From a virus, in IMG/VR virus record IMGVR_UViG_3300045921_000484, positions 1 through 64,000 of that record: 64,000 nucleotides of DNA; one strand, 5' to 3'. Positions 1-64,000 of this stretch are shown here, one piece after another. The notes under the pieces are model-generated. The model saw only the letters and a program-made list of their open reading frames with translations, ran no database searches and was not told where the DNA came from. Made by a program: the position numbers and the translations under genes. How positions within the stretch are numbered: position 1 is the stretch's first letter; each line of letters starts with the position of its first letter.

Positions 1-73
1 ATGTGGAAACAAAGGTGAAAATCACTTAGGTAAGATATTAATGAAAGTTAGAAGTGAGTTACGATGTGGATGA
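1..73 (+). CDS. C-terminal end of a NADAR/YbiA-like protein (partial)
   Basis: Only the last 23 codons lie in the window; the reading frame starts at base 2 and ends with TGA at 71-73. The visible peptide contains GENHLGKILMKVRSEL, which matches the typical C-terminal signature of the NADAR family (E. coli YbiA type, G-x-N-x-LGK-x-LM-x-x-R-x-x-L). NADAR proteins are N-glycosidases or ADP-ribose-related enzymes, and several occur in phages. The assignment rests on one short motif. The gene runs in the same direction as the methylase that follows about 110 bases downstream. Confidence 0.5.
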   Translation, partial: CGNKGENHLGKILMKVRSELRCG

Positions 74-74
74 A

Positions 75-182
75 ATGGTTGATTTATCTTATACAAAGAT
101 TCTAAAGTTTTTTGAGTATAAAAAAAAAGAAACTTTCAATAAAGTGTTCTCTATAACTAAAGAGAAAAAATATAGAAAATAA
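75..182 (+). CDS. possible 35-residue lysine-rich small protein
   Basis: A short open frame begins at ATG 75 and ends at TAA 180-182, two bases before the methylase start. The product would be strongly basic and would end in a run rich in Lys, Arg and Tyr. I recognise no family. It could equally be leader sequence of the methylase gene; its position and tight spacing are the only arguments for it. Confidence 0.2.
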   Translation: MVDLSYTKILKFFEYKKKETFNKVFSITKEKKYRK

Positions 183-184
183 AT

Positions 185-1156
185 ATGTGCGCAATGATTT
201 CCTATTTTGGGGGAAAGAGTTCTCCTGTTTTTATGGAGTTTATTAATTCTAAAATTCCTAAGACTGGAATAAAAACATATATAGAACCTTTTAGTGGTAG
301 TTTTGCTACTTATATGGATGATGATCAACTTGAATTTGATAAAGTTATCTACAATGATAAGAATCGACATCAGGTGAACTTGTATAAGTGTTGTTCTGAG
401 CCCGAAAAATTTCTTCCATATTTAGAGAATTTAAAAAATACTCTTCTTAAAACAGAAGAAAAGGATCCACTAAAAAAATGGGACTTTTATAAGGGTATTT
501 ATAAAGAATATATCAAAAACGATTTCCTAGATAACAATGATTTTGAAATAGGTGATTTTGAAAAAGCTGCTATATACGCATTTTTAATCACATCAGCTCA
601 TAATTCTGTTTACCCACGAGGAGCGGGTTTCAATGGATATAAGAAAGATAAAGATAAACTAAAGTTAGAAGTTCTTATTGATAAATTAAAGAAGAACAAA
701 TATACTAAGAAATTACAATCTATCACTGAGTTCAATAATATTGATTTTGAAGAGTTAATTAGAAAATATGATTCAGAAGATACTTACCTATATTTAGATC
801 CACCATATGCAAGATTTAATGAAGAAAAGGGAGAGGATGATGCTAAGAGGCTATTCTGGTATGGTGCTGACTCTGATGGTGTATTCGGACCCGCTTCACA
901 TAGAAGATTATTGGAATTACTAAAGACTACAAAATGTAGATGGTCTTTATCATACTACTACTTCCCATTACTCGATGAGTTATTACCAAGAGACCAATAT
1001 GTATGGACTCAGAAAGAAGTTTTCAGAAGTTCAGCACATGGTGGTAATAATTCTAGCCTTAAAGGTGAACAAACTAAAGGGGTTGAGTTACTTATTATGA
1101 ATTATGATCCAAATACTGGATTAAGAACAAATATACAGTATGAGTCTAGAGTGTAA
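185..1156 (+). CDS. dam: DNA N6-adenine methyltransferase, D12 (Dam) class
   Basis: The 323-residue product transfers a methyl group from S-adenosylmethionine to adenine in DNA, protecting phage DNA from restriction or marking it. Near the N-terminus is ISYFGGK followed by IEPFSGSF, the D12-class SAM-binding motif I; the catalytic motif IV is LYLDPPYARF at about residue 205. Length fits the Dam family. A second in-frame ATG lies three codons downstream (194) and could be the real start. The gene overlaps the next one by 17 bases, so the two are probably co-translated. The target sequence cannot be read from the protein; GATC is only a guess from family membership. Confidence 0.9.
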   Translation: MCAMISYFGGKSSPVFMEFINSKIPKTGIKTYIEPFSGSFATYMDDDQLEFDKVIYNDKNRHQVNLYKCCSEPEKFLPYLENLKNTLLKTEEKDPLKKWDFYKGIYKEYIKNDFLDNNDFEIGDFEKAAIYAFLITSAHNSVYPRGAGFNGYKKDKDKLKLEVLIDKLKKNKYTKKLQSITEFNNIDFEELIRKYDSEDTYLYLDPPYARFNEEKGEDDAKRLFWYGADSDGVFGPASHRRLLELLKTTKCRWSLSYYYFPLLDELLPRDQYVWTQKEVFRSSAHGGNNSSLKGEQTKGVELLIMNYDPNTGLRTNIQYESRV

Positions 1157-1901
1157 TTTGTTAGATAGTATAAATAATTTATCATTTAAATTATTAAATT
1201 TACCAGATTTTTTTAACATTCAGGTGTGTGATTATAGTTTACCTGAGAGATTAGAAGCATCTTTTAGTATAAAAACTATACCTCAAGTTTTTGATATTGA
1301 TATTAAGTCTGAAATATTAAAACAAATATGTAATGACCTTACAACAAAAGTTGTTAATAATTCTCTACAAGAAATGTCAAATTCAAGTAATATAGTAGTT
1401 GATTTTATCGATAAAAGAGGACTGGGAGATATCACAATTATTCCATATTCTGATATAGAGGATTTTGTTTCTGAAATAGTGAATCAGTGTCGAGGTTATA
1501 AAAATATTGTTTGTAGTGGGTCTGTTGCTATTGTAATACAGGATGATTCGAGATTACATTTTTCACCACAAAATGAAAATTTCATAAAGACACAATCATT
1601 TATTTATAAGGTTGGTGTTATATGTGGTATCAATGTGTGGATAGATCCATATATGAAATATAATGATTATAAGATAATGGCTTTTAATGATATTGATATT
1701 AAACTTAGTGGATTATCAAGTAAAATTGTATCTGAATCAAATTTTGACCAAAAAATTATCATAGGTTTTACTAAACTTACGAGTATAGGTGATGTTAAGA
1801 AGTTATATATTATAATTAATGAGTCATCTGAGGGGTGGATGATATTTGTTCAAAAAAATAGAGATTCAAAAATTAATAATATTTTGAATGAGGAAAAGTA
1901 G
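1140..1901 (+). CDS. unknown protein with a segment resembling the major capsid protein
   Basis: The 253-residue product starts inside the end of the methylase gene (overlap 17 bases). Around residues 155-185 it reads VGVICGINVWIDPYMKYNDY, closely matching VGSIGDISIYVDPYMKYNDN in the capsid protein encoded at 4622-6313, where it lies in the C-terminal part of the gp23 fold. The rest is not recognisably capsid-like. It may be a diverged paralogue or domain duplicate of the capsid protein, as gp24 is of gp23 in T4, but at 253 residues it is far shorter. Function unknown. Confidence 0.7.
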   Translation: MSLECNLLDSINNLSFKLLNLPDFFNIQVCDYSLPERLEASFSIKTIPQVFDIDIKSEILKQICNDLTTKVVNNSLQEMSNSSNIVVDFIDKRGLGDITIIPYSDIEDFVSEIVNQCRGYKNIVCSGSVAIVIQDDSRLHFSPQNENFIKTQSFIYKVGVICGINVWIDPYMKYNDYKIMAFNDIDIKLSGLSSKIVSESNFDQKIIIGFTKLTSIGDVKKLYIIINESSEGWMIFVQKNRDSKINNILNEEK

Positions 1902-1946
1902 AAACACGTTTTTAAAGATTTTTAACCAGAATGGATAGATATTCTT

Positions 1947-2450
1947 TTAGAAAGGTATGTCTTTCTCTTCTTTAGAACTATCTTCTTCATCATTAGCATC
2001 GTTTTCTTCTTCTCCATCATATACAAGTTCATCTTTATATGTGAAATTGAATGTTAATATAGGTCTACCATCTTTAGTTTCCCATAATTCGAATTCAGAT
2101 TCATATTGTAATAGTATGTCATTTTTAAGCTTTTTAGCTAAATCAAATACACTCAGTATATTTTTCATTTTTTCTCTTTTGTTGAGAACTACATATATAG
2201 ATATATTTAGACCCTCACTATCAACATCGGCTTCTATACCAACATTTTTGAATAATGATCTAATTAGATATAGTAGATGTTGCATATCCTCACTTTGTAT
2301 ATACTCATCTTCCTTATCGGGATCATATCCAGCATGAATTGATTTTTTTGAATAGTTTGGTCTTCCATATAAGAAGCCATCTGAATTATCATACTCGATC
2401 TCTACTGGATCGATTTCTTCGAATAATTTTTTATATTTTTTTAATTTCAT
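1947..2450 (-). CDS. unknown acidic protein with an SSB-like C-terminal tail
   Basis: The 167-residue protein has no family I recognise. Its last 25 residues are almost all Asp, Glu, Asn and Ser and finish with KDIPF. This layout (disordered acidic tail plus Ile-Pro-Phe terminus) is the hallmark of bacterial single-stranded DNA-binding protein, whose tip (DDDIPF) docks onto replication and repair enzymes. I do not see a clear OB-fold signature in the body. The gene abuts the peptidase gene upstream of it (stop at 2451, start at 2450), so the two form an operon. Confidence 0.75.
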   Translation of the reverse strand: MKLKKYKKLFEEIDPVEIEYDNSDGFLYGRPNYSKKSIHAGYDPDKEDEYIQSEDMQHLLYLIRSLFKNVGIEADVDSEGLNISIYVVLNKREKMKNILSVFDLAKKLKNDILLQYESEFELWETKDGRPILTFNFTYKDELVYDGEEENDANDEEDSSKEEKDIPF

Positions 2451-3812
2451 TTATTTCAATTCAATTTTTAGATATGTGTTTGAGAATGTAAGGTCGGGGT
2501 CTAATTTATGTTTTCTTAAAATAACAGACATTGATGATAATGTATTGTGTATTTCATCTATGCTAGAATCTTCTAAATCTATCCTTATAAATACAACGCC
2601 TTCATTACCAACAACTTTTGTTTCTGAATCAAATATAGACTCTTTAATATCCTTAATTAAGTGCTTGTATTTTTTTAATAATTCTTCATCAATTCCAACT
2701 TTTCTAACAGTTGGTAATGAGTTCCAATTAACTCTTAGAGTAGCTTGACATAACTTTATTAGATAAGTCATATTTTGGCTTTCATCTCTAGTATGTTCTT
2801 TATTATAACCAACAGAAACATTTGTGCATTCTGGTATTTGATCAATAAATGAAGCTGAATCAGTATATACACCAGTTGGATCTAATGATAATTTTAGACC
2901 ACTTTTATTAAATTCTTTACACAATGCTGTTGCGAACTCATTTGAACAGCATTTTCTACCCATTTGTTGCGTGATAACAGAGTGTGTTTTTCTTCTATCA
3001 AAAGAGATACATCTTTTGATGTTTTTTAAGTATTCTACTTCATCATACACATATGATAATTGATGAGATCCTATTCCACCTCTTTCTTCCCCAATGAAGA
3101 AATAGTATAGTCCTGGTATATTATGAGCCATCATATACATCATAATAGTTACACCTGATTTATCATCAGCTCCTAATATAGTATTACCATCTGTTATGAT
3201 ATATTCATTTCCTTCATGTATTACACTAAATAGATTAACTTCTGATTGATTTCTATCAGCCGTATCTAAGTGAGATGTGAACATTGTCTCAGGCTTATCA
3301 CCTATTATATAATAGTAGTTACCAACAACATCTTTTTTGAGGTTTTGTGGTAAGAATTTCAATACTTCATGTTCGTGTCCGTGCGGGTACGTCATTGTCA
3401 CCATTGACAGAAATGTTGATCTAACGTCTTTTGGGTTATATTTGAATTCACCCACTGTTATAGGTTTACCTCCAAATCTACTTTCTACTGTATCGCCTTT
3501 TACACCAGTTAATTTATGTATTCTATTTACGAATTTAGCGATATCCGACCTCATTATTGTTCCTTTGAAGAAATATTCAGCGAACCTATCTATCCTCATT
3601 GGACGAACCTTGTCATCAATTGTTACATCAAATGAACCAGGTGTTCTGGATAAATCTACTTTAGTTATTTTTAGACCATTATGATACTCAGCATCCGGTT
3701 CTGTCATCCATAGTAACTCGAAAGCCAAATATAGATTTTCACTTTCTAGTTTTTTTAATACACCTATAAGTGCTTTAGAGAATTCTATCTTTGGTAAACT
3801 GTTTTCTGACAT
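2451..3812 (-). CDS. metallopeptidase of the M20/M28/M42 type
   Basis: The 453-residue product looks like a zinc-dependent aminopeptidase or deacylase. Metal-binding motifs occur in the expected order: TSHLDTAD (His-x-Asp) near residue 180, ILGADDKSG near 212, the catalytic pair in IGEERGGIGS near 240, a further acidic site in YTDSASFID, and a late histidine in NKEHTRDE near 350. About 150 N-terminal residues precede the catalytic domain and are not recognised. It is transcribed toward the SSB-tailed gene, with no gap. The substrate is unknown; processing of phage or host peptides is only speculation. Confidence 0.8.
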   Translation of the reverse strand: MSENSLPKIEFSKALIGVLKKLESENLYLAFELLWMTEPDAEYHNGLKITKVDLSRTPGSFDVTIDDKVRPMRIDRFAEYFFKGTIMRSDIAKFVNRIHKLTGVKGDTVESRFGGKPITVGEFKYNPKDVRSTFLSMVTMTYPHGHEHEVLKFLPQNLKKDVVGNYYYIIGDKPETMFTSHLDTADRNQSEVNLFSVIHEGNEYIITDGNTILGADDKSGVTIMMYMMAHNIPGLYYFFIGEERGGIGSHQLSYVYDEVEYLKNIKRCISFDRRKTHSVITQQMGRKCCSNEFATALCKEFNKSGLKLSLDPTGVYTDSASFIDQIPECTNVSVGYNKEHTRDESQNMTYLIKLCQATLRVNWNSLPTVRKVGIDEELLKKYKHLIKDIKESIFDSETKVVGNEGVVFIRIDLEDSSIDEIHNTLSSMSVILRKHKLDPDLTFSNTYLKIELK

Positions 3813-3849
3813 TACTTATTATAATTTTATAGTAATATATATATTAATA

Positions 3850-4542
3850 TTAAACATCAATTTCGTTGGCATTTATGTAGTCAACTTTTACTTGACCATT
3901 ATTCATCCCCGGCTCTTTTTTGACAAATTTTCTTTTACAGTAAACAACCGTTACTTTATTATCCTTTGGTGATTTACTATTTTTTTTGGCAATTGATGCT
4001 GCTTTTTTTATTACTTCGTTTGTTGGTAATTTATCATTTACTCTTATTACTATGTGACTACCAGGTACACCTTTTGCATGCATCCATATATCTTCTTTAT
4101 TAGCTATATTGAATGTTAAATGGTCATTTGACAAAGCATCTTTACCTATATAGATTGTAAATCCGTCAATTTCCATTTTTTTAATATTAGGAAATTTATT
4201 TTTTTTAGACTCATTAAATAAACTAAAATTCATTATTTTACTTTCTTTTATGTTATCCAAACAAAAATCAGTGAATTTATCCCAGTCACCTTTTTCTATA
4301 TTACCAATTTTTAATGATATCAATTCTTCTTCACCTTTAAATATATAATAATTTGTTTCGTTTTCTTCGATTCTCTCCTCAACACAACTATAAGGTGGAT
4401 TATTAAAATCTTCAATATCCATATCATCATATATTAATTTATTACAAATATATGCGTATATCCCAGTTAAGTTATTAAAGTATTTTATTATTATATTTTG
4501 ATCGTCATTCCGATTTTCAATTAATAGATATTTGCCACTCAT
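3850..4542 (-). CDS. NFACT-R (DUF814) domain protein, RqcH/Tae2-like RNA-binding domain
   Basis: The C-terminal half of this 230-residue protein matches the NFACT-R/DUF814 domain of RqcH, NEMF and Tae2. Seen in order from about residue 130: IYIGKDALSNDHLTF, then DIWMHAKGVPGSHIVIR, then AASIAKKNSKS and a VTVVYCKRKFVKK segment. In cellular homologues this domain contacts RNA on stalled ribosomal 50S subunits. The large N-terminal NFACT-N and coiled-coil parts are absent; the first 120 residues are not recognised. It sits between the peptidase and the capsid gene with its own upstream A/T-rich promoter-like element. Confidence 0.85.
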   Translation of the reverse strand: MSGKYLLIENRNDDQNIIIKYFNNLTGIYAYICNKLIYDDMDIEDFNNPPYSCVEERIEENETNYYIFKGEEELISLKIGNIEKGDWDKFTDFCLDNIKESKIMNFSLFNESKKNKFPNIKKMEIDGFTIYIGKDALSNDHLTFNIANKEDIWMHAKGVPGSHIVIRVNDKLPTNEVIKKAASIAKKNSKSPKDNKVTVVYCKRKFVKKEPGMNNGQVKVDYINANEIDV

Positions 4543-4546
4543 AATG

Positions 4547-4556
4547 TATATATTAA
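4547..4556 (-). promoter_or_regulatory. putative late promoter (TTAATATATA) of the NFACT-R gene
   Basis: Read on the minus strand, TTAATATATA lies 4 bases before the ATG at 4542. It matches the element found before most genes in the window. A T4-late-like start site would give an almost leaderless message. Confidence 0.5.
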
Positions 4557-4580
4557 TTACAAATTATTTAAAAAAAGAAA

Positions 4581-4600
4581 AAAGACTCCGAAGAGTCTTT
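4581..4600 (-). terminator. intrinsic terminator after the major capsid gene
   Basis: Perfect 8-bp stem AAAGACTC/GAGTCTTT with a CGAA loop, flanked by T-rich runs on both sides, 22 bases after the capsid stop codon. It could work in both directions. Confidence 0.85.
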
Positions 4601-4621
4601 TTTCAATATATGGTAACTTAA

Positions 4622-6313
4622 TTAGTTAAGTAAACCTTTACTGTCATCAACTTTGATAGTCATGAACTGCTTTTGAGGGAACCAACCTACCTCAGCGATT
4701 GCATAACGGCTTCTTAATAACATTCTTGGAGCGAATGTTGCTTCAGAAATAACAGTAATAGACTGAGCCATTAAGTAAGGTACGAAAATGATACCTGGTT
4801 GGTCAGGATTGTTCTTTCTACCAAGAACGATTCTGTTATCGTTATACTTCATATATGGATCAACGTAGATAGAGATATCTCCGATAGAACCTACTGGGTA
4901 TAATTGACCTTGAGCATTCATCTTAGATTTAACTGGGTTAATTGTATAACCTGCAATATCTTGAAGAGCCGCAGCAAGACCTCCGTTTGTGATTAGATAC
5001 TGAGCAGGACCAATACGACCTTCAGTTGCTATGTAGTTCGAAGCATGAGCTATCTTAGTGATAAGTTTTCTTTGAACTGCATGTGTAGTTTCACCACCAA
5101 CGTTAGTACCAGCGTAAGCTGTATCTAAGTCAAATATTGTCATATTTGGGATGTTATTTAAACCAGAATTAGAAAGAGGAGCTGATTCTCTGTTAAGATC
5201 ACCCATTTCAAAAATCTTAGCAACTATTTGCTTAGAGATTGTTTGAGATAATTCGTTAACAAGTATAGATTCCATTTTTTGAACTATATCCATACCTGTG
5301 TTAGCTTTAATGTCTTCGATTTCAGTCCTTCTTAATGCTGAACTTACTTCAATAGTACCAACTGCAATTGTTTTAGAAGAAATCTTAGGACCGATAACAC
5401 CTGCGTAGCTATCATCATCTTTTTGACGATCCATTGGGTAGTTTCCAGCGAATCCTGTTGTGCTTGACATCCAGTTAGCTGAAAATCCTGGGATATGATC
5501 TTCAAGAGCTGATACTAATTCAACTGTTAAGTTACCAGAACCAGAAGTTACTGATGCTGTACCGATTGTTGTGATTTGATCAACCATTGATTGTGTTGGA
5601 TTGAATGTGTTTCTTGTTTGATCGAATGACCAAAGTGTGCTTGCTGTATTAACCGCGGTGTGAGCTGTGTTAAATTGTCTGTAAGCTCTGAACATTGGGT
5701 ATCCGTCAATACGAGAGAAACCTAAGAACTCAACAATACCAGCTTTTGAACCAGTTGGCTCAGTAGCTGTATTTACAGTAGGACCGTAGATATTTGTAAA
5801 CCATCTACCAGTTAAACCACCTTGAGTTTGTTGACCAGCGTTTGCAGTTAAAGTAGCGTTAACTAAAGATCTTTCAGTTGCATTAGCAATATTTAATTTG
5901 AAAACTTGTGGTCTTTCATCTTGAGCCCCTAAACGAGTATCATCGTATTGGAAGTCGATGTAAAGTAAATCGATTTTTGGACCCGGAGAAGGCTTAACAG
6001 CTACTAAATCAAGACCAATTGTATGAGCTGCAATTTTCATAGCTACTGGTAAAAGGTTCTGACCAACATCACCTGAACCAACTAATGTTGAGTTATTACC
6101 TATTGTTTGACCAGCTAATAATGATGGTTGAGGAGCAACAACTGCACCCATACCTGCTAAGTTAGATGCGTTAACGTAAGCGTTTTCGTTGATAGAGTGA
6201 TACTCAGCGTATTCAGACATCCAATCAATTTTCTCACTGTTAACACCCATGTTCTCAAGAACTGGAGACCATTTCTTGATTGCTTTTTGTTTGTCTATTC
6301 TAATGTGTGACAT
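4622..6313 (-). CDS. 23: major capsid protein, T4 gp23-like
   Basis: The 563-residue product is the main shell protein of the head. It follows the gp23 pattern: an N-terminal segment (IKKWSPVLENMGVN...) likely removed by the prohead protease, then SGDVGQNLLPVAMKIAAHTIG and GLDLVAVKPSPGPKIDLLYI, the region that in gp23 begins the mature HK97-type fold. The C-terminal part contains VDPYMKYNDNRIVLGRK and ends in strands typical of gp23. T4 gp23 has 521 residues, so this is slightly longer. It lies directly downstream of the protease-scaffold and portal genes, as in T4, but with much longer spacers. A strong hairpin terminator follows. Confidence 0.95.
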   Translation of the reverse strand: MSHIRIDKQKAIKKWSPVLENMGVNSEKIDWMSEYAEYHSINENAYVNASNLAGMGAVVAPQPSLLAGQTIGNNSTLVGSGDVGQNLLPVAMKIAAHTIGLDLVAVKPSPGPKIDLLYIDFQYDDTRLGAQDERPQVFKLNIANATERSLVNATLTANAGQQTQGGLTGRWFTNIYGPTVNTATEPTGSKAGIVEFLGFSRIDGYPMFRAYRQFNTAHTAVNTASTLWSFDQTRNTFNPTQSMVDQITTIGTASVTSGSGNLTVELVSALEDHIPGFSANWMSSTTGFAGNYPMDRQKDDDSYAGVIGPKISSKTIAVGTIEVSSALRRTEIEDIKANTGMDIVQKMESILVNELSQTISKQIVAKIFEMGDLNRESAPLSNSGLNNIPNMTIFDLDTAYAGTNVGGETTHAVQRKLITKIAHASNYIATEGRIGPAQYLITNGGLAAALQDIAGYTINPVKSKMNAQGQLYPVGSIGDISIYVDPYMKYNDNRIVLGRKNNPDQPGIIFVPYLMAQSITVISEATFAPRMLLRSRYAIAEVGWFPQKQFMTIKVDDSKGLLN

Positions 6314-6341
6314 AGTTTTTTATTATTTTTTTTTCTTTATA

Positions 6342-6352
6342 ATCTATATATA
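6342..6352 (-). promoter_or_regulatory. putative late promoter of the major capsid gene
   Basis: The plus-strand text CTATATATAAA (minus strand TTTATATATAG) lies about 30 bases upstream of the capsid ATG and is a variant of the common A/T-rich element. Confidence 0.45.
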
Positions 6353-6370
6353 AATCCTAATTTTCTTTAT

Positions 6371-6392
6371 TTTTTCAAGGTGGATTTTTTAT
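6371..6392. repeat. dispersed 20-bp element between protease-scaffold and capsid genes, copy 1
   Basis: TTTTTCAAGGTGGATTTTTT recurs with one extra A at 8531-8553. One copy follows the protease-scaffold gene and the other precedes it. It could be a weak terminator or a regulatory site; neither role is proven. Confidence 0.45.
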
Positions 6393-6395
6393 AGA

Positions 6396-8474
6396 TTAGA
6401 TGTTTTTGAATCTTTCCATTATAGCTTGGACTTCTTTATCAGAAAGTTTATCTTCTTGTATTAAACTTTCATGTGACACAAGCTTCTTAGTAACAGATTC
6501 ATTTTTTTTGAGATTTCTAGTTAACCAGAAATGCTCAATTTGATTTTCAGTTTTTAATACATCTTCTGGGTATAATCTAGCTTGTGATAAGATAGACTTT
6601 TTAGAAGATTCATTTAACTGATTCCAGATTGGCTTAATGTTTTCAGGCATCAATCTGATTATTCTTTCTTCAAGAGATTCATTCTTAGATGAAAGTGCTT
6701 CAGCGATCAAAGAAAGTACATCTTTCTGTGTGAAATAACTTCTTTCGTTTATGTGAAGTTTAACAGTTTCTTGTTCTTCTTCTGATAGTGCATAAAAGCT
6801 ATCAACTTGTGACTTGTTCAAGAATTTTAAGAAATTCAAGTCAGTTGATTCAGAAACTTTACGTTTTTTAGCTTCTTCAATTAATTTATCAATAGATTTA
6901 GATAATTCTGTATCTGATTTGCCTTCGTATGTTGATTCTTCTTCATCTTTATTATCTTCCTCTTCTTCTTTATTATAAACCTTTTCTGAGTTAACTTTAG
7001 AAACACCATTTAATTCACAAGGTTCACATACTTCTTTTTCCTCTTCTTCCTCTTCTATATTTTCAAAACCAGCGTCTTGCAATGAAGGGAAAGATTCTTC
7101 AACAGATTCAAATAATTTACCACTGTTTAATTTCTCAACGATCATTCCTTGATAAGAAATAGATTTGTCAAGATTTTCAGCGATATATTCAGAATATGCA
7201 ATGTTGTCATCTAAATGTTCGGCAATGTACTCAGAGTAAGCAATGTTACCTTCGATATGTTCTGCTAAATATTCAGAATATGCAATTGAGTTATCAACAT
7301 GTTCAGCAATATATTCAGAATAGGAAATATTCTTGTCAAGATTTTCAGCTATATACTCAGAGTAAGCAATATTCTTATCTAAATTCTCAGCTAAATACTC
7401 AGAGTAAGCGATGTTCTTATCAAGATTTTCAGCAATATATTCAGAATAAGAAATATTCTTGTCAAGATTTTCAGCAATATATTCAGAATAAGAAATATTC
7501 TTATCTAAATTCTCAGCTAAATACTCAGAATATTCAATGTTTTTGTCAAGATTCTCAGCAAGATATTCAGAGTAGTTAATTGCTTTCTCTAGATTCTCAG
7601 CTAAGTAGTCATTGTGCTTAATAAGCTTTTCAGCTGTTTCTTTTAGAGATTTATTTTCATTAACAACAACCTGTACTTTTTCAGCCAAGTAATCAAGATA
7701 TTTAATCACTTGTGAGTTAGTTTTGTTTAATTCTTCATAGTATTCAATTAACTGCTCAAGTTTTTTAGGGTTCATATTACCCTTAGTGATGGCACTTTTA
7801 ACTTCTTTTTTAGTAGAAGCTATTTCATTAACTAAGTACTGAGAGTATTCAGTTAATTGTTTTTTTGTAACATAATCGTTCTTATTCATGTTAAATATCT
7901 CATTTATTTTGGACTCATCGGACATTTCATATATCCTAAAGTTAGATTTTGGGTTTGTGTAACCTAGAGACTCATTAAGAACTTTAACACTCATTTTAGC
8001 AGATGAGAAACCCGGATCCGCAACAATGTCATAAGTGAATAGCTTCTTTAATGAAACAGATCCATCAGATTCGGTAATACCTGCTGCTCTGGAAGAAACA
8101 AAAATAGGACACCCGTCATCGACAAGAGCCTTAGCTTCTTTACCCCAGTAAGTATTAAGTAATTTGATTTCACCTTCTACTTTGTTTGATTCTTTTACAT
8201 AAGAAGCTTTGGTAATAATGTGAGATGCTCTTGAAAGAGAAGTGTCAAATACATCGGGGTGATCAAACTCCCCATATACAACACCTAAGCTTTTAATTCT
8301 TTCATTAAGTTCATCAAGAGCAGGAAGGAATTTATCAGCGGTATATATTCTTTCGTTACGGTTTTTAACTCCGAACTCGGTAAAAGTACCGCCTAAAACA
8401 TAATCCTTCTTACCAGCACTGTTCTCTCTTATAAGAGAGCTAGTTGAATTTTCTACAATTAAAACTGGTTTCAT
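6396..8474 (-). CDS. 21: fused prohead protease (gp21-like) and scaffold-like protein
   Basis: Residues 1 to about 175 resemble the T4 gp21 prohead protease, with YGEFDHPDVFDTS (catalytic His 72) and CPIFVSSRAAG (likely catalytic Ser 127 or 128) followed by YDIVADPGF. In T4 this serine protease digests the scaffold and trims capsid proteins. The remaining 500 residues are helical and charged, like a scaffold or core protein. Residues 288-441 hold eleven copies of a 14-residue unit (SEYLAENLDKNIAY type), two heptads each, suggesting a long coiled coil. A Glu-rich stretch near 475-545 and a basic, helical C-terminus follow. T4 has separate genes 21 and 22; here they appear fused. Confidence 0.85.
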   Translation of the reverse strand: MKPVLIVENSTSSLIRENSAGKKDYVLGGTFTEFGVKNRNERIYTADKFLPALDELNERIKSLGVVYGEFDHPDVFDTSLSRASHIITKASYVKESNKVEGEIKLLNTYWGKEAKALVDDGCPIFVSSRAAGITESDGSVSLKKLFTYDIVADPGFSSAKMSVKVLNESLGYTNPKSNFRIYEMSDESKINEIFNMNKNDYVTKKQLTEYSQYLVNEIASTKKEVKSAITKGNMNPKKLEQLIEYYEELNKTNSQVIKYLDYLAEKVQVVVNENKSLKETAEKLIKHNDYLAENLEKAINYSEYLAENLDKNIEYSEYLAENLDKNISYSEYIAENLDKNISYSEYIAENLDKNIAYSEYLAENLDKNIAYSEYIAENLDKNISYSEYIAEHVDNSIAYSEYLAEHIEGNIAYSEYIAEHLDDNIAYSEYIAENLDKSISYQGMIVEKLNSGKLFESVEESFPSLQDAGFENIEEEEEEKEVCEPCELNGVSKVNSEKVYNKEEEEDNKDEEESTYEGKSDTELSKSIDKLIEEAKKRKVSESTDLNFLKFLNKSQVDSFYALSEEEQETVKLHINERSYFTQKDVLSLIAEALSSKNESLEERIIRLMPENIKPIWNQLNESSKKSILSQARLYPEDVLKTENQIEHFWLTRNLKKNESVTKKLVSHESLIQEDKLSDKEVQAIMERFKNI
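7152..7613 (-). repeat. eleven tandem 42-bp repeats encoding a 14-residue coiled-coil unit
   Basis: Within the protease-scaffold gene, consensus S-E-Y-L/I-A-E-N-L-D-K-N-I-A/S-Y repeats without gaps. The copies differ at the DNA level mainly at third positions, which shows selection on the protein rather than a very recent DNA expansion. Confidence 0.9.
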
Positions 8475-8500
8475 TTAAAATATTTATTTTTTGTCGTTGT

Positions 8501-8515
8501 ATCATATATATTATC
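8501..8515 (-). promoter_or_regulatory. putative late promoter of the protease-scaffold gene
   Basis: TATATATTATCAATA on the plus strand reads TATTGATAATATATA toward the gene, about 28 bases before its ATG. It is a looser match to the common element. Confidence 0.35.
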
Positions 8516-8530
8516 AATAAAAAATCTACT

Positions 8531-8553
8531 ATTTTCAAAGGTGGATTTTTTAT
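8531..8553. repeat. dispersed 20-bp element upstream of the protease-scaffold gene, copy 2
   Basis: ATTTTCAAAGGTGGATTTTT matches the element at 6371-6392. With the preceding AAAATCTAC it can form a short G-U-containing stem, so a terminator role for transcripts entering from the right is possible. Confidence 0.4.
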
Positions 8554-8616
8554 TGTCTATCTTTAGAGGAAAAAAACAATATTTAATAAATATTAGAAAA
8601 TATCACGGTTTTTTTA

Positions 8617-9015
8617 ATGATTCTTACAAGAGAAATAAACATTAAGATAAATGAATCCAACTATTCTTATTATGAGGATTTGGGATATGATGTTGCTATA
8701 GGTGAAATAATTACAATACCTATTGAACTAATATCAAGAGGATCTCATTATAAGATTAAGTGTAAGTGTGATGGGTGTGGTGTTGAAAAGGATGTCATAT
8801 TTAAGAATTATGTTAAATATGATAATAAGTGGGGTGAATATTTTTGTAGAAAATGTTCAGAGAAGAAAAGAAAAGAAACACTTAGAAAAAATTTTGGTGT
8901 TGATTATCCTATACAGAATAAGATAGTTCTTGACAAAATGAAGACTACTCTTATGGAGAAGTATGGTGTTGATAACATTTCTAAGAGAGATAAGAAAAGT
9001 GAAAAATCTGTTTAA
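8617..9015 (+). CDS. truncated homing-endonuclease-type zinc-finger protein
   Basis: The 132-residue product matches only the N-terminal part of the endonuclease encoded at 26267-27892. Shared features are a start of type I-x-I-N-x-x-N-x-x-Y-Y-x-x-x-GYD/N, then I-x-x-GSHxKIKxKCDxC, a CRKC pair, and the unit LRKNFGVDYP / MEKYGVDN that recurs in these enzymes. The nuclease and C-terminal domains are missing, so it is probably an inactive remnant or a free DNA-binding domain. It lies between protease-scaffold and portal genes on the opposite strand, a typical site of endonuclease invasion. Confidence 0.7.
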   Translation: MILTREINIKINESNYSYYEDLGYDVAIGEIITIPIELISRGSHYKIKCKCDGCGVEKDVIFKNYVKYDNKWGEYFCRKCSEKKRKETLRKNFGVDYPIQNKIVLDKMKTTLMEKYGVDNISKRDKKSEKSV

Positions 9016-9234
9016 TTATAAATTATCAACTTTATGTTAAATCTGATGAGGTTTTCCATCATATTATCCTCTTATAAATTATATATAATAAGAAAATTCA
9101 ATTTGATATTTAATATATTCGATAAGGTTGACATTTTTTCAATTTTTCATTAACTTACCAATACAGAAAAAATATTATGGGAAATTTTACTTATTAAAAT
9201 TATCTATACGATTCTGTAAAAATCATTTTATTTA
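9016..9234. other. AT-rich intergenic stretch with no gene seen
   Basis: Between the endonuclease remnant and the portal stop codon. It includes TTATATATAATAAG and TTTAATATATTC, loose matches to the promoter-like element, but no open frame of note and no strong hairpin. Confidence 0.5.
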
Positions 9235-10944
9235 TTAGAATTCGAATTCACCGCTGGATTCTCCAGATTCTCCACCGGCTTCTTCGCTTCCACTTTCGGT
9301 TGTTTCTTGTGATACTCCTGTTTCTCCGCCAGATTCAGGTGTTGCTTGTGATCCGGTCGTTTCGATGCCTTCGGATCCAATTTCACTACCCTCAGATCCA
9401 CTTTCTGTTGTTGATCCAGATGATGATGAATCTTTTAGCCAGTACTTTTTATTTTCCTCTTTTTCTTCTGGTGTTAATTTAAATATGTGATCCATAATAT
9501 AGTCAATATGGAAGTAAGGTTTTTCACCATTCATTATACCAAGCATTGTATTTACAATGTCAGCTTTCTTTTGAATGTTTCCTAATTTTTTCCATTCTTC
9601 AAACACTTGGTTTGAGTTGAAGTTAATATCTATTTGATTCAAGAATGATTCATCATTCTTTAACTCTGGGAACTCTATTAGAATTTGCAGTTTAATTGGT
9701 TTAACAATTAATTCCTTGAAGTTTGCTCTTAATCTATTGATGAAGTTAGAGAACTTAATCTCATCTCTTGTCATCTCAGCAGCATCTGTGAATAGATTAC
9801 CGCCACCATTTTCTTTTTCAAATCTTTGAAATGGTATCTTTGATGCTCTTTTTAATGCATTGTAGAACCAAGTTAACATGTCTGACTCATTCAGGTTGTG
9901 TCCTTCTGGTGACACTAAATCCATTTGTGGTGTACCAGCGTCTCCCTCAGGAAACCATATTTGTTTATTATATGGTAAGTGCTTAGATCCATTTATAGTT
10001 AATGTACCTAAAGTATCATCCCATTCAACCTCTTCTGAATAGTCATGTATTAATTGACCAATTTGTTCTTCGGCTCTTTGTCTTGACATACCTTTAATAG
10101 GTATTGTGAATTTTTGATAAACTGTGGCGTTAATAATATTGAACATTATTCTTGTTTGCTCAAGAATCTTTAATTGATTATAAGGCTTTATTAACCCTTC
10201 AACATAAGAAGTTTCTGAATAGTCATTTTGCGTAGCATATGATATATAAACTATTTGCGAGTCTAAGAATATTCTCCTTAATTGAGGATCTTCTGGATAT
10301 TGAATCCATAAATGTCCTATACTTGGTTCATATGCTGGAACTAGTGTTTCTGGTCTTAATCTATTAAATCCAATGATGTTTTTCTTTTTATCATCATATA
10401 TGATTTCCATTGCAATAAATCCATCAATTAGGAAATCTTTCATCATGTTCCATGCTGTTATATTGTCTGAGAATCCAAATTTATTATAGATTTTCTCGAA
10501 ATATTCTTGATACTTATCTTTTATTTCTTGTGAATAATCATTTGATAATGGTTTAGGTGAACAAAAATCTTTATCGTTATATACGATAGTCTCATCTGCT
10601 ATTGTACTAATAAAGTCTCTAATTTCATCCTTTATCGAATATTCTCTTAATATTCTTCTTTTATCAGCATAAGATTTGTCTAAATATGGAATAGATTTTC
10701 TATTTAATACAGAAGCTACGGCCCTTTGTGAGAAAAAATCGTACATGCTATTTCCTCTAGCAGCTAATGGATCTTCATTTATTCCAATACCTACTTGGTT
10801 TCTGACGATCATATCGTCATAGTTCATTCCATAGTTTGAAAGATTTCTTAATATTCTACTAAATAACCCTTTATTTTCAATAGCTGTATTGATGTATATT
10901 CCGCCTGTGTTTCTTGAGTTAAATGGATTATATGATTGAGCCAT
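9235..10944 (-). CDS. 20: portal vertex protein, T4 gp20-like
   Basis: The 569-residue product forms the dodecameric portal through which DNA is packaged and ejected. Matching gp20 features include the clip/stem region around residues 150-330 (IYNKFGFSDNITAWNMMKDF; PETLVPAYEPSIGHLWIQYP) and the conserved segment GGGNLFTDAAEMTRDEIKF followed by INRLRANFKELIVKPIKLQI near residue 400. T4 gp20 has 524 residues. The last 65 residues are a low-complexity tail of Gly, Ser, Glu and Thr ending in GEFEF, not part of the usual fold. Located upstream of the protease gene as in T4. Confidence 0.92.
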   Translation of the reverse strand: MAQSYNPFNSRNTGGIYINTAIENKGLFSRILRNLSNYGMNYDDMIVRNQVGIGINEDPLAARGNSMYDFFSQRAVASVLNRKSIPYLDKSYADKRRILREYSIKDEIRDFISTIADETIVYNDKDFCSPKPLSNDYSQEIKDKYQEYFEKIYNKFGFSDNITAWNMMKDFLIDGFIAMEIIYDDKKKNIIGFNRLRPETLVPAYEPSIGHLWIQYPEDPQLRRIFLDSQIVYISYATQNDYSETSYVEGLIKPYNQLKILEQTRIMFNIINATVYQKFTIPIKGMSRQRAEEQIGQLIHDYSEEVEWDDTLGTLTINGSKHLPYNKQIWFPEGDAGTPQMDLVSPEGHNLNESDMLTWFYNALKRASKIPFQRFEKENGGGNLFTDAAEMTRDEIKFSNFINRLRANFKELIVKPIKLQILIEFPELKNDESFLNQIDINFNSNQVFEEWKKLGNIQKKADIVNTMLGIMNGEKPYFHIDYIMDHIFKLTPEEKEENKKYWLKDSSSSGSTTESGSEGSEIGSEGIETTGSQATPESGGETGVSQETTESGSEEAGGESGESSGEFEF

Positions 10945-10965
10945 TTAAAAATTTAAAAATTTAAT

Positions 10966-10980
10966 TTATATATTAAAAAA
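10966..10980 (-). promoter_or_regulatory. putative late promoter of the portal gene
   Basis: Minus-strand TTTTTTAATATATAA lies about 22 bases before the portal ATG and is a near-perfect copy of the common element. Confidence 0.55.
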
Positions 10981-10996
10981 TCGCGGCTCTCTCTGG

Positions 10997-11473
10997 TTAG
11001 ATATAGAATGTTCTTGATATAACCTTTATGTCATCAGGCGTTAGGTTCATTTCAATCAACAGCTTCTTTATTTCCTCATTGAAGTTAGCTAACATCTTTA
11101 AAAGTTTTTGGTAGTCATTTACAGATTTTCTATTTGCAAATTTATTGTATTCTCTCCAAGCAACCGAACCATCTTTATTTAGTGTAGCAAGTACTCTATG
11201 TGTATTATTAGGTTCTGATGTAAAAATACATAATATTCCATTTGCGTTACTTTCTCTTGAAACTGTTGCCTTAAAGAATTTTGCATTATTAAATATTCTT
11301 GTTTCACCAACTAGTATATCAAATGATAATTCATTTATCTTATTCATTTCCATTTCTTCAGCGTGTAATCTAATCTTTTCAGCTCTTGATTTCTGACCGT
11401 ATTGTGATAGTTTGTCAGCAGCGCTTTTGTATGTTGAATAATCCAGTTCTTCAAATTTTCTAAGATGTTTCAT
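10997..11473 (-). CDS. unknown protein with the shared N-terminal tag
   Basis: The 158-residue product starts MKHLRKFEEL, the short signature shared with about nine other proteins in this window and reminiscent of T4 capsid-targeting peptides. The next 30 residues are helical and charged (SRAEKIRLHAEEMEMNK), and the rest appears to be a mixed alpha/beta domain that I do not recognise. It sits immediately upstream of the portal gene in the head module. Packaging inside the capsid is inferred from the tag alone. Confidence 0.75.
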   Translation of the reverse strand: MKHLRKFEELDYSTYKSAADKLSQYGQKSRAEKIRLHAEEMEMNKINELSFDILVGETRIFNNAKFFKATVSRESNANGILCIFTSEPNNTHRVLATLNKDGSVAWREYNKFANRKSVNDYQKLLKMLANFNEEIKKLLIEMNLTPDDIKVISRTFYI

Positions 11474-11495
11474 ATTTTAAGAATATTTTATGTGT

Positions 11496-11508
11496 TTATA
11501 TATTAATA
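11496..11508 (-). promoter_or_regulatory. putative late promoter of the tagged gene ending at 10997
   Basis: Minus-strand TATTAATATATAA lies about 23 bases before the ATG at 11473 and fits the common element. Confidence 0.5.
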
Positions 11509-11511
11509 TTT

Positions 11512-11556
11512 TTCTTCCATATTTTTTAAGCTTTTCTTCCATATTTTTTTAAGCTT
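11512..11556. repeat. 22-bp tandem duplication over the 3' end of a gene
   Basis: TTCTTCCATATTTTTTAAGC occurs twice with a period of 22 bases, the second copy having one extra T. The stop codon of the gene at 11526-12224 lies inside it, so the duplication remodelled the C-terminus. Confidence 0.7.
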
Positions 11557-12224
11557 TTCTGAAGTCTATTAATGTGGTCATTTAATACTACATATTTATC
11601 GGATATATCATTCTCTATTTTATAGAAGTCGCTTATAAGAGATGATACCATCTCTTGATTTCTTTTATCTCTCTTCTCTATCTTAGCATTCCATATATCC
11701 ATTAAGGCATTTGGATCATATTTATTTTTGGGATGTTGAGAATATAAAAATCTCGGAACCATTTCTAGTGATATCTTATGAACATATTCTATTTGTGACA
11801 TATTGAATTCGGTTATTGCATATTCAAATCCTAAACTTCTTAACTCATCATACATTCCTTTATAGTTAACTGATAGTAAGGCATCTTTTTCAAAGTCTTG
11901 TTCCGATATGAATTTGTCAAATACACCAACTCTTATTTCAATTGGAATAAAGTTAAAATTAACACCAAATATTATAATCATATTTGAGAATTTTCTGAAG
12001 TCTACTGTGAATATAGGTGCCCATTTCATCCAATTGGAATCGTCTTTATAGTGTAAAAAGTAAAATCCACCTATCTGCATTTTACCAACAGGTATGTTAA
12101 GAACATATTTATCACTCTTACTATACTTCTCATAGAAGAAAAGTGAATTGTTTTTAAAGTTTTCAACAGGATCATTTCCATTAACTAATAAGTTTAGATT
12201 AACTCTATCTCTTAAAGCACCCAC
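11526..12224 (-). CDS. conserved T4-like phage protein of unknown function
   Basis: The 232-residue product begins MGALRDRVNLNLL. Its central part, GGFYFLHYKDDSNWMKWAPI followed by IIIFGVNFNFIPIEIR, resembles a family I know from other T4-like phages (pattern YFFxYxPKxxxxLPYYDRFPLV...LGLNLHYLP) with no established role. The C-terminal 50 residues are helical and basic. It ends within a small tandem duplication. It is part of the head module next to the portal gene and is probably structural or involved in assembly. Confidence 0.7.
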   Translation of the reverse strand: MGALRDRVNLNLLVNGNDPVENFKNNSLFFYEKYSKSDKYVLNIPVGKMQIGGFYFLHYKDDSNWMKWAPIFTVDFRKFSNMIIIFGVNFNFIPIEIRVGVFDKFISEQDFEKDALLSVNYKGMYDELRSLGFEYAITEFNMSQIEYVHKISLEMVPRFLYSQHPKNKYDPNALMDIWNAKIEKRDKRNQEMVSSLISDFYKIENDISDKYVVLNDHINRLQKSLKKYGRKA

Positions 12225-12314
12225 TATGTAGATTATTTTCTTTTATATATAAAAAAATGAAGAACACAGTGCGTACTAAATTATTTTTTGGAATTTATAT
12301 ATAGGATATCTGAA

Positions 12315-12327
12315 TTTTTAATATATA
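12315..12327 (+). promoter_or_regulatory. putative late promoter of the endonuclease gene at 12334
   Basis: TTTTTAATATATA is an exact copy of the consensus, only 6 bases before the ATG at 12334. Confidence 0.5.
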
Positions 12328-12333
12328 GTAGTG

Positions 12334-13920
12334 ATGACAACAAATGAAAAAATTATAGAAAGGATTAGGTTAATACATGGTGATAAATATTCACTTGATA
12401 AATTTATTTATTCATCTTATAAAGAAAAGGTAACTCTCGTTTGTAAATTACATGGTGATTTTAGTATAAGTCTAAGTAATTTGATAAGTAATAAAAGGGG
12501 ATGTCCAACTTGTGGAAAATTAAAATCAAAAAACTCCAATAGATCAAATACTGAGGAGTTTATTTCAAAGGCAAATAAAGTGCATAATTTTAAATATAGA
12601 TATGATAATGTTGATTATTATAATTGGAAGAAAAAAGTTTCAATAATATGTGAAAAACATGGTGAATTTAAACAATCGCCATTTAACCACCTAAGAGGAA
12701 GTGGGTGCCCTAAATGCAATAAAGGAAGACCCCCTATGAAAAAAAATATTGAAACACAAGGTATAGATGATAAAATATCATATAGATTAAAAAAGTTTAT
12801 AGAAATTTCAAATAAAGTGCATAACAACAAATATGATTACTCAAATGTTATATATTACTCTTCCAATAAAAAGGTAAAAATAATATGTAAAAAACACGGT
12901 GAATTTGAACAAACACCAAGTCACCATAAAAGAGGCAATGGGTGCCCATCTTGTTCATATGAAAACAGTTTCGGGTCAAGAATAAAGACATCCGACTTTA
13001 TATCAATTTCTAAAAATAGACACCAAGGTTATTATAGTTATAATAAATCTATATACTTGGGAAATAAAGAGAAAATAATAATAACTTGTCCAATACACGG
13101 TGATTTTAAACAATTACCTAAGTATCATATGAATGGTGGTGGTTGTCCAAAATGTAATATAGGAAAACATGGAAGAGGTGGTGGTAAAGGAAATAAAAAA
13201 TTAAAATACACAACAGATGAATTTATAAAAATTTGTAATAATTTACACAACAATAAATATGATTACTCAGAAAGTAAGTATAACGGATCAAAAAGTAAAA
13301 TAAAAGTTAATTGCTTAAAACATGGAACATTCGATGTTTTAGCATATCATCATATGAATGGGGTAGGTTGTGTTTTTTGTTCAATAGACGATAAAAAGAG
13401 AACAAGAGAAGAATTAATAAATGAATTAAATATTATACATAACAATAAATACGAATATATTTTTCTCGATGATTTTATATCTACAAAGGATGATATAAAA
13501 ATACTATGCCCAACACATGGTGAATTTTTTCAAAATGTAGAAGTTCATTTAAGGGGTAGTGGATGCACATTATGTAAAACCAAAAGTAGGGGAGAAATTT
13601 TAATAAAAAATATACTAAATAAATATAATATAGATTTTACAAAAGAAAAAAAATTTGATAATCTTAGTAGATTTAGATTTGATTTTTGGGTACCAAAGTT
13701 AAATACAGTGATAGAATTTGATGGAAAACACCACTTTAAATCTATACCATTTTTTGGTGGTAAAAATACATTTGAAAAAATTAAGAAAAACGATTTAATC
13801 AAAAATACCTATTGTGTAGAAAATAACATAAACTTAATAAGAATAAGTTATAGTGACTTGAAAAATATTGAAGAAATAATAAAAAAACAAATAATAGAAA
13901 ATGTTAAACTCCAAACCTAA
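12334..13920 (+). CDS. homing endonuclease: zinc-ribbon array plus Vsr-like nuclease domain
   Basis: The 528-residue product starts at ATG 12334. It contains about six units of 60-70 residues with the pattern H-x-x-KY-x-Y ... I-x-C-x-x-HG-x-F ... H-x-x-G-x-GCP-x-C, which look like tandem zinc ribbons that bind DNA. The C-terminal 115 residues form a Vsr/DUF559-type PD-(D/E)XK nuclease, with FRFDFWVPKLNTVIEFDGKHH at about residue 450 holding the acidic and Glu-x-Asp catalytic residues. Its end overlaps the start of the gp4 gene by 20 bases, so it was probably inserted just upstream of that essential gene. Confidence 0.85.
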   Translation: MTTNEKIIERIRLIHGDKYSLDKFIYSSYKEKVTLVCKLHGDFSISLSNLISNKRGCPTCGKLKSKNSNRSNTEEFISKANKVHNFKYRYDNVDYYNWKKKVSIICEKHGEFKQSPFNHLRGSGCPKCNKGRPPMKKNIETQGIDDKISYRLKKFIEISNKVHNNKYDYSNVIYYSSNKKVKIICKKHGEFEQTPSHHKRGNGCPSCSYENSFGSRIKTSDFISISKNRHQGYYSYNKSIYLGNKEKIIITCPIHGDFKQLPKYHMNGGGCPKCNIGKHGRGGGKGNKKLKYTTDEFIKICNNLHNNKYDYSESKYNGSKSKIKVNCLKHGTFDVLAYHHMNGVGCVFCSIDDKKRTREELINELNIIHNNKYEYIFLDDFISTKDDIKILCPTHGEFFQNVEVHLRGSGCTLCKTKSRGEILIKNILNKYNIDFTKEKKFDNLSRFRFDFWVPKLNTVIEFDGKHHFKSIPFFGGKNTFEKIKKNDLIKNTYCVENNINLIRISYSDLKNIEEIIKKQIIENVKLQT

Positions 13921-14436
13921 TAATAACGATAAATATTATCAAGGTAATTATTTACCAATAAATAAAGAAAAAATATTGAAATTGAACAACCAGGGCGGAA
14001 TCTTTTACCGTAGCTCCTGGGAAAAAAAAAAAAAATAATGACTTGGTTGGATCATAATCCAAATATAATAAAATGGGGAGCTGAATGTATTAGAATACCA
14101 TATCAAATGACTCACTTTGAAAATGGTGATTCTAAGATAAAGGAGCACTCCTATTATCCAGATTTTTATTATGAAATAAAGCTATCTGATGGTAGAGTTG
14201 ATAAAGTTGTTGCTGAGGTTAAACCAATGAAAGAATATAAAATGGTTTTGGATCTTAATGAGGGAAAACTATCTGTTCCAGATAAGGGTTTGAAGAAATT
14301 GAAGAATTTCGAATATGATCTAAAGATGGCTTATAAGAATAAGAATAAATGGGAGACTATGATTAATTGGTGTAATTTAAAAGGTTATAAGTTTATTGTT
14401 ATAACTGAGGATATTCTTAAAAGGTTTAACATATAA
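13901..14436 (+). pseudogene. 4: head completion protein, T4 gp4-like, interrupted by a frameshift at a poly-A tract
   Basis: Two frames together make one gp4 homologue. The first (13901-14038) encodes 45 residues ending IFYRSSWEKKKK; the second (14038-14436) encodes MTWLDHNPNIIKWGAECIRI through YYPDFYYEIK, VVAEVKP and ITEDILKRFNI. T4 gp4-family proteins read YRSLWER-x-x-x-R-W-x-DENP-x-I-x-x-WA at this junction. The break falls in 14 consecutive A residues (14022-14035); losing 2 or 5, or gaining 1, restores the frame. It may be a real mutation, a sequencing error, or a slippage site that still yields full protein. gp4 is needed in T4 for head completion before tail joining. Confidence 0.85.
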
Positions 14437-14767
14437 AATGTAGTAATATTATTACCGATATGTATATAGATGATATTATTGGTAGAATAGTATCATATAT
14501 AATGTACAGTTTTCTATTTATATGATATAAAGGGGATTTTAATAATTTTAGGATTAATAATATTGAGAAGCTTAATGGATTAATGAATAATCCAATTACT
14601 ATAAATATCCACATTAATAATCTTGTAAAATAGAAAAGGAAGTCAGTTACTGGTGTTGATTCTATGTCTTTATTTTTGAAATTTATATCTAATCTGTCTC
14701 TATTGTAGAGATAGTATATTTCATTCCAAATGAATAGTGATGAAAATATGTAGAAAAGTGTAATCAT
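14426..14767 (-). CDS. small membrane protein
   Basis: The 113-residue product has hydrophobic stretches near residues 1-20, 45-75 and 90-113, so two or three membrane spans are likely, with a polar segment (NRDRLDINFKNKDIEST) between the first two. No family recognised. Its 3' end overlaps the end of the convergent gp4 gene by 11 bases, and its ATG overlaps the stop of the gene upstream (ATGA), indicating translational coupling. A holin role is possible but unsupported beyond hydrophobicity. Confidence 0.7.
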   Translation of the reverse strand: MITLFYIFSSLFIWNEIYYLYNRDRLDINFKNKDIESTPVTDFLFYFTRLLMWIFIVIGLFINPLSFSILLILKLLKSPLYHINRKLYIIYDTILPIISSIYISVIILLHFIC

Positions 14768-15069
14768 GGTTTTATTATTAATTCGCCCATATTTATTAGG
14801 TTGTTTAGTTGATTTTCAGCTATTTTGATTGACTTCTCCTTTTGTAGTATTGTAAATAATTTATCGTCTATAAATACTTCCATTTCTTCACCAAGTGTAT
14901 TTTCATATTCATTTGGAGCTGGTTCCATTCTTTCTGAATATATAGAGTTGATATATTTAATTCTCTCTTCACTATTTGTGTGTATCGAACATCCACTAGA
15001 TCTAATGTTTGATTTGTCATCAGAGCATTTTTCGTAATATTCCCAAAGTTGCATAATTGCTTTATTCAT
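14764..15069 (-). CDS. unknown 101-residue protein
   Basis: I place the start at ATG 15069 (MNKAIMQLWEYYEKC); a TTG further upstream would add 13 residues. The middle segment contains RYSxxMEPxPNEYEN-like acidic residues and the C-terminus is helical. No family recognised. It is coupled to the membrane protein gene downstream by an ATGA overlap, and is divergent from the glutamine synthetase gene. Confidence 0.65.
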   Translation of the reverse strand: MNKAIMQLWEYYEKCSDDKSNIRSSGCSIHTNSEERIKYINSIYSERMEPAPNEYENTLGEEMEVFIDDKLFTILQKEKSIKIAENQLNNLINMGELIIKP

Positions 15070-15156
15070 ACTATTCAAATTTATAAAAAATTGTATGTTT
15101 TTGGACAAACTAAGTTTTAAAAATTAATATAATAAACAAAAAAAATAACTGAATTT

Positions 15157-16245
15157 ATGAATAAAATAATGCTAGAGTATATTTGGTTGGATGGTAATAA
15201 CCCTCAACAACTAAGAAGTAAGACTAAAATCGTTGATAAAGTAGATACTTTTCTAGCTAAGGATTATCCTGTTTGGTCATTTGATGGTAGTTCAACCAAT
15301 CAAGCTAACTCTGGAAAGGGAAAGAATACAGATTGTTTATTGAAACCTGTATATGTCACATTGGATCCATTTAGAGGTGGTAATAATAGATTAGTTCTGT
15401 GTGAAGTGTTGAATCCTGATTTAACACCGCATTCGTCAAATAATCGACATAAATTAGTTTCCAAATTAAAAGAATTGAATATTGACGAGAATTCAACACC
15501 TATGTCATTATTGCCTTGGTTTGGATGGGAGCAAGAATATACTTTGACACACAAACCAGTTTCGCCATTTTCAGAGGGTGTTGGATTGCCACTTGGCTTT
15601 TCACCTGGTATGTCACCAAGACCACAAGGTGATTACTATTGCGGAATTGGATCAGATTCTGTTGTTGGTCGTGAAATTGTAGAAGAACACATGCGTAAGT
15701 GCATTGAGATAGGATTAAATATTTCTGGTATAAATTCTGAAGTTTTATTGGGTCAATGGGAATATCAAATAGGACCTGTGAAACCACTTGATGGTTCTGA
15801 TCAACTATGGATATCAAGATACATATTACAAAGAGTTGCTGAGAAACACAATGTCAATGTTTCATTACACCCAAAACCTATTGAGGGTGATTGGAACGGA
15901 ACGGGATGTCATGTTAATTTCTCAACTAATGAGATGAGAAGTGAAGGTGGTATAGATATTATCGAAGAAACAATGAAGAAGTTAGAAAAAGCACACAATG
16001 AACACATCAGTGTTTATGGTTTACATAATGAAAAGAGATTAACAGGCAAACATGAGACATCTGGTATACATGAATTTAGTTATGGATACAGTACTAGAGA
16101 TACATCTATAAGAATCCCAGCTCAGGCTATTATAGATAAGAAAGGGTATTTTGAAGACAGAAGACCAGCTTCTAATTGTGATCCTTATTTAGTGTCTAGT
16201 AGGATGTTACAGACAGTTTATAGTAAAGTAGAAGAGTTAGTATAA
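15157..16245 (+). CDS. glnII: glutamine synthetase, type II (eukaryotic-like)
   Basis: The 362-residue enzyme would join ammonia to glutamate using ATP. Family signatures appear in order: VWSFDGSSTNQA near residue 40, PWFGWEQEYTL (metal-binding Glu) near 125, YYCGIGSDSVVGREI near 160, NSEVLLGQWEYQIGP near 195, GDWNGTGCHVNFST near 250, TSIRIPAQ near 322 and EDRRPASNCDPYLV near 340. The region before SIRIP reads YSTRDT where most GSII have GVANRGA, so the substrate loop is unusual. Length equals that of GSII, much shorter than bacterial GSI. No Shine-Dalgarno site is evident. It ends in a strong terminator. It is probably an acquired metabolic gene. Confidence 0.93.
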   Translation: MNKIMLEYIWLDGNNPQQLRSKTKIVDKVDTFLAKDYPVWSFDGSSTNQANSGKGKNTDCLLKPVYVTLDPFRGGNNRLVLCEVLNPDLTPHSSNNRHKLVSKLKELNIDENSTPMSLLPWFGWEQEYTLTHKPVSPFSEGVGLPLGFSPGMSPRPQGDYYCGIGSDSVVGREIVEEHMRKCIEIGLNISGINSEVLLGQWEYQIGPVKPLDGSDQLWISRYILQRVAEKHNVNVSLHPKPIEGDWNGTGCHVNFSTNEMRSEGGIDIIEETMKKLEKAHNEHISVYGLHNEKRLTGKHETSGIHEFSYGYSTRDTSIRIPAQAIIDKKGYFEDRRPASNCDPYLVSSRMLQTVYSKVEELV

Positions 16246-16433
16246 TCAAAAAACCCACTCAATTGAGTGGGTTTTTTTATTCCATATACTTTTTTTATTG
16301 CATTTCTTCTTTTTGTTATTCTCAGTGGTACTAGTTTAATGTGATTTGCTACAGATGGTGGTTTTATGACAATATCGAATGTTTTAATATTAACAATACT
16401 AAGATTAGATTGAGTGTAATCCTTGTCCGTCAT
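16218..16433 (-). CDS. doubtful small ORF overlapping the sigma factor gene and a terminator
   Basis: ATG 16433 opens a 71-codon frame beginning MTDKDYTQSNLSIVNIKTFD, shifted relative to the sigma factor frame that it overlaps by about 29 bases. The first 50 residues have plausible composition (basic, mixed hydrophobic), but the frame then runs through the hairpin terminator into the end of the glutamine synthetase gene. It may be a real small late gene whose true stop was lost, or a frameshifted extension of the sigma factor. Confidence 0.3.
   Translation of the reverse strand: MTDKDYTQSNLSIVNIKTFDIVIKPPSVANHIKLVPLRITKRRNAIKKVYGIKKPTQLSGFFDYTNSSTLL
16251..16274 (+). terminator. intrinsic terminator after glutamine synthetase
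   Basis: Stem AAACCCACTC/GAGTGGGTTT with loop AATT followed by T residues, 5 bases after the stop codon. The symmetry lets it serve both strands. Confidence 0.9.
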
Positions 16434-16731
16434 TTGATCCTTCAATAGATATTAGTTTTATTTGATGTTCGTTGTCTCCTTTTTTCTTATAAAGTTCGTT
16501 ATAGCCTTTAGCTATACCTCTTTTGAACACTTCTGTGAAGTATGCAAATGCATTTACTGATTTATCTTCGTTAAAGTTATACCAGTTTTGAAACATATCG
16601 AGTAGTCCACTTTGATAACAGTCTAGTTTATCATCGTTTGACCAGTATCTCATTTTTTTGATCGTTTTCTTTGCTAGAAGTTCTAGCATTTTCTCAGCAT
16701 TTTTTGTTAATTTTCCTTGTGCTTTTGACAC
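16405..16731 (-). CDS. 55: late transcription sigma factor, T4 gp55-like (short)
   Basis: The 108-residue product resembles T4 gp55, which directs host RNA polymerase to late promoters. The core DCYQSGLLDMFQNWYNFNED followed by NAFAYFTEVFKRGIAKGYNEL matches the sigma region 2-like part of gp55 (I-x-x-GI-x-x-x-x-x-x-x-x-NFDE...NPHAYITQACFNAF). T4 gp55 has 185 residues, so the N-terminus and C-terminal clamp-binding part are shorter here. No ATG fits; the start is taken as GTG 16731, directly beside an 18-bp palindrome. It may recognise the TTTTTAATATATA elements seen throughout the window. Confidence 0.8.
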   Translation of the reverse strand: MSKAQGKLTKNAEKMLELLAKKTIKKMRYWSNDDKLDCYQSGLLDMFQNWYNFNEDKSVNAFAYFTEVFKRGIAKGYNELYKKKGDNEHQIKLISIEGSNDGQGLHSI

Positions 16732-16734
16732 GAT

Positions 16735-16752
16735 GATCTCTATATAGAGATC
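16735..16752. promoter_or_regulatory. 18-bp perfect palindrome at the sigma factor start
   Basis: GATCTCTATATAGAGATC reads the same on both strands and ends 3 bases before the GTG start of the gp55-like gene. A dimeric repressor site or a 5'-UTR hairpin would both fit. It contains two GATC sites, possible targets of the phage Dam-class enzyme. Confidence 0.6.
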
Positions 16753-16865
16753 TTTATTATTTAGATAAATAAGCGTTGGATTATTTTTTTAGAGTTATTA
16801 ACTCTTAAATTTATTCATTTATTATATATTTTTTTTAATAAAAAAAGTTTAATTAATTCAATATT

Positions 16866-17134
16866 TTAATAAACCTTTTCAAATTTTATTTTAACACAAT
16901 CATATATTTTAAAAATTCCATTATCTTTCATATATTGATTTTCTGTTATCTCTTTTATTTTAAAAATTTTTCCTGAATATCTTTAGATTGCATTAAAAAT
17001 TCAACACCATATCTTTCTGAATTTTCTATACTTATTTCAAAAGTATCACCGGAAGTATCATATCCAAGGTTTTTGAAATAATCTAACCTCCTGTTTCCAA
17101 AAGTATTTAAAATTATTTTCTTATTAATTATCAT
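16866..17134 (-). pseudogene. decayed homing endonuclease remnant
   Basis: ATG 17134 opens a 59-residue frame ending at 16955. Its start (NTFGNRRLDYFKNLGYDTSG) resembles the N-termini of the endonuclease-type proteins at 8617 and 26267, then jumps to ERYGVEFLMQSKDIQEK, like the YGVDNP-type units. In the next frame the sequence continues with IFKIYDCVKIKFEKVY to a stop at 16866, like the C-terminal end of these enzymes. The large nuclease middle is deleted and at least one frameshift separates the ends. It lies upstream of the sigma factor gene. Confidence 0.5.
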
Positions 17135-17183
17135 ATTTTATATACTAATTATTAAATGGTATGGTGATTTCTTTTAATAAAAA

Positions 17184-17211
17184 AAATCCAGAAATTAATA
17201 TTTCTGGATTT
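17184..17211 (-). terminator. intrinsic terminator after the gene at 17230
   Basis: AAATCCAGAAAT and ATTTCTGGATTT form a 12-bp stem around TAAT, flanked by A and T runs, 18 bases after the stop codon of the minus-strand gene. Confidence 0.85.
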
Positions 17212-17229
17212 TTAATATTATAAATTAGA

Positions 17230-18513
17230 TTATAATTTAATTCTTTCTTTATATTGTAGCTCCTTGACTGCTTGCAATTCACTATTAAGATTTGAACTTC
17301 TTTTTTCTAAATTTTCAAGAGCGGTTTTTAATATCTCTGATTCACCAATCATTTGAATGGAACTTTTAATTTTATCAATATTAAATTTAATATCTTCTAA
17401 TTTAAGAGTAATTTCTCTTTCTTTATCTTCGAGTTTTCTTTTAATAATTAGTTCTTTACTTAATTTATTTTCATAAAAATAAGTCAAGTCATAATTTAAT
17501 TCATTTTTCACCTCGTTAACCAACTCAAGAGCTGATTCATATTTGAAGAAGGAGTTACCATATCTTTCATCGCATCTATAAACAAAAATATTATTTTTGT
17601 AATTAAATGCAAATATTTCAAGATAAGGGTTTATTAGGTTGTTAACTTTTTTAACAACGTCTAATTCTACGAATTTATCAAGATTTTTAGATACTTCTAA
17701 TAAGATAGGGTAGAAGTTTTTATTTACTATTGGAACAATAGGTGATGAGAATAGGCTTTCTAATGTAGTTTCTTCGTTTAATTCTTCATCATTTATGAAG
17801 ATAGCGCCTTTTTTATTAACAGATAATCCAACTGTTAGATACTCAGAAATTCTAAAATTAATTTTGTCTTCTGATATAGAAGCATATTTCATAGCTGTTT
17901 CTAACATCCTTAGAGATCTTAAATCTTGTTCATTTTTAACATTATTTTCTAGAAGAGTTTTCTCGATTGTGTTTTCACTTAAAAGGAACCAAGAATCTTT
18001 AACAAGTGCAATATGACCATCTTCCACTTGCTCTACAATTGTGTAGACTGACTCACCCTTACCTCCACTTAGAAGGTTAGCTTTTTGTTCAGGGGATTTT
18101 GTTAAATTGTGTACGAATAGTTTTATTTCTGGGACCCAGTCATAAACAGCTAATTCATTAAGAATCTTAGACATTCTATCTTGATCTGAATCAAGGTTTA
18201 TTGTTTGTAATAGAACATTTATTGGTTGTCTATAAAGCTCTCCTTGATTCTTAGAGTTAAGGACATTATATAAATTCTTTAATTCATATAAAATCTCATA
18301 TTTCTTTATATCATTATTAAGATTTTCAAGTAAAGATTTAACACTTTTATCATAAGTATATGGCTTAAGCTTTTCGTTTAATGAATTTATGATTGTCTTC
18401 TCCGACATACTATTACATACATTCATATGTGCCTCAATAATTACTGATATCTCTTCTTGGTCAAGAGAAAGTCCTTTTTTGAAGTTAAACAATTCAAGTT
18501 TAAGATTCTTCAT
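17230..18513 (-). CDS. unknown 427-residue phage protein, probably structural
   Basis: Begins MKNLKLELFNFKKG, which loosely resembles the shared N-terminal tag but lacks its FE element. The body is a mixed alpha/beta sequence with no family I recognise; residues 350-425 form a charged heptad-rich helix (coiled coil) ending LQYKERIKL. It follows the tail terminator gene in the same direction, suggesting a virion or assembly role. A strong terminator closes the unit. Confidence 0.7.
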   Translation of the reverse strand: MKNLKLELFNFKKGLSLDQEEISVIIEAHMNVCNSMSEKTIINSLNEKLKPYTYDKSVKSLLENLNNDIKKYEILYELKNLYNVLNSKNQGELYRQPINVLLQTINLDSDQDRMSKILNELAVYDWVPEIKLFVHNLTKSPEQKANLLSGGKGESVYTIVEQVEDGHIALVKDSWFLLSENTIEKTLLENNVKNEQDLRSLRMLETAMKYASISEDKINFRISEYLTVGLSVNKKGAIFINDEELNEETTLESLFSSPIVPIVNKNFYPILLEVSKNLDKFVELDVVKKVNNLINPYLEIFAFNYKNNIFVYRCDERYGNSFFKYESALELVNEVKNELNYDLTYFYENKLSKELIIKRKLEDKEREITLKLEDIKFNIDKIKSSIQMIGESEILKTALENLEKRSSNLNSELQAVKELQYKERIKL

Positions 18514-18540
18514 ATTTTAAAATATTTTTTTTATATAAAC

Positions 18541-18550
18541 TATATATTAA
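18541..18550 (-). promoter_or_regulatory. putative late promoter of the gene at 17230-18513
   Basis: Minus-strand TTAATATATA lies 27 bases before the ATG at 18513; same element as elsewhere. Confidence 0.5.
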
Positions 18551-18576
18551 TGTTAAAAAGTCATTTTTTACCACTT

Positions 18577-19341
18577 TTAATTATTCGGTTTTGCTTCGTC
18601 TCCGTTTGGATTTGTGTTCCTAATAATTGACTTTTCCCTTGTTTTTAACATATTATTATACCATCTTGTCCTCTTAGGGGCTATTATATAATTTGGATCA
18701 TATGATCCCCTGTCTTTTCTTAATGCGGGGTAGTATGTATGTACTTCAAATGAAACAGTTAATTTTATTGTATTATCACTTGTTAAATTTTTCTCCCTCG
18801 CAATTTCTATTTGTTTTGAATCAGGTAGTATCATAACAGCATCTATATTCATGAAGTTATGTTCAAAGTACATAAATCTATATAACCATAGAGTATCCAT
18901 TATCGCCTGACTACACTTGAATATATCAACCTCATTCGATAATAGTATTGCTAGATCATAGTTTACAGATATTGGAACAGCTCTTACTTTAGCAAGAACT
19001 CTTCTTATTTCTTTGGTATCTTCAACTACCATTCTTAACCAAACATTTGGATTGGCAAACTCATCAGACTTTATATTAAACCCAGTTAATGTTAAGTGAC
19101 CCCTAGGTATTATATCAGTATTCAACTCAACAAATCTGTTGTTTGATACTATATCATCTTGAAAAGAGTCTAATAGGAATCTTTCATCTCCTGTAAGTGA
19201 ATAGTAGAAAGGTACATTAACATAAACATCTCCGGTTGAAAACCTATTTACCCAATTAATTTGACCTTCCATTGTATCTAACACACAAGTGGTTAAGTCT
19301 CTGAAAAAGACATCTTCGAAATTAAATCTTTCACCAATCAT
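18577..19341 (-). CDS. 15: tail terminator / sheath stabiliser, T4 gp15-like
   Basis: The 254-residue product should cap the tail tube and sheath and provide the head-joining surface. It follows gp15 well: FSTGDVYVNVPFYYS (gp15 SGDKFIRVPITYAS), then TDIIPRGHLTLTGF (gp15 ETILPRINLHLVDF), then VPISVNYDLAILLSNEVDIF (gp15 SPIKMIYELSIFTRYEDDMF), and the TVSFEVHTYYPAL strand. The tail is polar and probably disordered. T4 gp15 has 272 residues. It is divergent from the clamp loader gene, with only about 50 bases between them. Confidence 0.9.
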   Translation of the reverse strand: MIGERFNFEDVFFRDLTTCVLDTMEGQINWVNRFSTGDVYVNVPFYYSLTGDERFLLDSFQDDIVSNNRFVELNTDIIPRGHLTLTGFNIKSDEFANPNVWLRMVVEDTKEIRRVLAKVRAVPISVNYDLAILLSNEVDIFKCSQAIMDTLWLYRFMYFEHNFMNIDAVMILPDSKQIEIAREKNLTSDNTIKLTVSFEVHTYYPALRKDRGSYDPNYIIAPKRTRWYNNMLKTREKSIIRNTNPNGDEAKPNN

Positions 19342-19344
19342 ACT

Positions 19345-19358
19345 TTATATATTAATAA
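19345..19358 (-). promoter_or_regulatory. putative late promoter of the gp15-like gene
   Basis: Minus-strand TTATTAATATATAA lies 4 bases before the ATG at 19341, which would give an almost leaderless transcript. Confidence 0.55.
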
Positions 19359-19388
19359 ACTTTCTTTCCTTTTTTCTATACATGAAAT

Positions 19389-20357
19389 ATGACAAGCGTT
19401 AAATCACTTTTACTCTGGGAGAAATGGAGACCCACTAAAATAGATGATATTATCCTTTTACCTAGAATCCGTAAGCATTTTGAAAACGGATTAACACAGA
19501 ACTACATATTTTACGGCCATTATGGTACAGGAAAAACATCATTGGCTAGAATTTTAATTGGTAAATATACAAAGGATAAGCCATTTTTAGAGATAAATAG
19601 CTCATTATATACATCAATTGATGTTCTTAGAAATGAGATAGAGGATTTCTGTAAAACAAGACCAATTATGGAGTACGACTCCGATGTTAAGTATGTGTTC
19701 CTTGATGAGTTTGAGAGAGTTTCTGCTCAATTTCAAGACGCATTTAAGGCATTTATTGAAAAGTATAGTAGGCTTGGTGTTAGGTTTATAATAACAACTA
19801 ATCATATAAACAAAGTTTCAGATGGTATAAAATCAAGAATAGCTAAGATAGATTTCAATTGCCAAAGTTTGGAAGAGGAAAAATATCTTAAAATGGAGAT
19901 TTTTAAGAGAATAAATGGAATTATATTACCAACCGAGGGTAAGGAAGTACCTAAGGGAGAACTAATTTCTATTATTAATAAGAAGTTTCCAGATTTTCGT
20001 TCCATAATGGTTGAATTACAAAACTATTTGGAAACAGGTAATTCTGTATCTGGTTCTTCTAATATATCAAATAAAGTTAAGATGGATTTATATAACTGTA
20101 TCTATAATTCATCTCTTTCATATGATTCAATTTACCATTTCCTAATGAATACATTTGGGGCTGATAAGATAGATGTTATGATAGGTTTGTTGGGAAAGCC
20201 ATTTATTGAATGGAGTATCGCTGAGAAAAAGAATGTAGATAAACTATTCCAGTGTAATTATGTAATTGCTGATTGTGCTTCTAAGTTGGATACAAATACT
20301 GATCCGATTGTATTGGGTATGACAATTATTGGAAAGTTTAGAGATATACTACTTTAA
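19389..20357 (+). CDS. 44: sliding-clamp loader ATPase subunit, T4 gp44-like
   Basis: The 322-residue AAA+ protein should load the DNA polymerase clamp onto primed DNA. It begins LLWEKWRPTKIDDIILLPRI, the usual entry of clamp loaders; the Walker A motif is GHYGTGKTS near residue 43 and Walker B is YVFLDEFERV near 105. FIITTNHINKV is sensor 1, and KSRIAKIDF corresponds to the SRC-type arginine finger segment. Length equals that of gp44 (319). The small partner gp62 and the clamp gp45 are not in this window. Confidence 0.92.
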   Translation: MTSVKSLLLWEKWRPTKIDDIILLPRIRKHFENGLTQNYIFYGHYGTGKTSLARILIGKYTKDKPFLEINSSLYTSIDVLRNEIEDFCKTRPIMEYDSDVKYVFLDEFERVSAQFQDAFKAFIEKYSRLGVRFIITTNHINKVSDGIKSRIAKIDFNCQSLEEEKYLKMEIFKRINGIILPTEGKEVPKGELISIINKKFPDFRSIMVELQNYLETGNSVSGSSNISNKVKMDLYNCIYNSSLSYDSIYHFLMNTFGADKIDVMIGLLGKPFIEWSIAEKKNVDKLFQCNYVIADCASKLDTNTDPIVLGMTIIGKFRDILL

Positions 20358-20399
20358 TATTCATTTGTAATTTCTCTGTAAAATTATAGTTTTATATGA

Positions 20400-20736
20400 T
20401 CACTTGAGTAATTTATCTCTTAGGTCAAGTATAATATCATCACTATGTGATAGTATATGTGGTAGGTAGTCATGATAAGTTTCTAATATATCATTTATTG
20501 ATCTATCACACGTTCCAGACACATCATTTAGTAGTATTGTTATACATTCTTTATACATTCTTCGTCTATCTTTTTAATATCATGCATCCTGTTACTTGCC
20601 TCCTTTCAGTGTGACCAAAGAAGATTAACTATTTTTTGAGATATAGATTCATCATATTCGTTAGAGTATTTTGATCTCAATATTTTTCTAATTTTTTTTG
20701 TTGGGTTCTAGATTCTAATTATTTTATGTATTTCAT
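20400..20736 (-). pseudogene. decayed gene that once carried the shared N-terminal tag
   Basis: ATG 20736 follows a good promoter-like element and would begin MKYIK, but codon 6 is TAA; reading through gives LESRTQQKKLEKILRSKYSN, so the ancestral start was probably MKYIK-x-LES, the shared tag. That frame stops at 20606. A separate frame (ATG 20558 to 20400) encodes 52 residues ending DIILDLRDKLLK, likely the original C-terminus. At least one nonsense change and a frameshift have broken the gene. Confidence 0.5.
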
Positions 20737-20750
20737 ACAAGTATATATTA

Positions 20751-20762
20751 TTTTTATATATA
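20751..20762 (+). promoter_or_regulatory. putative late promoter of the gp25-like gene
   Basis: TTTTTATATATA ends 5 bases before the ATG at 20767 and fits the common element. Confidence 0.5.
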
Positions 20763-20766
20763 GTTT

Positions 20767-21144
20767 ATGGCAACATTTAACTTCACTGACTTTTATATAG
20801 CTTACCCTGGTCATCCAAGATTCACCGATAAGGAATTAATAGAGGATGAGGTTGTTAGGGTTATTATTCAGAAGTATGAAATGATAGTATTCACTAATAA
20901 AGGAGAACTTTTTGGTGATCCAAATTTTGGAGCAGACTTGGTTAAATTATTACATGAGACCAAAGTATCAGCTAAAGTTGTTGAGAACGATATTAGAAGT
21001 CAGATAATAGAGTATATTCCTGAAATTAAAGATATATCATATGAGCTTTCTGTTTCCTTCTATCAGGATCCGGAGAATTACCAAGACGTTATGGAAATAT
21101 TTTTCAAGATATCTGAATATGAAGTTTTTTTAACGGTTTCATAA
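20767..21144 (+). CDS. 25: baseplate wedge protein, T4 gp25-like
   Basis: The 125-residue product matches the GPW/gp25 family, whose lysozyme-like fold helps start sheath polymerisation on the baseplate. Typical features are the central VVRVIIQKYEMIVFTNKGEL, the FGDPNFGADLVKLLHE segment with its conserved Gly-Asp/Asn-x-x-x-Gly pattern, and the C-terminal strand region. T4 gp25 has 132 residues. It stands alone here rather than beside other wedge genes. Confidence 0.9.
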   Translation: MATFNFTDFYIAYPGHPRFTDKELIEDEVVRVIIQKYEMIVFTNKGELFGDPNFGADLVKLLHETKVSAKVVENDIRSQIIEYIPEIKDISYELSVSFYQDPENYQDVMEIFFKISEYEVFLTVS

Positions 21145-21178
21145 AAAAAATTTTTCGGATTATTTTATTAACATGTTA

Positions 21179-21190
21179 TTTTAATATATA
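21179..21190 (+). promoter_or_regulatory. putative late promoter of the amidoligase-like gene
   Basis: TTTTAATATATA ends 9 bases before the ATG at 21199 and is a near-perfect copy of the common element. Confidence 0.55.
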
Positions 21191-21198
21191 GAATTTGT

Positions 21199-22326
21199 AT
21201 GAAGCATCTTTTACGTTTTTCATTATTCGAGGAGGTTAATCCAAGAGACATTTCATTCGTTACACAAATGGATGACTATTTCACAGTCGCGTTTGAATTT
21301 GAAATAGAAACAGTTGATAAAAAAAACATCAAAATTGACTTTAGTATATTGTATGATGATGATGATGTTATTGATATGTTGGATATTATAATAAAGGAAA
21401 TGAATCTTAGAAAGAAATCCGAGAAGAAACTTGTTGAGGATATAATCTACTCTGTAATTGATGTGCTGGAGGAAGGGATAATAACAAAAAAATTAAAAAC
21501 AAATTACAAGATAATAGATGAGATGTTATTTGATATCTTCAATCCTGATAATTTTAAATCTAGTAGAGATGCCGAGATAGCTTCTTTTACTAAATCAATA
21601 TTAATGAGTCATATATTTAGCGAAGATTTGAGTTATATGAAGAAGCAAGCTAAAAAATATTTGCCGAATTTTACAAGAAAATGGGCTAGGAAAATAGACT
21701 ATGTTGGGGACGTGACTTTAGAAAGAGGAATAGAGATAAAACCTAAGAAATACCTTATTGGTTTGTCAGAAGGTATAGAAATGATAAATGATTTCTTCAC
21801 TGATTTCGAATCGCAGGATTATTGGAAATTCACCGATAGAACAGGATTGCATATTAACATTGGTGTTAATAAAAAAAATGTTGAGTGGAATCCTATAAAG
21901 GGTTTACTTATGTTGAATGATGTTGGTAAAGATGATTCAGTTCCATTGGTATTTAAGGATATGAACTGGAGAATGAATAATAAATTTTGTGGATCATTAA
22001 TTACATCTATTAGAAAAATAGATCCATCTAAGATAGATGATATCAAGAAGTCTATTAATATGAATGACATCAATTCAACAGAAGATTTTTTTAATAAATT
22101 TTTAACAGATAAGATAAAAGAATGGGGTTATAAGAACTTCGGATTTAATATTACAAAATTGGATCATAATTATGTAGAGTTTAGATATGTTGGTGGTGTT
22201 ATATCTAGAGAGTTGCTTATAAATAAATTAAAGTATTTTTCATTTATTGTATATGCCATGACTAACAAGGATTATAAAAGAAGAGAATATCTAAAGAAGT
22301 TATATAAGTTTGTTGATAGCTTATAA
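21199..22326 (+). CDS. putative amidoligase-like protein with the shared N-terminal tag
   Basis: The 375-residue product starts MKHLLRFSLFEE, a clear copy of the shared tag with the L-F-E triplet expected at a gp21-type cleavage site. The body has features of the amidoligase family (glutamine-synthetase fold): FTVAFEFEIET near residue 30, TDRTGLHINIGV near 215 and a late YVEFRYVGG near 333, matching the family's E-x-E, G-x-H-x-x-x and E-x-R motifs. Such enzymes form isopeptide or amide bonds. No partner peptide gene was identified. If packaged, it might act on virion or host proteins. The enzyme assignment is moderately supported. Confidence 0.6.
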   Translation: MKHLLRFSLFEEVNPRDISFVTQMDDYFTVAFEFEIETVDKKNIKIDFSILYDDDDVIDMLDIIIKEMNLRKKSEKKLVEDIIYSVIDVLEEGIITKKLKTNYKIIDEMLFDIFNPDNFKSSRDAEIASFTKSILMSHIFSEDLSYMKKQAKKYLPNFTRKWARKIDYVGDVTLERGIEIKPKKYLIGLSEGIEMINDFFTDFESQDYWKFTDRTGLHINIGVNKKNVEWNPIKGLLMLNDVGKDDSVPLVFKDMNWRMNNKFCGSLITSIRKIDPSKIDDIKKSINMNDINSTEDFFNKFLTDKIKEWGYKNFGFNITKLDHNYVEFRYVGGVISRELLINKLKYFSFIVYAMTNKDYKRREYLKKLYKFVDSL

Positions 22327-22339
22327 TCAATTATTGCAT

Positions 22340-23170
22340 TTAATTAATAAAAGAATATTTTTTTATCAATTTTATCAATTCACTTTCTGTTTTAGGCTTT
22401 CTTATTTGGTCTAGAAAATCGATTAATCTATCAAGAAAAATTGAATCTCCTTGAATAATATCCATATCGTTAAATAATTCTATTTTATCTTTATCCTTAA
22501 ATAAATTCCATATTTGAAATACTGGGTTAAATTGACAGTAGAAATCACCACCAATCCATTCTGGACTGCCTTCTAGTGAAATTAATTTGTTATTGTCACA
22601 GTAGAAATTTCCACCAACCGATTTAGGACTTCCTTCTAGTGAAATTAATTTGTTGTTGTCACAGTAGAAATCACTACCAACCGATTTAGGACTACCTTCT
22701 AGTGAAGTTAGGTTGTTATTGGAACACCAGAAATCCCTACCAACTGATTTAGGACTACCTTTTAGTGAGGTTAGGTTGTTATAGGAACAGTAGAAACCCC
22801 CACTAATCGATTCGGGACTGCCTTCTAGTGAACTTAGATTGTTATTACGACAGTAGAAATCATCACCAACCCATTCAGGAGCATCTTCTAGAGAGGTTAG
22901 GTTGTTAAAAGAACAGTCGAAATCTCCACCAACCGATTTAGGACCTCCTTCTAGAGAGGTTAGGTTGTTAAAGGGACAGTAGAAATTACCGGTAACATTT
23001 CTAAATTTAATGGGTATTTTATCCAATTCTTTATAGGATAGATCAACATCACCATCTACATCAATAGATCCATCACTATTTATAGTAAAATTTTGTATAC
23101 TGTACTCACTACATGTTGATTCAATATCCTTGTTGGATTCAAATAATCTGTATTGAATTAGGTGTTTCAT
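22340..23170 (-). CDS. repeat protein A: shared tag plus seven 21-residue leucine-rich-like repeats
   Basis: I place the start at ATG 23170, giving MKHLIQYRLFES; an upstream ATG would hide the tag. Residues 12-60 form a conserved lead domain. Then come seven units of 21 residues, consensus F-x-C-x-x-NNLTSLEGxPKSVGGD, resembling short bacterial leucine-rich repeats with a regular Cys. A C-terminal cap of about 60 residues (NPVFQIWNLFKDKDKIELF...) is shared with the three neighbours. First of four tandem paralogues. Function unknown; a protein-binding solenoid is likely. Confidence 0.85.
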   Translation of the reverse strand: MKHLIQYRLFESNKDIESTCSEYSIQNFTINSDGSIDVDGDVDLSYKELDKIPIKFRNVTGNFYCPFNNLTSLEGGPKSVGGDFDCSFNNLTSLEDAPEWVGDDFYCRNNNLSSLEGSPESISGGFYCSYNNLTSLKGSPKSVGRDFWCSNNNLTSLEGSPKSVGSDFYCDNNKLISLEGSPKSVGGNFYCDNNKLISLEGSPEWIGGDFYCQFNPVFQIWNLFKDKDKIELFNDMDIIQGDSIFLDRLIDFLDQIRKPKTESELIKLIKKYSFIN

Positions 23171-23174
23171 TATG

Positions 23175-23185
23175 TATATATTAAA
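23175..23185 (-). promoter_or_regulatory. putative late promoter of repeat gene A
   Basis: Minus-strand TTTAATATATA ends 4 bases before the ATG at 23170. It lies inside the last codons of repeat gene B, whose stop is at 23181. Confidence 0.5.
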
Positions 23186-24074
23186 GGATAAATTTATAAT
23201 CATTAATTAACTTTCTTAATTCAATTTCCGTTTTTGGCTTGCCTATTTGGTCTAGAAAATAGATTAATCTATTAAGAATAACGGAATTACCTTGGATAAT
23301 ATCCATATCATTAAATAATTCTATTTTATCTTTATCTCTAAATAAATTCCATATCTGTTCTACTGGGTTATTTTTACAGTCGAAACGACCATCAATTGAT
23401 TCCGGAGCACCTTCTAGTGAAATTAGTTTGTTATTAGAACACCAGAATTCACTACCAACCCATTTAGGACTGCCTTCTAGTGAAATTAGTTTGTTATTGC
23501 AACAGAAGAAAACACCACTAACTGATTTAGGACCGCCTTCTAGTGAGGTTAGTTTGTTATTAGAACAGAAGAAACCACCACTAACCGATTTAGGACTGCC
23601 TTCTAGTGAGGTTAGTTTGTTAAAGGAACATTCAAAATTTCTACCAACTGATTCAGGACAGCCTTCTAGATAGGTTAGATTGTTATAGGAACAGTTGAAA
23701 TCACCGCTAACTGATTCAGGGCCTCCTTCTAGTGAAGTTAGGTTGTTATAGGAACAAATAAAATCCCCAAAAATCAATTTAGGACATCCCTCTAGTGAAG
23801 TTAGTTTGTTATTACGACAGTATAAATGACCACCAACCGATTTGGGACAACCTTTTAGTGAAGTTAGATTGTTATTGGAACAGTAGAAATTACCACTTAC
23901 ATTTCTAAATTTAAGGGGTATTCTATCTAATCCTTTATCAGATAGATTAACATTACCATTCACATCAATAGATCCATCAATATTTATAGTAAAACTTTGT
24001 ATACCATATTCTTTACATATAGATTTAATATCCTTATTAGATTCAAATAATCTATATTTAATTAAATATTTCAT
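23181..24074 (-). CDS. repeat protein B: shared tag plus eight 21-residue repeats
   Basis: The 297-residue product starts MKYLIKYRLFES, has the same lead domain as its neighbours (ICKEYGIQSFTINIDGSIDV), then eight 21-residue units of the type F-x-CSNNKLTSLEGxPKSV and the common C-terminal cap (NPVEQIWNLFRDKDKIELFN). Some units have Phe-Phe-Cys where others have Phe-Tyr-Cys. Its stop lies 10 bases upstream of the next gene's ATG. Role unknown, as for its paralogues. Confidence 0.85.
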   Translation of the reverse strand: MKYLIKYRLFESNKDIKSICKEYGIQSFTINIDGSIDVNGNVNLSDKGLDRIPLKFRNVSGNFYCSNNNLTSLKGCPKSVGGHLYCRNNKLTSLEGCPKLIFGDFICSYNNLTSLEGGPESVSGDFNCSYNNLTYLEGCPESVGRNFECSFNKLTSLEGSPKSVSGGFFCSNNKLTSLEGGPKSVSGVFFCCNNKLISLEGSPKWVGSEFWCSNNKLISLEGAPESIDGRFDCKNNPVEQIWNLFRDKDKIELFNDMDIIQGNSVILNRLIYFLDQIGKPKTEIELRKLINDYKFIL

Positions 24075-24078
24075 AATG

Positions 24079-24089
24079 TATATATTAAA
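24079..24089 (-). promoter_or_regulatory. putative late promoter of repeat gene B
   Basis: Minus-strand TTTAATATATA ends 4 bases before the ATG at 24074, in the same context as for genes A and C. Confidence 0.5.
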
Positions 24090-25356
24090 GGATAAATCTA
24101 TAATCCTTAATAACCCTTCTTAATTCTTCTTCACTTTTAGGCTTGCCTATTTGGTCTAGAAAATCGATTAATCTATTAAGAATAATTGAATCCCCTTGAA
24201 TAATATCCATATCATTAAATAATTCTATTTTATCCTTATCCTCAAATAATTTCCATATTTGATAGACTGGGTTATATTGACAGTTGAAATAACCTCCAAT
24301 TGATTCCGGAGCACCTTCTAGTAAAATTAGTTTGTTATTAGAGCAATAGAAATCTCTAACAACCGATTTAGGACCGCCTTCTAGTGAAGTTAGGTTGTTA
24401 TTGTAACACCAGAAATCTCTACCAACCGATTTAGGACCGCCTTCTAGTGAAGTTAGGTTGTTACTGTGGCAGTAGAAACCACCATCAACCGATTTAGGAC
24501 CGCCTTCTAGTGAAATTAGTTTGTTATTAGAACACCAGAAATCTCCACCAACACATTTATGACCGCCTTCTAGTGAAATTAGTTTGTTATTGTTGCAGTA
24601 GAAATTCCCACCAACCGATTTAGGACCGCCTTCTAGTGAAGTTAGGTTGTTATTGTAACATTTGAAATGACCACCAACCGATTTAGGACCGCCCTCTAGC
24701 GAAGTTAGATTGTTATTGAAACAGTGGAAATCTCCACCAACCGATTTAGGACCGCCTTGTAGTGAAGTTAGGTTATTATTGTTGCAGTAGAAACTCACAC
24801 TAATAGATTCGGGACAACCTTCTAGTGAAGTTAGGTTGTTATAGGAGCAGTAGAAACTACCACCAACCGATTTAGGACCCCCTTCTAGTGAAGTTAGATT
24901 GTTATTGTCACAATAGAAATCCCTACCAGCCGATTTAGGACAGCCTTCTAATGAAGATAGGTTGTTATAGGAACAAATAAAATCACTACCAACTGATTCC
25001 GGTGATCCTTCTAGTGAAGTTAGGTTGTTATAGGAGCAGTTGAAATCACTACCAACTGATTCCGGTGACCCTTCTAGTGAAGTTAGATTGTTATTGTAAC
25101 AGTAGAAATGACCACCAACCGATTCAGGACAGCCTTCTAAAGAGGTTAATTTGTTATAGGAACAGTTGAAATTACCACTTACATTTCTAAATTTAATGGG
25201 TAGTTTATCTAATTCTTTACCGGATAGATCAACATCACCATTTACGTCAATAGATCCATCTTCATTTATAGTCCAATTTTGGATACCATATTCCTCACAT
25301 ATCGACTCAATATCTCCGGTAGATTCAAATAATCTATATTTAATTAAATATTTCAT
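24085..25356 (-). CDS. repeat protein C: shared tag plus fourteen 21-residue repeats
   Basis: The largest paralogue, 423 residues. It starts MKYLIKYRLFES, followed by the lead domain (EYGIQNWTINEDGSIDVNGD), fourteen 21-residue units dominated by LTSLEGGPKSVGG, and the shared cap ending IKDYRFIL. Several adjacent units are nearly identical in DNA, pointing to recent internal expansion. Cys recurs at the same position in every unit; on the inner face of a solenoid these could be buried or bind metal. Confidence 0.88.
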   Translation of the reverse strand: MKYLIKYRLFESTGDIESICEEYGIQNWTINEDGSIDVNGDVDLSGKELDKLPIKFRNVSGNFNCSYNKLTSLEGCPESVGGHFYCYNNNLTSLEGSPESVGSDFNCSYNNLTSLEGSPESVGSDFICSYNNLSSLEGCPKSAGRDFYCDNNNLTSLEGGPKSVGGSFYCSYNNLTSLEGCPESISVSFYCNNNNLTSLQGGPKSVGGDFHCFNNNLTSLEGGPKSVGGHFKCYNNNLTSLEGGPKSVGGNFYCNNNKLISLEGGHKCVGGDFWCSNNKLISLEGGPKSVDGGFYCHSNNLTSLEGGPKSVGRDFWCYNNNLTSLEGGPKSVVRDFYCSNNKLILLEGAPESIGGYFNCQYNPVYQIWKLFEDKDKIELFNDMDIIQGDSIILNRLIDFLDQIGKPKSEEELRRVIKDYRFIL

Positions 25357-25360
25357 AATG

Positions 25361-25371
25361 TATATATTAAA
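25361..25371 (-). promoter_or_regulatory. putative late promoter of repeat gene C
   Basis: Minus-strand TTTAATATATA ends 4 bases before the ATG at 25356. Confidence 0.5.
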
Positions 25372-26133
25372 GGATAAATTTATAATCCTTAATAACCCTT
25401 CTTAATTCTTCTTCACTTTTAGGCTTGCCTATTTGGTCTAGAAAATCGATTAATCTATTAAGAATAATTGAATCCCCTTGAATAATATCCATATCATTAA
25501 ATAATTCTATTTTATCCTTATCCTCAAATAATTCCCATATCTGTTTTACTGGATTATTAACACAGTAGAAATATCCACCAATTGATTCCGGAGCACCTTC
25601 TAGTGAAATTAGTTTGTTATTGTGACAGTCGAAATGACCACCAACCGATTTAGGACCGCCTTCTAGTGAGGTTAGGTTGTTATTGTAGCAGTTGAAATCC
25701 CTACCAACCGATTTAGGACCACCTTCTAGTGAGGTTAGGTTGTTATTGTAGCAGTTGAAATCCCTACCAACCGATTTAGGACCACCTTCTAGTGAAGTTA
25801 TTTTGTTATTGTGGCAGTAGAAATTCCACACGATCGATTTAGGGACTCCTTTTAGTGAAGTTAGATTGTTATAGGAACAAATAAAATCCCCAAGAATCAA
25901 TTTAGGACATCCCTCTAGTGAAGTTAGATTGTTACTGTAACAGTAGAAATTACCGGTAACATTTCTAAATTTAATAGGTAGCTTATCTAATCCTTTTTTG
26001 GATAGATCACATTACCATTTACGTCAATAGATCCGTCTTCATTTATAGTCCAATTTTGTATACCATATTTCTTGCAGATAGATTCAATATCCTGATTAGA
26101 CTCAAATAATCTGTATTTAATTAGGTTTTTCAT
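25367..26133 (-). pseudogene. repeat gene D, frameshifted fourth paralogue
   Basis: ATG 26133 starts MKNLIKYRLFES and the usual lead domain through GSIDVNGNV. One base is missing compared with genes B and C (GTGATC where they have GTTGATC), so this frame soon stops at TAG. In the next frame the sequence continues as expected (LDKLPIKFRNVTGNFYC), with six repeats and the full cap ending at 25367. The intact part from ATG 25900 could give a 177-residue protein without tag, but the gene is most simply read as broken by one recent deletion, or by an assembly error. Confidence 0.8.
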
Positions 26134-26266
26134 TTATTACTAATTGTTATTTTTTATATAATCAATTATCATTGTGTGATAATCTATAATAGGTATTTCC
26201 TTAAATTCAACACATTCATGTTATTTAATTGGTTTTTTATTCTTACTTTAAGTCTTTCACAAGTTA

Positions 26267-27892
26267 TCACTCATTGTTTTTTTTATTAATTATGAATTTA
26301 TAATGTCCGCTGTTATATACTCTATTAATCCCAAGCCTTCTCATGCATTCTTGTTCAGTCTCATTTTCTTTTAATAAATTAAGTTTTATTAAATTAGACT
26401 TTCTCCATTTGAATCTATGTTCTCTTTTATTATTAATTATATAATAATAAGTTGGCTTTATCATTGAATGGTATTTAAACCCAATTTTTAAATATAAATT
26501 ACCATTACTGATATCACAATCCGAAAAACTAATAACTGTGTTAAATTTATAATTATTAATAAAATATTTTAATAATTTACTAGCTCCTCCAATAATTATG
26601 TTGTCCTTTTTAACTGCGTATCTAGTTAGTTCATAGTCATCTTTATTTAAAGAGCCAATACCATATCTATTCTTACTGAATGTCATTAATGAAACAAGCT
26701 CATCATTATATAATAATCCTATCTTTATACTTGATTTACAATTTCCCTGTAAATGATTTTCTTGTAAAAATTTTTTAGTAATTTTATTATCATTATATAC
26801 AATTACTTTACATTTTCTTGCAAATATTTTTTTATTTGTCAATCCTAGTTTATTTTTTATGATAGATTTTAATATATCCTTCTTATATAACCAATCATCC
26901 TCCCATATTTGGAATAATTTAATGCCACATTCTTTTGATTTTATATACTTTTTATTATGATAAAATTTATCTTTATAAAGTTCGGAATGCCACCAAACAC
27001 CATTAAATTCAAATCCTATTTTTAAATCAGGTAAATATATATCAATCTCATAAGGATCAATTACATTTCTTACATTTCTTAATATTGTCCCATCATATAT
27101 AGAGTTTATAAAATCGAAAATTTCATCTTCTTTAGAAGATCTGTTATTAATTGGATTGCAAATTGTACATAAATCTACATTATAAACATTAAGTCTTTTA
27201 TATAAAACATCATTATTTATGGTATAGGTGTGATTATTTTTACAATTAATAATATAGTTATTATCATTGTCAATGGATATTAAATCTATATTAAGCCTTT
27301 TTAATTCTAGAATTCTATTATTTAGGAAATTTATATTATTATATTGTCTATAATAGTTATTTTTATTAGATTTAAAATAGTCTGTTTTGAAAAAAACAAC
27401 ATTTCCATATCTATCATTTATTGTTTTTTTAACTTTTTGATAAATTTCTTTATTCTTAGTTGGATTATCAACTCCATATTTTTCTAAGCAAGTTTTTTTA
27501 ACTGATTTTTTAAATGAATCTAACGTGTTTGGATATTTAACTCCGTATTTTATAAGATTTGATTCCTCTCTTTTAAGTAATATTTCTTTACTTTTAGTTG
27601 GATTATCAACACCATATCTTTCTAAACAGGTTTTTTTATTTTTTACTTGAGAACATTTAGATGAACAACAATATAGATCTCCATTTATATAAGATTTATA
27701 ATATTCTCTCCAAATTATTTCTTTTTCCTTGAAACAAATATCACATTTAACATTTATTTTTAAATGTGAACCCGGTATTAAATCCTTGGTATTTATTCTC
27801 AACTTCTTATCTGTTATATTATAACCCTTACTTTTATAGTATTCTATGTTTTTTTTATTAACAGTTATAACAACATATTCATCAATTATCAT
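26267..27892 (-). CDS. free-standing homing endonuclease, zinc-finger / Vsr-like / Mom-like
   Basis: The 541-residue product has four parts: an N-terminal region with a CDIC and CSSKC zinc site (residues 45-82); three YGVDNPTKSKE-type units (90-180), known from phage endonucleases as DNA-binding repeats; a PD-(D/E)XK Vsr-like nuclease with EIDIYLPDLKIGFEFNGVWW followed by IWEDDW (about 275-330); and a C-terminal domain (355-520) with YELTRYA, GGASKLLKYFI and a GF-x-Y-x-x-x-x-KPTYYY motif like Mom/GNAT-type proteins. The enzyme at 45897 has the same plan. It lies between the repeat genes and the hydrolase gene. Confidence 0.88.
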   Translation of the reverse strand: MIIDEYVVITVNKKNIEYYKSKGYNITDKKLRINTKDLIPGSHLKINVKCDICFKEKEIIWREYYKSYINGDLYCCSSKCSQVKNKKTCLERYGVDNPTKSKEILLKREESNLIKYGVKYPNTLDSFKKSVKKTCLEKYGVDNPTKNKEIYQKVKKTINDRYGNVVFFKTDYFKSNKNNYYRQYNNINFLNNRILELKRLNIDLISIDNDNNYIINCKNNHTYTINNDVLYKRLNVYNVDLCTICNPINNRSSKEDEIFDFINSIYDGTILRNVRNVIDPYEIDIYLPDLKIGFEFNGVWWHSELYKDKFYHNKKYIKSKECGIKLFQIWEDDWLYKKDILKSIIKNKLGLTNKKIFARKCKVIVYNDNKITKKFLQENHLQGNCKSSIKIGLLYNDELVSLMTFSKNRYGIGSLNKDDYELTRYAVKKDNIIIGGASKLLKYFINNYKFNTVISFSDCDISNGNLYLKIGFKYHSMIKPTYYYIINNKREHRFKWRKSNLIKLNLLKENETEQECMRRLGINRVYNSGHYKFIINKKNNE

Positions 27893-27899
27893 AATATAT

Positions 27900-28517
27900 T
27901 TATTTTATAGGGCAATGTGATGCTGAGTATATAAATTTATGATTCCTCTTTATGTTATTACCTAATGATAATGCTGTAACATAAATGTCTTCTAAACATT
28001 CAGAATCACTTCCACCTACAATATATATTAATTTATTTTTATTTGTTTTTAATAGATTATATAGTTTTATTGGAACATGAAACCATCTATGATTATTTCC
28101 TACATAAACAATAGCTGTTCCTTCGGTTGTTTTAAACATATCTCCCTTTTTTATTGTTTTATTTTTCTCTTTTTCTTTTAACTCTCTATAAGTATCTTTA
28201 TCTAGAATTTTTTTATAGAAGTCAACATTTACATTGTAGTTATATCTCTTCTCGATCAAATCCTTTTGATTTGGGAAGTGATATAGATCATCATGTATAG
28301 GTATCTCAGGAGTGTGTTTATATAGGTAATCTTTATCAACGTGTTTACCATCGACATGATTATCCCATATTTGATATACACTATTAAATTTTTGACAATA
28401 CTTCTTTAATTCATTCAGATACTTCTCAGTAAAAAACTTTTTAAATGATTTCTGAACATCAACAATTATTAATATTGAACTATCAGAGTAATTTTCATAT
28501 GTCTTAATATATCTCAT
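27900..28517 (-). CDS. isochorismatase-like (nicotinamidase-type) hydrolase with the shared tag
   Basis: From ATG 28517 the 205-residue product starts MRYIKTYENYSDSSILIIVD. Directly after the tag-like start comes LIIVDVQKSF, the first strand and catalytic Asp of cysteine hydrolases such as nicotinamidase. IEKRYNYNVNVDFY supplies the expected Lys, and IYIVGGSDSECLEDIYVTAL carries the nucleophilic Cys. Late SASHC fits the last strand. The enzyme may cleave nicotinamide or a related amide; the substrate is not determined by these motifs. It follows a tagged Gln-rich gene and precedes an endonuclease gene. Confidence 0.75.
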   Translation of the reverse strand: MRYIKTYENYSDSSILIIVDVQKSFKKFFTEKYLNELKKYCQKFNSVYQIWDNHVDGKHVDKDYLYKHTPEIPIHDDLYHFPNQKDLIEKRYNYNVNVDFYKKILDKDTYRELKEKEKNKTIKKGDMFKTTEGTAIVYVGNNHRWFHVPIKLYNLLKTNKNKLIYIVGGSDSECLEDIYVTALSLGNNIKRNHKFIYSASHCPIK

Positions 28518-28521
28518 TGTA

Positions 28522-28534
28522 TTATATATTAAAA
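28522..28534 (-). promoter_or_regulatory. putative late promoter of the hydrolase gene
   Basis: Minus-strand TTTTAATATATAA ends 4 bases before the ATG at 28517. Confidence 0.5.
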
Positions 28535-28539
28535 TATAA

Positions 28540-28563
28540 AAACCCATCATTTCTGATGGGTTT
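28540..28563 (-). terminator. intrinsic terminator between the Gln-rich gene and the hydrolase gene
   Basis: AAACCCATCA/TGATGGGTTT is a 10-bp stem with a 4-base loop, 22 bases after the stop at 28586. Being only 23 bases upstream of the next ATG, it overlaps that gene's promoter region. Confidence 0.8.
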
Positions 28564-28585
28564 ATATTTTAATAACTTTATTAAA

Positions 28586-29206
28586 TTAAAGTGGAAGTTC
28601 TTCTTCACCACCTTCTTCAGTTTCTTCCTCTTCTTGAGCTTGAGCTTGACTTTGTCCTTGAGCTTGACTTTGTCCTTGAGCTTGACTTTGTCCTTGAGCT
28701 TGACTTTGTCCTTGAGCTTGACTTTGTCCTTGAGCTTGACTTTGTCCTTGAGCTTGACTTTGTCCTTGAGCTTGTGGTTCTTCGAATTCATCTTGGTCTT
28801 CTTGACCACCTTCAGTTTGAACTTGAACTTGTGATTTAGATTGTCCTTGACTTTGTGTTTCAGTTTCTGTCTGTGTTTGAGCTTTTGTTTCAGTTTGTGT
28901 CTGTGCTTGACCTTGTCCTTGAACTCCACCAATTATTGCATCAGCTGGGATTTTATCAACATCTAAATTGTTAAGATTGATATACTTTATTATTTCTTCA
29001 GCTATATCAACATCTCCAAAGAATTGTCGTAAATTTTTACCAGTATTATCTTTAACCTTTTTAACATAAGCATTTATTAATGATTGAGGAATATCAATCA
29101 TTGTTTTTACTTTGTATATATCGTTCACCTGAAGAACAGATTCTTTAATAATTTCTTCTCTATTTTTTCTGATACGATAGCTTTCAAATGTTCTAATATG
29201 CTTCAT
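28586..29206 (-). CDS. tagged protein with a Gln-rich hexapeptide repeat region
   Basis: The 206-residue product starts MKHIRTFESYRIRKNREE, a good copy of the shared tag. Residues 20-90 look folded (VKTMIDIPQSLINAYVKKVK). From about residue 95 the sequence is low complexity: TQTETQ-type units, an acidic spacer, then about eight AQGQSQ hexapeptides and an acidic end, EEEETEEGGEEELPL. The tail is probably disordered and unusually rich in Gln for this genome. A packaged internal protein is my inference from the tag. Confidence 0.8.
   Translation of the reverse strand: MKHIRTFESYRIRKNREEIIKESVLQVNDIYKVKTMIDIPQSLINAYVKKVKDNTGKNLRQFFGDVDIAEEIIKYINLNNLDVDKIPADAIIGGVQGQGQAQTQTETKAQTQTETETQSQGQSKSQVQVQTEGGQEDQDEFEEPQAQGQSQAQGQSQAQGQSQAQGQSQAQGQSQAQGQSQAQGQSQAQAQEEEETEEGGEEELPL
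28627..28782 (-). repeat. 18-bp tandem repeat encoding AQGQSQ
   Basis: About eight nearly identical copies of GCTTGACTTTGTCCTTGA (plus strand). All three minus-strand frames stay open through the array, producing misleading alternative frames. Copy number is likely to vary. Confidence 0.9.
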
Positions 29207-29230
29207 TTTTTATACTATATTTTTTATAAC

Positions 29231-29242
29231 TTATATATTAAA
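29231..29242 (-). promoter_or_regulatory. putative late promoter of the Gln-rich gene
   Basis: Minus-strand CTTTAATATATA lies about 25 bases before the ATG at 29206. Confidence 0.5.
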
Positions 29243-29251
29243 GTTAAAAAG

Positions 29252-29761
29252 TCATTTTTTTTCATTTGATATTATAATAAGAATACCACCTACTACACCT
29301 ACTCCACCTACTACAAAACCAACAACTTTTTGAAATTTGTGTTTTTTAATTTCTTTTTTAAGTATTTTTATTTCTTCATCCTTGTTGTTTTTTTGATATT
29401 CACATAGGTCACTACTAGATTTTTCGTTATCTAATTGTTGTTGAAGGTTATCTATTTGTTTATCCTTATCATTTAATTGTTCTTTTAATGTCTTAACATT
29501 CAATTCTAACAATATTACTTGATTGTTTAGTTTATCAATAACTTTTAGGTAAGCAGTATTTAGGCTATCACACTGAAGTCCTTGTTTTTCAAATAGTTTT
29601 AGTAATTCTAATTTATTATCTACCATTTGTGCTTGATGGATTGTCATAACTAGAATTTTATTACCTAGCGAATCTGTTTCTATTCTTGGATATTCTATTG
29701 TCTGTGAGAACGATAAAATAGTAAATAGCGATAATATAACTGTAACTATATTCTTTTTCAT
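29252..29761 (-). CDS. secreted coiled-coil membrane protein, spanin-like
   Basis: The 169-residue product has a classical signal peptide (MKKNIVTVILSLFTILSFSQ), a heptad-rich coiled coil around residues 80-142 and a C-terminal membrane span (VVGFVVGGVGVVGGILIII). It therefore likely sits in the envelope with the coiled coil in the periplasm. The gene upstream encodes another membrane-anchored coiled coil, so the pair resembles a spanin system for outer-membrane disruption. No lipobox is seen, and the two spans are atypical for known spanins, so the role is tentative. Confidence 0.7.
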   Translation of the reverse strand: MKKNIVTVILSLFTILSFSQTIEYPRIETDSLGNKILVMTIHQAQMVDNKLELLKLFEKQGLQCDSLNTAYLKVIDKLNNQVILLELNVKTLKEQLNDKDKQIDNLQQQLDNEKSSSDLCEYQKNNKDEEIKILKKEIKKHKFQKVVGFVVGGVGVVGGILIIISNEKK

Positions 29762-29766
29762 AATTA

Positions 29767-30177
29767 TTATTTTAGTTTTTCTTTAAGAGATTTTAATAGA
29801 TCTTCATCATCTCTCTTGATGGGATTCTTTTTTAACTCTTCAATTTTTTTCTTAGTCTCCGCTAAGTCCTTCCTATATACATTTACTATAGCGTTTGCTG
29901 CATCTAAATCTCTTTTTGTTTTTAATAGATGTTCTTCGATATCTTTTATCTTCCTATCTCTTTCATCAATTTTTTTTTGAATCTTATCAAATTCCGCTGA
30001 TAGGTATTTATTGGCTAAATCTAAAGAGTCCCTAATTTTTTCTATCCTTAGATTCTCTTTTTCTAGTTGTTTGATTTTTTCCTTTGTTTCGGAACCCTTG
30101 AAGAACCACATTCCGAAAAATAAAATACAAGTTCCGGTAAGTACCAATATAGCTATCCATTTAACATCTAATTTCAT
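29767..30177 (-). CDS. membrane-anchored coiled-coil protein, inner-spanin-like
   Basis: From ATG 30177 (MKLDVKWIAILVLTGTCILF) the 136-residue product has one N-terminal membrane span (about residues 7-25), then a continuous charged coiled coil of about 100 residues with regular Leu/Ile spacing and a basic end. Type II topology with a periplasmic helix is the plan of i-spanins such as lambda Rz. It lies 5 bases upstream of the second envelope protein gene, supporting a joint role. No lysozyme or holin gene is recognised nearby. Confidence 0.7.
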   Translation of the reverse strand: MKLDVKWIAILVLTGTCILFFGMWFFKGSETKEKIKQLEKENLRIEKIRDSLDLANKYLSAEFDKIQKKIDERDRKIKDIEEHLLKTKRDLDAANAIVNVYRKDLAETKKKIEELKKNPIKRDDEDLLKSLKEKLK

Positions 30178-30275
30178 AAATTTATTAAATTTTAAGATTA
30201 TATATAAAAAATACATGGTCCCAACTTTAAAAAATGATATATTATATTTATATTTGTAAATTAATTTATAAATTT

Positions 30276-30860
30276 ATGATTGATAAAATAATATGCTTTG
30301 ATTTTGATGGTACCCTATTTCACACATTTGATCGGTGTCAAGGTGAGAAAGTTTTTAAGGAAAAAACAGGATTGGATTGGCCGTATAATGGTTGGTGGGG
30401 TAAGCCAGAGAGTATAGATATGGATATATTTCATATTCCATTAAATGGTTGGGTGTATCAGAGATATTTAGAGGCTGTTTCTGACCCCACAGCTCATGTT
30501 ATTCTAGCAACAGGTCGTTTGGAAAAACCTATCTACATGAGGGAGAATATTGAGAGAATTTTAGATTATCATAATCTTTCATTTGATGTTTTTGAACCTC
30601 TTAATGTTATAGAGATAGGTTCTCCCTCTAGGGTGGTTATTAGAAACGGTGTTTATCTGAATACAGGTGGAGATACATTTATGTTCAAGACTCGATTATT
30701 TGAGGATATGATGAGAAAGATGAAAGTAAATGAGTTATTGATTTATGATGATAGACATGAACATTTGTGTAAGTTTAGTGATTGGGCTCATAAACAATCA
30801 AACTCAAAAATCACAATTTGTGATGTAGTAAATAAGAAATTTAAAACAATCGAAAAATAA
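30276..30860 (+). CDS. HAD-superfamily phosphatase, RNA-repair (SAK-HAD) type
   Basis: From ATG 30276 the 194-residue product starts MIDKIICFDFDGTLFHT, the HAD motif I with both catalytic aspartates. VILATGRLE is motif II, and LIYDDRHEHL the acidic motif IV. A long insert (WPYNGWWGKPESIDMDIFHI) lies after motif I as in the HAD proteins linked to Swiss-Army-Knife RNA repair. It probably removes phosphate from a nucleic acid end or nucleotide; the partner ligase or kinase is not in this window. Confidence 0.8.
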   Translation: MIDKIICFDFDGTLFHTFDRCQGEKVFKEKTGLDWPYNGWWGKPESIDMDIFHIPLNGWVYQRYLEAVSDPTAHVILATGRLEKPIYMRENIERILDYHNLSFDVFEPLNVIEIGSPSRVVIRNGVYLNTGGDTFMFKTRLFEDMMRKMKVNELLIYDDRHEHLCKFSDWAHKQSNSKITICDVVNKKFKTIEK

Positions 30861-30904
30861 TAAATATAAATAAATATATAGTTAAAATTAAAAAAAAAAC
30901 AGAT

Positions 30905-31186
30905 ATGGCTACAATTACAAAGAAGAAAACAGAATCAAAGGTTGATGAGATTCTATCTAAACCTTATCGTTTAATTCTACACAACGATGATTATAACACA
31001 TTTGATTGGGTTATTACTTGTCTTATGAAGGTTTGTAATCATGAATTAGAGCAAGCAACTCAGTGTGCACATATTGTTCATTATCGAGGTAAATGTGATA
31101 TTAAGTATGGTGAATTTGAAATAATTTCAGAAATGAAAGATAAGTTGAAAAATGCTGGTCTTTCTGTCACAATAGAATCTAATTAA
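30905..31186 (+). CDS. clpS: ClpS-like N-end-rule adaptor
   Basis: The 93-residue product matches the bacterial ClpS fold along its whole length. After a flexible basic N-terminus come PYRLILHNDDYNTFDWVITC (strand 1 with the N-degron pocket Asn-Asp-Asp and Thr), then HELEQATQCAHIVHYRGKCD (helix plus the His of the pocket) and KLKNAGLSVTIE. ClpS delivers proteins with destabilising N-termini to ClpAP. A phage copy could redirect host proteolysis or block host ClpS. It shares a terminator with the convergent terminase gene. Confidence 0.9.
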   Translation: MATITKKKTESKVDEILSKPYRLILHNDDYNTFDWVITCLMKVCNHELEQATQCAHIVHYRGKCDIKYGEFEIISEMKDKLKNAGLSVTIESN

Positions 31187-31187
31187 T

Positions 31188-31207
31188 AAACCCCTGTTGA
31201 GGGGTTT
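31188..31207. terminator. bidirectional terminator between clpS and the large terminase gene
   Basis: AAACCCC and GGGGTTT form a 7-bp stem around TGTTGA with a T run, placed between convergent genes. Confidence 0.85.
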
Positions 31208-31209
31208 TT

Positions 31210-33432
31210 TTATTTCTTTCCAAACCAATTTACTCTACCTCCCTTATATCTATTCATTTGTTGTCTTCTAACTTTTAGTACTTGACTATAATCAACTCCT
31301 TCTACATAGTCTATATTCCTTAGACACTCATTTACATAGTTCATGAACTCTTTATCAACAAACTTATTAGCCCAATCTTCAACCATTTCTTTATATTCGT
31401 ATTTATTGAATACTGTTGTTGAGTTTACTATTGTCATGACACAATCATCATGTCCAACGTCTGCGGCATATTTTATATTGCCAGCTGTTGTAACATGCTT
31501 AACAAATGTCGTTATCTCTCTAATATTATCTTCATTGGTTATTAAGAATCCTTTCCTCATCATTAAATCTTGATAGTCCTTAACCATTAGGTTCTTATTG
31601 TCTCCAACTTTTAGACCAATTTTTTCTTCATTTGAGTCAGACCTGTGTTTATATCTAAAGAATACAGAGGAACCGTAGTTATTGTTGCCATCAAAAACGT
31701 GTGGCATTTCTGCTAATAGTGTATTACCATAGTTATTCAATTCCAAAACTATCTTCACATTATCAGGATTTAAATATTCGAATACAATCATGTAAAGTAG
31801 TTCAGCTAACTGTTTTACAGATATAATGTTACTTCTGTAAATACCTATTTGCTCAAGTCTAAAGAAGTCTGATATTGACTTATAAGATGCTTTTTGAATC
31901 TCTATTAGTTCTTTAGGCTTCTGTGATATTTTAAATATGTTTATAACTGAGTAATCTTGACCCAATCCTTCTGATATATCCACCGATATTATTATCTTAT
32001 AGTCTTTTCTCATTAATGGTATAAACGATTCATCATCTACCCATTTTAAGTCAGAGTAATTAAATTTAAGTTTTCTGTCAAATTCTGGAATTTGTTCAAA
32101 TACATAATTCTTCTTACCCTTCAATAATTCATCTATTATACTCTCACTTAAAAGTGATTTACTTGAGTTTATAAATCTTAAACCATACTCTTGATTAAAC
32201 GCATCTTCACCTCCTATATCTTTAATAGCTTCTTCCTTCCAGGTTGTTATTTCGGATATTGCTCTTATTGATACTTCGTGTCCATTTTTATCTATAAAGG
32301 TCATTGATCTCACATCATCCTCTGAACAAGATTCGTTATTATAGACATATATAACATCTTTTAATTTGTCAACAATATATTTCATCTCTACTTTGGTTAC
32401 ATTTCCCCAAGTATCGTTTACTAACTTGAATATATCTTCTTTTGTTACACCATATTCATGTAGTTTATGATTATTTAATCGTATATATGTTAGGAATCGA
32501 CCAGGTACCTGATACCAATAAACCCTCATAGGCTTATAGTTATTCTTTTGTGGATCACCATCTGGTCTTTCAGCATCTGTTAATAACTTATGAAATAGAT
32601 TCATGCCATTTGGTGTTGATGTTATTATAATTTTTGAGTTGTTAACGGCAGATACGGTCGGGAAGGCTGCAGTATAGTATGGTTCTATGATATTTGATGG
32701 AATGTGAGCGAATTCATCTAAGTAAAGAACGTCAATGGTAAAACCTATAGCTGGCGTCTTTGTTCTTGCGGATGTTTTAATTCTACATCCATTCTCAAAG
32801 GTTAGTGATTTTTGATTCCAAGTTTTAATACCTGGTTTTAAGAAGAATGGTAGTAGAGTATAGATTGATTTAATCTTATCTACAATTTCCACAGCAGTAT
32901 CACCCTTGTTAGCTACAATCATTATATTCTTATCATTATTGAATAGAATAGTATGTAACATGAAGATTGATGATGATATAGTATTGTGTGACAGTATACC
33001 ATTTGTAAAAAATCTATGGTTTGGATGAACAACCGTTAAGTCAAACATTGATGTTTTGTGATTGTCCGAAAATATTTCTTTAATAATACTATTTCCTTTT
33101 TCAGTTTTTATTATATCACCAACTCTTAAATCTTTAGTAAATATTTCATTGAATTCACTATCAAATAATATGTGATTATCGGCACAAGTTAGTTTAAACC
33201 CATCTTCTGTAACTATATTATAATGTTTATATGGTTGAGTTATATGTATATTTGAAACAGGTTCATATCCGGTATCAGTTTTAACCTTTATATTCATTAA
33301 GCATATAGAATTTAATATCTTTTTACTAATATCATCTTCATCTAAAGATATATTCCTATATTCATACTTCTCTATTAATTCAATTGTATATTTAATAGTA
33401 ATTATTAAATATTTTTTAAAAAATTTAAACAT
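31210..33432 (-). CDS. 17: large terminase (gp17-like), C-terminal half fused to a C-intein
   Basis: The 740-residue product begins with 150 residues of C-intein, ending at the splice motif FFTNGILSHN, followed by Thr as first extein residue. The 590-residue extein then carries the rest of the packaging motor: ATPase Walker B LYLDEFAHIP, coupling motif ITSTPNG, and the nuclease acids in IIISVDISEGLGQDYS, KIVLELNNYG and AADVGHDDCV. The extein opens with T-ISSSIFML, completing a Walker A broken after Gly-Lys. Joined to the other half this gives a terminase of about 707 residues (T4 gp17: 610). It starts inside the end of the intervening endonuclease gene (8-base overlap). Confidence 0.93.
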   Translation of the reverse strand: MFKFFKKYLIITIKYTIELIEKYEYRNISLDEDDISKKILNSICLMNIKVKTDTGYEPVSNIHITQPYKHYNIVTEDGFKLTCADNHILFDSEFNEIFTKDLRVGDIIKTEKGNSIIKEIFSDNHKTSMFDLTVVHPNHRFFTNGILSHNTISSSIFMLHTILFNNDKNIMIVANKGDTAVEIVDKIKSIYTLLPFFLKPGIKTWNQKSLTFENGCRIKTSARTKTPAIGFTIDVLYLDEFAHIPSNIIEPYYTAAFPTVSAVNNSKIIITSTPNGMNLFHKLLTDAERPDGDPQKNNYKPMRVYWYQVPGRFLTYIRLNNHKLHEYGVTKEDIFKLVNDTWGNVTKVEMKYIVDKLKDVIYVYNNESCSEDDVRSMTFIDKNGHEVSIRAISEITTWKEEAIKDIGGEDAFNQEYGLRFINSSKSLLSESIIDELLKGKKNYVFEQIPEFDRKLKFNYSDLKWVDDESFIPLMRKDYKIIISVDISEGLGQDYSVINIFKISQKPKELIEIQKASYKSISDFFRLEQIGIYRSNIISVKQLAELLYMIVFEYLNPDNVKIVLELNNYGNTLLAEMPHVFDGNNNYGSSVFFRYKHRSDSNEEKIGLKVGDNKNLMVKDYQDLMMRKGFLITNEDNIREITTFVKHVTTAGNIKYAADVGHDDCVMTIVNSTTVFNKYEYKEMVEDWANKFVDKEFMNYVNECLRNIDYVEGVDYSQVLKVRRQQMNRYKGGRVNWFGKK
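32983..33432 (-). other. C-terminal half of an atypical split intein (IntC, about 150 residues)
   Basis: After a 45-residue helical extension, NIKVKTDTGYEPVSN and LTCADNHILF correspond to the early Hint strands and block B (T-x-x-x-x-H here), TKDLRVGDIIKTEKG to the following conserved part, FDLTVVHPNHRFFTNGI to block F and LSHN to block G. In ordinary split inteins block B is on the N-half; here it is on the C-half, as in the AceL-TerL intein, whose IntC aligns closely. Confidence 0.88.
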
Positions 33433-34396
33433 TTTTTAATTGTTTTGTTTTTAATATAAAGTTTACCATTTTTAAGACAACCAACTCCTTATTATTTCTA
33501 TATTCCTTCTCACTTATATGTATTACTTTATAACCAGATTGTAATATATTTTGGTCTCTTTTTCTCTCTCTTTCTCTATTCTCTGGATTATCTCTATGAT
33601 AATATGTCCCATCAAATTCTAAAATTAATTTCAAATCAGGTATAAAAAAATCAGGAAGTATATATGAATTATTTAACTTTAACCTAAACTCATAATTTCT
33701 ATTTGTATCATGTATTTGGTTATTATCATCTAACCTAGCAAAATAAACTTTATTATCAAAACCTAATTTAACCAACTCATTATATATTGATATAAACATC
33801 TCTTGACTTATAACACTATAATTAACTTTTTTATAATTACTAAGCCATTTCTCTTGTCTATCTAACCATCTACTATAACCAATTTCTTTACCAAGTCTAT
33901 CAATACACTTATCTAACGTAAATGTTCTTTGTCTCTCTTTCAATAGATTTTTAGATTCTTCAACTGAATATCCCTTATTGATATAATATTCCAATGTAGT
34001 AGGGTGTAATCTCTCTTTAATAGCTTCTTTAGCGAATTCACTTATATACTCTTCAACATTATATATATCCTTATACTTTATAAATTCTTTTGAAAATGGA
34101 CTTCTTGATTTCCTCTCTAACTCAGTTGTTTTAGATTTATGATTAGGATTTTTTTCACCCTTTACTTTCTCAGAAAACATTTTTTTATATTTTTCTTGTT
34201 TCATATGTTTTCCAGAGTTTTTAGTAGTATTTTTAATATCAGATAGAGCCATTATAGGAGCACCGGGAAATAATTTCTTATAATCCTCAGTGGTCATATT
34301 ATTATGATTATATTTTAAGTGTTTACCATATATTCTCTTACATTGTTCGCCACATATTCTACATGTAACAGTTTCTATATTATCATCTATTTTCAT
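33425..34396 (-). CDS. homing endonuclease inside the split terminase, Vsr-like
   Basis: The 323-residue product has an N-terminal zinc-binding segment (CRICGEQC, then H-x-x-x-H in GKHLKYNHNN) of the type found in MucR/ROS-like phage nucleases, a basic middle part and a C-terminal PD-(D/E)XK domain with LPDFFIPDLKLILEFDGTYY, conserved His, and a final GYKVIHISEKEY strand. The Vsr-like fold is the same as in endonucleases reported between the halves of other fractured phage genes. It is read as a separate gene, overlapping the IntC gene by 8 bases. Confidence 0.85.
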   Translation of the reverse strand: MKIDDNIETVTCRICGEQCKRIYGKHLKYNHNNMTTEDYKKLFPGAPIMALSDIKNTTKNSGKHMKQEKYKKMFSEKVKGEKNPNHKSKTTELERKSRSPFSKEFIKYKDIYNVEEYISEFAKEAIKERLHPTTLEYYINKGYSVEESKNLLKERQRTFTLDKCIDRLGKEIGYSRWLDRQEKWLSNYKKVNYSVISQEMFISIYNELVKLGFDNKVYFARLDDNNQIHDTNRNYEFRLKLNNSYILPDFFIPDLKLILEFDGTYYHRDNPENRERERKRDQNILQSGYKVIHISEKEYRNNKELVVLKMVNFILKTKQLKNV

Positions 34397-34430
34397 AAAA
34401 AATTAATTTTTTATTTATGTATTAAAAAAA

Positions 34431-34970
34431 TCATGGCTTCCTATCAAGTTGGTAAGCGTTTTCTAACCTATATAGATAATCATATAATTTAATCTTTAAC
34501 TTTTCTAAAAAATTTAACTTTCTTTCTTTAGAAATCATTAAATAATAAAGCTTTCCAAATCTAATATCATATTTTATCCCATCTCGCTCTATTGAAATTA
34601 TAGTATTAAAAGAAAAACATTTACCAACCTGCCTACTAGCCATTAGAATATTAAATCTATTATTTATGAAGTTATCTAATATCTCTTTTTGATAATCTCT
34701 TAATTTTATATTATTAATAGTCCCATCTTCTGTCTTTACTTTACAGTATTTTTCCGTGAAGTAGTGAACATCGAGAGCACATTTAATATATTCTTGTTGT
34801 TCTTCTTCTGTCATCTTAAATGACACACCAGATCTTCTTAGGCCAATTTCACTTTTCAGCCATGGATTTTGATATCTCTTTAAGACGATACCATCATTTA
34901 TTTTATCTGTTGCTTCATCAACTAATCTTGTTGTGAACACCATTTGTCTCTCTTGTTGTTTAACTGACAT
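34431..34970 (-). CDS. 17: large terminase (gp17-like), N-terminal half fused to an N-intein
   Basis: Residues 1-117 are the terminase N-terminus: adenine-motif region and LRDYQKEILDNFINNRFNIL leading to MASRQVGK, the first part of the Walker A (T4 gp17 SRQLGKT). From Cys 118 (CFSFNTIISIERDGIKYDI) starts the N-intein, 62 residues to the stop. Only block A is present. Protein splicing in trans with the product of 31210-33432 would rebuild SRQVGKT and an active ATPase; without it neither half could work. Divergent from the small terminase gene. Confidence 0.93.
   Translation of the reverse strand: MSVKQQERQMVFTTRLVDEATDKINDGIVLKRYQNPWLKSEIGLRRSGVSFKMTEEEQQEYIKCALDVHYFTEKYCKVKTEDGTINNIKLRDYQKEILDNFINNRFNILMASRQVGKCFSFNTIISIERDGIKYDIRFGKLYYLMISKERKLNFLEKLKIKLYDYLYRLENAYQLDRKP
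34434..34619 (-). other. N-terminal half of the atypical split intein (IntN, 62 residues)
   Basis: Begins with the nucleophile Cys of block A, CFSFNTIISI. The first 25 or so residues align with the 25-residue IntN of AceL-TerL; the rest (from about MISKERKLNFLEKLKIKLYD) is an extra, Lys-rich helical extension that could help the two halves associate. Confidence 0.85.
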
Positions 34971-34982
34971 AAAGGAAAATTA

Positions 34983-35000
34983 TTTTTTTTAATATATATT
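34983..35000. promoter_or_regulatory. shared A/T-rich element between large and small terminase genes
   Basis: TTTTTTTTAATATATATT lies 18 bases before the small terminase ATG. Read on the other strand, it is also close to the large terminase start. At least the plus-strand orientation fits the common element. Confidence 0.5.
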
Positions 35001-35018
35001 GTAAAAAACCGCCTTTCT

Positions 35019-35651
35019 ATGTCGAAAACAGAAAATGAAAGAAATAGATTACAAGATGAGTTTGACCAAATTCAGTCAGAAAGTGGTGAATTTGATATAT
35101 CTAAACACTTAGCTAAACCAGAAGATCTACCGGATTTAGGTGAAATAAAGATATATGACTATGACTCCGATATGACTGTTGCTAGTCAACAGTCAATGGA
35201 GGTGCTTGAATCTTTAGTTGATTTATATTTGAGTGACGTTCCTCAATTAAAGCAACATCCATATATTAGGAATAAAATGAAGGAAGATGCTATGGTTTAT
35301 GCTGAATCCATTTTTTTATCCAAAATGACTAGAAAAAATTTCTTATCGCAACTAAGACAAATTGATAATGGAGATAATTCAGCTAGGATGCATGAAGTTG
35401 TCAATCAAACTATTGCTCAAATAAGAGAGAATGCTAAGTTTTCTTCCACACAAAGAACAGAATTGGAAAAGTTCTATAAGAATCTAAGAAAAGATTTAGG
35501 TCTTAATGATATCGAAAGTCCTGAAGTGAGGAAGGCAACACAAGAAGCATCTTCTGATTCACAAGAGGACGAAGGTATTGGTTCTATAATAGATAATCGT
35601 AAACTAAATGATATGATTAAAGCTGCAATGAATAAGGATAAGAAGGATTAA
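35019..35651 (+). CDS. 16: small terminase subunit, T4 gp16-like
   Basis: The 210-residue product should recognise phage DNA and regulate the large subunit during packaging. Its pattern follows gp16: acidic N-terminus, then KPEDLPDLGEIKIYDYDSDM (gp16 ISDLPGIDGEEIKVYEP), a long helical middle with AMVYAESIFLSKMTRKNFL (gp16 DAAKIFLETAKN) and HEVVNQTIAQIRENA, ending in a charged tail. It is adjacent to the large terminase gene but on the opposite strand. Assignment rests on this weak but ordered similarity plus context. Confidence 0.75.
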   Translation: MSKTENERNRLQDEFDQIQSESGEFDISKHLAKPEDLPDLGEIKIYDYDSDMTVASQQSMEVLESLVDLYLSDVPQLKQHPYIRNKMKEDAMVYAESIFLSKMTRKNFLSQLRQIDNGDNSARMHEVVNQTIAQIRENAKFSSTQRTELEKFYKNLRKDLGLNDIESPEVRKATQEASSDSQEDEGIGSIIDNRKLNDMIKAAMNKDKKD

Positions 35652-36496
35652 CCTTTCCAGTTAAAATTTTCAAATGCTTTTATCAGGTTACTCCATTCTA
35701 TGTTAATTTTTGAGGTTTTAAATCTATTTATTTTATTAGGACTTACTAAGTTAACATATAGTATGTTATCGTTATTTTTTAGAGTTTCTTTCACTTTTAA
35801 CTTTATAGATGATTCTGAATTTGATATCAATACTTGTAATATAGAGTTTGAGTTTATTGCAAGATTAGTTGATGATGGATCATCATCATAATAATATATC
35901 TCATCATATTTTAATATTTCATTATTTGTAAACTTGTTACCATCTGTTTTTAATCCTATTAGATGTTGTAGTAGTAGTCTAACTTTATCATGTGATATTT
36001 TATCTTCATTTCTATTATAGAATGTCTCTGATATAAAATAATAATTTTTTACAACAAGACCTTCACTCTTGAATTTATCTTCCATTTTTTTAATCATTAA
36101 CTCATAATTCTTTTTATTATTTTTAGAGCAAATGATGTATATGTGATCATCCGTATTTTTAACGTGTTGTATGTTATCTGTGTTTATTTTGTACTCTATA
36201 TTTTCAATCAATTCTTTATTCATGAATTCTTGCATAGAGAATCCTAAGTTAGATATATCAGATTTGTAATTTTTACATTTAATCTTCAATACATCCATCA
36301 TTTCTTTTGGTAGATAATATGATTTACCACTAAATTCTATTTTTGAATTTTGACTTTTGTATATTCCACTCTTTATCAGATTGAAGTCTGATTGTGACAC
36401 TTTCATGATTGGAATGTTAGGTCTTTTTTTATCAACTATCCAAACCTTATTATCAATAATCAATATTGTGTCTATATCAAAGAAATGGGCTTTCAT
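35648..36496 (-). CDS. HAD-like protein of unknown function
   Basis: The 282-residue product starts MKAHFFDIDTILIIDNKVWI, similar to a phage family whose opening resembles a degenerate HAD motif I (DxDxx). LKYDEIYYYDDDPSS near residue 205 could be the acidic motif IV. The C-terminal part (VNLVSPNKINRFKTSKI) is not recognised. Catalysis is uncertain because motif II/III are unclear. Overlaps the small terminase end by 4 bases (convergent). Confidence 0.65.
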   Translation of the reverse strand: MKAHFFDIDTILIIDNKVWIVDKKRPNIPIMKVSQSDFNLIKSGIYKSQNSKIEFSGKSYYLPKEMMDVLKIKCKNYKSDISNLGFSMQEFMNKELIENIEYKINTDNIQHVKNTDDHIYIICSKNNKKNYELMIKKMEDKFKSEGLVVKNYYFISETFYNRNEDKISHDKVRLLLQHLIGLKTDGNKFTNNEILKYDEIYYYDDDPSSTNLAINSNSILQVLISNSESSIKLKVKETLKNNDNILYVNLVSPNKINRFKTSKINIEWSNLIKAFENFNWKG

Positions 36497-36732
36497 TAGA
36501 AATACTTATTAATTTTATATATTATTTGATTTGGTTGATCATTGAATCTACCACCTTCATAATCTTTATCTTTCCAAGTGACCCCACCACTTAATTCATT
36601 ACAAAAGCTTTCGCATTTATTGCACTCTTTTGGTTCCATTTTAATACCATCTATTATAATCATATCATTCTCTGTATAAATGAATGTTGCTTTACACCAT
36701 GGATTTCTACAAACTGATCTTAATTCTTCCAT
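36496..36732 (-). CDS. small zinc-ribbon protein
   Basis: From ATG 36732 the 78-residue product starts MEELRSVCRNPWCKATFIYT. Two Cys pairs (C-x4-C at residues 8-13 and C-x2-C-x3-C at 36-43) fit a zinc ribbon. No family known to me. It overlaps the HAD-like gene start by one base, so the two are co-transcribed. The 40-residue C-terminal half is polar and unremarkable. Confidence 0.65.
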   Translation of the reverse strand: MEELRSVCRNPWCKATFIYTENDMIIIDGIKMEPKECNKCESFCNELSGGVTWKDKDYEGGRFNDQPNQIIYKINKYF

Positions 36733-36751
36733 AATGTATATATATAAAAGA

Positions 36752-36777
36752 AAACCCGTCATTTTTTTTGACGGGTT
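36752..36777. terminator. intrinsic terminator
   Basis: AAACCCGTCA and TGACGGGTTT form a 10-bp stem around a T-rich loop, just after the stop of the gene at 36783-37238. Confidence 0.85.
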
Positions 36778-36782
36778 TATCT

Positions 36783-37238
36783 TTACTTTATCATATTTTT
36801 ACTTAATGCGAAATCATATAATATTGGTAAATTTAAATGTTTCACGAAGTTATCTCTTATATCTTTTAATTTTTTTGACCTTTTTACTATATTAACTATT
36901 AAAAATCCAAATTCTTCTTGAAAATCTAAGTAATAGTCACACCAAGGTTTATTATAATGATCTAGAGTTCTCCATTCTGAATAACCACCAGTTAGCCAAA
37001 ACAGTGATTTCTCCGGTGTTATTTCTTCATATACTATATCTTTTAATTCGACTTCCCACACAGGACTGTCCCATTCTACTTTTCTCATTAGTATCGTTAC
37101 TGCCTCTGCTACATCTGTCGTTAATTCTTTTCCAATTTCAAAATAGTATTCATTTCCTTCTTTATTAATTCTAATGATGTTATCGTCATATACACCATTT
37201 GCTCTTCTTGTCTCTAGAGCAACTCTTCTTTTTTTCAT
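36783..37238 (-). CDS. unknown 151-residue protein
   Basis: Begins MKKRRVALETRRANGVYDDN, with a basic N-terminus, then a strand-rich part and W-rich middle (SLFWLTGGYSEWRTLDHYNK). No family recognised and no membrane or signal segment. It is followed by a strong terminator and preceded at 8 bases by a small gene in the same direction. Confidence 0.65.
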   Translation of the reverse strand: MKKRRVALETRRANGVYDDNIIRINKEGNEYYFEIGKELTTDVAEAVTILMRKVEWDSPVWEVELKDIVYEEITPEKSLFWLTGGYSEWRTLDHYNKPWCDYYLDFQEEFGFLIVNIVKRSKKLKDIRDNFVKHLNLPILYDFALSKNMIK

Positions 37239-37246
37239 AGTGATTT

Positions 37247-37549
37247 TTAATTTTTTATATCTTTAACAAGATTAATGCCGCTATGCCATTTACCGCTAAA
37301 ATTGCCGTTTTCAAATATCCCATTTTCCCAATTGCCATAAAATTCTCCATTTTTAAAAATACCGTAATGCCAATCACCCGAATAGAATGATCCATTATGC
37401 CATATTAATGTGTTTTTCTTGATTTCTAATTTAGCTCCTTCTATCTCAGAATCTATTAGCCAGAATAGACCATTTTCTTGAAGTATTTTGTTTATTTGAT
37501 GTTCACTTTTGTATGTTTTACCATCAACTAACAATTCTAAATATCTCAT
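37247..37549 (-). CDS. small protein with MORN-like Gly-Trp repeats
   Basis: The 100-residue product starts MRYLELLVDGKTYKSEHQIN. Its C-terminal half repeats a 7-9 residue unit of type G-x-W/F-x-x-G-x-F/W (WHNGSFYSGDWHYGIFKNGE, then FYGNWENGIFENGNFSGKWH), which resembles MORN or toxin-like beta-hairpin repeats. Such repeats usually stack as a beta-ribbon and bind protein or lipid. Role in the phage unknown. Confidence 0.65.
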   Translation of the reverse strand: MRYLELLVDGKTYKSEHQINKILQENGLFWLIDSEIEGAKLEIKKNTLIWHNGSFYSGDWHYGIFKNGEFYGNWENGIFENGNFSGKWHSGINLVKDIKN

Positions 37550-37715
37550 AACCGAAGTTAAATTTATACATTATATATTTGATTTTCATCTCTGGAAATT
37601 CACCACCATTGTTTTTTGAAGAAAAATGAATATATTATTGAAAAAAAATTATTTAAAAAAATAAAACCGAGATTTCTCTCGGTTTTTTTAAGGTTTGTGA
37701 AAAAAGTCATTTTTT
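37550..37715. other. non-coding stretch with a promoter-like element and a terminator
   Basis: Contains TACATTATATATTTG near the left end, AT-rich filler and a hairpin at 37663-37686. No gene seen. Confidence 0.5.
37663..37686. terminator. intrinsic terminator after the gene at 37716
   Basis: AAAACCGAGA/TCTCGGTTTT is a 10-bp stem with loop TTTC, flanked by A and T runs, about 30 bases after the stop codon. Confidence 0.85.
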
Positions 37716-38066
37716 TTAATTTGAATTTTCATCAAGAAATTTCTTTTCAGTCACACTCAAAGATTCAATTCCATATAAGTTAATCTTATCAAGAATTGTA
37801 TCGATAGTCATTTCCTTAGGAGCTTTTTTCTTAGCTTCAAATGGTTTGATAGCTTTAAGCATTTCATCTAAACAAGATGTGTAACCTATTGTGGGATCTA
37901 TCTTTTGTGTATATGCTATTCCTTGACCATTTAATATGTAAATTTTAGCAAAACCTCTCTCTTTGTTGGTAATTAACATTTTTGAATCAATATTCAATTC
38001 TTTTGCAATTTGAATAAGTTTTTCATTGTTGTACATTGTAACGTCTATACAGATAATGTTTTTCAT
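37716..38066 (-). CDS. unknown small protein, paralogue 1 of a tandem pair, with LDKI-LT-E-FL motif
   Basis: From ATG 38066 (MKNIICIDVTMYNNEKLIQI) the 116-residue product closely resembles its upstream neighbour (38125-38469). The C-terminus TILDKINLYGIESLSVTEKK fits the pattern ILDKI-x-x-x-G-x-x-SL-T-x-x-E-x-x-FL-x-x-x-S that I associate with C-terminal tails of Bacteroidota rhomboid-type and similar proteins. The N-terminal 70 residues form a small alpha/beta domain (FAKIYILNGQGIAYTQK). Function unknown. Confidence 0.7.
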   Translation of the reverse strand: MKNIICIDVTMYNNEKLIQIAKELNIDSKMLITNKERGFAKIYILNGQGIAYTQKIDPTIGYTSCLDEMLKAIKPFEAKKKAPKEMTIDTILDKINLYGIESLSVTEKKFLDENSN

Positions 38067-38124
38067 TGTGTATTGAATTAATTTATAATACAAATATAAG
38101 TATATTTTATTAATTTACCTAATT

Positions 38125-38469
38125 TTAAGAATTTTTTTCTAAAAAATCTATTTCAGTTTTTGTAAGTGTTTCAATTCCATATTTATTTATCTTATCAAGT
38201 ATTGAATCGACTGTCATTACAGAAGGTTCTTCTATTGTAAATGGTACTATTTTTGATATTTCTTCATCTAAAGATGGTGTATATACTATTGTTTCTTTGT
38301 TCTTTTTTGTTGTGAATGCTAAAACTTTACCTTCATTGATATATAGTTTAGCGAAACCTAATTTTTTATTTTCTAATAAAGTTTCTGATTTTATATTTAA
38401 CTCATTGGCAATACTAACAAGTTTTTCATTATTATACATTGTTAGGTCTATACATATAATATTTTCCAT
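38125..38469 (-). CDS. unknown small protein, paralogue 2 of the tandem pair
   Basis: The 114-residue product starts MENIICIDLTMYNNEKLVSI and shares about half of its residues with the product of 37716-38066, including GFAKLYI and the ending ILDKINKYGIETLTKTEIDF. The pair arose by gene duplication. Divergent from the large tagged gene at 38594, with two copies of a 25-bp repeat in between. Function unknown. Confidence 0.7.
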   Translation of the reverse strand: MENIICIDLTMYNNEKLVSIANELNIKSETLLENKKLGFAKLYINEGKVLAFTTKKNKETIVYTPSLDEEISKIVPFTIEEPSVMTVDSILDKINKYGIETLTKTEIDFLEKNS

Positions 38470-38482
38470 ATATAAATATAAT

Positions 38483-38545
38483 TAATTTAGATATATATCA
38501 ATTTTTTACAAATATAATAATAATTTAGATATATATCAATTTTTT
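38483..38545. repeat. two direct copies of a 25-bp AT-rich repeat
   Basis: TAATTTAGATATATATCAAT plus T residues occurs at 38483-38507 and again at 38521-38545, 38 bases apart, in the divergent promoter region. Possible binding site or simple duplication. Confidence 0.75.
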
Positions 38546-38557
38546 TTAGGAATATTA

Positions 38558-38570
38558 TTTTTAATATATA
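38558..38570 (+). promoter_or_regulatory. putative late promoter of the 886-residue tagged gene
   Basis: TTTTTAATATATA, an exact consensus copy, 23 bases before the ATG at 38594. Confidence 0.6.
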
Positions 38571-38593
38571 CTTTGTAAAAAATAAATACATAT

Positions 38594-41254
38594 ATGAGGT
38601 ATCTTAAGCAAAGAGAACTTTTTCTTAAAGAGATAAATATTGGTGTCGTTAAATACAGTGAAGGTGATTTAAAGATAATTAATGAAGTCTTGAAAAATGA
38701 TATTCCTTGGGGAGATTCTCTTTTAGGAAGGCTTATAAATTCTATTATACGAAAGGCTAAGATCGGTGTTAATCTAGTTAGAATGGATCATGTTAGTAAA
38801 TCATTATACTCATTTTTTGATTCATTGATATCTGAAAATGCTATGTCAAATATTCAAGCATCTAGTAAGATAAAGCTTATTAGATTTGCTATGATAAGAC
38901 TAATAGCTGAAGTTGAAAAGTTATCTGCTGCTAAGGTGGATATGATAATAAATGAAAATCCAGAAATTCCTGAAAGTATTAAGGAATTAAAGGATATCAC
39001 TGATAAAGTGATTAATAATAGTGGACCTGAGATAGATAGGATTATAAATGAGTCGATAAAAAACTTATCTGATAAGGATGTTAAAGATTTACAGAAGGAC
39101 AAGGAAGAGATGTTAGCTGCTTTGAAGGATTTTAGAGATTCTTTGAATAAGATAGAACAAGATAATGTTGCTGATGAGGTAGATAAAAAATCAGATGTTG
39201 TATTATCTGATGATATTTTTCCAAAAATATTAGCCAATTTTAAAAGTTTATACCACATACTATATCTATATCACGAATTAAAGATGAAGGCAGCTAAGGA
39301 TGCTCCAAATAAACAAAACGTTGATATTAAAAACGTTAGTAAAGATGTAAGACATGGTCAAAGCTTTGAAAAAGGTACAAAGATAAATCAGAAAGAAAAA
39401 GATAAAAATTTAATAAGTACTGATAAGATTGAAGATTCATATATAATTGATGGTTTATCAAAGTATCTTATGATAAATGAGCAACAATCATCCGAAGTAC
39501 TTAAGCTAATAAAATCAATATACAACTATACTAAACAATATTTAAGTTTTGGATTTAAAGATAGTGATAAGAGAACAATTGGTGAAAAGTTAAAGCAAGC
39601 TTCTGCCGAATTTGAAACTGCTGCTAAGACGAACAAGGACGCTTTAATGAAGGTTTACTCACATATAATTAGAAAATCAGTGGTTAATGAGGGTGTCACA
39701 GAGTTATTAACTAGACCTGAGGCTATAGGCGATAAAATATTAAAATTGTATAATGTTACTAAATCAAATAAGGGTGTTAGTGGTTCTGATGTGATATATG
39801 CTGATATGAATAGATATATTCGTGAATTTAATACAACAATGGCTAGTATATTATCAAGTAAAAAACCTGAGATTAAGAAAGAAGAAGGTGATAGTAAAGA
39901 TAAATTGAAAAAAGAATCTAAATTACATAGATATTATGAGTTTATAAACGAGAATGCCGAGCTGGATGTGCCGGATTGGTATGTGAAGGTTAATGAGTTT
40001 TGGAAATCTATCTTCCTTACTAATTTTGGTGAGAAAATGAAGAAATATAATCTTACAAATGAGCAAGTTGATAAACTTAATTTTGAATTAGATTCTATGT
40101 CTAAGGATGCTAAGTTTATAAAGATTTCAGGAATGGATCCAATCATGGAAGTAGTTAGGTTGTTTAACAGGGCTTATAGGCTACATACAGTTGCTACTAT
40201 TCCGTCTGGTAGATCTGGTGGGAAGGTTTCTAATAGGACATTTAGAGAATATGATAATATTGGTAAAGAAGGATATGGAACTCCTGATAATCCAGGATAT
40301 GGACCTTATAGAAATAAAGTTTTATTTTCGAAATGGGAAAATGCTGTATTGGATATATTAAGTAGTTCTAAATATAGAGTTATTTTTGATAAAGATACAA
40401 CTATTAAGGTCGGTGATGCTGATCCCAAACCAGGATTTGGTCCTAAATTTAAATCATTTATGAATGATATGTTGTATGGTGATAACCAACAATATGGGAA
40501 AAATCAACATAAATTTATTGAGAAATATTTTGAAATTGATGGTGTTAATCCCGAAGAAACTAGCTTCCCAGGTACTGATGATTCTGATTTTAATTCTAAT
40601 ATATCTAAAAATGTTAAACCAACAAAGCAGTTGGAATTTAAAGATGTTGATGATTTTGAGTTGGTAAATGGTAAAATTGTTAAGATATTATACAGAGATG
40701 ATAATAATAATGAGAGAAACATATATGGTTATGTCTACTCAGATAAGCCGGATAAGTTTTATATGAAACTAGGTGATAATACTTTATTTTTCAGAAAGTA
40801 TATGCCATCGACGCATAATATTAAAACTAAACTAAATATTCGATCTAATGATATATTCTTGGTTAAGTTAAAGGATGGTAAGTTAAATAAGGGTGTTGAT
40901 TATACATTCAATAATTCTTTAAATATATCTAAATATACTAATGATAAGACTATTGAGAAGAAGAGTATAAATTTAAAACCAATTAAAATATCAGTGTTGA
41001 AGGATGGTGAGGATGATTATATTATTAAAAATCCAGTTGATTATTATTCTAAAAAGGATTCAAAAAATAAGTGGATAGAAATCTATAATGGAATTATTGA
41101 TACGAAAGATTCTGATATTGAATCTGATGCGTTGAAGGCTTTGTTGAAGTTGGGTATTAAAGAAAAGGACGCCAAGGTTAAAATAGATAACGCTTTGAAG
41201 TCGGGTAAATATACCACCGCTGATGATCTTGTTAAGGCGGCTCTTAAAAAATAA
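38594..41254 (+). CDS. large tagged protein, possible internal virion protein
   Basis: The 886-residue product starts MRYLKQRELFLKEINIG, a variant of the shared tag. The first 450 residues are mostly helical and charged (DKVINNSGPEIDRIINESIK and similar). Around 560-600 is a Gly/Pro-rich segment (YGTPDNPGYGPYRNKVLFS). The last 45 residues (DALKALLKLGIKEKDAKVKI...) resemble a RuvA-C/UBA-like three-helix domain. No enzyme motif seen. It is followed after 9 bases by another tagged gene and then the sheath gene. Size and context suggest a virion or ejected protein. Confidence 0.75.
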   Translation: MRYLKQRELFLKEINIGVVKYSEGDLKIINEVLKNDIPWGDSLLGRLINSIIRKAKIGVNLVRMDHVSKSLYSFFDSLISENAMSNIQASSKIKLIRFAMIRLIAEVEKLSAAKVDMIINENPEIPESIKELKDITDKVINNSGPEIDRIINESIKNLSDKDVKDLQKDKEEMLAALKDFRDSLNKIEQDNVADEVDKKSDVVLSDDIFPKILANFKSLYHILYLYHELKMKAAKDAPNKQNVDIKNVSKDVRHGQSFEKGTKINQKEKDKNLISTDKIEDSYIIDGLSKYLMINEQQSSEVLKLIKSIYNYTKQYLSFGFKDSDKRTIGEKLKQASAEFETAAKTNKDALMKVYSHIIRKSVVNEGVTELLTRPEAIGDKILKLYNVTKSNKGVSGSDVIYADMNRYIREFNTTMASILSSKKPEIKKEEGDSKDKLKKESKLHRYYEFINENAELDVPDWYVKVNEFWKSIFLTNFGEKMKKYNLTNEQVDKLNFELDSMSKDAKFIKISGMDPIMEVVRLFNRAYRLHTVATIPSGRSGGKVSNRTFREYDNIGKEGYGTPDNPGYGPYRNKVLFSKWENAVLDILSSSKYRVIFDKDTTIKVGDADPKPGFGPKFKSFMNDMLYGDNQQYGKNQHKFIEKYFEIDGVNPEETSFPGTDDSDFNSNISKNVKPTKQLEFKDVDDFELVNGKIVKILYRDDNNNERNIYGYVYSDKPDKFYMKLGDNTLFFRKYMPSTHNIKTKLNIRSNDIFLVKLKDGKLNKGVDYTFNNSLNISKYTNDKTIEKKSINLKPIKISVLKDGEDDYIIKNPVDYYSKKDSKNKWIEIYNGIIDTKDSDIESDALKALLKLGIKEKDAKVKIDNALKSGKYTTADDLVKAALKK

Positions 41255-41263
41255 AAAGTTTAG

Positions 41264-41812
41264 ATGAAATATCTTAAAGAATATAGGACTTTCGAGGAAG
41301 CTGAATTTGACATTTCTCCTAATGATACTTTAAATGTAAAGAAGTCTAAAGAACAATTGAGTGTTGTTAGAGATTATATTAATGAGTATAATAGAGTTAA
41401 GTCTAAACTGGATCTTATCTATAAGAACTCTAAAACTGATGATGAGATATCAAAGAAGGTTGATGAATTGGTTGGTAAGGATAAAGAGAAGAGAAATCCT
41501 TTTCTTGTATCTTACTTAACTGTGTGTGAAGACGAAAGAAGACTTCAGAAGTTGATAGATAGTCTTTCTGAGGATGAGATGGCTAAAAGTAAGTTGAAGG
41601 ATATGATTAATATGACTACTGATAGTAAGCAGAAGCAGAATATTAATATATCTATTAATGAAATAAACAATCGTTCCGCAAGAACAAAAGCTGATATATC
41701 TAAGTTAAAATTGGATATTCAGAAAAGGAGAAAAGATATAGAATTAAAAATGAAGGATGTTATGAAAGACATTCAAGATGATATAAAGAATATTGCCAAA
41801 GGTCAAAAATAG
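41264..41812 (+). CDS. tagged coiled-coil protein
   Basis: The 182-residue product starts MKYLKEYRTFEEAEFDISPN, a good copy of the shared tag, and is otherwise almost entirely charged helix with heptad spacing (LSVVRDYINEYNRVKSKLDL; ADISKLKLDIQKRRKDIELK). It follows the 886-residue tagged gene at 9 bases and is the last gene of that unit. Packaged scaffold-like or internal protein is the inference; no family recognised. Confidence 0.7.
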   Translation: MKYLKEYRTFEEAEFDISPNDTLNVKKSKEQLSVVRDYINEYNRVKSKLDLIYKNSKTDDEISKKVDELVGKDKEKRNPFLVSYLTVCEDERRLQKLIDSLSEDEMAKSKLKDMINMTTDSKQKQNINISINEINNRSARTKADISKLKLDIQKRRKDIELKMKDVMKDIQDDIKNIAKGQK

Positions 41813-41832
41813 AAAAAATATGGTTTTTTAGA

Positions 41833-41843
41833 TTTTATATATA
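41833..41843 (+). promoter_or_regulatory. putative late promoter of the sheath gene
   Basis: TTTTATATATA lies 30 bases before the sheath ATG at 41874, with an A-rich leader (AAACAAAAATTAAAAGAATAA) as favoured in Bacteroidota. Confidence 0.5.
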
Positions 41844-41873
41844 AGATATAAAACAAAAATTAAAAGAATAAAT

Positions 41874-44800
41874 ATGGCAATTCAAATTGGAAAATACAAA
41901 AGACCTGGTATCTTTATCGAAGAATTTGACCAATCCGTGATAAGTTCACCAAGATTTGAAGGTATCAATAACCTTGTTATTGGTGTTTCTAAGAAGGGTC
42001 CGGTTAATACACCTATTTTATTGAAAAATATAAATGATTTGGAAGCGGTATTTGGTCAATTGGATAGAAATATGGAGAGAAAGGGTTCATATTTTCATAG
42101 AACTATTGCGAAAATGTTGGAATCTAGTCCAGTATACGCCCTCAATCTATTATTGACTGATGATAATTTAGATACTATTGAATACCAGTCACTTTCAGCC
42201 GCATCAAATTATACGAATGATGTTGAGAGAGAAGGTCCTTATAGAAGATTTTTTGATACTACTGGTTTTTGGAAAAGAGATACAGAGTCTTTTATTAATT
42301 TAACAAAGAATAATACAGGATATGCCGAAAGAATTATTAATTTCACTAACTTATCTGATAAGTATATTACTGTATTTATTGTTAAATCTAAACTAACAGG
42401 ATTTGATAGAACTCTTATCGAGTGGTATGGTTCTGTTGAGAAGATGCCACCTTATGTTAATAGTAATGATTATGCTTCTGACTACATGGTGGATGTTGTG
42501 GTTGTTGGTGGTGATTGGTCAAATTATCAAGAATTAGCCGTGGATAATAGATGGAGCGCATACTTTAATAGCTCAGGTCTTAGAAAAGAACAATTAAGAA
42601 ATTTCGCTAATGATAGAAATGTTACTTTACTTGCATACTACGAAGGGTTGTCATTAATTCCATATTTTAGAGATAGTAATGGTAGAAATATTTTTATTGA
42701 AACAGTTATAAATAGAGATACTGATAGAACAGGTCTATTCTGTGCATTTAATTCAGAATTGCTTGAAACTGATTACCCTAATGGTCTTGTTGATCTTTTA
42801 GGTAATGGTATTGCTCAATCAGAAGAAATGGATATTAATTTCCTTTCATATAAAGAGACTATAACTGAATCAGTTGTTTTACCAAATGTTATTCTTGATA
42901 GACCAGGAAATGTTATATCTTTTGGTGGTACTGCATATGGTAACCCATCAAGAAGTCAATTACATGGTAGAAACGTAGGTCTTTCAAATATTCCATCGGT
43001 TGATGGTACTGTTAAGAACGGTAACAGAACAGGTTGGTATGCTGAAGATTTTGTATTTAATACAAAATTGTCGGCTATTTCTTCAACAACCGCTTCAATA
43101 GTTGTTTCTTACGGTGAAGTATCACCTGGTGATGGTATGTATGCTGTTGTAGGTGGTAAATCCTTAGTTATTGAGGGTGCTACATTTTCAATACAAGCTT
43201 CAAGTTATCCGCCATCTGGTGTAACCGCTTCTTTTACAGTTGCTTTTGTTGTAGATGGTACTGGTAATTTTGTGATGGTTGATAATATATTGACATCAAG
43301 TAATCCAGTTGTTAATTCAAGTGATATTGTATTAGGATATGTAACATTTAATATAACAAACAATGTAATTGATACTGGTAGTGTAACATATAATCCAGTT
43401 TCAATTGATTCGTCCGGATTTGTTGACTTAGTTTTAGGTGTTGATTACCAAGTTACTGAGTCTACTCCAGGTTCAATAACTATTGAGTTACTTAACACAG
43501 CTAATTCACCTAATTCTTCAAATTACGAGCAATTTAGAAAGATTAAATATTTCAATAAACTATTAGATGGTGTTGATGGATCTTCTAAAAATAGAATGAG
43601 TATGATTATTAATTACTCCTCAATGACTAAGAAGTCATTGGAGAATATGTCAGTTACAAATATAGTAACTGCTTCTACTCAAAATAAATCTCTTACAATC
43701 AATACAGGATTGACAAGTGCTGAGATAGCTGATATTGTTAATGAAGGTTACTTACTATTCTACTTAAATGATGATGAGTTTATAGTTGGTCCTTATAAAG
43801 TTGAGACTAAAGATGGTATTGCTATTCTTACTGGTACTTCTTCAACATCTGATGGTGGTGTAGTATCTAAGTATTCAGATTTATATATTAAGTATATAAA
43901 TGGTATTATTAATAGTGGTGACTATTTCTGGTCAAATTTAGTTAATTCTGATCCAGAATCATCAGCTTATGGTGTTCCTGAGGCTATCACATTTATTGAT
44001 GGTGAAGATGTTCCATCTGGTACAGCTTCAGCTTCTGGATATGATTATATTATATTCTATTCTTCCGGAACATTCTCTGGTTCAGCTTTAGCTAACTTGA
44101 GTGTTAATGATGTAATTTCAGTTCCATCCTCTTCACTGAATAAAGGAACATTCACAATACTCACTGGTGGTGGAGCTGCGGCTGCTACATTAGCTGCTCA
44201 GTTAGGATATATCGGTTCTGGATATTATGCTTATAAAGTTAATGAAGAGACTGTATCAGAAACCTTATTTGAGTCTAATGGTCAAACAGGTGTTGTTTAT
44301 AATTATTTAAAGAAACATTATTTAAGAATGTATATAGATGGATTAAATAGATTATCTGTATCATTTATGGATCCATTGTTGCAGTCTTATGAACCTGTTG
44401 ATGTTGATACAAACCAAGTTTTATTTATACAGTCTAATATTAGTAACTATAAACAATCTGTTGAGATTGAGACTAATGTTAATGGATATATACAGCAACC
44501 AAATAAAATACTTGTTAATGGATCTAGATATACTGAGGTTAAAGTAGGTGATTTCTTAGAAGCTTATGTTGATACAACAACATTGGTTCCTGGTGAAGTA
44601 CCAAGAAGACTTACTAGAATTTTAAGTAAGAGAGCTTATGCTGGTGACCCAACGTTAACTGAGATTACTTGTGACTCAAGAATTGCGACATATAATTTTA
44701 ATGGTGATTATCAAACATTCAGATATACAACTATCGAAGATTATGTATCTACTTATAAAGCTATTACACTTAAAGGGTTTAGAGTAAGACAAGATTCTTT

Positions 44801-45800
44801 ACCTGATGGCACTGAAGTTAAACAAAATCAAATTTTAAACCTTGTTGCGAAAGGAACACCTTTATTTAAGGCTTTAATTAACAAGGAATCATTTGACTTC
44901 AGATATTTAGTTGATTCGTTTGGTTTAGGCTTAACTGAAAGATCTAAGCAACAGTTAGTTGATATTTGTGGTAATAGGTTAGATGTATTTGGTTTCATAA
45001 ATATGCCGTCTTTAAGACAGTTTAAGAATTCTACATCTCCATCATTTGTTAACTCTGAGGGTGTTTTACAGATAGAATATGTTTCTAAGGGTGGTGATCC
45101 TGAGTCTAATCCAGCTTTCCTTTATTCATTCGGTGATGGTCCTGGTACAACTTGTACAGGTTACTTCACACCTTATGTGACAGTAAACGATAACGGTAGA
45201 CCAATAGATGTTCCACCAGCTATGTTTGTAGCAACAACTTATATGAGAAAGCATACATCTAATGTATCGGCTATAACTCCTTGGACAATTGCTGCTGGTG
45301 TTACAAATGGTAAAGTAACGAATATTGCTGGTCTTGAAATGGACTTCACTCTTGAAGATATCGAGTGGTTAAATCAAGCTCAAATGAATCCAATTGTTTT
45401 CAAGAGAAATAGAGGTTGGATCATTGAGACTGAAAATACAGCTCAAACTCTTTACAAGTCAGCTCTTTCTTACATACACGTTAGAGAGGTATTAATTGAA
45501 CTTGAGAGAGAACTTTCAAGAATGTTATTAGACTTCCAGTGGAAGTTCAATACACCTGAGGTTAGAGCAGAGATTAAGTTGAGAGCAGACGTTATTTGTG
45601 AAACTTATGTAAGTAGAAATGGTTTATATAACTACTTCAACAAAATTGATGAGGAGAATAATACTCCTGAGATAATCGATAACCAAATTGGTGTTCTTGA
45701 TACCTATGTAGAACCAATTAAGGGTATGGGAATAATTGTAAATAATATAACTATACTAAGAACGGGAGCAATAAGTGCAGGTGGTTTTATAAATGGATAA
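41874..45800 (+). CDS. 18: contractile tail sheath protein, T4 gp18-like, with a large insertion
   Basis: The 1308-residue product starts KYKRPGIFIEEFDQSVISSP, the standard gp18 entry with the N-terminal arm that links to the next subunit. The conserved C-terminal core runs from about GFRVRQDSLPDGTE (980) through PWTIAAGVTNGKVTNIAG, LNQAQMNPIVFKRNRGWIIE and YIHVREVLIELERELSRMLL to INGF-like arm residues. T4 gp18 has 659 residues, so about 600 extra residues lie between, rich in Ser, Thr, Val and Gly and probably beta-domains exposed on the tail surface. Own promoter-like element and terminator. Confidence 0.93.
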   Translation: MAIQIGKYKRPGIFIEEFDQSVISSPRFEGINNLVIGVSKKGPVNTPILLKNINDLEAVFGQLDRNMERKGSYFHRTIAKMLESSPVYALNLLLTDDNLDTIEYQSLSAASNYTNDVEREGPYRRFFDTTGFWKRDTESFINLTKNNTGYAERIINFTNLSDKYITVFIVKSKLTGFDRTLIEWYGSVEKMPPYVNSNDYASDYMVDVVVVGGDWSNYQELAVDNRWSAYFNSSGLRKEQLRNFANDRNVTLLAYYEGLSLIPYFRDSNGRNIFIETVINRDTDRTGLFCAFNSELLETDYPNGLVDLLGNGIAQSEEMDINFLSYKETITESVVLPNVILDRPGNVISFGGTAYGNPSRSQLHGRNVGLSNIPSVDGTVKNGNRTGWYAEDFVFNTKLSAISSTTASIVVSYGEVSPGDGMYAVVGGKSLVIEGATFSIQASSYPPSGVTASFTVAFVVDGTGNFVMVDNILTSSNPVVNSSDIVLGYVTFNITNNVIDTGSVTYNPVSIDSSGFVDLVLGVDYQVTESTPGSITIELLNTANSPNSSNYEQFRKIKYFNKLLDGVDGSSKNRMSMIINYSSMTKKSLENMSVTNIVTASTQNKSLTINTGLTSAEIADIVNEGYLLFYLNDDEFIVGPYKVETKDGIAILTGTSSTSDGGVVSKYSDLYIKYINGIINSGDYFWSNLVNSDPESSAYGVPEAITFIDGEDVPSGTASASGYDYIIFYSSGTFSGSALANLSVNDVISVPSSSLNKGTFTILTGGGAAAATLAAQLGYIGSGYYAYKVNEETVSETLFESNGQTGVVYNYLKKHYLRMYIDGLNRLSVSFMDPLLQSYEPVDVDTNQVLFIQSNISNYKQSVEIETNVNGYIQQPNKILVNGSRYTEVKVGDFLEAYVDTTTLVPGEVPRRLTRILSKRAYAGDPTLTEITCDSRIATYNFNGDYQTFRYTTIEDYVSTYKAITLKGFRVRQDSLPDGTEVKQNQILNLVAKGTPLFKALINKESFDFRYLVDSFGLGLTERSKQQLVDICGNRLDVFGFINMPSLRQFKNSTSPSFVNSEGVLQIEYVSKGGDPESNPAFLYSFGDGPGTTCTGYFTPYVTVNDNGRPIDVPPAMFVATTYMRKHTSNVSAITPWTIAAGVTNGKVTNIAGLEMDFTLEDIEWLNQAQMNPIVFKRNRGWIIETENTAQTLYKSALSYIHVREVLIELERELSRMLLDFQWKFNTPEVRAEIKLRADVICETYVSRNGLYNYFNKIDEENNTPEIIDNQIGVLDTYVEPIKGMGIIVNNITILRTGAISAGGFING

Positions 45801-45818
45801 TAATAATTAAAATTATAA

Positions 45819-45846
45819 AACGGATATATTTAAAATATATCCGTTT
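45819..45846 (+). terminator. intrinsic terminator after the sheath gene
   Basis: A stem built from ACGGATATAT and its complement around TTAA, followed by a run of T, starts 19 bases after the stop codon. Confidence 0.8.
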
Positions 45847-45865
45847 TTTTTTAACCAAATAGGAG

Positions 45866-45878
45866 TTTTTAATATATA
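45866..45878 (+). promoter_or_regulatory. putative late promoter of the endonuclease gene at 45897
   Basis: TTTTTAATATATA, an exact consensus copy, 18 bases before the ATG. Confidence 0.5.
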
Positions 45879-45896
45879 TCTTAAACAGTATGTCTT

Positions 45897-47600
45897 ATGA
45901 ATTTAGAAATATTTAAGCAAAGTGATCCTTCTGGGAGGTTTTTTAAGGAATCCTTTTTACTAAATAATTACCCAGAAGAGTATGAATATATCATGAATTT
46001 TTGTAAGATAAATGGCATATCTGATATTCCTTTTAAAGAAAAGGTATATTTAGCTATAAATAATTTGAAAAATAAACCAATTTGCAGAAATCCAAATTGT
46101 CAAAATGAAACAAAATATAAAAATTCTACATTAGGGTATAATAAATATTGTTCCAATAAGTGTATGTCATCTGATCCTTTTATTAAATCAATAAAACAAG
46201 AAAAGTCATATCAAAAATACGGAACAAAAACTCCAGCGGAATCTAAGGAAGTTAGAGAAAAAATAATAAAGACGAATCAATTAAGATATGGAAATAACTC
46301 ACCCATGTGTTTGAGTGAAATTCAAGATAAATCAAGAAAAACATTAGTTAAAAATTATGGTGTTGATAATCCAAGTAAATCAAAAGAATTGATAGATAAA
46401 AGAATAAAGTCTTTTAAATTAAGTGGATATAAAGAAACCTATAAAAAAACATCAAATGAAAAGTATGGAGTTAATCACCCATGGATGAATAAAGAAATTC
46501 ATAAAAAAACTATAGATTTTTTTTATTCTGATTATAGAAAAAGAATTGAAAGTAAAATAAATTCGGATTTTACTTTTATAGATTTTAAAAAGGTTGGAAT
46601 ATCTACAAAATTATTATTTCATTGTAATAATTGCAATAAAGACTTTGATATATTACCTTATCAATTTTATTATAGAATAAATAGTAATATTAATATATGC
46701 ACAAATTGTTTTCCAATCTCGGAAAACAAATCAATATCACAGATAGAAGTTTATAATTTTATTAAAAAAAATTATTCCAATGAGGTTATAATTAATTGTA
46801 AAGATGTCATAAAGCCATATGAAGTCGATATATATCTACCTGAATTGAAGATTGGATTTGAATTTAATGGTGTTTGGTGGCATTCTGAAAAATATAAAGA
46901 AGAAAATTATCATTTAAATAAATATAGATTATCTGAAACAAATGGCATAGATATTTATACTATATGGGAAGATGATTGGAACACAAAAAGGGAGATATGT
47001 GAGTCGTTTATTTTAAATAAATTAGGTAAGAGTAATAAAATATTTGCCAGAAAATGTGAAATAAAAGAGGTAAGTTATAATGAATCTAGACTTTTCTTAA
47101 ATAATAATCACTTACAGGGAGATTGTAAATCATCAATTAGAATAGGATTATTTTACAATAATACAATGGTTAGCTTAATGACATTTTCAAAATTAAGATT
47201 GCCGTTACAGAGATTTTCAAAAAATAGAAATAAATCAGATTATTATGAATTGACTAGATTTTGTAATAAAATAAACAATGTTGTTATTGGAGGAGCATCT
47301 AAGATATTAAATTATTTTATTAATAAATACAAACCAATTCAGATAGAAACATATTCTGATAATTTAATCTCAAAAGGGGTTTTATATGAAAAGTTAGGGT
47401 TTGTTTATTCACATACGTCAAAACCAGGATATTGGTATGTAATAGACGGAATAAGGGAGCATAGATTTAATTGGAGAAAACAAAATCTAGTGAGATTAGG
47501 ATATGATGCTAATAAAACAGAGGAAGAAATAATGTCTGAAATTGGGTATTATAGAATTTATAATGCTGGTAATAAGAAGTGGGTTTTTCATAAAGGATAA
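45897..47600 (+). CDS. free-standing homing endonuclease, zinc-finger / Vsr-like / Mom-like
   Basis: The 567-residue product has the same plan as the enzyme at 26267: an N-terminal Cys cluster (CRNPNCQNETKYKN...YCSNKC), four YGVNHPWMNKE-type units (about 110-215), a PD-(D/E)XK Vsr-like nuclease with EVDIYLPELKIGFEFNGVWW and IWEDDW (about 300-365), and a Mom/GNAT-like domain with YELTRFCNK, GGASKILNYFI and GF-x-Y-x-x-x-x-KPGYWYV. It lies between sheath and gp26-like genes. In the T4 order tube follows sheath, so this insertion site is next to an essential gene, as usual for homing endonucleases. Confidence 0.9.
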   Translation: MNLEIFKQSDPSGRFFKESFLLNNYPEEYEYIMNFCKINGISDIPFKEKVYLAINNLKNKPICRNPNCQNETKYKNSTLGYNKYCSNKCMSSDPFIKSIKQEKSYQKYGTKTPAESKEVREKIIKTNQLRYGNNSPMCLSEIQDKSRKTLVKNYGVDNPSKSKELIDKRIKSFKLSGYKETYKKTSNEKYGVNHPWMNKEIHKKTIDFFYSDYRKRIESKINSDFTFIDFKKVGISTKLLFHCNNCNKDFDILPYQFYYRINSNINICTNCFPISENKSISQIEVYNFIKKNYSNEVIINCKDVIKPYEVDIYLPELKIGFEFNGVWWHSEKYKEENYHLNKYRLSETNGIDIYTIWEDDWNTKREICESFILNKLGKSNKIFARKCEIKEVSYNESRLFLNNNHLQGDCKSSIRIGLFYNNTMVSLMTFSKLRLPLQRFSKNRNKSDYYELTRFCNKINNVVIGGASKILNYFINKYKPIQIETYSDNLISKGVLYEKLGFVYSHTSKPGYWYVIDGIREHRFNWRKQNLVRLGYDANKTEEEIMSEIGYYRIYNAGNKKWVFHKG

Positions 47601-47650
47601 AGTATTAAACTTTTCCTCTTTTTTTCTTATAATGGAGAGGACGCTATGCG

Positions 47651-47660
47651 TAATATATAA
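47651..47660 (+). promoter_or_regulatory. putative late promoter of the gp26-like gene
   Basis: TAATATATAA lies 19 bases before the ATG at 47680. Confidence 0.4.
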
Positions 47661-47679
47661 TAAAAAATAACAACATTAT

Positions 47680-48621
47680 ATGTCTGATAATAATAAGAAA
47701 GAAATGTCTGAAGAGGAATATCTAAGAAAACATCTAGAGAGTGTAGATAATAATCACATGAATACTGATATATCATTCAACAATGCTAAGCCAGTTGTTG
47801 AATCAAGTAAATCTACTGATTTAACCTTTTTTAACTTTGATGCTAAGGAAATGCCATGTGGTAGATATTATCCAACCGGTACAATTATTATGGTTAGACC
47901 GGCTCAAGTTAGAGAAATACAGGCATATTCTATGGTTGATGATAATAATTTTTATGATATTGTTGAGAAGATGAATGATATGTTGCAAGCTTGTGTGAGA
48001 ATTAAATATCCAAATGGAAATTTAGCATCATATTTGGAGTTAAAAGACCAAGATAGACTATTCTTAATATTCATGATTAGAGAAATGACATTTCAACAGG
48101 GTAATTCATTGGCTGTTAATGTTAGATGTACTTGTGGAAATGAGATGAAAATTGAAATGAATAGAAAGAATTTTGTTTTCCACGAGATTGATGAGAAGAT
48201 GAATAAGTTCTTTGATAATTCAACTAGATCATTTAAATTTAAGATTCAGAATGGTAAGGAGTATGAATTGTCACCACCTTCTATTGGTATACAAAAGGCA
48301 TTTACTGAATATATTATTAAGGAGAATCAGGAAAAGAGATCACCTAATTTAGCATTCTTGAAAATTATACCATTTATGTTAACTGGTAGAAATACTATAA
48401 CAATTGATGGTATAAAGGCTAAATTGCAAGAATTTGAGAAGATAGATGATATATCATTCCAATTCCTAAATGCTGCTGTTAGTAAAATGACATTTGGGTT
48501 GAAGGAGTTAAAAGGTATTTGTAGCTGCGGTATGGAGGTGCGCAGTGATATGACATTTCCCAACGGAGCGTCAGGTATTTTCGTTATTCATGATGCCTTT
48601 GAGGCATATATTAAAGAATAA
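47680..48621 (+). CDS. 26: baseplate hub protein, T4 gp26-like, with zinc-binding Cys pairs
   Basis: The 313-residue product fits the T4 base plate protein family: KEMPCGRYYPTGTIIMVRPA (start of the domain with the RP-x-x-V element), an ELKDQDRLFLIFMIREMTFQ helix, then RCTCGNEMKIEM and late GICSCGMEVR, which together could bind zinc. T4 gp26 has 208 residues; related phage proteins continue with the C-terminal helices that here are found in the next frame (48590-48841). An about 60-residue polar N-terminal segment is extra. Role: assembly of the central hub. Confidence 0.75.
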   Translation: MSDNNKKEMSEEEYLRKHLESVDNNHMNTDISFNNAKPVVESSKSTDLTFFNFDAKEMPCGRYYPTGTIIMVRPAQVREIQAYSMVDDNNFYDIVEKMNDMLQACVRIKYPNGNLASYLELKDQDRLFLIFMIREMTFQQGNSLAVNVRCTCGNEMKIEMNRKNFVFHEIDEKMNKFFDNSTRSFKFKIQNGKEYELSPPSIGIQKAFTEYIIKENQEKRSPNLAFLKIIPFMLTGRNTITIDGIKAKLQEFEKIDDISFQFLNAAVSKMTFGLKELKGICSCGMEVRSDMTFPNGASGIFVIHDAFEAYIKE

Positions 48622-48841
48622 GCTTTTATTACAAAAGCACTTTAATACTCAAGAGATATCCATGGATGAATGGCCATATTGGATGTTCGAAGAAAACATT
48701 AAGCTGGTTAACGAGATTATTGAAGAGGAAGAAAAGCATAGAAAGAAAGAGGAAGAAAAACAACAATCGAGTATGCCTAACTTTAATGTGAATTCAATGA
48801 TGAGGGATGCCGGTAATATGGCTAGTAAATTTAAGAAATAA
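48590..48841 (+). CDS. overlapping small ORF, probably the C-terminal extension of the gp26-like protein
   Basis: It starts inside the end of the gp26-like gene (ATGATG at 48590) and is read one frame further. The product LLLQKHFNTQEISMDEWPYW...MFEENIKLVNEIIEEEEKHR resembles the C-terminal helices (L-x-KH-x-x-x-S-x-x-E-x-x-x-MP-x-WE) that follow the zinc-binding region in gp26-type and other tail proteins. It may be a separate, coupled chaperone-like protein, or be reached by ribosomal +1 slippage just before the TAA at 48619. The last 25 residues are polar. Confidence 0.65.
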   Translation: MMPLRHILKNKLLLQKHFNTQEISMDEWPYWMFEENIKLVNEIIEEEEKHRKKEEEKQQSSMPNFNVNSMMRDAGNMASKFKK

Positions 48842-48844
48842 AAA

Positions 48845-48870
48845 AAAAGAGAGATTTTCATCTCTCTTTT
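48845..48870. terminator. bidirectional terminator between gp26-like and tube genes
   Basis: AAAAGAGAGAT/ATCTCTCTTTT, an 11-bp stem with loop TTTC, between convergent genes. Confidence 0.9.
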
Positions 48871-48893
48871 TTGTTTTAAATAAAATTTATTTA

Positions 48894-49511
48894 TTAATAT
48901 CCAGAAATTATTGGAGGAGTGATAGCGAAGTTATTATCTATATACTCATCAATCCAGTAATCAGCTACGAATCCGGCATCTACACTCCAAATATCACTAC
49001 CTTCCCAATTAAGAGAAGCACCAGATATGTTTTTAATTTGGCAGTTTTGGAAAGTAACTCTTCTTAGAACAAATCCTTTTTTATCATGTTGATTAACAAT
49101 GATAGTGCCAATTATATCACTCTTATAGTGAAGATAACCTGTTTGAGAATTCCATACTAAATCATACCATGCTTTTAGGGTATTCCAGTTTTCCATTGAG
49201 CCACCGTCATTTACATTAATTTGAAAGTTTATATTAAACTCAATGTGAGTTTGAGCAGGACCAGCTGACATGAAAGCTCTAGTTGAATACTTGAACCTTT
49301 GAGTCTTAGTTTCAATAGCTTCTGTTAAGTTAAGATCTATTTTAGTAGCGTTCTCTAATAATAATAGAGGATTTCTACCTTGTGCTTGTAATATAACCGG
49401 TAACACAAATGTAATCTCAAACAAGTTAAGATATACTGGTTCTTCTGGCTTTGTACCTGGACCCCCTGGTGATCCTACGTTTGATAAATTGGTAAAATGT
49501 GGTAATGGCAT
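48894..49511 (-). CDS. 19: tail tube protein, T4 gp19-like
   Basis: The 205-residue product has the properties of the tube family: a beta-rich core with YLNLFEITFVLPVILQAQGR, TKTQRFKYSTRAFMSAGPAQ and a FQINVNDGGSMENWNTLKAW segment, in which a tube-fold helix is typical, followed by IVNQHDKKGFVLRRVTFQNC and WEGSDIWSVDAGFVADYW. T4 gp19 has 163 residues. The N-terminus is Pro/Gly-rich and may be flexible. It is on the opposite strand to the sheath gene, unlike in T4. Confidence 0.82.
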   Translation of the reverse strand: MPLPHFTNLSNVGSPGGPGTKPEEPVYLNLFEITFVLPVILQAQGRNPLLLLENATKIDLNLTEAIETKTQRFKYSTRAFMSAGPAQTHIEFNINFQINVNDGGSMENWNTLKAWYDLVWNSQTGYLHYKSDIIGTIIVNQHDKKGFVLRRVTFQNCQIKNISGASLNWEGSDIWSVDAGFVADYWIDEYIDNNFAITPPIISGY

Positions 49512-49693
49512 TTTATTTTTATTATTTTTTAGTTAATTTGTTTAACAAACTATAAGATATATATTAATTATTTTTATGTCTCTATATTATATATCTTTGC
49601 TTTTATATATTATTATTCCAAATAGAATTTTTTCTATTTCTGCAAATTGAAACTTTACTGTTATGTCAATATATAAAAAATAAAATTCATTTA
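49512..49693. other. divergent promoter region of tube and gp47-like genes
   Basis: AT-rich, without genes. It contains several TATATA elements in both directions (for example around 49555-49565 and 49600-49615) but no hairpin of note. Confidence 0.5.
49668..49680 (+). promoter_or_regulatory. putative promoter of the gp47-like gene
   Basis: CAATATATAAAAA lies 13 bases before the ATG at 49694 and partly fits the common element. Confidence 0.4.
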
Positions 49694-50806
49694 ATGAGGG
49701 TATTTATAACTAGTGATTGGCATTTTGGTGTTTACCTTAATAATTTAGATAAATGGTTGGATATGATGGAAGACTATTTCTATAATTCTTTTATACCATA
49801 TATAAAAGAAAATGCCAAAGAAGGTGATATAATGATACACTGTGGTGACCTTTATGATAACAGAACATCAATCCCTATAATAGCTTCATATAAAGCTGAA
49901 AAAATACTTCTAGAGCTTTCTAAAATAATGCCGTTGCACATAATTGTTGGTAATCACGATCTTTGGAATAAGGGAACAAATGATGTTAATTCTGTGAGAT
50001 TATTCAATCATATTAGTAATATTCACGTTTACACCGAAACAACATCAATCGAAGTTATGGGTAAGAAGTTAGTACTTATGCCTTGGGTTGAAAATAGATT
50101 AGATATGATTAAGGAAATTAAATCTAATCCAGGTGATTATTTATTTTGTCACTCTGATTTGAATGGGTGTAGGATGCATTTAAACTCAGTTGCTCATAGA
50201 AATGCTGATAAGATTGATGTTGTGGAGTTTAGTGGATATAAGCATGTATTTTCTGGACATATACATATACGTCAACAAAATGAGAACTTTTCTTTTGTTG
50301 GTTCTCCTTATCAAATGGATAGAAATGACATGGGTGATCAAAAGGGTATCACTATACTTGACCTATCAACTGGTAAAATTGATTTTGAACCTAATAAATA
50401 TTCACCGGTATTCAGAAAGTTTTCTATTAGAACCGAAGAAGACGTTGATAGATTAGATGAACTAAAAGACACTAAGGATTACATAGATTTATCTATTTCG
50501 AATAATTTATTAGTTACTAATAGAAAACTTCGTAGAAAGCTAGAGGTTATGCTTGAGAAAGGTAACTTTGCTTCTGTTGAGTATATTGATGATATTGTGA
50601 GTGAAGATACAACTGAAAATAATGAGTCTATTGAAGTTAAGGAAGATGAATTAGATGTCTCTATACAATTTGAATATGAAGAGTATATTAAAGAATATAT
50701 CCTTAGACAAAAGTATGATAATGATAAATTCAAGAATGGTGTTCTTACTGAATATGATGAGATTGTTAAGATATTTAATGAGAACTATAAATCTAAGACA
50801 GACTAA
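49694..50806 (+). CDS. 47: recombination endonuclease subunit, T4 gp47 / SbcD-like
   Basis: The 370-residue calcineurin-type metallophosphoesterase should pair with a gp46/SbcC-like ATPase to process DNA ends in recombination-dependent replication. Metal-binding motifs occur in order: ITSDWHFG (D-x-H) at residue 6, MIHCGDLYDNR (GDxxD) near 48, IIVGNHDLW (GNHD) near 95, FCHSDLNG near 155 and FSGHIHIRQQ (GHxH) near 193. The C-terminal 130 residues are the capping and partner-binding region. T4 gp47 has 339 residues. The gp46 gene is not in this window. Confidence 0.92.
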   Translation: MRVFITSDWHFGVYLNNLDKWLDMMEDYFYNSFIPYIKENAKEGDIMIHCGDLYDNRTSIPIIASYKAEKILLELSKIMPLHIIVGNHDLWNKGTNDVNSVRLFNHISNIHVYTETTSIEVMGKKLVLMPWVENRLDMIKEIKSNPGDYLFCHSDLNGCRMHLNSVAHRNADKIDVVEFSGYKHVFSGHIHIRQQNENFSFVGSPYQMDRNDMGDQKGITILDLSTGKIDFEPNKYSPVFRKFSIRTEEDVDRLDELKDTKDYIDLSISNNLLVTNRKLRRKLEVMLEKGNFASVEYIDDIVSEDTTENNESIEVKEDELDVSIQFEYEEYIKEYILRQKYDNDKFKNGVLTEYDEIVKIFNENYKSKTD

Positions 50807-51030
50807 TGATCGACTACTTATTTGAACTAGAAAGTAAGAGATATCCGTTTTATAATGTTATTAAAATAGATGTAATATCGAATGAGAATGGTATTATAAC
50901 TTATAGAGTTCTTATTGATTCTAAATTTGAAACAGGTAAGTGGATAAAGCAGGAACCAACAAGAACTATTAGGTTATCTGAATTAGTTGCTGAAATGAGA
51001 GATGAGAAAATTAAAAAGATATTAGAGTGA
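50806..51030 (+). CDS. unknown 74-residue protein coupled to gp47
   Basis: Its ATG overlaps the last base of the gp47-like stop (TAATG), so the two are translationally coupled. Product MIDYLFELESKRYPFYNVIK ... ends RDEKIKKILE; it is a small charged alpha/beta protein without family match. Confidence 0.65.
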   Translation: MIDYLFELESKRYPFYNVIKIDVISNENGIITYRVLIDSKFETGKWIKQEPTRTIRLSELVAEMRDEKIKKILE

Positions 51031-51032
51031 TT

Positions 51033-51299
51033 TCAAAGCTTTTGTATCCTTATTTTAAGATCACCGGTTCCTTTTATTATTCTATGATATACACCTTTTG
51101 GTATAAATATTTTACCATCAATTTTTTTCGGAAGATCATCATCTATTTGAAATAACCAATCTGTTTCGCCAATCGATTCGATTATTCTATCTTCAAAATC
51201 TCTGTGCCACATAAATTCTCCGGAATCGGTTTCTTGCTTAAATTCTCTAATAAATATATTTTCTGATAATTTAGTTTCGGTAAATGGTAGGGGTATCAT
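51033..51299 (-). CDS. small cupin-like protein
   Basis: The 88-residue product reads FMWHRDFEDRIIESIGETDW...LFQIDDDLP...KIFIPKGVYHRIIKGTGDLK, a pattern of a short cupin barrel with His residues at WHRD and YHR and a turn IPKG before the second. Similar small proteins occur in T4-like phages. Metal binding or sugar/nucleotide binding is possible. Its ATG overlaps the stop of the flavodoxin-fold gene (TAATG), linking the two. Confidence 0.65.
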   Translation of the reverse strand: MIPLPFTETKLSENIFIREFKQETDSGEFMWHRDFEDRIIESIGETDWLFQIDDDLPKKIDGKIFIPKGVYHRIIKGTGDLKIRIQKL

Positions 51300-52021
51300 T
51301 AAAAATCTTTAAATTTTATAATATCATCTCTAAGCATGCTCATGAATTTATCTTCAAAATATTTTGAGTCTTTTTTGTATCCTGATTTACTTTCATCATT
51401 CGGGTCTTTTGTCCATTGATACGACCAAAATAAATCGGTTGGTGTTTTAAATCCAAAGAAAGAAAGCACTTTCTTTTCTAAATCAATAGCCTCATTACCA
51501 TTCCAGTTATGTCCGACAGAGATAACACCTGCTTCTATATCTTTTATAATATTACTCTCACCTAAAGTTTTATGTCTATTTTCTAACCAGGTCAATCTTT
51601 CGATCAATTTAGTGTAGATTGAATTCATCTTGCCCCATCTTATAGATCCAAAAAATAAAACCGCTTCGGATATCAATAATTCATTTACAATTTTATATAA
51701 CTCATCATCTGAATTGTTATAAGATGCCCAACATCTATGTTCACCGGTTTTATCTTTATTACCCTTTAATAGAGCCTCTTTTACACCACAACTATTTCCG
51801 TTTTTACCACTAACATTTCCTTCACATACATGTATATTTAGCTTAGAAACGTCAATTATAGTAACATTATTCTTGCCAAGATGTTCCCGCATTTGATAAG
51901 CTATTAATGATGATTTAGGTAATTCATCATGTCCTTCCCATCTATTAGATGTTAGCAGGAAAAGAACTTTTTTCTTTTTCCTTAAATGACTTATTGTTTT
52001 TTTGTATTTTGTAATAGACAT
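51299..52021 (-). CDS. flavodoxin-fold NAD(P)H-dependent reductase
   Basis: The 240-residue product has a flavodoxin-like fold: KKVLFLLTSNRWEGHDELPK (first strand with phosphate loop and extra residues), NVTIIDVSKLNIHVCEGN (CxGN-type turn), the central strand AVLFFGSIRWGKMNSIYTKL of the FMN reductase family (PVYWGxMxxxxKxxxDR), and GVISVGHNWNG. It likely reduces flavin or quinone using NAD(P)H. Coupled with the cupin-like gene. Its contribution to infection, perhaps redox balance, is unknown. Confidence 0.75.
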   Translation of the reverse strand: MSITKYKKTISHLRKKKKVLFLLTSNRWEGHDELPKSSLIAYQMREHLGKNNVTIIDVSKLNIHVCEGNVSGKNGNSCGVKEALLKGNKDKTGEHRCWASYNNSDDELYKIVNELLISEAVLFFGSIRWGKMNSIYTKLIERLTWLENRHKTLGESNIIKDIEAGVISVGHNWNGNEAIDLEKKVLSFFGFKTPTDLFWSYQWTKDPNDESKSGYKKDSKYFEDKFMSMLRDDIIKFKDF

Positions 52022-52111
52022 GCTTAATTAATATATTTTTTTATGAAAGGCATATTTTTGTATATTTTTATATTATATAAGGACAAAACATTTAAGTAAT
52101 ATGCAAATATT

Positions 52112-52834
52112 TTACCAATAACCAGGGTAAGTTTTACCACCCCAGAGATGTCCGTATTTATTTATTCTACATGCCCAGTACCCTGCTTTAGTCTTATCTT
52201 TTTTGGTAGAACATTGATGTCTTGCTGCGAATGATTTTCTAGCTTCTGGATTTGATACTTTAGCACTTAATCCAGTTGTATCTCCGAAAGAAATTTTTTT
52301 AACATTTCCGCTTTTTGGATCTTTCACATAAACGTAGTATTTCTTAGATCCTCCTCTCATTGGGTGATTTAATTTAACTTCTTTACCCTTATATTTAGCC
52401 TCATTAATATCCTCGGTGTATTCCATTGGAATATCTAAAGGTACTATTTCATCATTAAATTTTGCAAATCTTCCTATATCGGTGCATTCAAATAGTTCTT
52501 TATCTTCTTTTAATAGTTCGATTTGACCTTTATCGAATAAGTTTCTAGCTTCTTTTAATAGGTTAAAAAATGAATTAGATCCAGGTCTGAATACATTTTC
52601 AACAATTGATTTTTTGTTATCGATGTGATACTGAAGTTTTTCACTTATCATTGATGATGCATTACTAAATGATTCGAACTTCTCAACTTTATCAAGTTCT
52701 TTTTTGAAATTTTTATCATTATTTTTAGGATCATTAGTAAATTCAATTATTTCATCATCAGCTATTGATTTATCGTTAAATCCTTGGTCTTTAATTTTTT
52801 TATCTGATTCATTGAATCTTTTAATATGTTTCAT
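52112..52834 (-). CDS. tagged protein with C-terminal ARHQCS-type basic domain
   Basis: From ATG 52834 the 240-residue product starts MKHIKRFNESDKKIKDQGFN, a copy of the shared tag. The middle is helical and acidic. The last 95 residues (KLNHPMRGGSKKYYVYVKDP ... KSFAARHQCSTKKDKTKAGY) form a basic domain with ARHQC-x-x-x-KDKT-x-x-x-YWACR, known from proteins of many large phages, often at C-termini of virion-related proteins. The ATG overlaps the stop of the upstream gene (TAATG). Internal or packaged virion protein is the inference. Confidence 0.75.
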   Translation of the reverse strand: MKHIKRFNESDKKIKDQGFNDKSIADDEIIEFTNDPKNNDKNFKKELDKVEKFESFSNASSMISEKLQYHIDNKKSIVENVFRPGSNSFFNLLKEARNLFDKGQIELLKEDKELFECTDIGRFAKFNDEIVPLDIPMEYTEDINEAKYKGKEVKLNHPMRGGSKKYYVYVKDPKSGNVKKISFGDTTGLSAKVSNPEARKSFAARHQCSTKKDKTKAGYWACRINKYGHLWGGKTYPGYW

Positions 52835-53205
52835 TATCTTTCGCTTAATTTTTTGACGATTAATGCGCACTTTTCATACTCTTCATTATCTTCTAATTCT
52901 TTTTTATAATCTAAAAGTTGTTGTCTATCAGATAATTCTAATCTAATTCTGAATCTAACTTCTTCTAATTCACTCATGCTGTTCACAGAGTTATCGATAA
53001 TATTATCTATTACATATTTATCAAATTTACCAACGCTTATGAAATCATTCCAGTCATTTATATCATTTTCTTTTAGAAATTTAATAATAGTATTAACACA
53101 GTCGTCTATTCTATTATTAGAATCTTTTTTCTTTTTTTTGAAAATCTTTTTGAAGAATTCTTCATTTATGAATTCTCCATATTTTATAACATTTCTTTTT
53201 CTCAT
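52834..53205 (-). CDS. unknown 123-residue protein
   Basis: Begins MRKRNVIKYGEFINEEFFKK, which may be a diverged copy of the shared tag (Y-x-x-F-x-x-E), followed by a very basic patch. The C-terminus (YKKELEDNEEYEKCALIVKK) resembles a UVR-type helical hairpin (L-x-x-A-x-x-x-E-x-YE-x-A-A-x-x-R). Coupled to the next gene by a TAATG overlap. Confidence 0.65.
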   Translation of the reverse strand: MRKRNVIKYGEFINEEFFKKIFKKKKKDSNNRIDDCVNTIIKFLKENDINDWNDFISVGKFDKYVIDNIIDNSVNSMSELEEVRFRIRLELSDRQQLLDYKKELEDNEEYEKCALIVKKLSER

Positions 53206-53210
53206 ATAAT

Positions 53211-53224
53211 TATATATTAATTTT
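53211..53224 (-). promoter_or_regulatory. putative late promoter of the genes 53205 and 52834
   Basis: Minus-strand AAAATTAATATATA lies 5 bases before the ATG at 53205. Confidence 0.5.
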
Positions 53225-53243
53225 CATCATCAAGAAATACGAA

Positions 53244-53257
53244 ATTAATATATAAAC
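53244..53257 (+). promoter_or_regulatory. putative late promoter of the 1951-residue gene
   Basis: ATTAATATATAAAC lies 19 bases before the ATG at 53277, with an A-rich leader. Confidence 0.5.
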
Positions 53258-53276
53258 AAAAGCATTAACACTATAA

Positions 53277-56200
53277 ATGTCAAATCACAAAAATCTAATT
53301 TGGTTCAATAAAGAGGGTGACTATTTGAATTTCAGATATGAACCTACAACAGACAGATTTGAGGGTAATATATTATTTCATGAAAATTCAACCGATACAT
53401 TTAAGACATATGGTTTATATATGTTTGAGAAAGTTCCATCTTTTGAATATGAATTGCCAGGTGAACTAACACTTGATAAGTTTCAATTGTTTAACGAATA
53501 TGGAATTGATATTTATGGATCTAAATACCAATTAGAGAAGATTGATAAAATAGAGCCTGTTAATAATGATCCTACATATTATTCTAAATGGATATATGGT
53601 GTTGATTTCGAGAAGAAGTTCCCTATAGGAACACACCTTGTTTTTAACAGTCCAGTGATGGAGTTTACAAACTTATCACAAACTTATATAGTTGTGTCGA
53701 GCAAGAAGAATGCTGTAATGATTCTGAGTGCAATGAATAATGCTACATTTGAGTCAACATATCTTGTTACATATAACGACCCAAATACATATAATAATTT
53801 ATATATCTCTGGTATTAACGCAATAGGTATTTATAACTATGTAGACTCTTTATATAATAACAATTTATCCAATTGGTCAGAACCGAACTTCTATGATAAG
53901 TATTATGTTGGTAGAAGACTTAATTTAATAAATACCGATAAGAATAAAAATGAAAATTCAAGATTTAAGCAAAAAATAGTTACCATTAGTGATGATTCAT
54001 TAAGTGATACTGTTTATTTTGAATATGATGTTAGTACTAATGTTTTACCTACTCAATCTAACTTAATTATAGAACTTAATACAAAAACAGATTTACCTTT
54101 AGTATATACTGGTCAGTTGAGTGTTTCAACTTATAGTATAACATTCGTTGGTGGAGTTGTTCCTGCAATAATGAAGCCAGGTCAGTCATTTAAGATAAAT
54201 GGTTCAGTGAATAACACATCTGAATATACTGTTGCTTTTATTCCGGAGTTCACTGCTAATAATCAATATTACTTTTATGCTACACAATCAATTGTTATGT
54301 GGAATGGTAGAGTTTATGAATGCATTCAAGCATATACACAAAGTGGTGTTGATCCTGGTAATAGTGAGTATTGGACAGCTGCTGTTGGTTTGTCCAGTGG
54401 TTATGAGATAGATCCTGATAATACTAGTTATTGGCAATTATCATCATATGTTCCTGTTGTTGAACCAATGATTTCTGAGTCTATTTTGTATTCTCAGATT
54501 TATTTAGTTACTGATAAGTTGTATTTTGAGCAAGCATATACACAAAGTGCTGCTGTTACATTAGCATCTGCTGCGGAGAAATATGCTGATGAATTTAAGT
54601 TATTTAATATAGATCTTTATTTTGATAAAAATAAATTAAGGGCCGATCTTATATATCCAACAAATTATGCAATTGTTAATTATTATCATACCCAAGTAGG
54701 GCCTACATATGCAATAGGTAATGTTATACAAACAACTGAGAGAGTTGTAAGAGTTGAAGAACAATTGAATACCGAACTAAATTATAATATATCTGAGAAT
54801 TATAATTATAATATAGTATTTACTGATATAGATGAGTATGGTATAGTTATTAGAATTAATAAGATGGTTTATCAAGAGGAAATATCTTGGGTTTACTCAG
54901 GTATGACTATCGATATGGAAAGAACCATAGATAGAACACTCAGAAACTGGTTAACTAGACATTATGCTAGATTATTTACTTTGGGTATTTTACCTGAGTT
55001 ACAATATATTGGTAATTTTACTTCTATATTTTATAATTCAATAAAATTAAGAACAGAATATCCAAATGTTCCTATTGAGTTTGATGTTACTGTCGGTGAT
55101 ACCGCTAATTTTTATATTGAACACTCAAGAGTTCTGTTTAATGATATGGGTGGGTATTTTGGTGTTAAGATTAATAATAGAGATTATAGTATATCGGCTT
55201 CATTTTCCGGTGCCACTGTTAGTATTCCTAATACATTAAAAGCTTGGTGTGATGAGTATAGTGATATATTGAAAGAATATGGCATATATGTTACTAATGT
55301 TAATAACTTGTTAAAATTTGATGTTAAAGAGCAATATAAAAGACTTGATTATTCCTTTACGATAGGAAAGTCTACCTTACCAGGATTACCTGGATACACC
55401 ATAACTAAAAAGATAAAAGGCAATGAGGGTATGATAATAACCTCAAATGAAACAAAACTACCATCTAGTAGCAATGGATCTTTTATAGATGCTGGATTCT
55501 CAACAGGTATGGTATTTTCAGTTAATAATACATTATACCCATTCAATAATCAGGAGTATGTTATACTTGATTTAGATAGTGATACATTGAATATGAGTTA
55601 CGAAGGTCCATTTTGGGGTCTTACTGATTCAGCTTGTTCATCTTCTCCATTTGTTAATATAGCATTTAATATCGGATTTGGTCAGACAGGTTGTTCGGTT
55701 TCTGCTGGTCCGACTGCTGGTAACGTTGGTGGTCCGTTTGATCCTTCTATGTTTAGTACGGCTATGTTTACATTGGTTTATAATCCAAATGTTTATGTTG
55801 TCAATAATTATAATCTTAATAGCTATCCTGGTTCTTCTAATCTTGTTGATATAACTTATATACAATTATCCAACTCGATATATGCTCTTGGTGATGATAT
55901 TATTGTATTTGATGCTTACTTAGCACAGTATTTAAATACAATTACACTACCGGGTAATACACAAAGTATTAAATTGGAATTCAATCCAGTTAATGGGTAT
56001 TTATACGCTTTATCTTTAAATAGACTATATGTTATAGATCCTCTACTGAATACGGTTATTTCTTCGAGTATATTATCTTGGAACGCTTCAGATATTATTA
56101 TCAATTCGTTGAATGGTGATATTTATATCTCATATAGTAATACTGAGAGGGTTGATATTTTTAACTCAAGTAATAACTTGGTTAATAGTATAAACTCTTG

Positions 56201-59132
56201 GGGAGCTTCGTTTTCGGGTGGTGCGTTTAACATGGCTTATAATGTCTTTGAAAATGATATTTATGTTGTCACCAATGATACATCTGATATAGTATTAAGA
56301 ATAGATGGATCAACAAGAACTTTACAGACAACATATAATATACCTGGATTATCTGGTATGTCAGCATCTCAGTATAATATCTATTATGAACCTGTTAATG
56401 AGTCTATTTATGTTTGGGGTAGCGCTAGTTTATATAAGATAGATAATAGTTTGCCTATACCTATACCTAATATATCTACACAAGCATTTAATTATATATT
56501 ATTTAATAACTTAACTGGACAGATGTATATTTCCGATTCATCCAATCAATTCACACAATTGGATTTGAATACTAATGCTACTTTATTTACATCGGGAGTT
56601 TCAAATTATGGATATATTCAATTAAATCAATATGACGGTGATATTTATTTATCATCTCAAAATACAAATTCAGTTATTGTTGTTAATCCAATAAATGGTA
56701 GTGTTAAATACACTTCTCCTATGTCAGCACCTACTGGTAAGATTATTTATAATCCTGAGAGAAAGAGTATGTGGACTATACAACCAAGTACTAATTCAAT
56801 TGTTGAAGTTGAAGTTGAATTAAATAGCTATTTAAATATTTATAATGTTACTAGTAAAACAGTTGATGGTTATAATTATGGTACTTTAGATCCTAACTTT
56901 CAAGAAAGACCAGGTCTATGGTTGAAGACTAGAGAGTATATAAGAAGACCTAGAGAGAATTTTGATGATGAGCCAAGGGTAAAATATTATTACAAGTGGT
57001 TAACTGATAATGTTCCTGAGATATTTTTATATGACATAAGTGGTCAACAATTAGCTACCGCTGGATCTTACTCATATACTGGACCTAAACCACTTGAGGG
57101 TGATATTTTTTTAAATAAAACTCCTAATAGAAATATAAACAGAGTTTCCGATCCAGCAGCTCAACAAACTGTATTTGATAGACTTTATTATTCATTGGAA
57201 TATATAAATGAAGAGATAACTGATATATTCTTAGATCCAGAGCCTATACAGACATTTATAGGATTTAATTCTACACAAGAGGGAGTCCTTAGATCTGTAT
57301 TGCAGATATTTAAGAGAGAAGATATTATCTTTGATATACAGAGTTCAAATCTAGTAAATGATGTTATTACATTTACTACTAAAATAGATCCTATAACTGG
57401 AAATAAAATAGGTGAGATTAAGTTAAATTCCTTATCTACATCATTATTTGTTACTGATTCTTTTAATAATAAGAGAGGTCTTAAACCGGGTCAATTATTA
57501 AGAATAGATGTTTATGATAGAACTAATAAAAAGAAACAGTATATCTCTAGAAATAGCGGTAGAATTTTTAGAATAAAAGAAGTTTACAATAGAACACTTG
57601 TTCTTGAATTCTTGAAGAAAGAAGATTCTCTTATAGAAGAAACTACTATTATTTCTAATTATCCCAAGTTTGGAGAGACTACTTATCTAGGGGTTAGATT
57701 TACTGTTGTTGATAGAGAAATTGGTAGATTTAATGTTATTGGTCAGACTGAAGAAGAGGATGTTAGATTTAAGATTGAATTAGGTAATGTCGGTAAGAAC
57801 ATTGGTAGCGATGAAGTATTTATATTCAGGGAATATGATATCTATGAAGGTGGTTCTGACTGGGTTTACTTAAATAAGAAGAGAAAAGAAATGCTCATGC
57901 AAAAGCATTTGATTTATCCTTATATCGGATCTTATAAATCTATTATTAATGCTATTAATTTCTTCGGATATAATGATTTAGAGTTAAATGAGTATTATAA
58001 AAATATAAATGAGAATTCCGATAACTTTGGTAAGCTATTTAAGATCGAGATACCTGATATATTTGATAATACAGTTGAAGGATGGACAGAAAACGATTTT
58101 ATAAAACATACATTTCCTAATGAGAATTTTGAAACAACTAATTTATTTAACCTTACTTATAGGATAACCGACAAAGAAGGTACTAATGTATTGATTTACA
58201 CATTAAGAGAGGTTCAAATAAAACTTCAGGGATTAAAGTACTGGTTACAAAGAAATATAATACCATTAACACATAAGATATTAGATATTACCGGTAGAGC
58301 AGATTTTGTTGGTGTTAACACAATTCAACATAGATCATATGATATTAAGATATTTAATATGAATCAATCAATGTGTCCGGTTACATTTAAGTTAAATGAG
58401 GCATATTTGATGCCTATTAATAGTGGCTCTACTCAGTACAACTGTGTTTTGGATTTTTATGTATTAGATAGTGCATCTTACTCATCTAACCTATCAACAT
58501 TCCCTTTACCATCTAAGAATTTGTTACCTGATAATTATAGCATAACTGTTAAGACATATAAGACTTATCAAGAATGGGTCCCATTTAAAACATATCAGAT
58601 GGGTGATAGAGTTATCTATTATGGTAAATTATATGAGTCTGTGATAAATAATAACAAGACTAATAATCCTAGAAAGTATGAAAGTGTTGTTAAATGGGGT
58701 TACCCGGATAATAATCCAGAGTTCAAATATAATGTTGGTCAGGTTTATAAATATGATAGAGATTACTATGTATATACAGGAATAGCTATTTCGAGTGCTA
58801 CATCATCTACATTTTCGACAGTTACTCCTAATAAGGACTCCGGAAATTGGTTAAATATCACAGAATGGAGACAAATAGATTATGAGCCAGTTCAGAGATT
58901 TAGTGAATTTAGGAATATATCTAATTTATTACCGTATAATTTTACAATTGACTCTAATATAGATCCTTTCTTGGTTATAGAGGTTACATCTGATAATGGT
59001 TATGGTCAGGTTTACAGAGATAAGAAGAATTATGAAATTAGAGGATTGTTGGATATAAGAGATGAGGTTACTGGATTAGATCCAATTGAACCTTTTAAAC
59101 CAATTAGTCCAGTTACTAATTTATTAACATAA
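53277..59132 (+). CDS. giant baseplate/tail-fibre protein with beta-propeller and carbohydrate-binding-like modules
   Basis: The 1951-residue product is the largest in the window. The N-terminal 850 residues are beta-rich; near 340-365 RVYECIQAYTQSGVDPGNSE resembles a chitin-binding-type module. Residues about 830-1190 contain YVTN-like propeller units (NPVNGYLYALSLNRLYVIDP; NSLNGDIYISYSNTERVDIF; NVFENDIYVVTNDTSDIVLR). The region about 1195-1690 (KKRKEMLMQKHLIYPYIGSY) looks like a baseplate wedge protein, perhaps gp7-like. Near 1765 a Trp-x-x-x-x-x-Tyr-x-x-GD-x-V-x-Y-x-GK-x-YE module and another such unit follow. A role in the baseplate and host-surface binding is likely. Confidence 0.7.
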   Translation: MSNHKNLIWFNKEGDYLNFRYEPTTDRFEGNILFHENSTDTFKTYGLYMFEKVPSFEYELPGELTLDKFQLFNEYGIDIYGSKYQLEKIDKIEPVNNDPTYYSKWIYGVDFEKKFPIGTHLVFNSPVMEFTNLSQTYIVVSSKKNAVMILSAMNNATFESTYLVTYNDPNTYNNLYISGINAIGIYNYVDSLYNNNLSNWSEPNFYDKYYVGRRLNLINTDKNKNENSRFKQKIVTISDDSLSDTVYFEYDVSTNVLPTQSNLIIELNTKTDLPLVYTGQLSVSTYSITFVGGVVPAIMKPGQSFKINGSVNNTSEYTVAFIPEFTANNQYYFYATQSIVMWNGRVYECIQAYTQSGVDPGNSEYWTAAVGLSSGYEIDPDNTSYWQLSSYVPVVEPMISESILYSQIYLVTDKLYFEQAYTQSAAVTLASAAEKYADEFKLFNIDLYFDKNKLRADLIYPTNYAIVNYYHTQVGPTYAIGNVIQTTERVVRVEEQLNTELNYNISENYNYNIVFTDIDEYGIVIRINKMVYQEEISWVYSGMTIDMERTIDRTLRNWLTRHYARLFTLGILPELQYIGNFTSIFYNSIKLRTEYPNVPIEFDVTVGDTANFYIEHSRVLFNDMGGYFGVKINNRDYSISASFSGATVSIPNTLKAWCDEYSDILKEYGIYVTNVNNLLKFDVKEQYKRLDYSFTIGKSTLPGLPGYTITKKIKGNEGMIITSNETKLPSSSNGSFIDAGFSTGMVFSVNNTLYPFNNQEYVILDLDSDTLNMSYEGPFWGLTDSACSSSPFVNIAFNIGFGQTGCSVSAGPTAGNVGGPFDPSMFSTAMFTLVYNPNVYVVNNYNLNSYPGSSNLVDITYIQLSNSIYALGDDIIVFDAYLAQYLNTITLPGNTQSIKLEFNPVNGYLYALSLNRLYVIDPLLNTVISSSILSWNASDIIINSLNGDIYISYSNTERVDIFNSSNNLVNSINSWGASFSGGAFNMAYNVFENDIYVVTNDTSDIVLRIDGSTRTLQTTYNIPGLSGMSASQYNIYYEPVNESIYVWGSASLYKIDNSLPIPIPNISTQAFNYILFNNLTGQMYISDSSNQFTQLDLNTNATLFTSGVSNYGYIQLNQYDGDIYLSSQNTNSVIVVNPINGSVKYTSPMSAPTGKIIYNPERKSMWTIQPSTNSIVEVEVELNSYLNIYNVTSKTVDGYNYGTLDPNFQERPGLWLKTREYIRRPRENFDDEPRVKYYYKWLTDNVPEIFLYDISGQQLATAGSYSYTGPKPLEGDIFLNKTPNRNINRVSDPAAQQTVFDRLYYSLEYINEEITDIFLDPEPIQTFIGFNSTQEGVLRSVLQIFKREDIIFDIQSSNLVNDVITFTTKIDPITGNKIGEIKLNSLSTSLFVTDSFNNKRGLKPGQLLRIDVYDRTNKKKQYISRNSGRIFRIKEVYNRTLVLEFLKKEDSLIEETTIISNYPKFGETTYLGVRFTVVDREIGRFNVIGQTEEEDVRFKIELGNVGKNIGSDEVFIFREYDIYEGGSDWVYLNKKRKEMLMQKHLIYPYIGSYKSIINAINFFGYNDLELNEYYKNINENSDNFGKLFKIEIPDIFDNTVEGWTENDFIKHTFPNENFETTNLFNLTYRITDKEGTNVLIYTLREVQIKLQGLKYWLQRNIIPLTHKILDITGRADFVGVNTIQHRSYDIKIFNMNQSMCPVTFKLNEAYLMPINSGSTQYNCVLDFYVLDSASYSSNLSTFPLPSKNLLPDNYSITVKTYKTYQEWVPFKTYQMGDRVIYYGKLYESVINNNKTNNPRKYESVVKWGYPDNNPEFKYNVGQVYKYDRDYYVYTGIAISSATSSTFSTVTPNKDSGNWLNITEWRQIDYEPVQRFSEFRNISNLLPYNFTIDSNIDPFLVIEVTSDNGYGQVYRDKKNYEIRGLLDIRDEVTGLDPIEPFKPISPVTNLLT

Positions 59133-59136
59133 ATAG

Positions 59137-59162
59137 AAAACCCTCTCAACTGAGAGGGTTTT
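59137..59162. terminator. bidirectional terminator after the 1951-residue gene
   Basis: AAAACCCTCTCA and TGAGAGGGTTTT form a near 12-bp stem with an AC-containing loop, right after the stop at 59132 and overlapping the stop of the convergent gene at 59164. Confidence 0.88.
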
Positions 59163-59163
59163 G

Positions 59164-59844
59164 TTATTTTGTTTTTTCCTTTTTAGGACTTAGAACTTTT
59201 ACTTCACCTGTATCTTTATTAATTACATCTTCTGATACAACACCATCTTCAAATGTAGCAACCCAATCTTGGATTTCTGTTGCTAGGTTCTTAGCGGTTG
59301 TGTCATAGTAGTTAATTATTTTGCTAATATTTCCGATTCTTCTCAATATTTGAGCAAATGTGTATGCATCTTTTGTCAATCCTTTAATCTTATGTTTTTG
59401 TATAAGATGGTAAATATATGTGATCTCTGTTGCGTTTACTGGAAAAGCAATTAGAGTCTTATCATCTGTGTATTTAACTTTCTTCATGTTACCTAACATA
59501 TCAGTTAGCTCAATTGCGAAAAATACCGTATTCACATCATATTCGATTTTTTGAAGAATTAGATTTGTTAGAAAATTCCACTGAGTTCTATTTAGATGAA
59601 AATTATATTTAGCATCTCTAAGACATGATTGATATTCTTTCCAGATTTGTTGAGATTCTGCATAAATTTTATTTTTCTCATCTTCGGATTTTCCCTTACC
59701 GACTGTATTTTTCATGAATGTTTCAACATTATTTATTTTTTCATCAAGAGATTTTTCAACCTCTGCTGTTAGTATCACGTGTTCTGATTCGTTTTCAAAA
59801 AACTTAGTTTCTGGTTTTACCACATTTGTTTCTATCTTTTGCAT
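59164..59844 (-). CDS. unknown 226-residue protein in the tape-measure unit
   Basis: Begins MQKIETNVVKPETKFFENES. Mainly helical, with WKEYQSCLRDAKYNFHLNRT and ITYIYHLIQKHKIKGLTKDA segments and a charged end SPKKEKTK. No family recognised. It lies downstream of the tape measure with two other small genes, where tail chaperones or baseplate hub proteins are often encoded, so such a role is possible. Confidence 0.65.
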   Translation of the reverse strand: MQKIETNVVKPETKFFENESEHVILTAEVEKSLDEKINNVETFMKNTVGKGKSEDEKNKIYAESQQIWKEYQSCLRDAKYNFHLNRTQWNFLTNLILQKIEYDVNTVFFAIELTDMLGNMKKVKYTDDKTLIAFPVNATEITYIYHLIQKHKIKGLTKDAYTFAQILRRIGNISKIINYYDTTAKNLATEIQDWVATFEDGVVSEDVINKDTGEVKVLSPKKEKTK

Positions 59845-59866
59845 AATTTATTTTTATTTTATTTTT

Positions 59867-60298
59867 TTAAGCTATAAATTCTTCATCAGTTTGACTATCT
59901 TTAATTTGTTGTTGATATAACTCTTCAACCTTGTTAGCCCTTGCTACTTTATCTACGCCATATTTGTTAATAAGTGATGAGAAGGTTGTTAGGTCAGGCT
60001 TAATCATTTTTATTTTACCTGTTTCGATATTCATATGAATCTTGTCAATTTCTTGTTCAAATAGAATTGTTACAGATTCTTCATCAAACGCATCTAATAT
60101 TGTTTCATTTATTGAAACAAGTAATTCCTTTTCTAAAAGAAAAGAATATTTAGGGGGTATAATTGATATCTTTATCAATTCCTTTTGTTTTTTGTCTCCC
60201 TCAAATTGAAATTTGATAGGTAATGGGAATGATTTTTTTTGAAATACTTCAAAAAATCTTTCCTTTGTCTCATCTGATAGATGGTAAAAGTTTTCCAT
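59867..60298 (-). CDS. unknown 143-residue protein in the tape-measure unit
   Basis: Begins MENFYHLSDETKERFFEVFQ and contains a beta-rich middle (LIKISIIPPKYSFLLEKELL) and an acidic/helical C-terminus ending SQTDEEFIA. No family recognised. In position between the tape measure and the 226-residue protein it could be a tail assembly chaperone; there is no sequence proof. Confidence 0.65.
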   Translation of the reverse strand: MENFYHLSDETKERFFEVFQKKSFPLPIKFQFEGDKKQKELIKISIIPPKYSFLLEKELLVSINETILDAFDEESVTILFEQEIDKIHMNIETGKIKMIKPDLTTFSSLINKYGVDKVARANKVEELYQQQIKDSQTDEEFIA

Positions 60299-60349
60299 GT
60301 TAAATTATTTTTTTATTTTTATTTATAGGTTATAAACTATAAAAGTTTA

Positions 60350-60784
60350 TTATATAAGAAAAATTAGAGCTAAAATAGTTGACAGTATAATTACAGATGG
60401 TATTATTTTATAATAGATGTTATTATAGTATTCATGGCTTCTGAATAGTGAGAATCCGATAACTATTAAATAGGAGTATTTTCCCACTTTATCTACTTTA
60501 TAGAAATCATACATCTCTTGTAGACCTTTTGAATCCAAAAATCTAGCAACTTGCATTGAGTACTCTCTAATGAATTTTTCTGCTATTTTATCAATATCTG
60601 ATTTTCTGATATTGTATGGTTCACCAATTAGTTCCTCTGGAATATTTAGCACGGTGTACATTCTTTTAGCGTTATCTATTCTTATATTGAATCTTTTCTC
60701 TAACTCATTTCTATTTAGTTTAAGAGTTTTTTTGAATGTGTTAAAGATTTTAATCTTCTTAAATATTGAAATATCTTTATTCAT
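60350..60784 (-). CDS. protein with C-terminal membrane span
   Basis: The 144-residue product starts MNKDISIFKKIKIFNTFKKT. The first 120 residues are basic and helical; the last 18 (IIPSVIILSTILALIFLI) form a clear membrane anchor. The gene directly follows the tape measure stop. No family recognised; it might sit in the host membrane at DNA ejection or late in infection. Confidence 0.65.
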   Translation of the reverse strand: MNKDISIFKKIKIFNTFKKTLKLNRNELEKRFNIRIDNAKRMYTVLNIPEELIGEPYNIRKSDIDKIAEKFIREYSMQVARFLDSKGLQEMYDFYKVDKVGKYSYLIVIGFSLFRSHEYYNNIYYKIIPSVIILSTILALIFLI

Positions 60785-60813
60785 ATTAATTATATATCAG
60801 TATTTCGCTTTGT

Positions 60814-63800
60814 TTATTTTTTAATTTTAATACCTTGTCCTGTTCTTAACTCATTGGTGTAGTCTGCTAATGTAGATGAGTTTCTAGCAATTGTTCCTAG
60901 TTTAGAATCCATAGATGATAATATCTGCAGCATTTTTTGTTGTGTTTGATCTTGTTTATCTGATACTGTTGATTGCTTAACACCTGTTACACTTTTTTTA
61001 TTATTATTTTCTGTTGCTGAGTTCATGTCATTTATTATATCGGTGAATAACCCAGCTTTTTTCTCTAATTTATCTAGCATTTCTTCGAATGCTCCGGGAT
61101 CCATAAATGACATTAGAATTACATTTGATGTGAATGCTCTTATAGTAGATAATTTTTCAGCATCTATACCATTTATCGCATTTCCAAAGTTACTAATTGA
61201 CTTACTTAACATATTATAAGCAACTCCAAGTTTAACCATTCCATCTATGACTCTATCCATTGGATTCTTTGTTGATTCTTCACCAAATAGAAAACCAGAT
61301 ATTGCACCTGCTACTCCACCTTTTCCAGATGGTAGGTTCCCATCAACAAATTTAGCTAGCGCTACATAACTTATAACATTCGATGTCAAGTTTTTCATAA
61401 AATTAGGATCTATTTTGGTGCCCCATATATTCTTATTTTTAAATATCAGTCTGGCAAAACGGGTCATATCTCCTATTATATGAAATAATGATGGTCTCAA
61501 TTTTTTTAGATCATCTCTATTCAATCCGGTATCATATAATAAATTATATACCTCACTGAATCCTTTCACGGCAGAACCTACACCTTCACCCCAATTTTTC
61601 GTAGGATAGTTGCCAGTAAAAGGTACTTTATTATTATTGAAGAATTTAGCAACATCAACTATACCTTCTGATATAGTCATCATTGCTTGTTTCATTTTAT
61701 CTGGTGTTACATTTGTGCCGAATAAAGATCCAAGTAATGATTGGTCAGTAAGTATTTTATAAACTGGGGCGAATGCTCCTATTGCTAATCCAACTCCTCT
61801 GGCCCACTCTTCTGGTGGCCCACCTTTCCAAACAGTTACTCCTGCATTGGAAAATAACTGACCAGCTTGAACAATGCCCTCTGATATCATTTTTATCGCT
61901 TTTGTGAACCCTTCAGCTGCGTTCTCGCCCTTTAATATACTAAGGAAACTTTGACCCTCTTGTAATTTGAAGTAAACATACGAGAATGCCGCAATTGCTC
62001 TTGATACACCATATGCCCATTCAATTTTTGGACCATCTTTATAATTACCGCTCGCTAATGTTATTGAAACTGATTTTATTGTTTCAGCTATTTGAACCAT
62101 CATATTTTTTGCCAATTCAAATGGATCTGGGCCTCCAAAGAAACTCATTATAGAACCCACTATACCCATAGCTCCAAGGAATACCATTATAGGTGTGAAT
62201 GTCATATATAAAAGAGCTACACCTTTTGCCCAAGGTAATAGGTTTCCTCCATATGTGAAGTCACCTTTAGATAATATTTTAGATATCTCCATAATTGTTG
62301 CTGCTATCACAATCATCGTTCCAAGACCTAATAACATGGCGGCGAATCCCACTCCACTCATTGCTATGAATCCAATTGTTGCTGATAGTAGTGCAAATGA
62401 TCCGATTGATAGAATAACTCCTAATCCCCAATCTAAACTTGGGGCATTATCATAAGTTCCTTCACCTATCAACCAAGAAGATGTCATTATAACACCAGCT
62501 GTTAGTATAACAAGTGCTGATCCGATTAGGAAATTAACCGGGTTCTTAATGAATCCCATTTTATCCATAGTCCATATTGTTGCTGCCACTGCTATAGTAG
62601 ATATAGACAATGCAATACTCATAACAACAATATTAAATAATAATCCATAATCAACTGGTGTTGTTTTGGACAAGAATTCAGATGAATACATTATAGCCAT
62701 TGACATTCCTACAAATAGTATAGGTAGTATAATTGATGCTTTCAGTGCTTTAGCTGGACTTATGTCACCAAGAGATTTGAATATCATTGACATTGCGAAT
62801 GATAGTGCTACAAATATTATTGAAATACCCAGTGCTGTTAAGAATTGATTAAATTTAATAGGTTGTATTTTTGCAAAGTTATATGATGATTGCATCATTG
62901 CAAAAGACATGGCAATGAATAGTATTGGTAGTACTACCGCAGCGACAATAGATCCCGCTAACGCATTTTCTCCGCCAAAGGTTGTTATTATATTTTTAAT
63001 TCCAAATGCTAATACTGTAAATACTCCAGATATTAGTATAGCTGTTAGTCCTTGCATTAGTGTTATCGGTTTCACTTTAGATAGAATATGGGATGATGAT
63101 GTTATTGCTATTGATATTCCCGTCATTACTATTGGTAATGCTAATGCTGCTATAATTGCTGTTTTCCAACTTATACCTTTTGATTTAAATCCCATTCCAA
63201 ATGCTGAACCATTTTGTTCAGACATAATTCCTGATATCAACGCACTAATTGATGGCGCTATTAATGCGAATATGAATCCAATTCCAATTGCAGTCAATGC
63301 TTGCGGTATTGATATTGGTCTAACCTTAGATAGAATATATGATGATGTTAAAATACTTAGTGATATACTAGACATTAGTAGTGGTAACATTGCTGATGCT
63401 GCTAGTACCTGGCTGAATTTTAGACCCCTTGATTTGAATTTCATCCCATTATATTCAAATTCATCTTCGGATTCCATTGACTTTATCAATGTTGCTATAG
63501 CTGGTGCTATAAATGTAAACATACCTGCTATTCCAATTGCGGTTAATGCTTGAGCAAATGATATTGGTTTTACCATTGATAATATCCAAGATGTTGCTGT
63601 TATACCAGCTGCCGCCACTGTTAGTATTAATGATGTCATTGCTGCATCTTTTACAGACATTTTTAGTTTGGCTATCTTTTCAAATGCGATTGCTACAAGA
63701 ACCATGGCGAGTGATAATCCAACAACTGATAGAAAGTCTACTTTACCAATTAACTTAAATGCCATTCCTATTGCTAATACACCAGCCGCTATAATTAAAA

Positions 63801-64000
63801 CTATTGAAACACCAGTCTTAATTAGTTTTTGCATGTCTTTGTCTCCGGCTTTTTGGAATGGATCGGTTTTTTTATCATTTTCCTTTTTCTTAGATAAAGC
63901 AAGTATTGTTTCCTGATTTTTTATAATCTTTTGATTATCAGCTTGTATCTTTTTTATACCTTCATTTATTTCCTTAATTTGGCTTACGAAGTCTCCTTCT
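60814..64000 (-). CDS. tail tape measure protein (5' end outside the window)
   Basis: The frame is open to the right edge, so at least 1062 residues are visible and the start is missing; the ATG at 63834 is internal. After a helical part (FVSQIKEINEGIKKIQADNQ) come about ten hydrophobic segments in repeats of about 90 residues with the pattern ILSKV-x-PI-x-x-x-QALTAIGI-x-x-x-F and FKSRG-x-x. The C-terminal 400 residues carry W-A-x-GV-type repeats (PKIEWAYGVSRAIAAFSYVY; PEEWARGVGLAIGAFAPVYK) and a helical end. Such proteins set tail length and help DNA cross the host membrane. Confidence 0.85.
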   Translation of the reverse strand, partial: EGDFVSQIKEINEGIKKIQADNQKIIKNQETILALSKKKENDKKTDPFQKAGDKDMQKLIKTGVSIVLIIAAGVLAIGMAFKLIGKVDFLSVVGLSLAMVLVAIAFEKIAKLKMSVKDAAMTSLILTVAAAGITATSWILSMVKPISFAQALTAIGIAGMFTFIAPAIATLIKSMESEDEFEYNGMKFKSRGLKFSQVLAASAMLPLLMSSISLSILTSSYILSKVRPISIPQALTAIGIGFIFALIAPSISALISGIMSEQNGSAFGMGFKSKGISWKTAIIAALALPIVMTGISIAITSSSHILSKVKPITLMQGLTAILISGVFTVLAFGIKNIITTFGGENALAGSIVAAVVLPILFIAMSFAMMQSSYNFAKIQPIKFNQFLTALGISIIFVALSFAMSMIFKSLGDISPAKALKASIILPILFVGMSMAIMYSSEFLSKTTPVDYGLLFNIVVMSIALSISTIAVAATIWTMDKMGFIKNPVNFLIGSALVILTAGVIMTSSWLIGEGTYDNAPSLDWGLGVILSIGSFALLSATIGFIAMSGVGFAAMLLGLGTMIVIAATIMEISKILSKGDFTYGGNLLPWAKGVALLYMTFTPIMVFLGAMGIVGSIMSFFGGPDPFELAKNMMVQIAETIKSVSITLASGNYKDGPKIEWAYGVSRAIAAFSYVYFKLQEGQSFLSILKGENAAEGFTKAIKMISEGIVQAGQLFSNAGVTVWKGGPPEEWARGVGLAIGAFAPVYKILTDQSLLGSLFGTNVTPDKMKQAMMTISEGIVDVAKFFNNNKVPFTGNYPTKNWGEGVGSAVKGFSEVYNLLYDTGLNRDDLKKLRPSLFHIIGDMTRFARLIFKNKNIWGTKIDPNFMKNLTSNVISYVALAKFVDGNLPSGKGGVAGAISGFLFGEESTKNPMDRVIDGMVKLGVAYNMLSKSISNFGNAINGIDAEKLSTIRAFTSNVILMSFMDPGAFEEMLDKLEKKAGLFTDIINDMNSATENNNKKSVTGVKQSTVSDKQDQTQQKMLQILSSMDSKLGTIARNSSTLADYTNELRTGQGIKIKK

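What the first reader, a model, noticed from the sequence alone, without database searches (positions are those of the whole stretch)
31210..34970. Large terminase split in two genes by an atypical split intein with an endonuclease gene between the halves
The Walker A motif of the packaging ATPase is broken exactly between Gly-Lys and Thr. The upstream gene ends in an N-intein that has only block A; the downstream gene starts with a C-intein that carries block B, F and G. This matches the AceL-TerL type of atypical split intein (established knowledge), but both halves here have extra helical extensions (about 37 residues on IntN, 45 on IntC). The Vsr-like endonuclease gene lies between them, as in fractured phage genes reported by Dassa and colleagues. 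The phage needs protein trans-splicing to package DNA.
Basis: partly seen in the sequence, partly recalled or inferred. Interest (0 to 1): 0.85.

Follow-up and report, generated by a model that had tools for sequence, protein, structure and literature searches.

The report
Phage packaging motor rebuilt by split intein
In this very large phage the essential DNA-packaging motor is encoded as two separate genes that should be rejoined at the protein level by a split intein, and relatives show that the endonuclease gene between the halves travels between phages, decays and is replaced, while the gene stays broken and its halves sometimes drift kilobases apart.

Summary
Window 31210-34970 (minus strand) encodes a T4 gp17-type large terminase cut inside Walker A (GK|T). 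It consists of TerN+IntN (117+62 aa), a free-standing 323-aa EDxHD/Vsr-like endonuclease, and IntC+TerC (150+590 aa). The virtual spliced product (707 aa) matches intein-free relatives residue for residue across the junction. IntC is recognised by sequence and fold as an intein, closest to the atypically split VidaL and Cat. Helical tails on both fragments are supported by AlphaFold models and are conserved in most relatives.

About 180 related phage loci add more. Intein-free, split+endonuclease, split+a different endonuclease, split without endonuclease, and dispersed alleles coexist. The cassette is younger than the terminase carrying it. The window's own IntN+endonuclease is 95% identical to that of a phage whose terminase DNA is about 65% identical, with breakpoints at Walker A and at the IntC start. 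Endonuclease loss leaves scars; no re-fused allele was found. In a 735-kb phage the halves lie 12.4 kb apart.

Trans-splicing itself is inferred, not shown. This is a new variant of a known kind (fractured gene with atypical split intein; AceL-/GOS-TerL, Dassa et al.), with an unusually complete allele series.

The parts
34620..34970 (-). TerN: N-terminal extein of the large terminase, 117 aa, ends SRQVGK (Walker A up to Lys)
   Evidence: aligned gap-free to intein-free TerL
34434..34619 (-). IntN, 62 aa: Cys1 + block A (about 24 aa) followed by a helical tail (about 38 aa)
   Evidence: AlphaFold helices 138-149 and 154-176 of the ORF
33425..34396 (-). free-standing homing-endonuclease-like gene, 323 aa: N-terminal Ros/MucR-like zinc finger, C-terminal Vsr/DUF559/EDxHD-like nuclease; stop overlaps the IntC start by 8 nt
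33295..33432 (-). IntC N-terminal extension, 46 aa, long helix at residues 2-24
32983..33294 (-). IntC HINT core with blocks B (CADNH), F (MFDLTVVHPNHRF) and G (GILSHN)
31210..32982 (-). TerC: C-terminal extein, 590 aa, starts at Thr+1 (rest of the Walker A, Walker B LYLDEF, nuclease domain)
33417..34664 (-). block 95% identical to phage L200/L132 inside otherwise 64% identical DNA: recently exchanged IntN+endonuclease module
   Evidence: delta log-likelihood 255

Best explanation
This is a fractured large-terminase gene of a huge T4-like phage. TerN-IntN and IntC-TerC are translated as two polypeptides. The IntN strands complete the IntC HINT fold, helped by helical tails that probably form a docking surface. 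Cys1, the block B and F residues, the terminal Asn and Thr+1 then carry out class 1 protein splicing, which restores the P-loop GKT and gives a 707-aa TerL. The gene between the halves is a homing endonuclease that spreads itself, together with one or both intein halves, into terminase alleles lacking it. Over time the endonuclease is deleted or replaced, but the intein stays split and the two half-genes can become unlinked. Shown by sequence: anatomy, purifying selection, empty alleles, horizontal transfer, endonuclease loss and replacement, dispersal. Inferred: trans-splicing chemistry, helix docking, DNA cleavage at the empty site.
For: C1, block B His, block F D and H, and HN|T are kept in 24 aligned IntC and 22 IntN, with few exceptions. 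dN/dS is well below 1 for IntN, endonuclease and IntC. Fold and sequence hits point to VidaL, Cat and gp41-1 inteins. The spliced product matches intein-free TerL. At least 54 empty alleles were read. The TerL tree needs 7 label changes, at least 5 forced by well-supported branches, with split L001 sister to empty L042 at 100/97. Cassette synonymous identity exceeds TerL: 0.74 v 0.38, 0.90 v 0.63, 0.81 v 0.65 (p=0.0005). The window's own IntN+endonuclease block is 95% identical against 64% outside. L016 against L017 is the same phage with and without a 1.77-kb endonuclease region; L018 keeps a 111-bp remnant. In L154 and L156 the end of IntN resembles an endonuclease C-terminus. IntN tracks IntC, not TerL: partial r 0.54 v -0.01. 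Halves lie 2.8 kb apart in L097 and 12.4 kb apart in LR756501.
Against: No biochemical or proteomic data. Block B lacks the usual Thr, and a few relatives lack the penultimate His or have Gln for Asn. The endonuclease family hits are weak (E 1e-6 to 0.2). No cleavage site could be tested. IntN-IntC complex modelling was not possible with the allowed inputs.
Confidence: 0.87

Rival explanations
1. The two halves work as separate subunits without splicing (gene in pieces), the intein parts being remnants.
For: Phage nrdA split by a mobile endonuclease is known to work as two peptides (cited in PMC10448857). Relatives exist with altered terminal residues.
Against: The cut separates Lys and Thr of the P-loop. 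Both intein fragments are under purifying selection, keep the catalytic residues and co-diverge as a pair independently of TerL.
Confidence: 0.06
2. The break is repaired at RNA level (group I/II intron, trans-spliced intron, ribosomal bypass) and the intein-like ORFs are irrelevant.
For: Split terL genes spliced as RNA are reported in Jug phages (PMC12363816).
Against: No Rfam match at gathering thresholds. Intein frames are open, conserved and end exactly at the extein borders. Halves are 2.8-12.4 kb apart with opposite-strand genes between in some relatives.
Confidence: 0.03
3. Working split intein kept because splicing gates the timing of packaging (regulatory domestication), not only because the element is selfish.
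For: Split persists after endonuclease loss in several lineages and both fragments remain constrained.
Against: Persistence is expected anyway, since precise re-fusion is hard; many close relatives do without the intein.
Confidence: 0.1
4. Assembly artefact or dead gene.
For: Metagenomic record.
Against: Same arrangement in dozens of contigs from different metagenomes, frames open, dN/dS below 1.
Confidence: 0.01

Closest known systems
AceL-TerL and GOS-TerL atypically split terminase inteins (Cat is the engineered consensus)
   Same: Short IntN with block A only, long IntC with blocks B, F and G; located in phage terL; the Cat structure is the second-best fold match
   Different: IntN 62 and IntC 150 aa here against 25/104 and 37/115; Thr+1 instead of Cys+1 (PMC11766414), so probably a different insertion site; helical tails on both fragments; endonuclease linked
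Fractured genes with split intein and intervening endonuclease (Dassa et al. 2009, NAR 37:2560; title known from reference lists, text not held)
   Same: Gene halves each carrying an intein fragment with a free-standing endonuclease gene between
   Different: Here a whole allele series is available: empty, endonuclease-bearing, exchanged, decayed, dispersed
VidaL intein (PDB 6vgv)
   Same: Best sequence and fold match of IntC
   Different: 25% identity in the fold alignment; no counterpart of the first 46 IntC residues in the sequence alignment
Contiguous terminase inteins of Ackermannviridae (e.g. Klebsiella phage HMGUkp5, Vibrio phage VP-1)
   Same: Same insertion point GK|T, homologous IntC (38-44% identity)
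   Different: One ORF, 159-179 aa intein with a loop at the split position; no long helical tails apparent by eye
EDxHD / Vsr-like homing endonucleases (I-Bth0305I, PDB 3r3p)
   Same: C-terminal nuclease region aligns weakly to 3r3p and Vsr; DUF559 above cut-off
   Different: Added Ros/MucR-like zinc finger and long middle region; different nuclease ends occur in relatives

Membership tests
split intein | Two separate ORFs each fused to an extein half, intein N- and C-splicing motifs complete in sum | tested here: met
split intein | Nucleophile Cys/Ser1, block B His, C-terminal (H)N, +1 Cys/Ser/Thr | tested here: met
   C1, H87, HN, T+1 present; block B Thr replaced by Ala
split intein | Trans-splicing activity | not testable with these tools
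   needs co-expression
HINT fold | Fold match to solved inteins | tested here: met
   17 PDB matches at E <= 0.001, all inteins; best VidaL 5.9e-6 and Cat 3.5e-5; TM only about 0.4, as expected if the IntN strands are missing
atypically split (AceL/GOS-TerL) class | Split close to block A: short IntN, long IntC | tested here: met
   IntN holds only block A; IntC holds B, F and G
AceL/GOS-TerL allele family | IntN 25-37 aa, Cys+1 | tested here: not met
   62 aa and Thr+1, against the table in PMC11766414
fractured gene | Free-standing endonuclease gene between the two halves | tested here: met
   33425-34396
EDxHD/Vsr-like homing endonuclease | Detectable homology to the family's nuclease domain | tested here: inconclusive
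   DUF559 E 1.1e-6 above cut-off, Vsr E 0.001 below cut-off, 3r3p E 0.069, Vsr structures E 0.16-0.2
homing element | Occupied and empty alleles at one site and horizontal transfer of the element | tested here: met
homing element | Endonuclease cuts the empty allele | not testable with these tools
   needs a cleavage assay
T4 gp17-type large terminase | ATPase and nuclease domain homology | tested here: met
   Terminase_6N above cut-off; gp17 structures E 6e-29
Mahaphage clade (Al-Shayeb et al. 2020) | TerL groups with the huge phages over 634 kb | tested here: inconclusive
   closest named TerL are unannotated records of 642 and 634 kb (76-78% over TerC); sizes agree with PMC7162821, but no tree with the reference clade was made and the window record is a 195-kb fragment

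The most novel reading that the evidence does not exclude
A selfish endonuclease drives stable fission of an essential phage gene. IntN+endonuclease is a mobile module of its own that moves into alleles already carrying a diverged IntC, so IntN fragments must work with IntC partners only about 62% identical, probably because the conserved helical tails act as a shared docking handle. After the endonuclease is lost the gene stays split, and its halves disperse (12.4 kb apart in the 735-kb phage), making protein trans-splicing a permanent step of virion assembly.
Probability: 0.4. Interest if true: 0.8.

Novelty: new variant of a known kind. Interest (0 to 1): 0.64.

Why it matters
How split inteins arise, persist and are carried by endonucleases that lie outside the intein has rested on few examples (own knowledge). 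This locus comes with a natural series at one site: empty, occupied, endonuclease exchanged, endonuclease decayed, halves dispersed. That makes the homing cycle and gene fission directly testable. The helical tails, and the natural swapping of IntN between diverged IntC partners, may also supply new trans-splicing pairs with a built-in docking element. And if right, packaging in some of the largest known phages depends on protein trans-splicing.

Tried and rejected
Group I/II intron or other structured RNA: no Rfam match. Second intact terminase in the record as a backup: none at E <= 0.001; the extra terminase-like ORF in LR756500 has a broken P-loop (SRQMGIS) and is not a backup. Other inteins or copies of this endonuclease in the 195-kb record: none found. 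A contiguous ancestor with the same helical tails: not found among about 80 loci fetched with the IntC profile; L180, which looked fused by tblastn coordinates, is two ORFs 11 nt apart. Simple charge complementarity of the two tails: IntN tails are positive, but IntC helix 1 is also positive in most, so that is no clean explanation (the window IntN row of that call was misframed, and the distance analysis was redone correctly). Co-divergence of the tails alone was weak (r 0.19, not recomputed). Co-conversion tract around L001: only a faint signal. Dassa et al. 2009 is not held. One family search failed on wrong coordinates and was repeated.
Full report
WHAT IS THERE. On the minus strand, ORF 34431-34970 (179 aa) holds the first 117 residues of a T4 gp17-type terminase ending SRQVGK, then a 62-residue IntN beginning at Cys1. 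ORF 33425-34396 (323 aa) is a free-standing gene. ORF 31210-33432 (740 aa) starts with a 150-residue IntC ending GILSHN, followed by 590 residues of terminase starting TISSS. Joining the exteins gives 707 residues, identical across the junction to intein-free relatives of 708-712 residues. The terminase is recognised by Pfam (Terminase_6N, E 1.6e-14) and by solved gp17 (E 6e-29). The endonuclease stop codon overlaps the IntC start by 8 nt, and 34 nt separate the IntN stop from the endonuclease start. The upstream leaders are A/T-rich, without an obvious Shine-Dalgarno.

THE INTEIN. The IntC family profile finds VidaL (E 6.5e-14), the engineered atypically split consensus Cat and gp41-1 among solved structures. 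An AlphaFold model of IntC (mean pLDDT 75.8) has VidaL and Cat as best folds, and every match at E <= 0.001 is an intein. Conserved in 24 IntC: His87 of block B, the block F Asp and the terminal His-Asn; Cys1 is conserved in 22 IntN. Block B reads C-A-D-N-H, so the usual Thr is Ala. The split lies just after block A, the class of AceL-TerL (25/104 aa, Cys1/Cys+1) and GOS-TerL (37/115 aa, Ser1/Cys+1; table in PMC11766414). Here the fragments are 62 and 150 aa with Cys1/Thr+1, so it is the same class but not the same allele. The extra length is helical in the models: IntC residues 2-24, and two helices at the end of IntN with local pLDDT about 77-87. The tails recur in most relatives. The contiguous terminase inteins of cultured Ackermannviridae at the same GK|T point (159 and 179 aa) have only a loop there.

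THE ENDONUCLEASE. DUF559 is above its cut-off (E 1.1e-6); Vsr is sub-threshold. The family profile gives a Ros zinc finger (2jsp), the EDxHD enzyme I-Bth0305I (3r3p; enzyme name from own knowledge, the entry is titled mobile intron protein) and Vsr at E 0.05-0.2. This is concordant but weak. Relatives keep the N-terminal part and carry two different nuclease ends.

ALLELE STATES. Of 80 first loci, 25 carry the split intein and at least 54 read straight through GK|T. A TerN search gave 57 more contiguous and 13 split alleles, contigs partly overlapping. Split alleles come in five forms. (a) With the same-strand endonuclease, as in the window. (b) With an opposite-strand homing endonuclease of another family (PHROG 3339, E 2e-106 for the L016 copy) in L008, L015 and L016. 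(c) Without endonuclease, 77 nt or less between the ORFs (L017, L148, L160, L171, L180). (d) With remnants: L016 and L017 are 97-99% identical phages differing by the 1.77-kb endonuclease region, and L018 keeps 111 bp of it; in L154 and L156 the end of IntN aligns to the last 20 residues of endonucleases (score 69 against at most 48 in 300 shuffles), a deletion scar; L158, L159 and L191 have truncated copies. (e) Dispersed: 2846 bp apart with opposite-strand genes between (L097); no TerN within 4 kb upstream of IntC in L186; and in the 735,411-bp record LR756501, TerN-IntN at 624410-623865 and IntC-TerC at 611493-609226, about 12.4 kb apart with genes on both strands between (positions computed; a 1.4-kb stretch between was not read). 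No fused allele with these tails was found.

MOBILITY. On the terminase tree the split and empty labels interleave: 7 changes, at least 5 forced by well-supported branches; split L001 is sister to empty L042 at 100/97. Cassettes are younger than their host genes: synonymous third-position identity 0.74 v 0.38 (L006/L012), 0.90 v 0.63 (L009/L014), 0.81 v 0.65 (L001/L004), permutation p 0.0005 each. IntN and IntC distances agree beyond terminase distance (partial r 0.54, p 0.0005), while IntN does not track the terminase once IntC is accounted for (r -0.01). The window itself gives a sharp case. Against L200, TerN is 68%, IntC 70% and TerC 65% identical in DNA, but IntN is 94% and the endonuclease 96%. 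The most likely block is 34664-33417, 95% inside against 64% outside, delta log-likelihood 255. So IntN plus endonuclease moved between alleles that already had, or kept, different IntC. That implies one IntN type works with two IntC about 62% identical in protein.

SELECTION. dN/dS is about 0.02-0.33 for IntN, 0.09-0.27 for the endonuclease and 0.08-0.39 for IntC where estimable and non-zero. Distant pairs are near saturation at synonymous sites, so the numbers are rough.

MECHANISM. Two polypeptides associate, the IntN strands fill the IntC fold, class 1 splicing joins Lys117 to Thr+1 and restores the P-loop. The endonuclease spreads the element into alleles without it, then decays or is replaced; the gene stays split. 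Trans-splicing, helix docking and site cleavage are inferred. RNA repair is disfavoured (dispersed halves). Unspliced function is disfavoured because the P-loop itself is cut and the intein residues are kept.

NOVELTY. Fractured genes with split inteins and such endonucleases, and atypically split terminase inteins, are known. In the papers searched I found no report of this terminase split in huge phages: the huge-phage paper has no mention of inteins in its main text, and Jug phages have terL split with RNA splicing evidence. The library is open access only and Dassa et al. was not held. Apparently new here: the tails, the graded allele series at one site, IntN+endonuclease exchange, and kilobase dispersal.

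LIMITS. Contigs are metagenomic and some are near-duplicates, so counts are not frequencies. Attribution of LR75650x/LR745206 to the huge-phage study rests on genome sizes.

Noticed in passing
LR756501 (735,411 bp), loci L106 and L109: TerN-IntN and IntC-TerC lie about 12.4 kb apart with unrelated genes on both strands between; IntC ends NLN|T (penultimate His lost).
   Followed up: yes
L097 2636-6603 and L186 1-7411: Halves separated by opposite-strand genes (2.8 kb in L097; TerN not within 4 kb in L186); genes between resemble those at window 35648-37549.
   Followed up: partly
L056-L059, L068 (e.g. L058 about 6990-8090): A second, contiguous intein of about 350 aa at DD|C in the terminase nuclease domain of phages that also carry the split intein; looks LAGLIDADG-like by eye.
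   Followed up: no
MF360958 256428-257321 (L104, L112): Salicola phage SCTP-2 terminase ORF starts with an IntC and ends in a second intein N-fragment (SLLY|CLDGETTV...), suggesting a terminase in three pieces; the other pieces were not found within 48 kb.
   Followed up: partly
MH363700 74807-78149 (L103): Vibrio phage VP-1 terminase has a contiguous intein at GK|T and a second intein split into two ORFs at EYD|C, the N part fused to what looks like a GIY-YIG nuclease.
   Followed up: no
L192 3167-5080 (contig in a Clostridia MAG): DnaB-like helicase split at its own Walker A (NVGK|C ... HN|S) by an atypical split intein (IntN about 31 aa), no endonuclease between.
   Followed up: partly
L105 (LR756500) 4941-7731: IntC ends SSQ|T (Gln instead of Asn, no His); a 270-aa terminase-like ORF with broken P-loop (SRQMGIS) follows.
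   Followed up: partly
window 26267-27892 (-): 541-aa homing endonuclease (PHROG 3339, E 1e-112), the same family as the opposite-strand gene that occupies the terminase split in L016.
   Followed up: no
window 28586-29206 (-): Protein with long GQSQA repeats; a similar repeat protein lies about 4 kb upstream of IntC in LR756501 (L106 550-1068).
   Followed up: no
window 41874-45800 (+): 1308-aa protein whose last 370 residues match tail sheath (PHROG 34521, E 6e-94); about 930 residues of unknown N-terminal addition.
   Followed up: no
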